A stretch of 64,000 nucleotides of DNA from the NCBI RefSeq assembly GCF_028389875.1, contig NC_084702.1, forward strand, positions 40,485,053 to 40,549,052. Direction: 5' to 3'. Positions 1 through 64,000 of the stretch are shown here, in pieces. The notes under the pieces were generated by a model, which worked only from the letters and a program-made list of their open reading frames with translations, did no database searches and had not been told where the DNA came from. The position numbers and the translations under genes were made by a program. Origin of the DNA: Rhea pennata. Its lineage: Eukaryota; Chordata; Aves; Rheiformes; Rheidae. Within the stretch, counting starts at the first letter, position 1. Every line of letters begins with the position of its first letter.

Positions 1-461
1 CGTGGTATCTGACGGCAAACAGCTTTCTTTACCACCTCACTGCCGCCGAAACCGCCCCTCGAACAACCCCAGCGCTTTCTCGTCTTCCGTTTTCTCCGCC
101 CGCCTAACTGCGCTTAAGCGCAAAGCAGCAGGCAGCAACCCCCGACAAGGCACCGCGGCGGCGTGCCGTGCCGTGCCGTGCCGTGCCGCGCCGCGTCCCG
201 CCCGTTTGCAGGCCGGCCCAGCGGGGGCCCTTCGCGGCGCTCTCGGGCGCACGGCGCCGCCCGCCCCCGGGGCCGGACGCGGCCAAGGCGCCCAGCCGCG
301 CGGCGCTGCGCGAGCACGACCGAGGCGGCCGCTCTCAGAGCGCGCGCGACCCGCCGGGCCCACCCCGGCGCCGGCGCCGCCGCCGCCGCGGGGCGGCCCG
401 GCCCCGGCCCCAGCCCCCCGCCCCGCCCCGCCCGGCCCGGCCCGGCCCCGCCCGCCCGTAC
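1..461 (-). other. AP3S1: AP3S1 intron 1, first part (GC-rich)
   Basis: Intron downstream of AP3S1 exon 1, cut by the window edge. Extremely GC- and CpG-rich from about 140 on, with a (TGCCG)n run near 163-190 and G-tracts on the minus strand at 461-410. The long open frames here on both strands are by-products of base composition. Confidence 0.75.
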
Positions 462-530
462 ATAGCGCTGGTAGAACTTGGAGAGCCGCGGCTTGCCGTG
501 GTTGTTGAAGATGAGGATGGCTTTGATCAT
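462..530 (-). CDS. AP3S1: AP3S1 exon 1 (AP-3 complex sigma-1 subunit), 5' coding end only
   Basis: First coding exon of the small (sigma) subunit of the AP-3 adaptor, which sorts membrane cargo from endosomes and Golgi to lysosomes and lysosome-related organelles. The ATG is at 530-528 and 23 codons are present. The product begins MIKAILIFNNHGKPRLSKFY, the start of the longin-like sigma fold. The K at position 3 and the SKFY segment fit AP3S1 better than the paralogue AP3S2, which I recall as MIQAILVF and VRFY. The exon ends on a whole codon (Tyr23) and is followed by a GTACGG donor at 461. All later exons lie to the left of the window. It is divergent from ATG12, with start codons 280 bp apart. 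Certain about the family, fairly sure of the paralogue. Confidence 0.93.
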
Positions 531-810
531 GGTGGGGCCGCGGCGGGCGGGCGGCTGCGCTCCGCTCCGCTCCGCCCTGCCCTGCCCTCCCCCCGCAGGG
601 CGGCGGCGGCAGCTCGCGCGCGCCCACGTCGCCCGCAGCCGGAGCCGTTAGCGGCGGAACGGCTCCCCCGGCACGTGACCCGCCGCCGCGTCACCCAGCG
701 GGCGGCCAAGCGGTGGCGGCGGTGGCCCGCGAGGGACAAAATGGCTTGCAAAGCGAGCTCGTTAACGCGGTGCCGTGCGTCACTTCCGCCGGCGGCTCGC
801 CGAGGGCAGT
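531..810. promoter_or_regulatory. Bidirectional CpG-island promoter of AP3S1 and ATG12
   Basis: The 280 bp between the divergent start codons are GC-rich with no TATA box. Visible motifs are a CACGTGAC E-box (672-679), a YY1-like AAAATGGC (738-745), and a CRE-half/ETS-like stretch TGCGTCACTTCCG just before the ATG12 start (776-788). The island extends through both first exons to about 1300. Shared head-to-head promoters for this pair are consistent with the mammalian arrangement. Confidence 0.8.
670..681. promoter_or_regulatory. CLEAR-like E-box (GGCACGTGACCC)
   Basis: The core CACGTGAC equals the right part of the TFEB/TFE3 CLEAR consensus GTCACGTGAC. USF and MITF bind the same core. It sits between an autophagy gene and a lysosomal-trafficking gene. 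Binding is inferred from the motif only. Confidence 0.5.
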
Positions 811-3377
<2,567 letters not shown>

Positions 3378-4215
3378 CTGACAGGCAATACAGCAGTTTA
3401 AATGCAATCTTCAGAAATGGAAAAGGGACTAACCTTCAAAAGCTCTGCCTATAAACATGCAGAAAGAAGGGTTATTTGTTTGTTTGTTTTTACATTTCTG
3501 CATATGACTATACTTTTATAAAAGTGATGGAGATGAATAGTATAAAAGAAGAGATACCTAGGCTATCCAATCATGTAACTTTCTTCTAGTGCCATCTGGG
3601 ATACAAAAATCTGCATGTGCCATCTGTAGAACAGAGCCAGCTCTCTTGCTGCTGAGCTCCCAGTTGCTGTATTTGAAGAGAAACAGCTTTGTCTTGAGGA
3701 GTGGACTGCTCTCTGTCACTTGATGTGCTGTACTGAAGACAGCTTCTTTTTATTAAAAGGGATATTTATTGCATATATATACTGTGATTCAGTTTATTTC
3801 TGACATGAGTGTTACGTGTGTTTTTTTTTCCTTTGTGAAGTCTTCATCTTGAACGTGCACTCTGATGTCTTTTCCAGAAAGTATTTTGAATTTTTCATAA
3901 TTAACATTTACTTATTTGTATATAATTTAATTATTTTACCTTGTGCCTTCTTCACATTGTCAGTGCAAGGACCACATTTATATTTGTTCAAATTTTAACT
4001 TAAATTAACAGTACGATGATATGCCTCAGAAATATTTTCCTCCCCCCAGAATCATCTAGCACTGTGTTGAAAACTGAGCAAGCACTTCAGCAGTTGCCAG
4101 AAAAAAGGGCTTTTTTGTTTTTGTTTGGTTGGATTTTTTTTTACACTGTTTAACAACTAGCAAAAGCTGTTGGATCTTTCTGTTAATAAAAATATCATAC
4201 AGTGGAATGCTAAAA
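3378..4215 (+). other. ATG12: ATG12 3' untranslated region
   Basis: Follows the ATG12 stop and is AT-rich with several T-runs. A canonical AATAAA lies at 4185-4190, so the end is placed about 20 bases after it. A longer 3'UTR cannot be excluded, because T-rich sequence without genes continues to about 6 kb. Confidence 0.45.
4185..4190 (+). promoter_or_regulatory. ATG12: Likely polyadenylation signal of ATG12
   Basis: AATAAA about 810 bases after the ATG12 stop codon. GT-rich sequence (TGTGTATGTTCC) follows at about 4225, as expected downstream of a cleavage site. Confidence 0.4.
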
Positions 4216-6073
4216 CCCTATTCTGTGTATGTTCCTTTGGTGACTGCTCTTTTCCTGCTTTGCCAGGTGCATGTTCCGTCAAAGAAATAGAATGCACTTC
4301 ATATCCCTTTAATAAGTTTTAAAGTAATGAGGATTTTTTTTTCATCCTGGAGAGGAATTGGTACCCTGATTACAGTATCAGCCTTTGCTTTTGGGGCAGG
4401 AGAGCAGTTATTTTAAAATTGTCTGTTGTACAATCTTTTATTTAAAAGATTGTTTAAGCTTTACTAAAATTTAAGCTGTAAATGTTAGCTGTTTGCTTGA
4501 AGAATGTTGTTATGCTAGATGACACTTCTGGTCAATGACATAATTTGATTCTTCAGCAAATACAAGCCAGATGACCTGTCCTAGGTTAAAGCATGCTTGT
4601 CCAACTCACTGAGGTGATTTTTGCCATTTCGTGCAACCTGTATATGTAGTATGGGTGGCTTTTATACAGTCTCTGCAACCCATGTATTAGATTTTTCCAT
4701 ATTTGCAGAACTTCTGGAGAGCAAATACCCAGCTTACCCTGCTAATGTTGCTGCAGTTTGACAGCATGTAGATAACACTTGGCATGATAACATAGGCATA
4801 TGCCCTGAATGTATAATACATACATCACATTAGAAAGGTTTAAACTTTATCCAACTATTCATGTAGAAGGCTTATATTGGAGTCTTTTAGATTCAGCTGA
4901 CAACATAGAATTGGTTCCAAACTTAAAACACTGTAATCCATACTTTTGCCTATTCAAAATGCTAGTCGTGGTATAGTAAGTCTATTTAACAAAACTAATG
5001 TGAAAGTCACTCTGTGCCTGTCCCCTTGAAACCAGCTCTGCCTGCTCGGTTACTGTAAAGCTATTGTAACCTTGTATAGCCGCTAGAGGGTACGCGAGGA
5101 CAAAGATACATGCATAGTTTTTCTAGATTTTTGTTTTCTGGTGTTTTTTAATGTCCATTTTGCCTCCTTTACAAATGTAAGTAGTTTTCTCTTGTTTGTG
5201 GCAGTACATTTGCCTAAGATAAGCTACTAGTCTGTGTCTCTTTCTCTCTAAAGAATGTTTGATTGCTGTCTTTCACCTCACTTGATCTTAACAAATGAAA
5301 CTATTGGTGTAGTAGTGCAAATACATGTAGTGATGCAAGAAAAATAAGATGAAAACAAACCACTAGGATCTTGAGGTGAAGGAGGATTGTAGGTCATTGT
5401 ATCTTGCCATCTAATGGTAGAAGGTTGTTTTTATGTTGAATCTATTGGTAAGCTTTATTCTCTTAAGTTTAAAAGAAAAAAAAGTTTACTTCAATCTCCT
5501 ACAAGTTAATAGTCCAGTCAAGTAAACTCTGCAGTAATAGTTCTGATTTCCTTTATTCAGTACTGTTTTTTTATTTGAACAACTTACATAGATTTATGAA
5601 TTATGTATTAAAGATTCAGCATGTTCTTTGAATTGTATTTAATTACTTATTTCAATTTGTTCCTACATTTCTATTTCTAGTGGTTTCTTTTAGCTAAACA
5701 CTATCCTGTTTTATTAACTGCAGAAGCTTCCCCAGTAATTCTAATTCTGTGGCTTATTTTTATTTTATCTGTCAAATTTTTGAGAGGTGACACTAGCCCC
5801 TAAATCCCCTGTCTTATCACAAGGACACCACTATTAAATGTGTATCAGATAGTACAGGGAAAGCAGAATTGTATAAAATTAGAAGTGCTTCCCCTATCCA
5901 AAAGCAGGACTAAGTGTATTTAATTGTTCCTGGTAGGTATTTGAGTAGACAAACATCAGTAATGATGAACCTTTTTACAAGCTCTATAGGCAGTCTCTTC
6001 TAATGCCTAACACTGCTATATTGCTTTTTAAGCTTTTTTTTCCCCTACTCCCTTGCTGCTACCTATATATAGG
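4216..6073. other. AT-rich spacer, nothing assigned
   Basis: No gene, repeat family or RNA recognised. There is a possible minus-strand acceptor at about 5462 after a T-rich tract, with 16 open codons to a stop at 5411. It could be a last exon for the candidate gene at 6084-8407, but it is too short to judge. Confidence 0.4.
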
Positions 6074-6083
6074 TATGACTTAC

Positions 6084-6294
6084 CATATCCACAGATGAAG
6101 TGGAGATTACTCTGTTCTCTGCTAGAATTTTTTCATGTATTGATTTTTCTTGACTCCTGATCATTCCATGTTTCTCATCTGCACCCTCTCCATCACCTTC
6201 ATATCTTTCTTGAATTACAGTATTCCGAGTGGTGTATAATACCCTAGCTGAAGCTTCAGAGATAAGAGATCTATTTGTAATTAGTCCTAGTATT
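6084..6294 (-). CDS. Candidate coding exon D of an unrecognised minus-strand gene
   Basis: A 211-bp segment bounded on the minus strand by a pyrimidine-rich acceptor (TCTCCACTTTCACTCTACAG) and a GTAAGT donor. One frame is open for 70 codons; the product includes ILGLITNRSLISEASARVLY and is acidic in the middle (EGDGEGADEK). It takes one base to complete its first codon and ends on a whole codon, which fits the upstream candidate exon at 6403-6436. No family recognised. A 70-codon open frame in AT-rich DNA can arise by chance, so the case rests on the whole chain of exons. Confidence 0.42.
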
Positions 6295-6402
6295 CTGTAG
6301 AGTGAAAGTGGAGAAACTGTCTTCATTCCTAATTTTTCTTCAAACCCCAACTCTTTTAGTATTTCTTAGCCCTAAGTTTGCTAGTAAATAGTGACTACTC
6401 AC

Positions 6403-6436
6403 CTGATCCAGCTCTTGCCAGTCTCTTCCTTCGATA
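6403..6436 (-). CDS. Candidate coding exon C of the same minus-strand gene
   Basis: A 34-bp exon with a CAG acceptor after GATACCC and a perfect CAG/GTGAGT donor, 108 bp upstream of exon D. Joined to its neighbours it reads VSKEETGKSWIR. It accepts the one base left by exon B and leaves the two bases that exon D needs, so both junctions are in phase. The SINE at 6474-6611 lies just upstream in the same intron. Confidence 0.38.
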
Positions 6437-6473
6437 CTGGGGTATCAACAATTATAACATACTTAATTCATAG

Positions 6474-6611
6474 AAGGAATCATAGAATTGGTGAGGTTGG
6501 GAGGGACCTCTGGAGATCATCTAGTCCAAACCCAAACGAGTGGCCTGTACAGGAATCAAACCCACGACCTTGGCATTATTAGCACCGTGCTCTAACCAGC
6601 CAAGCTAAACC
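6474..6611 (-). mobile_element. TguSINE1-like tRNA-Ile SINE with CR1 tail
   Basis: Read on the minus strand, the first 70 bases resemble tRNA-Ile(AAT): GGTTAGAGCACGGTGCTAAT, then a box B GGTTTGATTCC. The remainder is the CR1 3' end (GGACTAGATGATCTCCAGAG, then CAACC and an ATTCTATGATTC tail). A tRNA-Ile head fused to a CR1 tail is the structure of the zebra finch SINE TguSINE1. It is nearly full length and only moderately diverged. Its presence is the best clue that the host is a passerine. Confidence 0.82.
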
Positions 6612-7566
6612 TAACCCCCTCGATTTACGTAATTGAAAGAACAGAATAGGCAAATCAGGAAAAATCAGAAGATTGAGAAATGATTAACTGAACTAGATAT
6701 TTAGATGATTAATGAGTTGAAAATAAATTAGTAGGGCTTTTTTTTTTTTAACAGCAGAACTAGGTAATCTATATGCAGCAGTTAGAAGAACTGAGAGTAC
6801 TTGCCATTCACATTAACTTGTAAAAACAGTCCTCTAAATCTGAGGCCTGAATGGCAGCTACAAGGTACAGGGGCATCATAGTACAGACGTGCTGATTTTA
6901 CAAAACTTTTAAATGGGCCACTCCAGGTTGTCTCTGCTGCATTAATAAATCCCAGATTCTTCTATCCAGCTTAATGATGCTACTGCTGTTACACCGAATT
7001 GTCTTGCAGCTTCTCGAATGTGTTAAACAGAAATGATCACGGCAGAAAAGCCACTGTGGTCTCTCAAATCATGCCTGTGAATGGGATTACTTCTCTCTAT
7101 CTATAGTGATCACCAAAGAGGAGGGTTTTTTGAAAAGACACTTGTATCCCCTATATATTTCTACAGGTAGCACAATCAAAGTTCTTGGCACTGAGTAGTA
7201 TTCACAGGAATTGCTCAATATCAGGTTACCAGGGCCGTTGTGACTTATCTGAAATCCAAGTATCAACTGGTAAGTGATCTTATCTGACCTATTGCACTGT
7301 TTGTTCTGAAATTCTAATTTGTAACTTGAACTAGTCTAAAAGAGGAGAAATACAGAGGAGCTAAGTGAAACTAAGGTTTCCTCAGCTGGGAGTGAAATGA
7401 TAACTGATACATTGTCACGTCAACTCTAGGCATATTAAGCAAATACCATTTTTATTCTTAATTCCTGAACTGCTAAGATATTAACAGAAGAGATGTATGT
7501 GTTAATTCGCTCCTCTCTTGAAGGGATGATCTCAGAGTAAAATGGAGGGGAGAAAAAAAGTCTTAC
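6612..7566. other. AT-rich spacer, no gene recognised
   Basis: No repeat family recognised. A plus-strand segment at 7168-7271 has a strong acceptor, a GTAAGT donor and one open frame, but 34 codons is within chance expectation. Confidence 0.4.
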
Positions 7567-7703
7567 CCAATTCCTCCTGGACTCTAAAGCAGCTTCTATT
7601 CATCCATTGCTGCTGCTTACAGTCATTGCGCAGATCAAATCCTGGTTTTAGTTGCACAGGCTTTTGTCTTACGCTGTTCTCTGAATCTGAAGTCTTCATT
7701 ATT
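7567..7703 (-). CDS. Candidate coding exon B of the minus-strand gene
   Basis: A 137-bp segment with an acceptor after CCTCCCTGAAG and a GG/GTAAGA donor. One frame is open for 45 codons, including MKTSDSENSVRQKPVQLKPG and CKQQQWMNRSCFRVQEEL. Residue use is that of an ordinary soluble protein, basic and glutamine-rich, not of translated AT-rich noise. It starts by completing a split codon and leaves one base, which matches candidate exons A and C. Confidence 0.4.
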
Positions 7704-8370
7704 CTTCAGGGAGGTTGTACGGAGGTTACTCAAGGCATTATCTAGCCTACAGCATCTTTGTACTTTGCGATGAAGCAGAAGAGGGGAAAATACCTTTAAA
7801 CTGGGGTTTTGCAAGATAAATGTGATCCTATTGTATAAAACACCATGTGTAGGGGGAAAAAAAGTTTTAGCCTTATTTTCTCTTAGATCATTAAGAGAAC
7901 AAAAACACTTGGTAAAGTCTTTGCTGGTATCATACTTAACGTGCTCCCAAAATGAACTATGTATCAGAAGATTCTATGCAATTTTCTTGTTCCTGCTTTG
8001 CACATGCTGCAATAGGCATAATAACATGAAACATCAGATACATCTCACCGTATTTTAGTTATTAGAAAACTTTGACTCTATGTCTCACTACCTAGAGAGA
8101 CAAAAGCTGATTTTAGAGGTTGTGTTGTTCCATCCTAAAATAGATGGCTAAGAAAGGTTGAATGAATCACGTTGTTGACTAAAAAGAGTGCTGAAATAAG
8201 TGAGTTAGATGTTTAACATTATGCCTGTCAGACTACATCTGTGTTACTAAATTCAGTAGTGCCAAGAAACTTTCTGGGGCACTGTAGCTCAGTCATCTGT
8301 ACTGTTAATTGGTAGAATAGCTGCTGGCACAGATTTTGGCCTGTGCACAATTCATGAATTAGCAAGGTAC

Positions 8371-8407
8371 CTTTTCTGGTAGGCACTTTGGACGTGACTG
8401 GCCTGTT
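8371..8407 (-). CDS. Candidate coding exon A of the minus-strand gene
   Basis: A 37-bp exon with a T-rich acceptor region (AACTCTTTTAAGCTCCAG) and an AAAAG/GTACCT donor. In the frame required by exon B it reads QASHVQSAYQKR. Short exons are easily found by chance; the support is the phase match to exon B. The upstream partner is unknown. Confidence 0.3.
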
Positions 8408-8755
8408 CTGGAGCTTAAAAGAGTTTAATAACACAGACAGAAACTGTTCTTTGCCTGTTGATTTCTGTGCTAGAGAGCAGTCCTTGGCATGTTTGTTAGT
8501 AGATACGCAGTCCCAGTTTCAGGCGAGATTTCATTCCTTGTAACCTCATTGAGTAAAATTAAACTCAATGATTAAAACTCAGTGAGTAAAATTAAACTCA
8601 GTGGGGGGCGGGGAGGAAAAAAAGTCCTTCTTCTAGCCTTAGGAGCACTCCCACAATTTTTTTTTTTTTGTGAGTGGTTCTCCAGCTTTCCTTCCATGTA
8701 ATCATCGCGCATATACTCACTCTAAATGCCTAGCAATAGCTAGATTCAGCATTGC

Positions 8756-8756
<1 letters not shown>

Positions 8757-8789
<33 letters not shown>
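8757..8789. repeat. (TG)16 microsatellite
   Basis: Sixteen uninterrupted TG units in the ATG12-CDO1 spacer; probably length-polymorphic. Confidence 0.95.
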
Positions 8790-8791
<2 letters not shown>

Positions 8792-10104
8792 AGGATGCAG
8801 TTTGCAGATAGTGAGGAAATAGTGTTTTACATCTCAGTAATCAGTAAGATTTAGTTTCAGTACAGTAGTTTCAGTGTGTGTGCTCTGCATCTTCTCATGG
8901 AATAATTGCACAGGAAAAATAATTATATATATCAATCAGACTGAATGAAACTTGTTAAAATATCATTGCTATTATTTTAATAGTAAGGGGACGTGGAGGG
9001 CTTTAGTAATAAAAAATGAAAAAATAAAAATAAGAGGTTAGAGTTAAATATTCCAGTTGCAAAAAGCAATATGTGAAGTTTAAAGTAGAAAAAATCTTTC
9101 CCTCAAACCCCCCTTGGTAACAGAGCTAATAACCTTGGCAACTCTTGGGAACTAAAATGCATTAAGAGCTTTCCAAGTCTGAAACAGGAAACCTCAAAGA
9201 AGAGAAGGATTCCAAACAGAAAACTACAGAGTAAATATTGTCAGCTCAGAGAAGTCTAGGCAGGACTTTGTTAACTTTATCATATAAATATTGCAGACTG
9301 AAAGAAAATGAAATTTATTTTAAATTGTTTTTTCTCAGAGAGTGAATAAATAGGTCAATATTTTATATTTTATTTATAACATATACACCTTACAGATAGC
9401 ATATAGCCTTCAACCAAAATTGAACATCAAAGTAATTAACTCAAACTAAATGTTTGGTCTCAGACTTTTTTGTGAATCTTTGTGCAAGCAGCAGTCTGAC
9501 ACAAAACCTGTCAGGTACTGAGGGATGTATCCAACTTAGCAGGTTACATGACAGAGAGGAGGCTGCAGCGCTGTTCCGCAGCCCCAGCATGAGGCTGCTT
9601 TCAGGCCTCATTTGGATGTAGGGCTCCATCAAGTTCATTGATTATTTAGCTTGGTCTTCTGGATCAAAGTGTGGGAGCTGCTGCTTTGGATGGTGACATT
9701 GCTATACATTTCCAAATAGCAGCCTGAGTTATGTGTGCAACAAACACACACTTATGTTTCCTCCTGATTCTAACCCAAAAGTGTCCTTCCAAGATCCCAA
9801 TGACATTCACAGGAAATAGAAGGGGCACATCTCTAGGTGCCATAGACTGAGTCACTTCAAGTTTTCAGATGCAGACCTTGCTAAAGCATACAAATGTGTG
9901 GGTTTTTTGTTGGTGGTGGTTTTTTTGTTTGTTTGTTTGTTTGCTTGTTTTAGAAAAGGCAGTAGCCCTATTGTAGGATGTAGTGCTTTGGGACTTTAGT
10001 ACACAATATTGTCTTTCAGTAAGGCAAGGTCCCCTGGGGCAGGTCATTAGGCTTTTATCTATACTATTATCTGCTTAATGAAACGCTCTGGTCTCTTCAC
10101 TTAC
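8790..10104. other. Spacer, no gene assigned
   Basis: AT-rich to 9440. At 9440-9860 both strands hold short open frames and moderately GC-rich sequence that may be an old transposon, family not recognised. A (TTTG)n run lies at about 9926-9950. Confidence 0.35.
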
Positions 10105-10234
10105 CTCAGACAGTTATCGACATCGAGCCATGTAGCCCCAAAACCTGCAAAGCAGTGCACCAAGACTCCGCATGCTGCGCACGTGAACTACGGCTGCGAG
10201 TCCAAACTCTCGCCGACACCAGCTTTGCAGTCCT
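10105..10234 (-). pseudogene. CpG-dense, splice-flanked segment; possible decayed exon
   Basis: Minus strand: a very good acceptor (TTTCTTTACTTTTGCAG), 130 bp, then a GAG/GTAAGT donor. It holds about nine CpGs in otherwise CpG-poor DNA. Every frame has a stop. The third frame, apart from one TAG, reads a cysteine-rich stretch (FTCAACGVLVHCFAGFGATW) with a C-x2-C spacing and a VH that recall PHD-type zinc fingers. It could be a decayed exon, a noncoding exon or chance. No family assigned. Confidence 0.25.
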
Positions 10235-10727
10235 CTGCAAAAGTAAAGAAACTAGGGTGAGCAGGGACCTAATAGCGATGATAAAGTGATTCAGGTCCCA
10301 GTACCCGGCAGAGGAGGCATAGGTGCTCATTACTGATTTGAAGAGCTAGGCTCTCTTCAGGCTAACGGGCTGGAGGGAAGAAGTACAGTCCAGTCGTTTG
10401 TCACAATAACCTGAGGACTCAGGCACCTTAGATCCCATTTTCTATTTGCTCACAACTTTCATTTGGAACGATAGGCTGGCTCATGAAAATCTTCAACCCC
10501 AAGCTGTATGTCCAGGCCCAAAACACAGTGCAAAGTGCCTAATATTGCTGGAATTTATGAATGCCATCCTAATAAAAAATTTTCCTAAATGAGCCAGGGG
10601 AAAACCTGTGAGCTGCACCCCAATGGGAGGCGAGGTGCCCATACTTGCTTGGCACCTTCAGCTGGTAAGACTCTTTTGCAGTAAGAGGTCCTGTTCACTG
10701 ATTGCTTGAAGAGCTTGTACTTGTCTT

Positions 10728-10795
10728 TTGGATAATAGTCCAGTGGTTAGAGCATCTGTCCAGAAAGCAGAGTCCCTATGGTTAAAGCCTAAACT
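10728..10795 (+). mobile_element. Ancient tRNA-derived SINE fragment (MIR/CORE-SINE type)
   Basis: AGTCCAGTGGTTAGAGCAT matches the box A region of amniote tRNA-headed SINEs. A GGTTAAAGCC stretch stands where box B is expected. Strongly diverged and short. Confidence 0.45.
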
Positions 10796-10799
10796 CCCA

Positions 10800-12510
10800 T
10801 TTCCCAAGACTTCTAACTACCAGGGTATCAGCAAGAATGGCTTATTGGTTTCCTGCCTCCCAATCAAGTCCTACCATTGGGAAGGAGAGGATGCAAGAAT
10901 GATTGACTTTGTAGTTTACTGATTACAGTATTTATGCTCCAGAGACTTGCTGTGCTTTCCACAGGAACTACATAGCGTGAAATACAGAAACAGTCATTGG
11001 ACCAAGTACTGAATTTCAGGATATCCCTTTATGCTTCTTCCCTAAAGCTACATTCTTGCTCTTGCTTTCTCTTTCTCTCTGGCCCAAAGAATATGTATTC
11101 ACTTTAGGTACTCTGGTGTTTACATATACGAGTATGCAGTGTCGCTGTGCGATCATACAGATGTCGTAGTATGATTCATAGCACAGATTCACTAGGACCA
11201 AATGTGATTATGTATCTTCTCCAAGAAACACCAGTGACTGCCACCATTAACCTAAGGGCAAAAAGCTCATTTGCCTTAAAATCAAGATACAAGAACCACT
11301 TTATGAAAACTAGCAGATGTAATTTCTGCAGGATTATTTAATGGGAATGTGGTACTAAGTACCTGCTAACCATGAAAGTCAAGGACTGAGACAACTGACA
11401 CTACCCCAAGACAGGGTGACAGATCTAATTTGTGAGGTGGGTTGGGTAGAGTAGGGTTCTGATAAAAAATGATGTAGAAGGGACTGACTGTATACTTTTT
11501 ATCTTTATTGATATATGACTATCTACCATTGCTGGTGCACAGTCCAGCTCCCGAGGAATTGTCAGAGGAGTTCAGGAACACCAGCTGCAGTGCTGCATCC
11601 TGCATTGAAAAGTGTCTAAAGGTAAACAGTGTCATTTGTTTCAACTTCAAGTTTATTTTCAAATAAACTTTAAGTAATTGGTCTTAAAAAAGACCTAAGA
11701 TTTTTGTTATAAAACTGAAAACTACTGCATCCCTTACATTTGTTGGAATATAGCCTCCCACAGTATATTATTCTAATGAACACCGAGATATATGTGCAAC
11801 AGTTCATTTCTACAGTTATAACTGTATAATTTTCAGCAATTAAAAGAAACTGGTAAAATGTTGTGCACTCCTTTATGAGAAACAGAACTGAGAACATGAA
11901 AACAATTCCTGTGCTGTGTGAATTACAATGCCCTCTTTTCTTTTTCTTTATTTTTTTTAATTTTCAGTGACAGCAACCCAGTGACTGAGGCTAGAAGCTG
12001 TTAATTGCTGCATATACTCAGATCCCTGTGCCAGTCCTGTCTACGGGACACTAGCGAAAAAGTAAACTATAGAGCCATAAATATTGTACCTAATGATTTC
12101 TGTGCAATCAAGTAATCAACTCCTTTGGGATCAACAAGCTGCACTGAAAGATTCAATATGGAAAAAGGGGAATAGTTTTGAATAAGGATTAAACAGAAGC
12201 GTAACATTTTCTCTTCCTACTAGAGAAATTCAAGCCCTTGGTTATGAAGTTAAGGAAAAGCTTTGGCAAATATACGGGTGGGCCATTACAAGTGTGCCGT
12301 AACGAACAGTAACAGCAGTTTGGCGCTGCAACAGGCTGATCCAGCCCGAGGCGTCGGGTGTAACACGGAGCGATGCAAAATGTCCTTTTGCTTCCAGCAG
12401 CGAGACTCCACGGCTTCGCTAACGCTCCCACCAACGCTGTGGCGAACGCATCCTGTTTCTGCGGTTGCCGGGGTTAACAGCAGATGCACCATTCGGGTTT
12501 TCCCCGGATT
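10800..12510. other. Spacer upstream of CDO1
   Basis: AT-rich with no gene recognised. Becomes CpG-richer from about 12270 towards the CDO1 island. Confidence 0.4.
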
Positions 12511-12519
12511 TGTGTACGT

Positions 12520-12886
12520 ACCGGTCAGCAGCCGCGGCGGGCGGCGAGGCCGGGCGCGGAGGATCCGCCTGGCAGGCGGCGCGGGGGCGGCCGCTCGCTC
12601 GGCCGGGCCCCGCGGCCCCGCGCGGGGGGCAGCTGGCGGGCGCCGCGGGGCGGCCGCCCCGGCGGGGCTGGCTCTGGACGGAGCAGGACTTTGGCAGGGG
12701 CAGGGCCGGCGGTGCCGCCCCGTCCCCCGCCCGCCGGGGCGGCTCGCTGCCGCCGCGCCGCCCGGCGCATAAAGGCGGGCGGCAGCGGCGGCGCACGGGG
12801 CTGCGCGCTGCGGGGCGGGGGCTGCGCGCTGCGGGGCCGGGGCCGGGGCCGGGGGCGGCGGCGGCGGGCGGCGCACGGGGCCGGTC
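12520..12886 (+). promoter_or_regulatory. CDO1: CDO1 CpG-island promoter and 5'UTR
   Basis: GC- and CpG-dense sequence directly upstream of the CDO1 start. A TATA-like GCATAAAGG (12767-12775) suggests a start of transcription near 12800 and a 5'UTR of about 85 bases. A tandem 21-bp duplication (GGGGCTGCGCGCTGCGGGG at 12797 and 12818) and three GGGGCC units (12833-12850) lie between the TATA-like box and the ATG. The human CDO1 promoter is a CpG island often methylated in tumours. Confidence 0.7.
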
Positions 12887-15800
12887 ATGGAGGCGCCGGT
12901 GCAGACGGAGATGTGGAAGGCGCGGAGCCTGGCGGAGCTGATCCGCATCCTGCACCGGCTCTTCGCCGAGGACAAGGTCAGCGTGGAGGAGGTGCAGGCG
13001 CTCATGGAGTCCTACGAGAGCAACCCCGAGGAGTGGCTGCAGTACGCCAAGTTTGACCAGTACAGGTACGGCCGGGCCGGGCCGGGCCGGGCCGGGCCGG
13101 GCCGGGCGGCGGCCGCGCTGCCCCGCGCTGCCGGCGGCGGGGCGGGGAGCGGGCGGGGAGCGGGCGGGGCGGCGGCGGCGGCCAATGGCGGCGGGTGCCC
13201 CGGCCCCGGCCCCGGCCCCGGCCCCGGCGCGGAGCAGCGGGCGCGGGGCGCGGGGCCGCGGGCGCGGCGCGGCTGCAGCAGCGTGTTGCCTCGGCCGCCC
13301 CGCCGGGCCCTTCCCCCGGCGGGCAGCGCGGGTTCAGGCCGCGCGTCCCGATGTCGGAGGGAGCATCAGAGCAGCGAGGTTTGACGACCCTCTCGTTTTG
13401 CTGACGTCCCGTTTACTCCTGCCATTGCTGGCTTCTAGGCTGCAAATTTATACGTAAATGCATTTTATTCTAGCGCCTATTTTAAAACAAATACCCCTTT
13501 CCTACTTCTAACCACTTTATCATGAAAGCATCCTTCTGGCTCTTCTTTCTTTCTTTCTTTCTTCCTTTTTTTTAATCTCTATTCTTCTCACATTGACTGT
13601 TCCTCCATTCAGAACAAATCACAAAATTGTAACAGAACACAGGAAACTAAGAACTAGAAAAATAAAGGATGGTAACATCAGAAGTATGCACAACAGCCTT
13701 TCTTTTGGCCATGCAGACCTGCTGTACAGAAAAAAAACACCATTTGAATAGTTCAGTCAAATGCCAGCCCAGATTGCTTAACTTCTGACATCATAGGAAA
13801 AAATATATTTACCCAATACACCAATTGCAGACAGAGTAAAAGGCAGCATATAGATATTATGCAATGCTTTGAGAGTAACTTGTTATGAATATCGTATCTT
13901 CTTTAAAATAGAAAATTAATCAGAAATTAATCAGAAAATTAGTGCAAAACATCCGGTTGTCATCAGTGACCCTTCTGCGTTTGTCTGTTAGGTGAGAGCA
14001 AGTCTCCTGTCACAGGCATGACTGTTTGCTTTACTTGGCACCCTGTGAGTAGTCAAAGATCAAAGCTGTAAAGGAAACCAGCAGGTCGCTTGTAGCAGGA
14101 CAGCCAGGAGCCCCAGCCCGGCGTCAGGACCTCCCCATGGAAAGCAACGCAAGCAACGGCCCGCAGCGCCTTCTCCAGGGGCCTTCTCGCTGCCATGAGA
14201 CAAGCAACAGCCCGGGGCCGGCTCGCAGCAGAGGGCACACAAACTAACTTCAAATGTGCTACCAAAAGTTTTTAAGCCTTGGGAGCAAATCATAGTCTAG
14301 AACACGCATGTGGATAAAAAGCCTTTAGAAACAAGCTTATTCCATGCTATTGTTAAGTTAGCAGATCTTTTTAAAATATTCTGCTATGCTTAACTTTGTT
14401 TAGAAGTAGATGCTGGCAGAAGTTACACAATAGGTATTTTATCCATACAAGAATGTTATAGTACAAGATGCAGAATTTTCAAGAAAAAATAAGAGTACCA
14501 TGTATGGTAAGCCTGATATATATACATCTACATACATACATATATATATATATATTTCTTTCTCCTTTTTCTCCTTTTTCTGCCTAATATGCAGGAGTGC
14601 TGCCCGAGGGAGAACAGCCAAGAATATCTGAAAATGAACTGTAGAAGAATGTAACCATGTATTTTTCTTTTCCTCATTGCAGTCTTCTGTTTCTAATTAT
14701 AAGCCAGCTGCTGAAGTGACTTCATTCAATAACTATTTTGATTTGATCCTGTCGTCCACTCTAGTCTCAGACTTCCAGTTCCCAAACTTCAATCATCTAT
14801 GTAATTCAAAAGCAATATGACTATCAAATATTAACTATGCCCAATTTTTTCTTCCCAGAAAAAGTACATCTACAAAAACAATTTAAAAACTCAAAATCAT
14901 TTTTTCCAAGCGAAACTTTGTTTTCAAGAAAACAGAAAAGGTTTTTATATGCTTTCTTCATAACCATGTTTGCATACTTTTTTTTTTATAGGCACATCAG
15001 TACTGATTATTCTTAAAAGCAAACACTTTGCCTTTCAGGTATACAAGAAATCTAGTGGACAGTGGAAATGAAAAATTCAACCTGATGATCTTATGCTGGG
15101 GTGAAGGGCATGGCAGGTTTGTATCCAAAGGTTACGGTTTTCTCAAAGTTACAGTATCTTTTGCTTGGATTACTGTCATATGAAAAGAGAAAAAAAAATC
15201 AGCCCTAAATTAACTATTAGAAAATGTCAGGAACTAAGCAGTACAGAACTCCTACTTATTCCTTTGCTATGGCAGTCCTGAATATTTGCTATAATATTTT
15301 TTGCAAGTTTGTACCTTAGGGACAGTTTTAGATCACTTAAAATATAACACTAATTATGGTCTCCTACCAAATCTATGCTTTCTTCTGTCTGCAGAAGTTT
15401 TTAATCCCAGGGATACAGTGGGTCCTACGGGCACTGAACAGACCTTGTTGCTTCTGAGAAATCTGCCTCAATTTGTGTTGCAAAAGCAGGTCTTAGTACA
15501 GTTTAAATAGTCTTTATTCTCTCATATCATTTAAATCCAGTCTCTGTGACATGAAGGGAAAAGTGGATTTGGGTTAGAAGTGTGGGGTGTGAGGAGGAAG
15601 CCCCTTTCCAGCACTGTGTGGCTTTCTGTAGGTTCCAGACATCCCAGCTCCTCCCTCAGAAGGGACCACACTGCTGCTGTGGCCTCGAGTTATATACATA
15701 TGTAGACATATATGTTATATACATGTGGATCATATGCTAGATTGCATAGTTCTGCAAAAGTGAGGGAGGATCTGTCCCTTAGAGGGTCTTTTACAAAATG

Positions 15801-18800
15801 TTTGGATAAAACCGAATGTGGATAACAAAACTTGCAGGTTTTGACTGATTGTACTTGCACATAAAGAGAAAACCCTTAAAGCTGGGGGGGGGGGCTGTTT
15901 CTGGCGTTTGTTTTTAATTGAGAATATATACTGAGCATTTAAAATATTTTCCTGGGGATGCTACACAGTTATACCCAGAGAGATGTAAGAATCAAGCCCA
16001 TCTCCTCTACTCCTCCTGGGCTTTTCCCACAAAGACTGTAATTCATGTCCAACTGTGTTTGGGTTGGATGAGCATTTGCTAGGAACTAGACTCAGACCAC
16101 AACTTGTTTTTGCTTCCTACATGAGGAGGATCAAATTGTTCTCATGGCTTGTGCAAGGAGCATGACAACGTGGCATTTGTGGACCGCTCATGCCTGAAGC
16201 TAGCCGTGCTCTCTTGGCATCTAAGTTTGTAACTGACATTTGTTTATTGAAAACAATAATGCACAAGTACCAAGTTTTTTTGGTTGAAACTCATTAGCGC
16301 TATACTTCAGGGAGGGCCAAATTCCCTCCCCTGCCACGAGTGGAGAGCTCTGCCTTTGTCCTAATCCCATCACATTCTGTAACAGTTAGGCATTTTAAAA
16401 AATAAAAATAAATAAAATAAATTGCATGTCTACCCTGTATGCCTTTAAACGTAGCAATTAAAATATACTTCTGAATAAGCAGCTAGATCAAGCAAGCAGA
16501 CAGATCATGGCAGCTCCTGCTGCTGTTCATGTTTTGCCAACTGGGGAAATTAATGGCTTGTTGTAGTCAGTTGTCCTTAGTGCCGTTAGAGCGGCAAAGA
16601 CAGCATTTTCTTTCTTCAGCAAACTCCTATGCATCTCAACAGTAGAGAGGTCCTAGAAATGAAGTAGTAGCTCATTTCTCCCATGCTTGGGGAGGGAGCA
16701 CTGTGGGTCTGCCAATATACCTGGTAAACGTGCAAGTCTATACTGGCCTCTGGCTGATCTGAAATACAGGCTGATACAAAAAATGGAGAAAAGCATCCTT
16801 TCGTGTCTTGGCCCACAGAGTTTTTGTGTTCTGAAAAACTGTCCTCCTACCTCCTCCAGATTTGCCTTTTCCCTCTGGCAAGGTCATAGGCTGACAGCTG
16901 TTTTTTTTTTGTTTTTTTTTTCCCTCCCCCCAAGTCCTGATAAATGTAAGCTTATCTTAACACATTTCTAATGCAGTTTTAAGTTAGCATATCTTTGACA
17001 TGGTGAATGTTTGTTTCTAAGAACTTTTTGTGTGCGTGATTGATAAGTGTGCAAAAGCATTTCATTCTAGGACTATGCCCAGGTACAATATGCTATGCCA
17101 TCTGTTTTGTTTGATGTATTTAAATTAAATATGTATTATCACACTGAGTTTGGTTATTCTTTTTGCTTATATAGTAGTATCCATGATCATAGTGACTCAC
17201 ACTGCTTTATGAAGATCCTCCAGGGAAATCTAAAGGAAACCTTGTTTGAATGGCCTGAGAAAAAAGGAAATGGTGAAATGACTAAGAAATCAGAACGTGT
17301 TCTGAGAGAAAATCAATGTGCCTATATTAATGGTAAGGTCTTCTAGTATCTTATTTGACAGCTACCAACCTATGAATCTGACTTCTTAACAGGATAGATA
17401 ATTCATGTGCTGGCTAGGCTCTTACCTTTAACAGTATCATAAACTTTACTCACTTGAAGAACCTGGCTAGTCAAATTGTCTACAAACCTGTATTTAGATT
17501 CAATAAAACAAACAAAATTTTCCTTTTAACTCACTCTTAAGGCATTGCAGCATTTGCTTGGTTGCAGCAATTGCTTAGTATTTAAAGATGCTGAATACTT
17601 CTTCTATACTGAGCAGCCTTCAGGACTGTGTCCCAAATAGCTGTCTGAAATTGCTTGTAAACATAAAGCTTAAATTGTACTGTATGAAAAACAAGAGAAA
17701 GAAAGTTTTAAAATTTGTAATCATTATAACTGCACAAAAAAATAATCCTTGTGATCTGTCACAGAAATCCTAGGGCAAAATGTAAAAGTAATTGTCCATG
17801 AAATAAAGTGAAGAGCCAGGAACAGAGGCCATGATCCTCAGTGTTAATTTTTGTCCAAATCAAAAAACAAACAAACAAACAAACCCCCCTCTAATGCTGA
17901 AGTATAGTGTCAGCAGAGCTGAAATATTCAAGTCTACCCAAATGGCATATAAAACGATTGCCTAACTCCGTAGATACCAAAAGACCTCTAAGTCTTCACC
18001 AGTAAGGTTCCCTAGGTACCTAACGCCATGCTGTTAAGCATACCTGTAAACTATTGCCACCTTGTGCCTGGGAGTCACCAGCTGGGCATCACGTTCGGAC
18101 CCTACAAAGGACATTACCCGTCGTGCTGAACTGCAATGAGTTCAGCAGAACAAGCGTGTCAGGGCAAAGGCTCAGCGAGGGGGGCTATCTGCCTTTTGTG
18201 CAGCAGCTGAATAATGACAGCGTGCCCCTGGGGTGCCCCCCTCCATTCAAGGGGGTCCACCCGCAGCTGCAGCTGGGCTTATGGACCAGGCTAGGGCAAG
18301 GGGCAGGGGGGAAGTGTGAAAGGAACTCTCCTGCCCTTTGCTGAAGATATGCCACGTTAACTGAAAACACAAAATTCACAGAAACAGAACACTTCACTCA
18401 GTAATGTGAGTCTATTTTAATCTCTCTTTACGTAAGTTTACCTTAAGGGCTTTTTTTTTTCCCTTTTTTTCCCCTCCCTACATATTTTATTTAGATAAAT
18501 CATGTGAACAAGACTTAGGGCTTACACTCTTAACTGATACATCTGAAATACACGTATGGTTCCCAGGGTATTGTGCCTACATTGCATAATACAGGTCTGA
18601 GTATTATATGACATATTAATTTAAGTACAAAGGCCTGAGTTGTTTTTTTTACAGCAGAAGTCATAAACTTGAATTCAAGGTCTCTCTTAAGTAACTCAAA
18701 AAGTCCATTTTAATGTAGAATTAAAAAGGATGCTTTTATGGATTCGATTCTTCATAGCTTACATTTTTATGTAATACTTTGACTTCTGCTCCATTGTCCC

Positions 18801-21800
18801 AGAAAATGCCATTACTTCATTAGTGGCTACACAACAGACTGTGTCTTATTACATGTTCAGTTACCCTTACTGTTTGGGTAAGGTTGGAAGTATGCCAGTT
18901 ACCAGTCATTTGTCACCTTAGACAAAAGACTAGACAAATGAAAAGACTGTTCTACTCCATACTAGTAAGTTGGAAAGATTAATTAGGAAATGCTTGTCTG
19001 CAAGAGAAGACAAGTATAGCTGTGCCTATGAGTCCATGTTCCAGATATATGAGCTGACTCTTAATGTGATTGATGCCCTTGTTACAGGGCTAAGAATTAG
19101 CAATATAAAAAGTCTCCCTGTAAACAGCCCTGCTGATTTTTAGAAACACAAATCTTTCTGCTTCTAGAGAACAGCAGCATCTCCTAGGAGAGTAAACCTT
19201 AAACTCATTTGGGAATGGCAGCTGGCAGATTACTGACTGCATGGCCTTCCTTAAGCTTCTTTTGGATTTCTTTTGGCCTTTATCCCACAGCAGATAATCC
19301 AGTAATTTACAAGTGTTGAAGGTGATAAGGTTTTCTGAAGTATCAATGTATTTAGGAAACTGTGCTAGAGAACAGCAGTCTAATTTGCTGTACTGAGTTA
19401 TACATTGTCCCTTAAAATGCAGGTGTGACTAACTGGCTTCTTCAGAAGTTTCAGCCTAGATGGCACTCTTCCAGGTATTCATGAGGTCTTGTTCAATCTG
19501 CCTGTTAATACAACCTTTCATTTCATGCCCTCGTCTGTCTAGACTCCATTGGCTTGCACCGTGTGGAGAACATAAGCCACACTGAGTCTGCTGTTAGCCT
19601 GCATTTGTACAGCCCACCCTTCGACAGCTGTAACACCTTTGATCAAAGGACCGGACACAAGCACAAAGTCAAAATGACGTTCTATAGCAAGTTTGGCGAA
19701 AGGACTCTATGTGTAAGTATGGGAAGCCTGGCGAAAGGACTCTGTGTGTAATATGCTCCCTGGCAAGTCTTTGACACCAACCACTAGCCCTTGTGCAGGG
19801 ACAGGACAGAGGAACTGCACTTTTTTCCCTTACAGAGCAGATCATTGGCTCTTGGGAGGCTCTCCAGGACAGACAGGAGTTGTAGCAATCTCACAGTACC
19901 TGGGGATCCGTATCTAGGATCAGGATAAGATACAACTCAAAAATACTCCAGTTTGTCAATTTGCACTTCCCTTATAATGCAGTTCTCTTCCCTGGTTTGT
20001 AAGGAAGTGCAGTAATGCAACCACCCATTTTATAAATAGGAAAACTGAGGCTGAGAACTTACCATCTATTAGTGATGATGCTGGATTTGGCTTCCTTGGC
20101 TCTACTTACCACCCCTTTCCCTATGGATGGTGTCCAGTTGTGTGAGGGGTGGAAGAGCCTAGTTCTCCTTTATCAGCAGGAGAGTAATTATGTGTGGAGA
20201 AGAGGATTAATGAGAACTTTGCTGTAGTTAAGCATCTTCAGACAGTAAATATAACCTAGTCAATGGAAAGCCATTAAGCAGCTAAATTATTTTAGCCAAC
20301 TGAAGTCATGTGTAACATTCCCTGCCTAAACTGTTCTGCCAAAAAGCATCATGTTTCAAGCCAGTTGTTTTAAACCCTGTAACTTACTGGAAGTAAAGCA
20401 AGATAAGTACTCAGACTTTTTAAAATCAAAACCTTTAAGTGGAAACACTTGCTTTGAGAGAGAGTAGACTGGTTGGCTGTTTTCTGCATTCCTGAGCAAT
20501 GTCAAGAGACTGAATCTGGATAGAAACAAAATCTTAAATGAGCTTTGGGGACCAAGCTAGGACATCTGGCAGGGTTTGATAGGATTCCCTTATAGCACTC
20601 CTCTATGTGTTGGAAAACGTAACCACATACAAGGGGAGAAAAGACAGATTTTTGTTGTGTCAGCCACAGAGGTTCAAAGACTGGTTTTGTTAGATACAGA
20701 ACACTTTCACCTTTCACCGAGGCCAGAAATTCAGTGCTTTGGACTTCTAAGGAGAGAGCCCTTAATAAGATCCAGCTAAAGATTTATATAATCAGCAAGC
20801 CCAATGTAAATTATTTCTTTGCAGCTTGTCACATTTAGTGATTACAACTTTACTAAATAGCTGAAACAGAACTTTCACCTTCAGAAGTTTGAAAGGTCTT
20901 TGAGAAAGTAAGCTCAAATTTACAACTGAAATTTTAAAGGAAAATGAACATAGAAAAAATGTTGAACAAGATTCACACAAGAGTTCAATATTTGCTTGTT
21001 TTCATTTTAAATGCTTATTGAATATGAAGTGTGTAAGATAACAAGTGAAACTAGATAATTTAACTTGGATTATTTTCCTGCTCACTGGCAGGAAACTGGC
21101 AATGTTTGTACATTTTGTAGGAAATGGGATTTGGCTTACAGGAGAGAGTTAAATCTTGATCACTGAGTCTCTTTCATGAATTCCTGTAAATGGAATTCTG
21201 GTAGGGAAGAGTTGTAGCTAGCAATGGGCCATCCAACTGTCTGAAATGCCTTCATGCTACAAAAACCTTTGGGTGTCAGTGATGGTTTCTGGAAAGCTTA
21301 CTGGAAACTCAAGCCTTCCTCTGTTTACCAGATCTCAAAATGACATAGGAAGGCAGAGAACTATACATTAAAAGTAAAAGGAGAGTAGTGTAAAGCACAC
21401 TTGTATACCTTCCTTAGTAGGAAGATTATTAAAGCACATCCAGTGCTTCCAATTTATCTGAAGTTTTTTTCTGTAGGTAAAACACTCAGGTAAATCTCTA
21501 GTGCTTATGCTGGAGTCTTAATTAATTAAACAGTAAATATATAAACAAGTTAAAGACCTAATAATTGAGATAGTGTGTAGTTAACTTACCAAGGACTTGC
21601 TCAAGAAAGAGACTGTTTCCACAGTTCAGGTATGAACCATAAGAATACAGATGTGAAAGTTCACTGAGGAAAACGTGGTTTTGTCTCCTGACTGTCAGAG
21701 CATATCAGAAGTTCTTGCTATCAGGATTTTTTCTAGGGTAGGTCATTTCTTAGCAGCCTGTCTTTCAAACTAGAGTTCCAGTTTCTTCAAAATGAAATAC

Positions 21801-22142
21801 AGCACAGTATCTCTGACAGAAAAATAGCCTAAAGGAGAAAGCACTCCTCAGTTGTCTCTTCTGCACTGGACTTGCCCATGGTCACACAGAGACCAAATGG
21901 ATAAGGAAGCTAATTTTATCAGGTACTATGGTATCTGGGCCATAGTATCCTCTATAAAACGTGAATAGTAACCTTTTATCTTGCTGGGAGTATTGCAAAG
22001 AAGAACATTAAATATTTTAAGGTGCTGAGCTATGCTGGTGTTGTTAAGAACAATATGGTCACCGTCTACTCTTAAGTCTCTTAAAAAAGAAATCTCTCCT
22101 CTTTCTTTTTAGGCAACAGCAGTGCCACAAGAGAACAACTGA
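12887..22142 (+). CDS. CDO1: CDO1, cysteine dioxygenase type 1 (5 coding exons)
   Basis: Coding exons 12887-13065, 15039-15116, 17175-17332, 19543-19712 and 22113-22142 encode 204 aa (human 200). The enzyme is a cytosolic cupin that adds O2 to L-cysteine to give cysteine sulfinate, the entry to taurine and sulfate formation. The iron ligands are visible as H89 and H91 in SSIHDH and H144 in GLHRVEN. C96 and Y161 (LHLYSPPFD) are the Cys-Tyr cofactor pair and R63 the carboxylate-binding arginine. The protein ends in ENN as in mammals. The start [11 protein letters not shown] is a few residues longer than the human N terminus. Exon 5 adds only nine codons, and the C-terminal tail ([11 protein letters not shown]) diverges from the human one. 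All introns are GT-AG. Exon 3 has a TAGTAG acceptor and the exon 4 donor lies in a local duplication. Confidence 0.95.
13071..13105. repeat. (GCCGG)7 repeat at the start of CDO1 intron 1
   Basis: Seven perfect GCCGG units begin five bases after the exon 1 donor; able to form G-quadruplexes and likely unstable in length. Confidence 0.9.
13198..13228. repeat. (CCCCGG)5 hexanucleotide repeat in CDO1 intron 1
   Basis: About five CCCCGG units. On the minus strand this is the GGGGCC motif known from C9orf72 expansions, here at short length. Confidence 0.9.
16721..16758 (-). other. Exon-like segment antisense within CDO1 intron 2
   Basis: A 38-bp segment with a strong acceptor (CAGCCTGTATTTCAG) and a CAG/GTATAT donor on the minus strand. 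One frame reads [12 protein letters not shown] and another [12 protein letters not shown]. The second leaves one base, as candidate exon A would need. Too short to prove anything alone. Confidence 0.2.
20024..20100 (+). mobile_element. MIR SINE fragment in CDO1 intron 4
   Basis: CCATTTTATAAATAGGAAAA followed by CTGAGGCTGAGAACTTACC is the conserved MIR/CORE-SINE 3' region. Old and truncated. Confidence 0.65.
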
Positions 22143-22870
22143 GAAGCACCAGCATGTGTTTGCTTAAGACCTGCTGAATGTTTAACCAGGGACAGACGAC
22201 TTGTATGGCTAAGGCTGACAGCCAGCTATATTTCTGTAACTTGTACATAGAATGACAGTAGGGCAGCTTCCAGGCAACCCGTAGTTATCTTGAATGAATG
22301 CTGATTACAGGACACTAAGCTAACTAGTGCCATAAACTACTTCAGAGGTTAAATGCCTTTTCTTAGGCTATTGTCAAGTCAGAATTGAGTAGTTTGTTTT
22401 CTGATTCTAGCCTCCTTTTAATTCTACTTTCTGAGAATATCAAAACCAGAGGTTTTTTAAACATCACCTGACACTACTTAGTAGGCCTACATGTATGTAT
22501 GCGCTCAATATAATTAATGATAATATAAACTTTTAAGCTTCCATTCACTTGTACCTATGGGTAGTATACTAGATACTACTAATAGCAGCTCTTTTTTTAT
22601 TAAGTCTTCTTGGATTTAATGCTGTAGGCCATTTTGATAGTTTTGTGCATTTTTTACTTTATTTTTTACAATTTGTTTATCAGATCTTGTTTTAAATAGG
22701 AGCAATAAAGTGCTTCATGTACAATAATTTCTAAAAGTGATTGGGCAAAGATTTGGGTTTTTAATGAGACTAATTATACTTAATACAACTAATGTCCAGT
22801 TTCCAAAATACTCTGTATAACTACTGAACGCCTTTCAGGTAACTAAAATAAAACTGGATCTGCGCACAGA
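22143..22870 (+). other. CDO1: CDO1 3' untranslated region
   Basis: AT-rich sequence after the CDO1 stop with two polyadenylation signals: AATAAA at 22704-22709 and a second at 22847-22852. The first gives a 3'UTR of roughly 580 bases. Confidence 0.65.
22704..22709 (+). promoter_or_regulatory. CDO1: Likely polyadenylation signal of CDO1
   Basis: AATAAA in the context GAGCAATAAAGTGCTTC, with T-rich sequence following. An alternative AATAAA lies 143 bases on. Confidence 0.6.
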
Positions 22871-23810
22871 ATTCAAAAGTTTGCACCCTTTATCTCCTAA
22901 GATAGTCATCATACTTGACTGATTTCCACATTACTAAGTGGTACACTATTTAAGTGTTTGAAAAGTCAAAGGTATTTAAAACATGTTAAGAAACTGTGAT
23001 CCCAGTTAAGTCAGAGGGAGTTCTGCCACTGAGTTCACTGCTGTTTATTTGTATCCTCAAGATTTAGTTGAATTAGTTTTTTTTAGTTACATTATTTTAG
23101 TTAGTGGTTTAGAACCACCTTGAAAAAGTTAAAAATGTATCAACATCAGTAAAGTTGCCTTCTCTGAGGCTACTGTAGTCATTTAATATAACCACACTTA
23201 AGGACAAAAATAGAGAATGTGCAGCAAGTCTCTTAATGTCTTAAGTGACTGCTCATTACTTGGGTAGCCATTAAAGTTTTAAAAGCAGCCTGTTTAGATG
23301 AATCACTTATTTCCCTCCTTACTGACATGTAAAAAAATTATACATATATATATATACCTTCTGAGGTCCTGTTTTTAGGAGGCTCTATCACATTAAAAAA
23401 AAAAAAAATTTAAACAGCGTAACAGCTGTAAATGAAGCTATGACTTTTTTGGGGGAGGAGGAGAGGAGAAGAAGAGAAGCAGGAAAAGACATATCTGGTC
23501 TGAAGGAAAAAGTACAAGGAGAAGCATCAGCACTAAATGGACAACGTTGGCATGAGGTAGACTTGGATAAAGTTCCAGAGAAGTGGGTGAAGCAAACATG
23601 CAGCCCAGAACTGGAAGGAAAAGAAATGTGAGGAGCAATAACCACATCTAACATAAAGAAGCTTCTGTGCTTTTTCTGGATGCTAGTGTACCCCCAAAGT
23701 TCAGTATGTTTCTTTCTGATTCATTGTGAACCAGCTCCTGAAAAATCTTCTCAAGCCAGATATCAGGCTTGAGCATCTTAACCTGACAGCACTCCAGTTT
23801 ATTGTGAGAG
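22871..23810. other. Spacer downstream of CDO1
   Basis: AT-rich. Contains a short (TA)n run at 23342-23356, a poly-A run at about 23395 and a purine-rich stretch at 23450-23600. No gene recognised. Confidence 0.4.
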
Positions 23811-23811
23811 T

Positions 23812-24058
23812 ATCACTGAATAGTTGCGGTTAGAGTGGCCCTCGAGATCATCCGGTCCAACATCCCTGCTCAAAGCTGGGACACCTAGAGCAGGTTGCTC
23901 AGGACAATCCATTTGGGTTTGAATGTCTCCAGGGATGGAGATGCCAAAACCCCTTTAGGTAACCTGTTCCACTATTTGATCAATGCACGGTAAAAAGCTT
24001 TTTCTTACGTTAAAATGGAATTCACTGTGTTCCTGTTTGTGCCTGTTGCCTTTTGTCT
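23812..24058 (-). mobile_element. CR1 LINE 3'-end fragment
   Basis: Plus strand shows the reverse complement of a CR1 tail: GAGATCATCCGGTCCAACAT, ACACCTAGAGCAGGTTGC and TGTTCCTGTTTGTGCCTGTT. Diverged, without coding sequence. Confidence 0.8.
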
Positions 24059-24059
24059 T

Positions 24060-26560
24060 CCTCTCTCTTCTTGCTGGAAATGAGCGGTTTTGCTAAACTA
24101 CGACACAGAGCATATTCATCATTCCTTTGCTTACTAAGTAAAACTAAAAGACATCATACACAACACATTCTCACAGAGCAGGTTGACACTGAGTCAGGTT
24201 GGGACTGCTGGAAAGCTCAGAGACAGCCAAGCAGCACAACAGCGATGACAGTGGCAGCTAGTTGTACTGGGGCCCGTTAATATAATGACTTTGACAGTAT
24301 TCCAGCTAGCTACACATGGGCCTGGCAATGGAAGCAGAGGAAATAGGAGCAGAAGAGATAGCAATCATCTACCTAAGCTGGTCCAAACCCTGTTCGAACG
24401 TGCTAAGCATGGCATCATACATTGTGCAAAATAATAGAAGAATTTCAGTGTTTCAGGATAAGGTACTTGCTAGGCATTTTTAACCAATGTATCAGAGACA
24501 TAGAGGGTAACGCATAAGGGGCACTAAAACAAGAAACCTGAAGGGAAATGATGAATATGGTCCGGAGTCCTTGGAACACTTACCACAGCCTTCTTTGCTA
24601 CTTCCTAAGCACTAGCTATGAATTTTGTGCTCTATAAGGCACAAGTATGAAGCTAATACCCACTCAGTGCAATATTTATATATCAATAAATAACAAGTGA
24701 CAGAATGATAAACACAGTCACCTTTTCACTTACACTGTCTCACCCACATAACCTGTGTCAGCTTAAAACAGAAACCAGTACTAACACAATAGCACTTGCA
24801 CATTATTATGACCAAACAACCAATATACTAACCCTTCTAGCATGTGAAAGTACACGAGATTCAGACTAATGCTAACTGGCTGATGAAGTAGCAATATGCT
24901 GTGGACTGATAATTAGCCTTCATTGGCCTATAAGCAGGTTTAGTGTTTCAGATGCTTTCACCAGTAAGGTGCTCTTGAGTAGGGTCTTGTTAACATGAAC
25001 AGAGGTAATTGTAAATTATCCGGGTCACAACTCAGATCCTTAAGTTGAAAAATATGGTAGAAGTTACTATGTCACTTAGGTTAGCATCACTAAGAAGAAC
25101 TTGGTCTGAGTTGGTGAGTTGTCTAAGATTTCAGTGAAGAAGCTTCAACTGGAAGATGTAGGAAGGTAAAGTAATGCCATCAATGGGGCGAAGTGCAATA
25201 TTCATTAAACTGCAGATTTGGTTGTGGAGAGTCTTTATTAGAAATTTTGCAGGAAGAGAAGTTACTTACCAAAGAGATTTGTTTTACATGGGGAGCTCCT
25301 GTGGCAAAGGGTATATGCAAGGAAAAGAGACTTCCCTGTCTGTGTGGCTGTTGCTTAAGAGGGCTACGCTCACAAAAGTTCAGGAAACATATTTCCATTC
25401 CCATACAACTAACATGTGAGCAGCTTTCTCTCCCTCCATGCTGAAGTGTGGGACCCCTGAAGCCTCTAATAGGAATTGTTCCTGAGAGAGGGTCTGCTGC
25501 CAGGTAAACACAGTTTGTTTATGTTCTTGTGGATAATTGAGCCTAGAGTTATTTTTTTTTTTCTCTCACTACAGAATCTCTGGGTAAACAAATCAGTTCC
25601 ATTTATTTTATTTAAGCCTGAAAGATACTTATGTAAGTCTCTTGACATTTGATGAGTGCTGTTCCCATTGCCGACCTGTGTTCATACAGAAGACACAGCA
25701 GAATCAAAATTCACTCTATATGTAACTTTGCTTCCATTACAGAATTATCACAAAAGATACAAGATGTGCTGTTCACTAACTAATCCTTAAAGCTATTTTT
25801 CACACTCCTCCCATGCTTAAGAGAAAGCTATGTTGCAAGAATATAGCCTTCCTGAGGTTAAAAGAGGTAGCCTACCTACAGTGACTGTAATGTTTGCAAA
25901 GACAAGCAGAACAATTTGAAGCTCACTATTCTTCAACCATTCCATATATTCCACTCTTTCTCCTTTAGCTCATGAAAGCCTTTGCTCTCATTGAATGTCA
26001 GACACTCTATGTACTCTTCACTTTTCTTTCTAGGTCTGGTAAGCTTAAAATGTGTTTGAGAATCCCAGTCCTTCATCAGTCCATCTCTAACTGAGCTCTT
26101 CTTTCTAGCTGCTCACCTGAGAGCTGTGTTTGTGTACTGGATCATAAGCTCCCTTCATTTAAGGGGTAGGTTTCAGGCATGGTCAGCACTCCCTGCCTCT
26201 CTGGCAAAACTACCACGGACTAACTGTGCAGTCCTCCAAGATTAGTTCTACCCCTGTAGCTTATATGAATCTTTGTCAAATAAATAGAATTCAAATCTTT
26301 GACTCTTGTGGGTACTTCAAGCTAGATTGTATTTCTTCAGGGATGGATGACCACTGAAGCTGTGACAGCCAAGTTCTTCCAAGCTAATCACTCATTCTTG
26401 CACGCTACACAAGGGTTAAAAAGGAAAAAAAAAACCACCAACAAAAAACCCCAAACAAACAATAACAACACAATCTCTAAATGAGTAACAAAACACCTTT
26501 CTTCTTTCCCAGGCCCCATTCCTCTTTGTTTTTGCTTTCCAACCTACTACAGAACTCTTG
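24060..26560. other. AT-rich spacer, nothing assigned
   Basis: No gene or repeat family recognised. The open frames are short and lack convincing paired splice sites. Confidence 0.35.
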
Positions 26561-26577
26561 TACAGAAAAATGAGTAC

Positions 26578-26706
26578 ATATTTTTCTTTTAAAGCCTGAT
26601 TTCTCAACATCTGAGGTGTGCCTCCTTCCTGTCTTGTTGTAGGTTCAGGGGAAGATGTATTGTCTAAATCCATTCTATTTGCACTTCCCGGTATAAACGC
26701 TTTTTC
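26578..26706 (-). other. Exon-like open segment, unrecognised
   Basis: Minus strand: acceptor TTTTATCTTTGTGGTTCAG, then 43 open codons in phase 0, including SANRMDLDNTSSPEPTTRQE. The GTACTC donor is weak. Two CpG-containing codons (GCG, CCG) stand out in AT-rich DNA. Could belong to the minus-strand candidate gene or be chance. Confidence 0.22.
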
Positions 26707-26769
26707 CTGAACCACAAAGATAAAACATATATGCTGTTTGCTGGCTTGTGCTTCAATCATTTTCATGCC

Positions 26770-29700
26770 CTCCTTCCTCTTCTTCGTCTAGAACTATATT
26801 TTTCAGGGCCCACTGCTCCTCCAAGTTTATGCAGAACTAGCTGGCTAACCTATGAACAAAGGTGAGAAGGAATGTTTAACATGTTGATTAAACTGTGAAT
26901 TAATACATTTCCTAGAGGATGACATTTAATCAGTCTACTTTCCTAATTCCTAAGGATTAGAGAAACAACCTAAGAGGCTTGTGTGGTGCTTTATCTGGCC
27001 AGTGTCCCTGAGATCCATACAAGTCACAAAGCTACCTGAGCGTAATGTGCTCAGTGACTACGAAGGAGGACTTCTGTTATGAAAACAAGCTACATCTCAT
27101 TCTCTGCTCCCGTTCAGTATTCAAACCGAGACCTTCAGTATCTCTGGCTTTTTTGCAGGCTGAAGGTTTGTTAGTTTTTTAAATCATCCTGCGAATGCCA
27201 AGTGCTTGATTTTCATTTGTAAATTGTTGTTGTCTCAGGAAACTCACAGCAGAAGGTATTTTTCTCCCTGGCTGGCAAAGATGTCCCTGGGACATACCAC
27301 ACGTTTACAATCAGCACTCCAATCACATAAACATGCCGAGAAACATTTTTTTTTCTTTTGCTTCTGTCTGCAGGCAGGTTCACAGGGTTGCCCTTAACTG
27401 ATTTGCAAAACAGGTGTGTGGATCCTTGCAGCTAGGTGCAGAAATGATCTGTCAGTCGCTCCATAGACCTGAAGTAGTATGTTCTGAACATAAGCACATG
27501 CCATGCAGAGGAGCAGGAAAAGCTTTGGGGGCTGGAAAACTACTCTGCAAATGCTGCAGAAATGTTGAAATGTTGAAAAAGCTGTTTGGAGGCATTTGGA
27601 CCTGTGGCACACAATTATTTCTTTACTGTAACTAGAATTTTAAAGAGGCCTGGGATAGCTAGTACGAAGATATTCACTGAACATATTCATAGAGATGAAA
27701 ATGGCTTTTGAGAAAGCTCACTTCAAGGGAAACATGCAAAATAGCCCTATTTAAACTTAGGGGCTGGAGGAAGCTTTTATCAGTTCTTGTGTACGGACTT
27801 TTACCCAATGTAAGCTGGAATAAAAATGCTGATATTTCACATCCATTGAAACAATGGTCCTTACTTTAAGCATTTGCTGTGAGTGAGTGTTTAACAGTGG
27901 TTACATTTACTACCTGTGACTTCAGACTATGAGGCCCTCACTGAATGTGGTTACTTACAAAAAGGAAAAGGGAAAAGGAAAAAGGAGTCCCTCACTGCTT
28001 AAGAAAAGCTTAAACATCCAATGTTTCGTGTCCATCAGGAGTACCCAGAATTAAAGCCTCTGAACAAAGGGCAAGTGTGAGAGAGAAACCTCTTCCTGGA
28101 CCATTGCATCATTTAAAATGAGTAGTTCACCTCTGTTTTCACACTTCATTGCCTCATTGCAACATAAGCTCAGACTACTTTCATTTGTAGTGTCTGTTTT
28201 GGGGTTCTGATAATCTCTCAGAGAAGCAAAACCCTTGTGTTAATATTTATGGCCTGGATTCTGGCCCCTGTTCTGTTTGCACAAAACATTCAAAAAAAAC
28301 CCAGCTTCCATTCCCCATGGAAAGTCCGCTCCCCATGGAAATGAACATTAGAAATTTCTAGTTCTCTTTACATGTGAAATCACAGTCATAACATTGACTA
28401 AAAGTATCTTTCATAATCAAGAAGTCCCAAACATTTTTGCAGTTTTCCACAGAGCTTAAAATGATTCAAAACAAATAGAAATTCTTTCCATGGACTCATA
28501 CTAAAATAAAGGTGGGGTTTTAGAAACTGTTTAGTTCTAAACAAAACAAGACCCAAATATTGACTTGCAGAATGCCTGTGAAATTCCCAGATTTGTACCT
28601 GTGGAGATGTAAAAGAACCCAAAGTAGATGAGTGAGTCAAGGAGTCACTGCAGTATTAAATGCTTGTCTCAACTACAACTCATTTATTTGAAGCAAATGA
28701 TTCTATTACTTGAATAGCTGTAAAAGACATCTCACTGTCACTTGAAAAATGAAATGGTTGCAAATGGCTGCATGTTCACAGTGCAGAGAGCCTCCATCCC
28801 TGCTCAGAGCCAGCTATGCCATAACACAGAGGCATTCTGTAGGTCAGACTTTGCTGTGGGCTGCAGGCTTCCTGGGACACTGCATGAAGACATTTTTTAC
28901 TATTCTGGGAGGAACACTCAAGACCTTGACTCACACAACAACTTAAAATTGGACAAACTAAGTGGTTACCACCTCCAGCTATCTATTTACTCCATATTTT
29001 TTCTGAAGAATGCAGTCTCGTAACAGGGATGGCTGAAACCACTTTTGAACTGCTGCAGTCTGCAGCTTGACCTAGACAGACTGAAATTGGTGTCAAATTT
29101 ATGTTACTTGCTGAGTGGTCTATCACCACAGTTCATGAGCAGCTACATACACTTTCAGCTGCCCTTGGTGCAGGGTAGGAAGGAAAGCGCAGTGGTCAGG
29201 TCACATCTAACAAATGGTAGAGCAATAATCACTTTAACTGTCAGCTACGCCCTTCAGATTTAGGATGGTAAGGAAGAAAATGTGCTGATGTTGTACCAGT
29301 TGTTCTACTCTTTGGATGACAACCTGGAACTACCAGCTGTTGCTTTGACCCTCTACCTAGATAGTCTAACCTCGTTGTTAAGAAATACAGTGACTTGAAG
29401 CTGCTTCAGCTTGCTCTTTATCACAGCTTTAATGAGAAGCAGCAGTACCTTGAATTTCTATAGCATGCAGATCTAGCTTCACAATTTGGGTTCACAGATA
29501 TGATCAAAAGTTCAAACAAACTGAATTTAAATAACCATGCAGGAAGGACCATATAGCAAAGAAGAAAAGCTGATGATCTTGGATGAAGCAGTTCTCCTGA
29601 AAGTAAGCATGAGGCTCTAAACCAGAGTTCCCCCCACACAAATGAACTCTCAGAGGAAATTATTTTTAACACTTTTTAGTCAGCTCACTGTCTACTGCTT

Positions 29701-30330
29701 CCTAAGATCATGTAAGATCTCCTCCTGGGAGATTCCTTTGAGGACTGAGGAAAATATTCTTTTAGATGAGATCTGGAATTATTGATTGGTGAAAGGGCAA
29801 TGACTTAACAGTTAAAAGCATTACTGATTTCTCAATGTTATTGCTCTTCTTGTTATTGTGATGCAAATAGCTTATACCAAACATCAATAGTGCTGAGAAG
29901 AGATTTATTTTTGATTAGTAAGTACATAAAGCTCCTATTTAGGGCCAAAGTACATGGCCTTGTCTACAAGGGTGGGGACATTATGGATTAGAGGAGTCAG
30001 TATTTCTTAAAGCCATCTCATTTGAATGAATCATGGGTATATCTGGAATTGTTCTTTTTTGCTAGTTTGGCATTGATAGAGGTCTACTGCAGCACACTCA
30101 CTGGGCTGCTATGTAAAGGTCTGCACTGAGCACTGACACATTTTTGGGACACTGCAGCTCAGGTCTGTTAGTCAGCTTTGTTTGTATTTCTTCTAAACAC
30201 AGATTCTATGCTACCATCCTATGTGCTCATGCAGGACCTCACAGGTCAGCTGCCCTAAACTTCTCAGGTTACCACTGGCTCTTTCAGATTTATCAGTAGT
30301 TCCATGCGCTTCTGCTTTGGCATCACCTTT
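26770..30330. other. AT-rich spacer, nothing assigned
   Basis: No gene recognised. At 28740-29270 the plus strand holds two neighbouring open frames of 93 and 72 codons that might be an old transposon remnant, but no family motif is visible. Confidence 0.3.
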
Positions 30331-30335
30331 TTGGA

Positions 30336-30432
30336 TGACTCTCAGGTTTTCATGTGAGAAAACTGAGGTGCAGTGAAGGTAACTGACTTCTACTAGATCA
30401 CAGTGGGAGTCTTTGCTATAGAGCAGGCCTCC
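30336..30432 (+). mobile_element. MIR SINE fragment
   Basis: GTGAGAAAACTGAGGTGCAG, then GGTAACTGACTTCTACTAG and ATCACAGTGGGAGTC follow the MIR 3' consensus. Old. Confidence 0.6.
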
Positions 30433-30439
30433 TAACTGT

Positions 30440-33400
30440 AAGCTTTTTTCCCCCATTCATAAATTAGTAAGAAAACAATGTGCCAGAGACTTATACAAAA
30501 TACAACATTATCTCTTTCAGCAATCTTTATCAGACCAACCGGTACAATTAGAAAAGATGGACAATTTCAAGCATATGCACCCTTTTGCTGCATGGAGACA
30601 ATGAGAACATATGATCTCAGAAGAAATTTATGACTAAGATGATAACCCACTGGCTAACAGCAAGGTTCCTGCTGGAGTTAGAACTCTTTTAATATCTGCA
30701 AAAGAAAAACAAGCAACAAAACCTGATTAATGGGAAACTCACAAAATAAGAGAAAAACTAAGCTCAGAAAAGCTCTTTAGCCAAGTGCTTTTGTAATAAC
30801 TCTGAGTTTTGCCATCAACTCCCACAGGAGTAGAACTGGACTCAACGGTGTTGATCTCCCTCTAGCCTAATGATGTAAGTTTTTGCTGCTGTAGGGTTGG
30901 AAAGGGCAGTAGTAATCTCCTTTACACCTGTGAGGTTCCCTTCAAAGAGGCAGGAATGAAAAAAACATCTTCCTTTAGCTCTCATGTATAAATTCTGGTG
31001 AACTCTCCTGTGCCGAACAGGAGACAGACTGTTCTTCCAAGAAGTGCCAATGACCTAGCACAGGAAGTGCCTGCGCTAGTTGGGATCTTAGACTCGGTGA
31101 TGATTTTTTGTCATGTTCTGTCTCCACGCTCCTTGTTTTCTTTACTTTCCGATTATGTTTCTTTGCAGGGCACTACATTAGTTCATCTCACAGGAATTTG
31201 TTTGCTGTTTTCCACTATTTCAATCCTCATTCCTGGTTAGATTTCAACTCAGGAAGTTATCTTTTTCAACACAGACACACTTTTTCCCTACAGTTGCAAT
31301 TAGACATTAAAAAAATTTTTTTTTTCCTTACTCCACTAAGTTGCATCACTACTCACTGAAAAATATTGCTTGCTCTGCAGCTATATTTTACATGCTGTTT
31401 TTGTGCAGATGATGTTTTTCTTTAGTTAGGATGGTCTGTTTTTTACAGAAAGCTGACGAGTAATGTCTCATTGTTGTAAATGTAGTCCAAATAAGCCAGG
31501 CATTTTGAAGAGCAGTCTTGATGAAGTTTGTATTTTTCACTATCTTTGATCTGTGGGAATGTAGTCTTAACTCACAATCTCTTTTTATTTTCTCCTTTTT
31601 CTTTTTTCCGTCTTCTTTTCTTTCCCTTTTCCTGCCTGGCTTTATACCTTAGTTTCTTCCCTCCCTCCATGTTATTTTGTATGCATCACTGGCTACAGCC
31701 AGGAGAGGGGAACTTGATTATATGGAGAAGCTCTGACAAAGTGGAGAGGGCTGTTTAAACAGATAGGCAGAGCAATACTTCTAGTGTGGAAGAAGTACAG
31801 ATTTTTTTGTATTTTTTTTCACTTTTTCATTGTAAAATATTCTTTTGGAACATTTTCTAACTATATCTTATTTCAGAGCTTGAACCCAGTAAAAGAGAAC
31901 ACCAAATCAACAGAATCTCTGTCTTGCCTTTCTCCCTTCTTCTTGCAAGTGGTGATTATATTAAGGTTTATGGGACTCTGCACATAACAGATTCCTAAGG
32001 AAATAGGTACCTTTAGTTTGCTAGGACTACGGCTTCCTGCCTTAAGGCAGATAGATAAGATGGTGCAGTTATAACTGAGACACTAAAGGAGAAGGAGACT
32101 GAAATGAGAAAGAAATTGTCCCATGGAACAAAGAGTCACCATAACCTGCAAAATTTAATACTAAAGACTAAACTGTCACAGGTCATATATGGCTAATGAA
32201 AGCAAAAACAGAGCATTCAAGAGCCAGATCTGCTGTCTTTTCAAATAAGATTCCTAGTACCTTCTGGGGGAGCTCCGGTGGGTATCTTCAGCGCTCTGCC
32301 ATGTTGTTAATGTATCATCACAGCAGTGTGACCATGATGGTCATGGGCCCCATGATAGAGGGGCATGGGACTGTGCCCTACATTACCAAAACAGCTCAAG
32401 GTTAAACATAAGATAAACTCTATGTGGTCACCAAGAAAGGTTCTGCTCTTACATTGCACAGCAGTAGTTGGAAGATATTTTTATTACATCTAGCTATTAC
32501 TCTAAGCCTAGCCTGTTTGAGATCTGAGTTCTTTTCCTTTAGTAGAAAAATATTTTAAATCATAACACAGTTAAAAATAGAGCACATGTTGCGTCATACC
32601 ATAACACAAATTCTTACTTTCACTTAGGAGGACAGATACTTGTAAAGACTATTTCATGATATGCAAACACTTCAAAAATACTTAATATTTTTAAACAAAC
32701 TTTCCTTGACTGGGCTCAAGTTGTACTTTTTAGAAAATTAGCTTGATACCTATAGTGTTAGCTAAGCTAAATATTTATAGAAAGGCAAGTTGTGATTTTT
32801 TTGGTCATTCTTCATGCTCTAAGTTTGTACATTGAACAATGCATCACAAAGAGATGAGGAAGACTCCTCGGCAAATGGATTTGTCATCAGAAATAATTAC
32901 AATGAACAAAGTTTATGACAGATGGGTTTATGACAGATTGTTACATTCAACCAATCTTCTATGCCTTTTTATAAACAAAGACATATGAATGATCAGTTCA
33001 AGAACTAAATTAAAATAGTAATTCCTGCCTTACCACTTTTACATGATGCACAGAAGTGTGACAAGAGCTACAGCAGGTGTTTTACATGGCTTCTACTTGA
33101 AGGGAGTTAGGACTTAGTCTGCTGTGTACTTCAAACCCTTTGCACTGCTAAGAATAGACAGTTTGGGGGGTTATCTCATATTATAGAAACCTGTATTTCA
33201 TATAGTCCTCTTCCTGATGAGCAGTCAGCACAGCCAACAGAATGAAAACTGTAATGTTCTGCGAGGAGATGATACACTACAATCTGATAGTTACTATGAC
33301 AGTAACAGAAGAAGCAGAATGCAGTTGTGTGCAAACAGGAAATATTGTTTTACACTGAAATAGCCTACAGTTACTCCAAAATATCAGACAGAAGCATGAA

Positions 33401-33620
33401 GTCTCTGGTCAGGCAAAAATACATCCCATCTGCTGCCTGGGACCTACCATTTCATAAGTTTAATAATGTGCATATACACTAAAGTATGGAAACAACAGAT
33501 CTGACACAAAGCTGATTTAAAGCAGTAGAAGTCTCAAAAGGGAAAATACTCCTTGTTTCACTGGCAGAAGGACTGGAGTACCATTTGAACACTTTTTTCC
33601 TTCTTGGATCTGGAAGTCTC
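30440..33620. other. AT-rich spacer, nothing assigned
   Basis: No gene recognised. Pyrimidine-rich stretch at 31575-31670. Confidence 0.35.
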
Positions 33621-33627
33621 CCATTCT

Positions 33628-33742
33628 CATCAGCACTTAAGCATAAAGATTGACTGGTACTCTACAGTTGTGCACTACAGTAAAAGTGACATGTATAACT
33701 TACACCCATGGGTCAGTTGGTTCTCCTTCTGCAGCCTTAATG
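33628..33742 (+). repeat. 115-bp direct repeat, copy 1
   Basis: Begins CATCAGCACTTAAGCATAAA and ends CTGCAGCCTTAATG. Same length as copy 2, with about nine mismatches and no gap (about 92% identity). Open on the plus strand in both copies (e.g. VVHYSKSDMYNL here). Origin unknown. Confidence 0.85.
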
Positions 33743-34210
33743 TCTGGGCTCTTAACATGTGTCTTGTTCCTTCAGACTTACTGCATTGCACTCAGCATAA
33801 TGAAGCTATACACCGATAAACAGCTGGATTCTTCACATTAGAGGAGACAGGAAGATGTTCCTTCAATTTACACCAATTTGTGTTTCCTTGGGCTGCCTTT
33901 GAAATAAAGTCCTGTATCTTTACTTAAACACGAAGTGTATGAAACTGTGGCTTAACGATGGCTTAAATTCTATTTTGTTACAGTCATGTGGAACTGGTGA
34001 AATCACGTGCATATGTTGATCTGAGCTCACATCAGAGTTCAATTTTGACTTTGGATATGTGGCCATGTAGTTCCTGCTGATTACAATGAGAACCAAACAT
34101 ATATAGGCAAAGCTCAGCATTTGACCTCCGGTCAGAATGCATTTTTTTTCCTTCACATTGCCTAGATGAAGAGTGTATGTCAAAAACGTTTTCCACTTTA
34201 AATTTACATA

Positions 34211-34281
34211 GCTTTTTTTCTCTCTTTTCCACTCTCTCCTTTTTTCTTTTTCTTTCTTTCTCTTTTTTTCTTTTTCTTTCT
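34211..34281. repeat. T/C-rich simple tract
   Basis: Almost pure pyrimidine on the plus strand (runs of T with interspersed C). Confidence 0.85.
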
Positions 34282-35262
34282 GAAAAGGGTCTGAAAGACC
34301 AGCTTGTCTAAAGCTGGGTTTCTGTTCAGCCCAGTCATCTGACCCCAGACAAAAGTCACAAAGCTAACTTCCAACTTTGCCAGCTGTAGTTCTTCCAACT
34401 TGCCAGTACTTTTACATCAAGGATGAGGACAGGTCAAATCACCCTGTTGACACAAAGATATGCTTTGGCAGCAAAGACACACATAGGACATGGATGGGCT
34501 GGACACACATAGGTGACCTTGCCTGTCTCTTTCACAAGCTTAAGTATTACATCAGTTCTTGTTGGAAACTCTCCCTAGCCAGGCTCTTTGTAAAAAAATG
34601 ATGGTTTAGCCTAGTTTAGTTTAGATGGTTATATAGTTATGTGTATACAGGAACTGCTCAACTGACTTAGCAATAACATATTTAGAGCTACCTTCTTGCA
34701 CAACGAAGAAAAGTGATAGCTTCAAACATGTTAGTCTGAAAAGTCTCAACAGAACTGTCCAAATATTTTCAGCATTTATTTTATTGTCATTCCAATACAA
34801 TGCATAAAAAAGTTGGAGATAAGATAGATAGTTTTCTCATTCTGATTCTGGATAAAGACAAAGCAAGAAGTTCCTCCACCAGGAGCTCACAGTGTCTGGA
34901 GATAAAACAGGAGTAGTATTGAGGAAAGGAGATATTGTTACACACTTTTTGAAACAAAAAAATCTTAGGCAAACAAACAAGAATGATTTGCTCAATACTA
35001 CCACAGGTTGTGTTATTTTGAGGAACTGAACCCAGTTCTCCTGTCCTAGCAACCAGAGTATCCTTCTACTTCATTATTCTCTTTGCAGTAACATTCAATA
35101 TAGTGTATGGCAAGGTATAAATATACAGCATAACAAATCAACACGGATCAGCTGATGGTTTATGCATACACACAGTTCATCTATGTCTTCCATAACATGG
35201 GTCAAAAAAGATATCCACAAATGTTATTCATAGATTTTTGCAAGAGTAAAAATCTATGCTAT

Positions 35263-35377
35263 CATCAGCACTTAAGCACAAAGATTGATTGGTTCTCTAA
35301 AGTTGTGCACTATAGTAGAAGTGACATGTATAACTTAAACCCACAGGTCAGTTGGTTCTCCTTCTGCAGCCTTAATG
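35263..35377 (+). repeat. 115-bp direct repeat, copy 2
   Basis: Begins CATCAGCACTTAAGCACAAA. Aligns with copy 1 without a gap, 1.5 kb away. Directly followed by a degenerate ATCTATGCTATA minisatellite. Confidence 0.85.
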
Positions 35378-35452
35378 CTATATCTGTGCTTAATATCTAT
35401 GCTATATCTATGCTATCTTAATATCTATGCTATATATCTATGCTACTGCTAT
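35378..35452. repeat. Degenerate ATCTATGCTATA minisatellite
   Basis: About six imperfect 12-bp units (ATCTATGCTATA and variants), starting directly at the end of copy 2 of the direct repeat. Confidence 0.7.
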
Positions 35453-35454
35453 AT

Positions 35455-37355
35455 CAGTAATTGGAGAAATGTGGTCTTTAAGGTCATGATAAAAGGTCAA
35501 TAGAACCATACTAAATAACAATTTCAAATGAAACTGATGGCAAGGTTACAAAGATATCCTTAGCTCTTCTGAGTGCTAAGAGGAAGAGGGCACAAGCAGC
35601 TTTATTACTGCAATGGCAGAAGACATCTCCTCTATGTATCTCCTCTAGTAGGACAGACTATGTGAAAAGCTGACATACTGCACCTCTACCTGACCTTCAG
35701 TTTTCTGCTTTTTAATAAAGTTAAAAGAATGTGAAGAGCAAGAGAATCTCTTCTGTACCAAGGAATTTCAAGGCACAACTTTCAGAGGTCTGAAATTTCC
35801 TCCAGGTATAATAGAACAACTAGCAGTCTGTCAAAATGCTGCACAAGGAATACAGACTTATGATTAGCTTGCCATTCTCTGTGTAATGTTTTTTCCCCTT
35901 CTTTTAAAAATTCTATACCGCTGTTTCTATTGATCGAGTTATTTCACATTTGTTTGGCACATTAAAATATTCTGAAACATTAAATTATTTCAATATTTAC
36001 CGTGGTTGGTTGCCAGAGAAACAAGTCAGAAGCTAACGCAGGCTCCTTCCTTGTATTTTGTCTTATTGTAGAATGATAGGACTGATTTTGCCTCATTCAT
36101 TGTACAATTATTTAAAAAGTCCACCTCTGAAATGAAAAGGCAAATAATGGCAAATGCCAAACTGTTTCCATGTATCTGAAAGACAAAATTCTACATGCTT
36201 GTCTTGCTACTCAGTTGGGTGTTTTAAAAATAGGATATTTAAAAATGAAAGCTCAAAATATTAGAAAAAGGCAAAAATGGCAGCTGTTTTATAGAAGTTT
36301 TGCTTCTTTTAGTAGAATTCTGTGTGTAAATGTTGCTTAAATATATTGAAATAGCTTTTTGTTAAAATATGTGAAACCAAAAATTTATGTCTATTTTTTT
36401 TCAATTTTTAACTCAAGCCCCCAAAAGGTGAAGTTTTTCAGTTTCTCATCATTCACAAGCTCTGTTTCTTCAGCTTTGCTTTCCTTCTACCCTAGATATT
36501 TAAGGAGAAAAATTGCTAGCATTGTAGGTTTCTCTTTCTTTCATTGAATTGATATGGGAGGAAATGGAATAATCTCACAGCTCATTGTAAGATAGCATAC
36601 TGATGAGAATAGTAGAAATACCTACCCAGAGTTCAGAGGTTAGGGTTGGGCCCTCTAGCAAAACATGCAAGGAAAGATCTAACAAAGAAATATTTTTTTA
36701 TTGCCCAGCTTTCTGAAATGTGTTACTCTTTCAGTAAATAGCCCTTTAGATTTGCTGAGAGGAACACATATTTGGGAACGAGGACGAGGTGCTCAGTTTC
36801 ACTATCAGCTCCTTCCAGCCAAGGCTACAGCTCAGCTAGCTTTCGCTTTCAGCATGCAGAAATGGTGTCAATCAATAGTTAAATACGAACATGAATAGAG
36901 CCTTTGTGAAAATTTCTGTTGTGCTTTTGAAAGCACACAAGCTACAACAAAAAATCTTCTGACAGTGTGTGGAAAAACAAAACTGAAAAGCTTGAACAAC
37001 CTTTCCCAGTTAGAAAGCTAGCCATATAAACTCTTCAATATTGAATGTTCTTTGCCACTTGGATGAAAGCTTGTGTTCTGAGATCTGACTGTCAGGGAAG
37101 CCCAACAGCAGCTATGTGCATTTCGAGAAGTGTTCCTTAGTTGTGCAAATTGATTGGCTGCATTTTTATTCACATTCATGAAGCATTTTGCAGAGGTCAT
37201 TGTATTTGCCTTGAGTAGGTTTCCTCATTAAAGACATTAGCAAGACACTGAGCAGTTTACAGATCTTCACTCAGATCTGACATATTACAAACTCTGCTGA
37301 ATAAATCTCCAAGTGAGCTATTCCCTTATCTGGAAGAATCAATATTGGATTTTAT
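35455..37355. other. AT-rich spacer, nothing assigned
   Basis: No gene, RNA or repeat family recognised. Confidence 0.35.
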
Positions 37356-37358
37356 GTC

Positions 37359-37460
37359 TTTTTTCTTTCTTTCTTTCTTTCTTTTTCTTTTCTTTTTTTT
37401 TTCTTTTTCTTTCTTTTTTTTCCTTTTTTTTCTTTTTCTTTCTTTTTTTGTTTTTTTATT
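37359..37460. repeat. Polypyrimidine (TTTC)n tract
   Basis: About 100 bases of T with regular C interruptions (TTTCTTTCTTTCTTTC), a long low-complexity pyrimidine tract. Confidence 0.9.
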
Positions 37461-38639
37461 GCTGATTGCGCTGGTGTCACAGACATGGCTTTACTGTTTG
37501 GCAACACCAGCAGAAAGGAGCAAGTAAGTCAGGCTTAGATAAAATCTTTTTCTGTATAATGCCACAATTCCATTAAGTCAGGTAAGAATATACCTGACTT
37601 TAAATACACAGATATTTAGAACAATTCACAAGTTTAAAGAGAGACACATGAATTACTGAACTCTTGGCCATATCACGCCAGTTTGAGACATTCTGCTTTT
37701 TCTCCATGAGCCACTGAAACTAATGAGACCGTTAGTCCTCCAGTAAGGTATTACTAAATGTGAAATTCAGGTAGCAGTGACAGAGGGAAAGAAAGAGAAG
37801 GGACTTTTTACACATCTGGATTTAGATACTGTTTAAGGCAGTATAAAACAAAAGAGCTTCACGCACTCAGAGAAAATACTTGTATATGTGTAAGAAGATA
37901 ATCATATGTATAGAATTGTCACCATGACATGTATTTCTGAAAGCATTGCAGATGGCAACTAACTAAAGAGTGCAGAGAAGTGGAGCAGTCATTCTGAGTT
38001 ACACAATTACACTTGCAAACTTGAATATTCAAATTTGTTTCGATGAATGGGTATGACAAAAGCTGCCAATTTTTGTGCTGCTTTTATTGTAATTTGTCTT
38101 GGATTTTTCAGTTCCATCAGAGATGGTAGAGAATTTCTAGCACCTCATCTAATGTCTAGCACACTCATGAGCAACACAACTGTTGTCAGGTTACTCAGAG
38201 ATGGCTGGGAGCCATCATAAAAATTAAACTTATGACCTTGTGTTCTAGGCCCTGTGATGTGGGAAACTTAGTGGGTTTTATAGGATAAACTACTTCGTAT
38301 CTGTATGCAACAGTTGCTCTTTTTTATTTTTTTGTTAAATCATCTGGCATCTTTTCTCACACCAGTTAATCCTATTTGGAAGGTTTATTCTAGAATTTCT
38401 TTTTTTTTTCTTTTTCTTTTTTTTTTTTCCCCGCAGAAGTAATTTTCAACAGTTACTTAAAGTCAGATTAACTGTTCCCCTTCAGACAATTAACCAGCTA
38501 CTATGCCATTCTGCTTAGAATTACAGCTGAATTAACCACCGTGTCTTTTACCTGTAGGTCCTCTAAGGTCATTTTAGCTGACTGTAACCTTCCACTTAAA
38601 TTTTAAAATTCAACTAGCTCCAGTAAAATTCCAGCTTAC

Positions 38640-38821
38640 ACACATCAGCAACATTCTCTTTGTAGCAGTCATGTTGTCTACTTTCAGGTGCACTTGGCAT
38701 GAAGGGCTGCAATTCTTTGGTCACTAGGAAAAGAAATACAGTCTCTAAAATGCCAAGACCTGGTAGCACTACAAATGCAGGAGAAAGGATGCTCTCTGGG
38801 CAAGCATCAGTGATACTTCTT
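38640..38821 (-). other. Exon-like open segment with two acceptors, unrecognised
   Basis: Minus strand: acceptor TTTTTCTTTCTTCCAG at 38822, a second acceptor TTTCTTTTCCTAG at 38724, and a T/GTAAGC donor. The whole 182 bp are open in one frame (60 codons); the short form reads TKELQPFMPSAPESRQHDCY. Both forms keep the same frame. Unrecognised; may be part of the minus-strand candidate or chance. Confidence 0.25.
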
Positions 38822-38829
38822 CTGGAAGA

Positions 38830-41800
38830 AAGAAAAAGATATCTGCCAATATATAAGATTTTTGCACACAGAACCTCAAAATATTTGAAAAAGGATGCTA
38901 AGAGAACACATCTACGTAGCCTCAGATGCCAAGGAGAGATCTCTATCTCAACAGAAAGAGATTCTCCCAGGTAGTCAAGTTTTTTTTTAGCATGCCAATT
39001 TTAATTTAAAAATATGATTTGAAAATTTAAGCTACAAATATGAATCTTAAGGTGGAGACAACTAGCCTGAAGCTTCTGCTGAGGGGAACACTGCTAGTCA
39101 GAATACAGGCTGGGAAAAAACTTCTTAAAATTAGGAGGTATAAGCATAAGAACATGGGTATGTTCTTAATTTAAAGCAGATGTAAAAGCCTACTAAATAT
39201 AAGATTGCTCAAACAGGAGAAAATGCATGTAAACATTTGAGGCAGAAGTAATTTCTAATTATTGCATGTGCTGAGAATACATGCATGTGGATAGATGAAG
39301 GGATATGTTCAGAGACATTCAGGGCCCAAAGAGGAGCCTAAAGCAAAGGCTTTGGACTCAAGTTCTGTGGGCATGTGAGGGATAAAACTGTTTCCTGTTG
39401 CTCTTGCCTTTAGTACCAGGGATCTTTCAAGCAGTCCTCAATATAGTAAAACTTGAGGCTTGAAATGAAGAGCAGAAAATAGCTGGGTGGATCTTGTTAT
39501 TTGCCCTGGTGCAATACCCTTGGTGTAGTCATTAAAATGTATCCTGAAGTTCTGAATTTGTGGTCAGTGCCTATGGTAAAATACTATTTGTCCAGACAGT
39601 CATCTAGGATGTGCAGTTATTTGTCCATCGAAGTAAATAAAAAAAATAGTGTCTTATATCATTACAGCCTCAATCCTGCCTGTAGCTGGAAGCCCTGGCT
39701 CTCAGTGCTTCCCTCACATGCTTTGCAATAGCAGAAGGAAAAAAAAAATTAGAGAGATGAGATATTTCTGTTCTAAATCAGAGATCATTTCTGTTCTTTT
39801 TTTAAAAAAAGCTTGTTTCTTTATGGGTTGGTCAACACCTCTCAAAGGTGGTTTCCCACTGAAAATCTAATGGATGGTAACTGAATATCAGGAGCAAAGT
39901 TTTAGCTCAAACCAGCCAAGAAGATCATTTGGGCTACATACATATTGGCAAGTAGGGCAGTCCAGTAAGTGTGTATCTATAGAGCAAAATAATTGGTGCT
40001 GAGCTTCAGATATTTCACAATATATTCATTTCAATGTGTTTTATTTCAGACCAATTCTGGACTGATCTGTGAACTAGAAATCCATTAGCAGTCAGAGCAC
40101 CTTCAGGGCATTCCAGGGACACATCTTCTGGTTTGGTGTTATCTGCAGGTAAATCAGTTTGTATGCTTCAAGACTCCTCTGCAGTGTGAAACGTAGCATG
40201 GTATGTGGGAATGATCAGGAGATTTGCTTCAAAATTGCCCTCCTAATCTCATCTAAAATGTAACATAGACACGCGGTTTGCTGCTCTGTCCTTGACAACA
40301 CAGGTCATCAGTTGTACATCTTGCAATAAGTCCACAATTTCCATGCGGTCTTGTGAGTTCTTCCCTTGTTAAAAGTCTTACCTGATTAGAGCTAAGCTTG
40401 CTTGCAAAAGGATTATTTCTGAGCTGAAGTAAAAAGCATCCGGTGTATAGCATATACCTACAGCAGGGTTTACACTCCTCTGAGGCTTGCCAGAGAACAG
40501 CTGTTTCTTATTTTTTAAGTGTAGTGAGAAGGAGACAGATCTGGCAGGAAAACTTAAGAGGTGGAGATGGCTTACGATTTGCACTCCCTTCTTCATGCAA
40601 GGTGTTTGCCTCAAAGAACTTGAAAGCAAACTCGAACAAGGTCTCAAGGCAATATGACACAAATGCAAATGTGATTTTAACAGCTCAAGATTTGGCCAGG
40701 AAGTTCTTACCTGGGGAAATTAAGAAGACATGAGCCTTATTACTGAACTTTTAAATGCTTTGAGCATTTATATTTTTGGTGACCAAGGACACTTTATTTT
40801 TCAGAAAGGAGTAACTCCACAAATTAGAGGACAATAAGGGATTTAGAGTCATCAGTATGCTTATTTGATGATAATACGTCCTGAAATAAGTCTGGTCTGA
40901 AACTACTCTTACACCAGTATCACAGCTGGCAAGAGCACTTTCCGGAGTGCAGTTAGAGGTGGCCCTGACAGCCAGTCTGAATTGTCATGTTGCACATTCC
41001 ATGGTTTAAACAGTAATTTGTTTTGCAATCTCTGCATCACCGATTCTGATGTGTTTGTCCAGAATGTTTAATATTTGAAGAAGTCAATATTTAAAGAGAT
41101 CTGTGAGAGCAAATAAAACCTTCAGGCAGCTTGAAAGTTAATATGTCACACACACTGATGGTGATACAGAACTAGAACTGTCACTAGGCATGCTGTCAGT
41201 GCCTCTATTAAGACAAGAAATTACAGCGCCACAGAGTAAGACCCATGAGAGAGACTATTTAAAACTTCTGACGCAGTTTCTGAGTATCTTAGTAAAGTTC
41301 ACCGGAGCTTAAAGAAATAACTGCATTTGTTAATCTCATTCAAGACAAGCAGGGGAACAAAATAGTACGAGTAGTACAAAACAGGGTATATAGGGTTTGC
41401 CAGCGTGGAGAAATGAATGTCCCATCTGCTCTGCCTCCTTCTCCGAGTCAGTGTGGGAAAAATAGGCATTTATATTGAAGGCCTGTAGATACACTACTGC
41501 TCTCAGTAATGGCTATAAAAGTTGCCACAAGATCTTCCTGCAGCATCCCTGTTTTGAAGTAGCAGTCGTGTTTGGCATTTTTTAAGTAATGTTGGAATAA
41601 TCAGAGCAGCAAGTACGTAGGTTGTGCTGACTATAGGGAAATACAAAGGCAGATGGCAACAAAAGCTGGTACTACAAGTGCAGAAATCAGCACAGATACA
41701 TAACAGAATAAACAGAGGAAGAAAAAGTCAGTGGAATCCTTTTGTGTGCAGATGACTTAAGGTTAGCAGGTTTTGCCTTTGCTAACCATGCAGATTCTGG

Positions 41801-44800
41801 GCAGCTGCTCCTCCTAGCTCACTCCCTCTATCTGACAGGCCTTTCTACAGAAAAGGTCTGCGGCAGTGATGCTGTCAACTACAACCTTATTCTTCTTCCA
41901 CACACTGTTCTGAGTGAAGGGAAGCCTTTAACAGTGGGCAGATGAAAGATATCTGAGTAAATACCACAATTATCAGAATTTCAAAGGTTTTTTTTTCTCC
42001 TACTTTTACTTTTAAAAACAAGTAGAGAGAGGACTTCTGATTTTCTATGATACATCAAATACACGTATATAATATTTTCATCAGACTTTACGTCACCTCC
42101 CTCCTGCAAGCACAGAGAGAATTATCTCACTGAATTGGAAAAGCACTCCTTGAACCTAAAATTGCTGAAGTCAAAGCATCAGGTTAAGCATCACGGCACA
42201 GTGTATCTGTTATGCAAACACCAAAGATCCTTAATGTTTTACTTTTTCTAAATAAAAATTTTCTAAATAAATACCATTGTTTCCAAATACTGCAAGTAGT
42301 TTTGATATTCTGAGGGAGGAGAAGATTTTTAAAAAATCCTGCCTATTAACAAGAAAGTTCAGTGTTTCAAGTTAGAAGGATCTTTCACTAAAATTCCTAA
42401 AAATCAAAGCTGATAATGTCTTTCCTTTCTTGTCAATAATTTTTATGTAAAGGGAGGAGGAAATACAGTTTAACACTTCCAAATACCACCTTTAAGAAAT
42501 AGGAGGATCTGGTCTGGGCCCTAACTTGAACCTTGCAAGTTAGATTGTCCACAGTCTCTGTAAGATACAAAGAGTTGCTTGTAAGTTGAAAAGAGAAACA
42601 GAATGAGATTTATAAAATCTTCTGAATACTCAAGTCTCTACACTTTCGCTCTCTCCCAAATCCAGTTAAAGTTCCTTGCCATTCTAAACATACATATGTG
42701 TATTGAAGCACCTGTCAAAACATTATTTGGTTTTCTTTGAGTGTTACATTTTTAAGAAAGCTGAAAGCTTCCTGCCACAACCTGTCTTACCATCTTTCCA
42801 CAGTCTCAACTTTTTGTTATGCTTTCCTCCTATGCTCTTAGTTTATGCTCTATTGTTCTTGTTGACACTTTTCCCACATTTGATGCCCTTTTAAACCAAG
42901 GCTCTGTTCCCTGGGATAACCAAGAACTCCAATCATGAAAAACTTAACATAACATTATTGCTTTGTGAATGGTCAAGTGGCTGACAGAAGCAACCAATAT
43001 AACAGAGCAGATGCCTTCTTGCACCAAGGCAAAGATAACTAATGTATCCAGAAAATAACAGCAGCCTTTAAGGAAACATTTAATCTCTGTTCTCCCGTGC
43101 AAATCTCAACAACACAGTAAAAGGAACACATACTACAATTAATGATTTACATATTTATAACCCAATCCTCTTGACCTTTGTTAGCCAAAAACACCTGAGT
43201 AAACCAATCTGTATGCTCAAATTTCTTGTAACACCTGGGAATGTGACATAGGCTTTTTAAAAATTCGGTAGGGAAGTAGTTGTTTTGTTTTTCAAGGTAA
43301 CACAATGGAGAAAAATAGAAATAATAAGAGAATTTAACACGAAAATAGCAAGTGGTAAATGGTACCTCCAAAATACAAAAAGCTACTTTGCTTGTGCGGT
43401 TGCACACTTCAGTTTTGCAATGATAAGAAGTTGTTTGTTCGTTCTCATCCATGCAACCATCTCTTGTTTTCCTCATTTTGCTTCCCAGCAAAGAGCTGAC
43501 TGGATGAAAAAGGTTGATCAGTAATTCTGAGGATTATAGCTGCACTGATCACTGCACTGATTGCAAGTTAATGGTCATTAAAATTTCATATTATCTTTGC
43601 AGGAGTTCTTTGGACAGAACACAGTCTGACTATTTCCAATTCTTAAAATAGCAAGCACATCCTAAAGGACTGTTCAAAAAATATAACTACACTTTTTGAT
43701 GACTACCTCTTTTGGATTTATCCATCTACTGAAATGAAAGAAATCTGAAAGCCAGTGTTAATCTACTGGGGAGCTCCTAGCACCCTTGAATATGGGCAGG
43801 ATTTCTTTTTTTGCATATTTCTCACTGAAGCTCCTTCAACCTGCAGCTAGTGTTTGGTCTTGAACTAAGATAGTCAGTGATGTTTGTAAATTTTACAGTT
43901 GCATGTAGTATAATGATTACTTAGAAGTATATTTGTGTCACTGTAGCAATGGAAGGTCATATGAACATGGCAAAAAGAAAAGTCATTAAGAAGAAGAAAA
44001 ATACCTCTGCCTCTCAGGAACTAAAATCTCCACTAGAGCCAATGAAGAAATTTCAGCCTACTCTTAGTATACTGTTTTAGAGACTAAAAGTAAACCAGAA
44101 TCCATGACCACTGTGGATTTCTTTAGCCCTACCTACAATCTCTAGATGTTGTCATATCAAAGCTTTTAACTGAGTAAACCCATCTATGCTTCTGCATTTG
44201 AGTCAATACGCCTGATTATGCACACCCTCCTGATAAAACTAAAGTATATAATAAAATGTTTGATCAGCATAAATGCATGCTTTGGGTGCTAGAGCACAGT
44301 GTTTGCCTGGAAACAAATTGGAGAATTTTAACAGGGAAAAATGACTGCTGCACCAGCAATCACCAGCAATTTGGAAGGCTGTTTTTGTGTGGATGTGTTA
44401 GGTACACAGGAAGTGCTGCAGGGTGATGCCTGTCTGACGACATATAATATGCAGAGGCGGTCTGAAAAAATAATTGCTAGAGAGGTTTTGGATGGATATA
44501 GAAGACTGATTGTTATTCTACCCTGAAAAGTCTAAGATATATAACTTTAGACTTGGGAGCTTGTTCGACAATTACTGGGAGAAAAAAAGGATATCTTCTT
44601 GAGTTCCTAGGTAGGATGCAATCTTAATAAATCTCCTGTAAAAGCTTTATTTTCATTCTGATAATTTGTTATTGAAGATAAATAACAATTAGTAAAAAGC
44701 CACTGTAACCAGAATTTTAAGTAACCTATCAAAGACTTTTTTTTCCCCTCTTCATAAATTAATTTTTACTCTTCTCAGTTGTGGCATCACTGTTTCTTTT

Positions 44801-47800
44801 GTTCTTCATGCTCTGGATCCACAACATAAAGAGGATCTAAATTCCTGAAGCAAAACAAAATTGAAGCTTCTCTATATGCAACAAAAAGTATAAACAAAAT
44901 ACAAAGAGGAAACCTAGTGTTCTTCACTTACAGATTACTTCAGGAAAAGTGAATGACATAAATCTCATATCAGATAAAGCTGATTCCATTGCATTTAACT
45001 TGGCTGATACACTTAATCCATTATATGAACAGATCTCCATGAGGAGGGAATGGTATCAGGAGAATGGCATTAGAGAGTAAATAAAACTAGTAGTTCTTTG
45101 ACTGATTGTAGTGCCTCAATACACATTTATAAATCAGCTTTCTGTTAAAATCAGGAGAGAAGAAAGGGAAAAAAAACCTCTTTTATTTCATATATGTATT
45201 ATTTCACGTATTTCCATACGTAGAAAGTTAGCAGTCTAATCTAAAACACTCCAAAGACGTTTTCTTTGACCTTAATTGACTGGCAAAGGCACAGCTATAG
45301 TACAGGTGACCCTTTGTTTGTCAAGGAGATAAAATCCAAGTTTGAGTTAAAGCTCTTAACTAACCTGAGTTTCAGTGCTGTGCACCAATCTCTCTGAAAT
45401 GCTGTAAGTACTGTTACTGCAGTGAATGACTGAAGTCATTATTTCCCAGTTACCTGCTGCCTAACTGGGGAGAAAACATGGCCTAAGAATATCAATGGGC
45501 ATTTTGCCACTGACTTTCTTTGCAGTCTGAATTTCACCCACAGCCTTCTGAATTATTTTCTGAATTTCTCAAAAAAATATTTTTTCCTTTTCACTGAGTT
45601 TTTCAAAATGTAAGACATTAGCCTTCATCTTCCATTCCAGTGCTATTGCTTTTCCTGAATTGAACATCTCCGTTGATTTACCCGAATGAGACTTAAAAAG
45701 GAAGTAAACAAAGTTTAAGTTCTGAAAAAAAAACTTTTTATGTCTTTGCTACATATGAAAGAGTAAGTGCAAAATACATGTCAAAAGGACAGAAGAGCAT
45801 CATTTCAGGAAAGAGAACAACTAAAACTCAGAGGCCCTACACTTGACACATTGGAAGTGTAGCTGAATGATCTAGCCAAGCTATTGGGGAATTTCGGGAA
45901 GGTAAATGTTAACCTAACATATTCAACTATATCTTCCTTCGAAATGAATCTCTTCAAAGGGGAAAAATTTAACAAGTTTGCTTAAGTGAATGACTGTAGG
46001 AACAAGTGAACTTCTCCGTTTTTTCATTAAAGCAAATACACACCCTGTTTTCTAGCTGTTTTCTAGAAATCACTAGTGATTTCTGTTGTCCAGAAAGATA
46101 CTGGTTCTTTCTCTCTCTTTGTTTTTGTGGGGGTAGGGGTGGGATATTATCTTAGCATTAAAAGTACACATAATAGTGTGTTTAGCATCAATTCAGAGAG
46201 ACATTCTTTAGGAACAACAGCATATAACATCACCGCTCACAACTGCTTAATTTTATAACAAATAAGCAATGTAGGTCCCACTTTTGTCCAAACTCAGTTT
46301 CTGATTACATCTATTTCCCAAGAGAAATCATTTGCTACTATTTCCACTTTGCAAAGCAAATACAAACCTGCTCCATTTTGCATTCCCTTTGCAGAGGTGT
46401 AAATTACTTAGCAATTACACAACATACAATGTGTTCCATTATATAACTGCATATGTTTCCTATTTTAATCAGTGGGGTAAATAACTAATTGCATAAATAC
46501 ACAACTTAAAAACATACCCATATGGAAAAAACACAGAGAACATCTTTATTTTCATGACTTCCCTAACCTCAGATAGACCTCATGTTCAGTGACATAATTT
46601 TTGCCAGCAGTGACACTCTATCTAGTTAACTGGTTCACTTTTTTTTACTCTCTAAGAAATTTCCTGAGTTGTAAAAGTTTGTAAAATTCTGCTTTAGAAA
46701 TTATTGAGGACAGAATTTGGTGCCCCAAGATAGGTAACCTGTAGGCACAGACAATCAGACAGCTGCATTAGAAGTATTACATATTGATCTGTGGTAAACT
46801 TTGGATACCTCCAAATTCAAGCATGTGATCCTTTTGGACTTGGAAGAACTGAACTCACAGTGAAATGATTAGTTATTTCTAGAGAGCAAAATTGAATATA
46901 TATTTTTTTCTACTTGTATTCCTTTGTGTTCTTGGACAGATTAGTCAGAACTGAAGAGTTACATCTCTGTGTAACATTGATGAAATAGAAAAGTCTTGTT
47001 GAAGACAGCCATGCTGGATTCCTCTTCTCCTCAATTTATGGCTAACATTCTGAATAGACAAAGATAGGGAAGACAAAATCCTTTATTTGACACACACAGA
47101 AAGCTAAGAATAACCAACAGTAAGTGATAATCTCCAGAGAAGTTATATATAGGTTTTAAAACAGAAAACAATGTATAGACAGGAAAGAAATCTAATTATT
47201 TTGTAAAGGTTCTCTCTTCCATTTGTAAACTTGCTCTCATGAAAAGTATTATTCATAGCCTCAATTTTATTTTTTTTCATTTGTCCATGCCCAAAGTTGC
47301 TACACAAATGCAAACCAATCACATGGTCACTGTTCCAGGAAGAAAGAAGAGTATGTTTTTTCTCATGTTCTATCACTTTTTGCAACCTCTAGAATATTAA
47401 AAATGTACAGATGTAACACAGATGTAAAGAGCATATTGTATATCAGGAAGTGAAAGAAGCTGCCTAATCTCTTCATCACCAGAACCACCCATATCAGCAT
47501 CCAGACCTTCAGGCTGTGATAATGATACTTTCTACCATTTTTGCAAATGCACCCCTATAGTCTAAACAGCAAAGTCCTCACTAGCTTGTAACAACGACAA
47601 CATAGAGACATAGGGCAGGAATAGGTACAGAACTGAATTTCCTCTTGAGCTCTCTTACTCCTCTTGCTGTGCCTCATGTGTCAGAACTTTTCTGTTGTTG
47701 AACAGAGATTACTAGAAATAAATTCTTCTGAAGCAGACAGGCTTTTGTTTAGTTTTGACACCAGGCTCCCAGCCCAGTCTTGAGCAGTCAGCACTGAGAA

Positions 47801-49290
47801 AGCTCTGTGCTTCTGTGGTCTACTTCTTTTTCAGAGACTTCTTATGTGAGCCAGTTTGTAGTAAAGAGAACTATTTTCTGAAAGAACATGTTCCCAGTTG
47901 AGAATCTACATTATCAGTCTAGCATAGTCTCTGAGACTTCTGTCAGATTAGGCTTTAGATTTAGACGCACTGTAGATCATTCTTAGGCTGGGCACATATA
48001 TGCGTATTTCTTGATGCGTACTAGTTTTATAGCAAATCAGAGACACTGTTTTCTTGTACTGCTTTCCTACTCATCCTTACTCTCTTTTTACACAAATGGG
48101 TGAAAAAAAAAGGGTGTGCATATATACACATGCTGCAGAAATCATTTTCATCCTATTTTGTCTTGTCTCTTCTTTCTCAAATAGGAAGACATGTGATTCT
48201 ATGGCTTATCTTCTGTCACAACCATGACTTAACCATAGGAAATCCAAGATTGTTCTATGCTCTTAACTAATCAGCGTGTTGCCCATCAATTTGTAGACAT
48301 GCAGGAGTCCAAATAATTTGGTGGTTTTCCACTTCCCCTCTTTTTCACTTCCAGAAGACTATGTCTTTGTACATGTCTACAAACTGACACACTTACTAGG
48401 ATTAAGATTTCTGGCATGCTCACATCACTCTAATATGTTTGAGAGGTATTTCGTGTTAACTATTGAAGTGCATTCCTTTCCTATTTTCTTAGTGACAATA
48501 GTAGATAATCCCTCTTACCTATTACTTAAAGTTGTCATCACCTAGCACCTAAGTTCTGAGTATTTTTAACTAGTCCTCACTTGTTACATATTTTTGTTGC
48601 ATGCTTTGGTGAATCATATGAATACTGTTTAAGTGCGACTTTTACTACAAAATACACTTTAGAGACCTTTCACTTCATTTGCAGTTAAAAACAGAAGAAT
48701 GAGCGCTACTAAGCGATCATGTGTTTCTTCCTCTAACTGTATGGCGTAAGTTCCAAAATGCAATTTCATGGATTTGTATCCCATTCTGCAGAATGGCTAG
48801 GCATTTTACAGCTATGAACTCCTAGGTGGTGACTTTTCTTAGTTTCAATTCCACTGAAGCTGCTTGCTTTTCCTCTTAATCTTGTTTTTCCCCATTATTA
48901 TTCCACTTGAAGCTACACATTCTGTTCTCTCCTCTTGACACTGCTACATGTATTTTTCTCAGCTCTATTTAATGGCTAATCTTTGTCTAGATTTCATCTG
49001 CTATAATTTGCCACATGCATGAGGCTTGGACCTCTGTTTTTAAGCACTTTGATAATTTATTGCTTTTCCTGAAGTTTGTATATTCTTAAAGAATACCTGA
49101 ATGTACCAGTCAAATATCTTAAAAGCAACAAAACACACAAAATAAATGAGAAAAGTCATAAAACAAAAAGCCAGCTGATTCACAGCATAGCTGATTATTT
49201 TGTTTCACAGTACACTAAAAACTCTGTTGCTGTATGTTAGATTAAATGCGAAAGCTCCCCTTTGGCTTAGAATACTTAGGATACTAATGC
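38830..49290. other. AT-rich spacer, nothing assigned
   Basis: Ten kilobases without a recognised gene. Minus-strand open frames at 43147-43491 and 47143-47385 lack convincing splice donors. A plus-strand segment at 48684-48746 has good splice sites but only 20 codons. Confidence 0.35.
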
Positions 49291-49294
49291 TTAC

Positions 49295-49511
49295 CTAGAA
49301 TCTCTTTTAAATTCAATACCCACTTCTCTATTACCTAAAATGAAGACAGATGTTTTTTGAATCAACAGACTACACTTGGGGGTGAGATAGTATACCACAC
49401 AGTTATCTTTATCATTTACATGAAATTCTGTGATGCTTCCATCAGGAAATGTAATGGTAGCATATTTATTAGCGCGCTGGTCTTGTTGAAGGCTTTGTTT
49501 GTTACCGCTCC
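49295..49511 (-). CDS. Candidate internal coding exon, minus strand, unrecognised protein
   Basis: A 217-bp segment with acceptor GTGATTATTGTTTTTAG and donor AG/GTAAGC. One frame is open for 71 codons plus split codons at both ends. The product reads like a beta-rich domain: KYATITFPDGSITEFHVNDK, then CVVYYLTPKCSLLIQK and GIEFKRDSR. The short FPDG turn between strands recalls repeats in axonemal and centriolar proteins, but I cannot name a family. It lies between CDO1 and TMED7, where I know of no gene in mammals. It is the strongest single exon candidate in the spacer. Chance cannot be excluded without a protein search. Confidence 0.45.
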
Positions 49512-49767
49512 CTAAAAACAATAATCACAAAACAACAGAAAGTAACAGACCAACATCTATTTTTGTACAAAGGTGTTATTGGTCTTTTAAAACCTGTCTA
49601 TTACTTATGTAGCCACAATACTGCTTAAATAATTTAATCAAAACAAATTTTCTGGAGAGAATGACATCTTTTATTAGACTAACTATATGTAGTTTAAATG
49701 AGTAGGCTATTTTTTGAGAGTTTTATACCATGTCCTAAGTACTTTCTTTAAATCTCAGCAGATAAAC

Positions 49768-49838
49768 CTGCATGTATTAAAGAACATATCTCTCTTCCAT
49801 TAGGACAGCATAATGGCATTACCAAAACTAGGCCCTGT
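49768..49838 (-). other. Exon-like segment just upstream of 49511, phase-compatible
   Basis: Minus strand: acceptor TTCTGTTTTTTCCCCTAG, 71 bp, donor GCAG/GTTTAT. The open frame includes GLVLVMPLCCPNGREICSLI. It leaves one base, exactly what the exon at 49295-49511 takes. Confidence 0.28.
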
Positions 49839-49839
49839 C

Positions 49840-52800
49840 TAGGGGAAAAAACAGAACAAAATAAAACAAAATGCAAGCCATTGAGAAGGGTATTGTGGAA
49901 AGCATGCCTAAGCTACAGATTCTTTACATGACATCTGGCTAGTGCATCCTTTGCTCTTCCTATTTAATTCAGTGCAGCCACGCTTTCATTCTCTGTTTTC
50001 CTCTAAGTTTATTCAGTCTCCACACTGGTCTCTTCCCTTCACACAGTCAATTAAAGTCCAAACTCAGCTACAGTGGGGCTGCCCTTCTCACACCTCAAGC
50101 CTTCCAATCCTGAAGAAACTGAATCAATGGGAACAGTCCCTACCACCTCATCCTAGCACTTCATACTGTGAAAAAGGTACCTGTCCCCTGGAGAGGACTG
50201 AGAGTTCTGAATGTGATTCAGATACAAATACTTTTTTAATACCTAGAACAAGCCACTTTTGTCCTGGATGTTAGCGCACTCTTTTCTACATTTCTTATCG
50301 AATAACTTTTGCTGCTCCCTGCTCAGGATGCTGGTGTTTGTGAATCTTGCTCTTGGAGATTCCTACAAGCCATATAGGGAGTCCTGGTACCTGAAGTGGC
50401 ATCTGGATTTCACTAGTAACTGGAAGCCTGACCAATGTGTAAGTCACAGGCATTAGGCACTGGCACTGTAGATTTATTAGCTCTATGACTACAGATGTAA
50501 TTTTGGAGATCTATGCCTATGTTTTGTATGACCAAGACTGTCACTGTGTTTTAAGTTTGAAATATCCATTCAGCACTCAATTAAAAGAGACAATTTGAGA
50601 CTGAGGAAAGCTGAAGCACAGGATGTACGTTCAGCAAAAAATGACCACTGAAAAGTTTTGTGAACAATAGCTCCCTCTTGTGTATTAAAGAAACAATAGA
50701 AAGCAGCTAAAGAAAAGGCATCTCGTTTGCATAGGTCTGAACACGTGAACATGCAAATTTATCAAATTTGGAAAGAAATTAGTGCATTGAACCCTGCAAT
50801 TTAGTTAGTGGAGACAACACAAGACTGAGCTCATGATGGTAGCTTGCTGAGTTCACAACTTAGCTCTGCTCCGGGCATATTCGAACATTTGTAGTGGCAA
50901 GGTGAAAGCGTATTTATGTAATGTAAAAATGTTTTGCAACATTTCCAACCATGTGTATTTCCCTTATTTGTCTTAAAGAGAAAAGAACACGGAAAAATGC
51001 CATTAAAAAAAAATCTAACCCATTTGATTTTTTTACTTACAAATATATTCTAAAATATAAATATTGCAAATCAAAATACTATGTTTTCATGAGTACAGAC
51101 CCACAAGCTCTTGTTGTCAATAATAAAGACTTGTGATGCTGCAACAGTGCACATGGTATGTTTGAGCAGGTAACAAAGATCACAATTTTTCCAATAATCT
51201 CTTTGCTTCTGATTCTTTAATGGCCTATTCCTTGCACTGCCAGAGCTCTGTACCTCTTCCTCTGTGAGACGGTACATACGGAAATACAGTAAATTATTAA
51301 TTTTGTGTTTAGCTAAATCTGTTTTTATCAAAAATATTTATTTAAATTTGGTTTCATTTCCCTTGGATATTTAGTGGTATTTTTATTTAACTGTTATGAC
51401 CATAGACAGTAATGCACTGACTTTTTAGACCTAAACTCATGTTTGCTGCAGTTTTGAAAGCATGAGAGCAGAGGTTAAAAAATGCACTGAACCTTAAAAG
51501 AAAGGATAAACGCAAGTGGTTTAAGGTCTGGTGATTTTTTCCTCCACAGCATGACTTAGCAGAAATCACACAGAGCTGAAATTGTGTGAATACTAAACAT
51601 ACTTGATGGCCCTTTGAGTGTTTTACAGGTGTCAAAGTTGTTCAGGGCCAGTTCTTCAAGCATGAAGGACAGTGAAAATGAAGATGACTTTGTATTATCA
51701 CCTGAACTGCTTATTTCAGTCATTTTTATCTAACAAAAATTGACCAATGTAATGGCAAATAAATAAGGATTGAAATTAGTTGGATATCAGCTATATGTTG
51801 ACGTCAAATTGGTCAAAGCCCAAAGTAAAGATTTTTTAAGCTGAAGTATTTAAAATGGTGAAGCTGTACCATGTCAGGTTAAGTTTGTGCAGAACAGCAA
51901 GATACGGTACTTTTTAGTAAAACATACTTATGTATGTGGAATGTACTTTAAGTGAGTGTTAAGTGGTGATGGTGAAGTGGATTTTTAACTGTAACATGCA
52001 ATTAAATTTCTAGAAAGGTATGATGTTCATATTGGCTAAGGAATCTTATGAAAACATCTATCAAAATCTTCAGTAGGGAGAGTTGCATGATGAAGGACTG
52101 TAAAGATGAAAACAGTTTTTCTGTTTTGCTATTCAAACAAAAGGAAATGTTATTTCAGTGAAAAGACCTCATTTTTAGCTGCCTGTAATTGTATCCATAA
52201 CGACAGTCTCTAATAATGGCAAGAGCTTGTCTCTGCTAACTACCTCAGGAGAAAAGATTTGAAATTTGCCTCAGCTACTATGGAGAGAAGAAGAAATACA
52301 CACACCTGATTCTCCTTTGCTTCACAGTTCTTCAGTCTTTTTGCTCCAACTCTCACATGTGTTCATGAACAAATGAAGTGCTTGTACCATCATGGTTCAT
52401 TAGCATTCCTGGAGAAAGCATGTTTTAATTAATGCCTGTGCAAGATATGCTTGCTGTTTGACAGAATTATTCACAGACAGAAAGTGGCACTATACATTTA
52501 AAAATTGATGCCAAACTAATCTAACAGCGTAATGAATCTTTTTTTTCTAGTCTTTGAGAACTATGTTCTAACTTTCTACATAAAGTAAAAAAAAATATAT
52601 ATATCTATGCACATATGCTTGATGTAGGTGGGAATTCAGAATTCCTCCTGCAAATATTCTGTCATAAGAGAGAAAAAGAGAGAAAAACATTCTGTCAGGA
52701 AAAAACTATGCTGAATAACACATGAAATTCCGTCTCGCTCTAATTAGGCAGACTGTTCAGTAGGAAACAACAATTCTTCATATGACTCTCTCTAAGAGAT

Positions 52801-53785
52801 ATTTATTGATCTTCTAGTTAACATTATAATACTCTTTGCACAATAAGTTGAACCATGATAGTGATAGGTAAAATTTGATTACTGCACAAACAGAATAGTT
52901 ACATATAGAACAATGGATATCAGGAAGAATTTGATAACAGCAACAGTAGCAGCAGCAATCTGGAGAAGACAGCGTTCTTTCTGATTAATTTTTATTATTC
53001 CTTGTAAGTCTTATCAATGATTAACTGGCTAACCCAAGGAAAATGCTAATAAAATCAGCAAGTACAAAGGCATACGTAAAGGGAGAAAGGTCAGATCCTT
53101 GGTTTTGCAATACATCTATCATCTAGTGATTCTGAGATTGCAGTGATGGGAGCATTTGGGAGACTGACAAACCAAGGCAGTCTCAAATTTTAAAATGACT
53201 CTTTACTGGACTGATGTTCATAAGCAATACACACTGCTAATGGTTCGTTCTTAATCATTATCATTCACTATCACACGTATACATAACAATCACTCCTTAA
53301 AAAAACCCTATCCTAAATAAACTGTCAGCATACAATACAGTGGAGCTGATGCTGTGTATTTAGCACTGATGGCTACGGTGCTTGGTGGACCTTAGCCGCC
53401 AGGGTCAGGGTGATCAGGCTTGAGAGCTCATTGCAAGGGAAGCCGGAACCAAAGTGGGTTGTCTTCTTTCTTCCCCATCCTTTTTCAAGCATAGCTGATG
53501 AGTTATGCTTCTTTGTCACCTCCCCAAAAGAAAGGAAATGATCTCTTCTGCTCTTGACAACTTAAATTTGGGATCAAGACATGTTCTGGTTTTGCCTACT
53601 CTGCAGAATTATTTTGGCTCCACAAGGTATTTTTCTTGTCTGCTCCTTGTTCTGCAGGACTATTTTCATTTTATAATGCATCCTTCCCACCTGCTTTGGT
53701 GTTGGGTTCTTTGACGATCAACATCCAAGCATCATTTCTTAGATGAGCTTGATTTTGCCTCTATTTACTAAGGCTTTAAGAAAAT
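49840..53785. other. AT-rich spacer, nothing assigned
   Basis: No gene or RNA recognised. Confidence 0.35.
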
Positions 53786-53945
53786 GGCCTGAAGGGCAAT
53801 TTGGAAAACCACAGGCTGGTCAGCCTCACTTCAGTTGCTCAGAAAAATCAGGGAGCCAGGTTTCCTGGAACATTTATCTGGCCATATGAAGGAGAAGAAG
53901 ATGATTGGGAACAGTCAGTATGGGCGTATAGGTTTTAGCAAACAT
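53786..53945 (+). mobile_element. CR1 LINE reverse-transcriptase fragment
   Basis: Plus strand encodes a decayed version of the CR1 RT block usually read as YRPVSLTSVPGK...SQHGF. Here WSASLQLLRKI is followed by HMKEKKMIGNSQYG. Strongly diverged and short, so an old insertion. Confidence 0.55.
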
Positions 53946-54829
53946 GTAGCCATCAATTTAAGTAAGATGGCTGAAGCTGCAAGTATTCTCACCCATTCAC
54001 CTTGCCTCTGTGTAACGTAAACCGAAATAAAAACAGTGTGTCTAAATGAAAACAGCAAAAATCAGGGGGCTAATCTGCATGCAGATCATGTCTGCTTCAG
54101 ACGTGGGGTGGATACTTGGTAAAATAACTGCATCTGCCACCTCATTTTAATCCATACCTGCAAATCTGTCAAAGCCTTCAACGCTTTAGTATTACGTACC
54201 ACTGTCCCACGAAATCCACATCCCTCAAAGAGGTGCGAGGTTCCTCACGCAGTTGAAGGAAGGGAATTCACAGCCTCCACAAGCTAAGCAGGGAGTCAGC
54301 AAGCTCAGGCTAGAGGACAGCAGAGTAGTATCTCAGTGGTGATGCCTCTTGTGCCATTAGGCACTTAATCTAGATTAGCCCCTTTTTTTCAGGAGTAAAA
54401 CAAAAGAGGTAAGCTCCACTCTGCTTCAGGTTCATTCCCTCACTTTGGAGACTGGAAGCCAGTTTTCCTATTTCCCTACTCTGCTTGATTTACCACAGGA
54501 ACTAAAAATGAGTATACTGATGGGCATCTTCTTTGATGTTTTCCTCTGAAGCTGTTTTACATTGTAAAAATAATTGAATATTTACTGGACTTAAAGCTGA
54601 TATTCCTGTAGCCAGTGTGAGTGTTTTAGTCAGGAGAATTTAATTCTGATCTTGCATTTTCTCTCTCTGGAGCAAAGAGTGTTTAATGACATATAAAGTG
54701 GAAAAACTCTGAGGCTCACCCTGTGTATCCGATAGCTGGGAGACAGAGTATTTAAGACATCTTGCACCTGCACTACTTCAACTCTCAATCACGCCTCAGG
54801 GGAATGGGAGAACAAACCTCCTGCGTCCC
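53946..54829. other. Spacer upstream of TMED7
   Basis: No gene recognised. GC content rises sharply at about 54830. Confidence 0.4.
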
Positions 54830-55337
54830 GGGAAAAGAGTTTAACCCCCGGGTAACCGCGTCGACGCAGAGCCAGGAGCCTTGACGCGACGGGCGAACCG
54901 GACCGTGCCGTGCGGGACGGGTGTGATGGGGAGGGAAATTCTCCGGAGGCTTCGTGCGGCCTAAGCCGCGGCTGGGCCGGGCCGCCGCGCGCGCAGCGCC
55001 GCTGCCGCCCGTTGCCAGGCAGCGCCCGCGCGAGGGGCGGGGCGGGGCGGGGCGGGGCGCCAACCCCGCCCCCTGCCCGCGGGGCCCCGCCCCTTCCACG
55101 CGGAACACCACGTCTACAAAATCATGGGCGCTCACCCGGAAGCGCTTCCGGGCGGGCGGCGCGCGGCGCTCTGGGTGCTTCCGGGTGCCGGCGCGCTCCC
55201 CCGTCCCGGCCGCTCCGCCACGCCGCCGCCGCCGCCTCCGGCCTGCGCGTCCCGGGTGCCCCGGCTCGGCCCGCGCCGCGGCTCGGCCCGGCCCCTCCCG
55301 CCCCTCCCGACCCCCCGCCCGCCCGCCCGCGCTGGAG
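54830..55337 (+). promoter_or_regulatory. TMED7: TMED7 CpG-island promoter and 5'UTR
   Basis: GC- and CpG-dense, no TATA box. It holds a (GGGGC)5 Sp1-type array (55034-55058), two CCACG elements (55096-55100; CCACGTCT at 55108-55115, similar to XBP1/ATF6 sites), a perfect palindrome of two ETS sites (55135-55152) and a third ETS site CTTCCGGGT (55178-55186). The ETS group probably marks the transcription start. Confidence 0.7.
55135..55152. promoter_or_regulatory. TMED7: Palindromic double ETS site
   Basis: CCCGGAAGCGCTTCCGGG is an exact 18-bp inverted repeat: two CCGGAAG sites tail to tail, suited to paired binding of GABP/ELK-type factors. Confidence 0.65.
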
Positions 55338-58300
55338 ATGCCGCTGCGGAGCCGCGCGGCCGCGGGGCCCTGGGGGCGGCTGGCGCTGCCGCTGCTGCTG
55401 GCGGCCTGCGCCGCCAGCGCCTCCGAGATCACCTTCGAGCTGCCCGACAACGCCAAGCAGTGCTTCTACGAGGAGATCGCCCAGGGCACCAAGTGCACCC
55501 TCGAGTTCCAGGTACCGCCGAGGGGCGCCGGGCCTGCGCCGCCGCGGTGGGGCCCGCCCGCGGGGCCCGTCCCGGCCCTTTCCTCCCGGCGCTCAGCTGC
55601 AGCTGAGGGTGCTGCTCCCTATCGCTCTGCTCTCGGGAGGCCTTGTGTGCCACCGCCTGCTTCGAGAAAGGCACGAGCTTGATCTGGAGCTAAGCAGGGT
55701 GTGCAAAGCTAGTTGCCAAAACTCGGTGTTGTTTTTGCCTTAATCACGGTGGCTGATAGTGTTCTGCATACAGATTAAGGAAAACATTTAAAATGCTCCT
55801 ATCAAATAAGTGCTGTGAGAGTGATTTTATTGTGATTTGTGAAGCGTTTGGATGATGAGCACCATGCACTATAAGGAACTAATACTTCTCAGTTTGGGGC
55901 GCGGTTTGAATGGGGCCACGCAGCAAACAGAGAGAAAGTGACTGACTAGGTAGTTAATTACTAGCTAAGTGCCTTTGGCTTGGGACAAGAGTCAGCTCCT
56001 GTGGAGCTCCTTGGGATGGGAGTCTTACAGAAAATAAAATATGCAAGCACAGAATCAGTCAGGTTGGAAGGGACCTCTGGCGATCATCTAGTCCAACCTC
56101 CCTGCCCAAGCAGGGTCACCTAGAGCACATTAGACAGGATCGAGTCCAGGTGGGGTTTGAATATCTTCAGAGAAGGAGACTCCACAGCCTCAGTGGGCAA
56201 CCTGTTCCAGACCAACCTGGCCCAAAGAACTAAAATATACTTGAAAACTATTTTTAGTGTGTGTGTGTTAAGTGAGGTTGCCCAGCTATTCTTGATTCTC
56301 CCAGTCTCCAATGTTTTGAAGCTGCAGCCATAGTGACAGTGGTGTGCAGCTTTCTCATGTTTAAAAAGCAAACAATAGCCCAGACAGTTTGGATGTCTCT
56401 GGAGTTTATCAGCTGGGTTGGAGGCTTCAAGTCTGTCACTTCAATTGGTGAAGTCCTTGACAGCTAGTAGAGCGGTTGCAGCACTAGAGAGAAGACATTC
56501 TTGTCAATGGAAATCATGCTTATCTTTGAGGGCTCTTGAGAGGCAGCATGCTTTAATGGACTGATGTTTCTCTTTCAAGTCCCATATTTCATTTTTTCCT
56601 TGCTGCTGTTCCACCTTTAGTGTTTTCAGGAACCATTGCATTCCTACCAGTATCGGCCCTTGTACTTTGTCGTACATGTTTTCGTTCTTTGTTAGATTTT
56701 TTTTTCCTACTCTCTTGTTTCTCAGACCCCGGTTTTCTTGTCCCTGCCTGTTCCTTCTCATTTTTTTTCATAAAGTCTCTTGCTTGCAGTACTTTTCCTT
56801 AGCTGTTTTGAGCTGGATATCATTGGAGATTGCAGGGCAGAAGCCTGGTATTCTCACTTCCATTGGTGGTTTTAAGTCAGATCAAAACACTAGGAGTATT
56901 GTTAAAAAGTCTATTTTGTCCTACTACTAGTCAAATGAAGCGCAGTGTCCTTAGGCACAATGTCAGAAAGAAGAGAAGAGAAGAGACTCAAGCAGGCTCT
57001 GTGGGAAGGAATACTGGGGAAACATCTAAGCAAGTCTTTCACACACGTGTGTAAACTCACCCTTTCAGGATCTGTAATATATGTGAATAAATTTCATATA
57101 AGTGGTCAAGAACCCTTCTCTGTCAAATTTGAGATTATACCTCAAAGATGAACCGTTATTTTGTTATAGAAAATTTTATTCCTGAATTCTTCCTTGTGAC
57201 CAGATTATCATTTCTAGTTGGGTTTCTCTTGTGTATTTCATATAGAAGTGGACAGCCAGGGTAGGAAACCTGAATATGATTGATTAAAGTCTGAAAGGCC
57301 TAAGTGGTAGGAGTCTGAAAACAGTCTTGTAATGGGTTGTTCAGAGGAGCTTTAATAAGCTGTGTTTCTACCTGATGATAATGCATTGAAGAAGTGGTCA
57401 TTTAAACTAATTTGCCCTTTTTATCTTGTTATCACATTTCTGGAAAAAAATACGAAGATATCGCTTGTGAACTGGACATTTAAAACTTGATACCTAGGTA
57501 AACAGGTAGCTTCAACTATGTAATGTCAAGTGCTTATCTGAAGGGCAGATTATGGTTCTCAGCACCTCTGAATAAATCCTTATTACATTATATATTCAAT
57601 GAGATACTCAGATATTTCAAGTGGAGGTAAAACTTTTCTATTTTAACAAGATTCTCTACGTGCATAGAGGGCCATACCTTTGAGTGCATGTCTCTTCCTC
57701 CTTGAGGACACTTTATCTTAAAGGCAAGAAATTGGGAGCAAGAATTAAACTTAAAACTGCTAGCCTGAGAGTCATCAGAATAGTAATTTGTGAGCTGCCA
57801 ATTGGTCTTGCCTTGGGGATAGAGTTACTAGTCTGATTCTTTAGAACAGCATGCTGTAGACTAGCACTAATCAAAGCCTGAAAATACTTAAAACAGTATC
57901 AAATCACTTGTAGCTGTTACCTGAACGTGCTGATGTGGGGAAGAAATAGTCATTAATTGTACATGCGTGAGGCAGCAGACCCTCTGAATGACACTCTCTT
58001 GACATACGCGTATGAAAATGAGCCAAGTTGTAATACCTGTTCTACTGGACGTAAGCCATTTCTGCAGCATAAAGCAGCTTGACCTAATAGGGTAACTATG
58101 CAATGCCCGTCAGGCCATACAGAAAGAATTTGTTTTGTTGGATTTTGATGATCTCAGTTTTCTGAATCTGTTCAATGGACGGGCTTGTGAATATAACAAA
58201 TGATTCATTATAATTATGTCTTTGCCCCCATCATGTTTCATGTACTGTAGTCTCTGGTATGGTGTTAGTATCTTAAACTAAAGTAATTATAATCTCTCTC

Positions 58301-61300
58301 TCATAAACTGTTTGAAAAGATAGCTGATATTTTGTGTCCTGAATTTAAAAAACTCCTTAAGAGAATGATTTTTGCAAATTTGCATTGGAAGGCTTTCAAA
58401 TTAATGCACTATATTTTAAAACATATTTGTCAGATCAAGATATCTTGAAGCTCCACTTGACAAATCATGCTTTTGAGAATAAATATATTGAATGTCTGTT
58501 CTGTTAAAAAGACAGTTTCTTGGGGGTGTTTTTCAGGTGATCACTGGAGGTCATTATGATGTTGACTGTCGGTTGGAAGATCCTGATGGCACTGTCTTGT
58601 ACAAAGAGATGAAGAAGCAATATGATAGTTTCACATTTACTGCATCCAGAAATGGAACATACAAATTCTGCTTCAGCAATGAATTCTCTACTTTCACACA
58701 CAAAACTGTGTACTTCGATTTCCAGGTTGGAGAAGATCCTCCGCTATTTCCTAGTGAAAACAGAGTAACTGCACTTACCCAGGTAAAATGCTGTTGTTCG
58801 ACTTCAGCTGGCGGAGTGAATGTTTTTCCAGTTCAACTGCACTAGATATCTGTATCACTTCTGAAAATTAATAGGTTGGAGCTTCTTTAAAATAACCTGT
58901 GTTACTAAAAATGAAAATTTTTCTAAAGATAGGATTTATTGAACACAGAGCAAAGCTGAGAAGCAATTTTTGTTTAACACACAGAACAAAGTGTTTAAGA
59001 GAAAATGAGGATTAACAACTTAATCTAGGCGAGTGTTTTTTTTTTTTTTTTAAGGGAACTGCCTTTAAATGCTGTGTTTCTGCATCTGTGGAAGCATGGA
59101 TTTTACGACGTGTGAGATGTTAATGGATCAGGCTTTTCAAAATTTCTGAGCTTTGGAGAAAATGAGAAGAAAATTCCAGGAAAACTTAGTTATATTTAGG
59201 TGGTTTCTTGCTAATTGTCCTGTATAAGACACTGAGTGTCAAAGCGTTATTCTTAGCCCGAACTTACTCTCCTAATGTTTCCTTCTTTCTTCTGGATTTT
59301 ACAGTTTTGCACTACATCTGGCTAAATTAAATCTATCAAAATTTCCCTTGGAACACTTACTCCATGAGTTCTTATTAATGTTCTTTATAGTATAAATGTC
59401 ATCAATCATCATTTTAAACAACCATTTTAAAATGCTGGGTGTGGCCACTGTTTTACTAGTCTGGACTTAAAGGTATAAATATGGCTTCCCAATATCCATC
59501 AACTTTCGCTCACTTGAATTTATGCCATATAAGTCTGCATTAGCTAAGATTTGTAGTAAGTAGATGACCTGCTGTGAATTCAATTGCGGATCTTACCTCT
59601 TCTTTCTTGTCACTTTTCTCTGCTTTTATCTTTTCCTGATTCCTTAACACCCCATCTTACTGTCCTTTCTTTAGCCTTCATTCTGTGTTTTGTTCTAGGG
59701 TGTTTGTTTTGTTGTTTTGGGGGGATTTTGTGTTGGTTGGTCAGTGGGCTTTTTTTACTACTCTGACACCAGTAGAGGGAGTTTTGAGAACACAAAGTGT
59801 AGTCTCTAGGTCTAGCATCTTGGCAGCTAGGGTATGGGAGAGGATACCAGAAAAATCAAGTTTATCAGTGGATTGTTTCATATGTAATGCAAATAAGATC
59901 TTTGGGGAAGGAGCAGTATAATGCATCTTTGCTAAGTAGGTGCTCACTGCAGTTATCTTGAGGCTTGTAGTGTGACCAAGTTGGAGGCAGACTTTCACAG
60001 GGACTGTAAAAGGTAAATCGCTGAAACCAGACTGACATTGTTCTTAAATTTAAGATTCCTGTTGCAGAGTAGGAGGGCTTTGTAATTTATCAGTGAGATC
60101 AATGGTGGAACTTAATGCAAGAAATCTCTTCCTGAATTTTTTTGGAAGAGTGTCTTAGACTTGTTCAGACACCTTCTTTGAAAGTCATCAACTTGAAAAG
60201 CAGATCTGGCATAAATATAAGTGACTGAGACATCTTATTAGGGTGCCAGACATTTCTTTTTCAGGAAATAATACTTTTAGGACATAACCAACTGGTTAGA
60301 ACTTCAGTATTTTGAAGATATATTCATTAATTCTTGATGCTGGAAACGGGCAGTACTGACTGAGTTAAACTTCTTACAGTTTCAATTTATCCTTTATGTA
60401 AAAAATGAGCTAGAGCTTGGAAAGCCATGAATATGTGATGATTGAAAAGGTTAAGATTTTTTTCAGTGTAGAAAATGAAATGTGATTCTTATGAGAAATG
60501 TCAAATGGAGTTGGACAACTTTCAAGTACTTATTATATGAATGTGGTAGGGAGTATCTAGAACACAGTTATTGTCAGAATTGTCCTTTTTCTAGTCATGT
60601 TTTACATAATGTGTAACTAACCAAAGATTTTTTTTGCCAGAGGAACATGTTTATGTCCATAGTCTAAACTTCAGGACTTTATAAAACTGCTGTTTACGTG
60701 AGTTTTGTGTGAAGATCATCATACTTGTATACATTATATGCTTGTGTATTTCACTGTGCATATTGTAATGATATAAATTAATTGGTAGCTACCTAAATCT
60801 GAGAAGAGACTTGCTTCTTGTTTGGCTAGTGTATGTAAAATTAAGAAATGGGAGATCACTGATATATTCTAATACAGTATTGCTTATGTTCCCTTTTGAA
60901 TGCAAACATATATGAATTTAAATTTCATTTCCTAGTGCATCACTTACTGGATCTGCAGTTTTACAAGCTTTTGTACTTACGTCATCACATTCATGTGTGT
61001 GGAATTTGATTAATCAAGTTAAATTTTAGTGTTTCAATCTGACAATGGACAGAGCTGATCTTTAGTCTGTAAAGTTATATGAATCCTCGTTTTTAAATGT
61101 CAAACCACAAAACTTGACAAAGTGTTAGGGTTCTTTATACAGAACTGTGTATTTGTTTACTTTTCTAGATGGAGTCTGCCTGTGTTTCGATTCATGAAGC
61201 TCTGAAGTCTGTCATCGATTATCAGACTCATTTCCGGTTGAGAGAAGCACAAGGCCGCAGCAGAGCGGAGGATTTAAACACAAGAGTAGCCTACTGGTCA

Positions 61301-61405
61301 ATAGGAGAAGCAATCATTCTTCTTGTAGTTAGTATCGGGCAGGTATTTCTCCTCAAAAGCTTCTTCTCAGATAAAAGAACCACCACAACCCGTGTTGGAT
61401 CATAA
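55338..61405 (+). CDS. TMED7: TMED7, p24-gamma cargo receptor (3 coding exons)
   Basis: Coding exons 55338-55511, 58537-58782 and 61169-61405 encode 218 aa (human 224). TMED7 is a type I membrane protein of the p24 family that selects cargo for COPII and COPI vesicles between ER and Golgi. In mammals it also carries TLR4 forward. A signal peptide ([17 protein letters not shown]) ends near residue 29, and the mature protein starts EITFELPDN. The GOLD domain spans about 30-125, with C42 and C103 as the disulfide pair and one N-glycosylation sequon at N97-G-T. A coiled region covers about 141-180, the membrane helix about 184-202 ([17 protein letters not shown]). The tail [16 protein letters not shown] has the FF motif for COPII and basic residues for COPI. 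All junctions are phase 0. The signal peptide is the only part that departs from mammals. Confidence 0.95.
56047..56240 (-). mobile_element. CR1 LINE 3'-end fragment in TMED7 intron 1
   Basis: Plus strand reads CAGAATCAGTCAGGTTGGAA, then GGGACCTCTGGCGATCATCT and AGCAGGGTCACCTAGAGCAC, the reverse complement of the CR1 tail. Less diverged than the copy at 23.8 kb. Confidence 0.88.
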
Positions 61406-63840
61406 CTGGCAGTGATGATGCTTCAGGTCATTGTGTGCTATTCATCTGTAAAATTACTGTTCTCCAATTAATTGTAGGTACAAAGGAACTAAATACGTGC
61501 AACATTTAGATGTGTCTACCCCTCCTCATCCATTAAAATCACAAAACATGCCCCCTAAAATACAGAAGGAACTCACAATTTGAAGTATAAGGAAAACTTT
61601 AACTTAATGTTTTCTGATGCTTGTATTAAATACCTGAGAGTGACCAGCCATTCTTTATTTCTACTGATTTTAATCCAAACTGAGTTTGACTTTACCAGTA
61701 AGATTACCCTTCTGTGGTATAATGCTTTAAAAGAACCCAGTAATGTAGTGTCTGATATGAAGTACAATATACGTGAAAAACTGACTCAATTTTAATTTTC
61801 AAGCTGATTGTATTGGATTATAAACAGGCAAATGTGATGAACTGTAGTTGCAGAATGTTTTCTTGCACTGTTTTGATTTGCTGTGACAAAAAAAAAAAAA
61901 AAAATCCAATGATACTCTTTGCTTATTTCTAAAACTGTTGCAAGCTTGACACTACATCATGGTGCAAATTCTTTACCAGCCTGGTAAGTCTTCACCTTCC
62001 AAACTTGCTAAATTCTATACTTGAGTGCATTTGTTTAAACACACATTCTTCTACATAAAAATACATTGCATTTCCTCTTTTACAATGTTTGTTTTACTGA
62101 ACAAATTGTAAACTGAGACTACTCAGGAAATCCACTTTCTGTATTCAAAAATCCAAATCTCCCCAGTTTATTTAAAAAAAAATGCAATAAAATAGAGAAT
62201 CTTGTAACTTTGTCACTGAACCTATACAGTCTCTGCTTCTGAAAAAGCTGCTGCTGCTTTTCAGATTTAAGATCAGAGGTAACTTGGTTTGTTAAGCAAG
62301 GCAGCATCAGCACTGGACAAAGTTATATTGCATCTGTTAGGCACATACAAAGCTTTTTACTAAATTGTTTTCCTATTAAGAAGCCAATTTGATATTGATA
62401 CTGCATTGCACGAGTGCTGTACATTTTATTACCCTGTGTGTGGTGCACTGATACATTATGGCCTTGTGCATCTAATTGCCACTTTTTTGCTAGTGGTCAG
62501 GAAATGTTTTAAATATTTCAGGGTATCTTTTTGGTAGATTTGTAGTTATGTTGTTTCCACTGCTCATGTCTTTAGTAGCTTATGTATTGTAAAGTCTTGT
62601 TTTATTTGGATGTGGAAGGTAGTAAATGTATGTACATAAAAGTAGCTTGAATTGAGCTAATGAAAGTAAGGCTAAACTCCTTCAGATAGCTCTGGAGGAG
62701 TAAATGGACTCTGACCAATTCTTAAGTGCACACAGACTAAACTGAGGCAAAAACAAATTTGTGTGTGTTACTGAGCTTAATTTAAAAGATGCTACTTAAA
62801 CTAGCTTATAGCAAACAGGAAGAATGCTAAATCCCCGTTAATTGCCTGTATTTTCAGCAAAAACATTGAGAAGTATACATACAGGTAACACTTGGGCATT
62901 CTGAATAACTGATCTAAGATGACCTGACTTTAACATGTTGTGATCATTTTTTTTAATGTTCCCTGTCTCCAAAGTGATCAACTGTCCTTGCAGAAACTGA
63001 AGAGAAAAACAATTCAAAGAAGTTAAAGGTCACTGGGGTATTAAAAAGCTTAATGTATATTATGCCAGCTATGTATAGTATCCTTCTATCTTGTACTGAA
63101 TTTTAAATAATTGCAGTCCCATTTTTGGGATACAAACTTCCCAGAAAGTTAGACTCAATTGGAATGAGCTAGTGCTTTCTTCTTAAGACACAAATCTGTG
63201 CCTGTACACAACATTCTTGATTGTGCCTATATGCTTTGTTCTTGTGTGTTTCAGCAACTGAGCTGCAGAATTTTTTTTATGCATTACGACACACAAAGAT
63301 GAAGTGAATAGGGCAGTTGGGGTGCAAATGTGGGATAAAAACATGATTTAATTTTGATAGTCTCCACTCTAATCTTTTGAAGTCTGAATATCACTTTTGA
63401 GTAGCTGTAATCACAACAGAAGTCTTTGTTTTAAAGATGTGAAACATGATTCTTCTCCCCTCCCTCCCCTCAACTAAATCAGTTGTTCTGTGTGCTGTCA
63501 AAATTGGTAAACAGTGAGGTAAACCAAATACTGGTTGGCCATCACATACACATGTCTATTTTTTCCTAATGTTTGAATGTGTGAAGTGGGACAGTTTAAC
63601 TCAATATTACTCCCACTGCGTAGGTTTAGTGGACTTGACTTTTGCATTGAAGTTAGGTGTCTGAACCAATCCTCTGGTATCTTGCTGCATAATATGCAGC
63701 AATAGATTTAAAAAAAAAAAAGCCTTTATTTTTGTGTTATTAAAAACATGGCACAAATACACATGTTTAAACATAGCTGTATATATTTTTTAAAGTAAGT
63801 TACTGAATAGGATGTAATAAAACACACGCTAACACTTCAG
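61406..63840 (+). other. TMED7: TMED7 3' untranslated region
   Basis: AT-rich sequence after the TMED7 stop without further open frames of note. AATAAA signals at 62186-62191 and 63815-63820 allow a short (about 0.8 kb) and a long (about 2.4 kb) 3'UTR. A poly-A run lies at about 61886-61903. Confidence 0.6.
63815..63820 (+). promoter_or_regulatory. TMED7: Likely distal polyadenylation signal of TMED7
   Basis: AATAAA in GATGTAATAAAACACAC. The proximal alternative is at 62186-62191. Confidence 0.45.
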
Positions 63841-64000
63841 CAATGGGTGAAGAAAATGCTTTGTGATTTTTCTTTTTTGTGAAAGCCACATCTTTTTATA
63901 TATGAAAAGAATCCTTTCCTTTAATGGTATGATGCACAACTAAATCACCCTCTCAAATGAGATACAGCTGTGTTTTTAAATTGCAAAAGGCCCTGGGTTT

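What the first reader, a model, noticed from the sequence alone, without database searches (positions are those of the whole stretch)
6084..8407. Unassigned spliced coding chain on the minus strand between ATG12 and CDO1
Four segments (8371-8407, 7567-7703, 6403-6436, 6084-6294) have acceptor and donor sites, open frames and splice phases that fit at all three junctions (2 to 1, 1 to 2, 2 to 1 bases). The 34-bp middle exon has to satisfy both neighbours, and does. Residue use is protein-like (CKQQQWMNRSCFRVQEEL, then VSKEETGKSWIR, then ILGLITNRSLISEASARV). I know of no gene here in mammals. The family is unknown to me. Phase and open frame together could still arise by chance in AT-rich DNA.
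Basis: partly seen in the sequence, partly recalled or inferred. Interest (0 to 1): 0.7.

Follow-up and report, generated by a model that had tools for sequence, protein, structure and literature searches.

The report
Probable unknown bird gene fragment
Between two well-known bird genes, on the opposite strand, lies at least one stretch that looks like a genuine spliced, probably protein-coding piece of a gene that fits no known family; whether it is used or shared with other birds could not be tested here.

Summary
The four segments, their splice dinucleotides, phases and open frame are as described: 139 codons, 126 from the first ATG. They are not equally supported. D (6084-6294) has strong splice sites, 70 open codons and coding-type periodicity; exons passing the same filter are expected 0.026-0.042 times per 128 kb of strand, and both hits in 400 kb of control strand were exons of genes I recognise. 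C's near-perfect donor is followed by a 108-nt intron and D; 2 of 760 control anchors had such a partner. The C-D splice is probably real. B is moderately supported (41 of 480 anchors) and reads better as a start exon: an in-frame stop lies just upstream of its ATG. A, and the acceptors of B and C, are ordinary. Pfam gave nothing; the only PDB hits (THI4, E 0.01) lack a defining residue. No other bird genome or RNA data were reachable, and the whole-genome search for other copies of D did not complete. Best reading: part of an uncharacterised minus-strand gene of unknown family, probably coding. Non-coding transcript, chance or repeat origin remain possible.

The parts
6084..6294 (-). Exon D: internal exon, 211 nt, acceptor phase 1, ends on a codon boundary; ILGLITNRSLISEASARVLYTTRNTVIQERYEGDGEGADEKHGMIRSQEKSIHEKILAENRVISTSSVDM
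   Evidence: acceptor 4.8, donor 4.1, 70 open codons, TESTCODE 1.095 (1.066 when trimmed to whole codons)
6295..6402 (-). 108-nt intron between C and D
   Evidence: donor CAG|gtgagt (6.3; donors of 6.2 or better are 0.005 per kb of control strand) paired with D's acceptor in fitting phase
6403..6436 (-). Exon C: donor end strong; 5' end uncertain (acceptor -1.1; an in-frame stop at 6470-6468 limits a coding exon C to about 65 nt)
   Evidence: (sequence)
7567..7699 (-). Exon B as start exon: ATG at 7699-7697, 44 codons, donor at 7567|gtaaga, phase fits C
   Evidence: 41 of 480 control anchors have an equal or better one; TESTCODE 0.56 does not support coding
8371..8407 (-). Segment A of the finding: unsupported (weak acceptor and donor)
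10105..10234 (-). Candidate 5' untranslated exon: strong acceptor (4.1) and donor (5.4), CpG-rich patch; a stop in each of the three minus frames
   Evidence: CpG o/e 0.93; 0.05 in 9600-10100. Strand not certain: the plus strand also has splice sites around it
6477..6619 (-). TguSINE1-like SINE (tRNA-Ile-like head, CR1-like tail) ending about 40 nt above exon C (a few matches run on to within 20 nt)
   Evidence: 42 of 43 listed genome matches lie within 6457-6628, most in 6477-6619 (40 of 3929 candidates were scored); structure compared with passages of PMC5729268

Best explanation
D, joined to C by a 108-nt intron, is a real part of an uncharacterised minus-strand transcript lying between CDO1 (which points away from it) and ATG12 (which points towards it). 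D is most likely a coding exon. In the simplest model, transcription starts upstream (perhaps at the CpG-rich exon at 10105-10234), translation starts at ATG 7699 in exon B, continues through the short exon C into D, and ends in one or more exons below 6084 that I could not fix (a strong donor follows D; one candidate last exon starts at 5893 and would add GKHF and a stop, with AATAAA at 5764). The product would be a small, polar protein of about 130 residues with no known domain, so if it acts as a protein it more likely binds other proteins than catalyses. Shown: sequence, phases, site strengths, open frame, periodicity of D. Inferred: transcription, splicing, start, 3' end, function.
For: D-type exons (acceptor 4.5 or better, donor 3.8 or better, at least 200 nt open): 8 in 3000 simulations of 8150 nt and 6 in 2983 of 10 kb, i.e. 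0.042 and 0.026 per 128 kb; 0 of 3000 also had a C-like partner. In 400 kb of real control strand (all 20 fetched stretches, both strands) the 2 strict hits were exons of genes I recognise. In a graded ranking the 8 distinct control intervals at 12.5 or more (rows with local GC above 0.55 dropped) look like exons of known genes by my recall of their peptides; D scores 12.8. Adding TESTCODE of 0.95 or more leaves 3 of those 8, and D passes. A C-like partner within 300 nt: 2 of 760 anchors.
Against: B and the whole chain lack coding periodicity (0.56, 0.67), though 5 of 8 control exons also fall below 0.95. C's acceptor is weak and a SINE ends about 40 nt above it. D is only just above the clean zone: at ranking 12.0 or more with TESTCODE 0.95 or more the control holds 7 distinct intervals, of which 4 are gene exons, 2 look repeat-derived and 1 is unassigned. 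On the graded score alone 0.27 features as good as D are expected per 128 kb. A whole-chain score did not favour the interval: best chain 31.0 against 33.7 on its plus strand, and that chain skipped C (the method separates known genes poorly). No Pfam family and no credible PDB match. Thresholds were set after seeing D. No conservation or RNA evidence; copies of D elsewhere in this genome not checked.
Confidence: 0.48

Rival explanations
1. The C-D splice is real but belongs to a long non-coding transcript (for example from a promoter between CDO1 and ATG12); the frame is incidental.
For: Strong C donor and D sites; B and the chain have no coding periodicity; the CpG-rich candidate exon 10105-10234 is closed in its three minus frames; no family match.
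Against: D's frame is open for 70 codons with TESTCODE 1.095, and the 3 control intervals passing both tests at D's level were coding exons.
Confidence: 0.2
2. Chance: splice-like sites and open frames that happen to fit in AT-rich DNA, picked out of 128 kb of strand.
For: A and the acceptors of B and C are ordinary; 0.27 features scoring like D expected per 128 kb; 41 of 480 anchors have a B-like exon; chain scoring does not favour the interval.
Against: The strict filter expects 0.026-0.042 per 128 kb and gave no hit outside recognised genes in 400 kb of real control strand; C partner within 300 nt at 2 of 760 anchors.
Confidence: 0.17
3. D is one exon of a longer minus-strand gene that reaches up past CDO1 to the protein-like exon 49295-49511 and perhaps 40382-40710; B and A are then not part of it.
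For: 49295-49511 has acceptor 2.2, donor 3.9, 71 open codons, TESTCODE 0.93 and only two weak further genome matches; its end phase fits D's start directly. 40382-40710 has the highest ranking score of the window outside GC-rich stretches (15.9) and also fits D in phase.
Against: CDO1 lies in between on the other strand; features scoring 10 or more are expected 4.4 times per 128 kb; 40382-40710 has no coding periodicity (0.41) and does not follow 49295-49511 directly in phase; no linking exons found.
Confidence: 0.1
4. D is a remnant of a transposable element or a decayed duplicate.
For: Two control intervals just below D's score (L013, 12.3) look repeat-derived.
Against: No second copy in the window nor in L002-L031; the genome-wide search that would settle it did not complete for D.
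Confidence: 0.05

Closest known systems
Ordinary multi-exon vertebrate protein-coding gene without known domains (orphan gene)
   Same: GT-AG introns, fitting phases, an ATG shortly after an in-frame stop, a periodic open exon
   Different: No transcript, no homologue and no complete 3' end shown; the acceptors of A, B and C are weak
THI4 thiamine thiazole synthase (PDB 3fpz, 4y4l)
   Same: phmmer aligns residues 49-116 of the spliced query with E about 0.01; I count 20 identities in that alignment
   Different: The residue aligned with the yeast sulfur-donor cysteine (its position is recalled) is leucine; no Pfam match at E up to 10; the solved chains have 326 and 346 residues and the match covers 66; not seen again at E up to 1 with the unspliced strand. 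Taken as chance
TguSINE1 (passerine tRNA-Ile/CR1 SINE)
   Same: The element just upstream of exon C has a tRNA-Ile-like head and a CR1-like tail with an ATTCTATG end
   Different: It is a neighbour, not part of the frame

Membership tests
Protein-coding gene | Canonical splice sites joining open frames in fitting phase | tested here: met
   (all three junctions fit); sites strong only for D and C's donor
Protein-coding gene | Coding-type periodicity along the whole frame | tested here: inconclusive
   D 1.095, B 0.56, B+C+D 0.75, chain 0.67; seven known ATG12, CDO1 and TMED7 exons 0.74-1.29
Protein-coding gene | Complete frame from start to stop with polyadenylation site | tested here: inconclusive
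   ATG 7699 after an in-frame stop; several possible last exons, none outstanding
Protein-coding gene | Transcription and conservation in related species | not testable with these tools
   No RNA data and no other bird genome in the collections reached (one search says the genome has no relatives there)
THI4 family | Match to the family profile | tested here: not met
   Pfam hmmscan at E up to 10: 0 families for the spliced product and for three minus frames of 4001-12300
THI4 family | Sulfur-donor cysteine (recalled) | tested here: not met
   The alignment puts leucine there
TguSINE1 (element beside exon C) | tRNA-Ile head, CR1-like tail with 8-bp ATTCTATG end, dispersed copies | tested here: met

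The most novel reading that the evidence does not exclude
A bird gene of a new protein family, sitting between ATG12 and CDO1 on the opposite strand and absent from mammals, of which B, C and D are exons.
Probability: 0.2. Interest if true: 0.5.

Novelty: new member of a known kind. Interest (0 to 1): 0.3.

Why it matters
If real, it adds an unassigned gene in an interval where, as far as I recall, mammals have none, and would be a small test case of genes kept in birds and lost in mammals. In kind it would still be an ordinary spliced gene.

Tried and rejected
THI4 homology: rejected, see Closest known systems; two literature listings on THI4 in animals (titles and starts of abstracts only) did not help. 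Pfam on the spliced product and on side frames and on three minus frames each of 4001-12300, 34901-44900 and 44801-54700 with stops read as serine: only hits far below the curated cut-offs; the minus strand of 12.3-34.9 kb was not scanned. PDB with 49295-49511 and with three minus frames of 4001-12300: noise. Related loci for D in genome contigs and viral contigs, and for 49295-49511 in viral contigs: none confirmed. Rfam at gathering score and tRNA scan of the window: none. A home-made whole-chain gene finder was biased to GC-rich DNA: the interval's best chain scored 31.0, its plus strand 33.7, minus 14000-22150 34.7, and the CDO1 and TMED7 stretches 22.0 and 31.5, so it does not separate known genes from controls; reversed sequence proved a bad control. 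I used single-exon filters instead. An amino-acid composition z-score does not discriminate (background mean 2.04) and was dropped. My first idea that 49295-49511 belongs to a SPAG17-like protein was recall only and found no support. Its two further genome hits (L010 E 0.05 with a stop, L011 E 8.9) score 4e-5 and 2e-4 when searched only against my fetched loci, a set that was chosen for containing them; I take them as chance. Literature searches on ATG12 with CDO1 (listings with starts of abstracts) showed nothing on a gene in this interval; passages of PMC5774710 only place a rat transcript, HAfT20, in the same 1-Mb neighbourhood in the mouse.

Full report
SETTING. The window carries ATG12 (+, from about 811), CDO1 (+, from about 12887) and TMED7 (+, from about 55 kb), named by me from their reading frames. 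The finding lies in the 8-kb interval between ATG12 and CDO1, on the opposite strand.

OBSERVATION. Segments 8371-8407, 7567-7703, 6403-6436 and 6084-6294 have GT-AG borders and join without a stop in one frame: 139 codons, or 126 from the first ATG. Their splice sites are very unequal: D 4.8 and 4.1, C's donor 6.3, but A -1.5 and 0.9, B's acceptor -0.2, C's acceptor -1.1. In 400 kb of control strand (all 20 stretches of 10 kb fetched from the same contig, both strands), acceptors of -1.5 or better come 15 per kb, donors of 0.87 or better 2.9 per kb, donors of 6.2 or better 0.005 per kb. So A is not evidence. B's frame begins at 7705 right after an in-frame stop and holds an ATG at 7699, which makes B a natural start exon.

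CHANCE. Exons like D (acceptor 4.5 or better, donor 3.8 or better, at least 200 nt open) appeared 8 times in 3000 simulations of 8150 nt (order 3) and 6 times in 2983 simulations of 10 kb (order 4): 0.042 and 0.026 expected per 128 kb, the two strands of the window. None of the 3000 had a phase-fitting C-like exon above it. In the 400 kb of real strand the filter found 2 intervals, both parts of genes I recognise (PIGG/PIGO-like, ADGRV1-like). With the acceptor relaxed to 2.0 there were 7 rows: 4 such gene exons and 3 rows in two CpG-rich stretches. The window itself has two strict hits outside GC-rich stretches, D and 40382-40710. A graded ranking (site scores plus a bonus for open length) gave 8 distinct control intervals at 12.5 or more after dropping rows with local GC above 0.55; the 8 look like known gene exons. 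Below that, gene exons mix with repeat-derived and unassigned frames. D scores 12.8. On that graded score alone, simulation expects 0.27 such features per 128 kb, so the strict filter is the kinder test; thresholds were set after seeing D.

C, B AND CODING. A phase-fitting C-like exon lay within 300 nt upstream at 2 of 760 control anchors and within 1600 nt at 8 of 760; the first hits of these came from two places. A B-like start exon lay within 3 kb at 41 of 480 anchors. TESTCODE gives D 1.095 (4 of 227 background frames reach it), B 0.56, B+C+D 0.75, the chain 0.67; the seven known exons tested range from 0.74 to 1.29. With both tests (ranking 12.5 or more and TESTCODE 0.95 or more) 3 of the 8 control intervals remain, all gene exons, and D passes too. 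At 12.0 or more there are 7 distinct control intervals: 4 gene exons, 2 repeat-like, 1 unassigned. So D sits just inside the clean zone. Coding evidence rests on D. A whole-chain score did not favour the interval over controls, but it did not single out known genes either.

IDENTITY. No Pfam family matched the product or three minus frames of the interval. PDB gave two THI4 sequences at E about 0.01, with 20 identities by my count; the alignment lacks the sulfur-donor cysteine and Pfam disagrees, so I take it as chance. D had no second copy in the window or in loci L002-L031; the whole-genome search for D did not complete. Searches of prokaryote and viral collections confirmed no relative, as expected for a bird sequence. 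Literature listings showed nothing on the interval.

SURROUNDINGS. A TguSINE1-like element (mostly 6477-6619) ends about 40 nt above C; 42 of the 43 listed genome matches to 5900-8500 fall within 6457-6628 (40 of 3929 candidates scored). TguSINE1 is reported as active in early passerines (PMC5729268, passages). If C's acceptor is older than the insertion, its branch site lies close to the junction; if not, C is young. At 10105-10234 a CpG-rich patch (o/e 0.93 against 0.05 in 9600-10100) is bounded by a strong minus-strand acceptor and donor and has a stop in each minus frame: a possible 5' untranslated exon, though plus-strand sites flank it too. Below D no terminal exon stands out.

CONCLUSION. 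C-D is probably a true splice junction of an uncharacterised transcript, and D probably a coding exon; B may be its start; A should be dropped. Transcription, conservation and function are untested. Interest is moderate: a likely orphan gene, ordinary in kind.

Noticed in passing
window 49295-49511, minus: Protein-like internal exon (SGNKQSLQQDQRANKYATITFPDGSITEFHVNDKDNCVVYYLTPKCSLLIQKTSVFILGNREVGIEFKRDS) between CDO1 and TMED7; no Pfam or credible PDB match and only two weak further matches in the genome.
   Followed up: partly
window 40382-40710, minus: Highest-ranking exon-like interval of the window outside GC-rich stretches (329 nt open, acceptor 4.9, donor 4.9, score 15.9; 0.005 expected per 128 kb) but no coding periodicity (0.41). 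The plus strand is open over most of it too.
   Followed up: partly
window 10105-10256: CpG-rich patch bounded by splice sites on both strands, about 2.6 kb upstream of the CDO1 start codon; could be a 5' exon of either strand.
   Followed up: partly
window 56045-56096: Partial match (86.5% over 52 nt) to the CR1-like tail of the SINE beside exon C.
   Followed up: no
G000 contig C1, 216.9 Mb: The genome has TguSINE1-like SINE copies, reported from passerines, but a contig of 217 Mb, longer than I recall for passerine chromosome 1; the lineage of this bird is unsettled.
   Followed up: no
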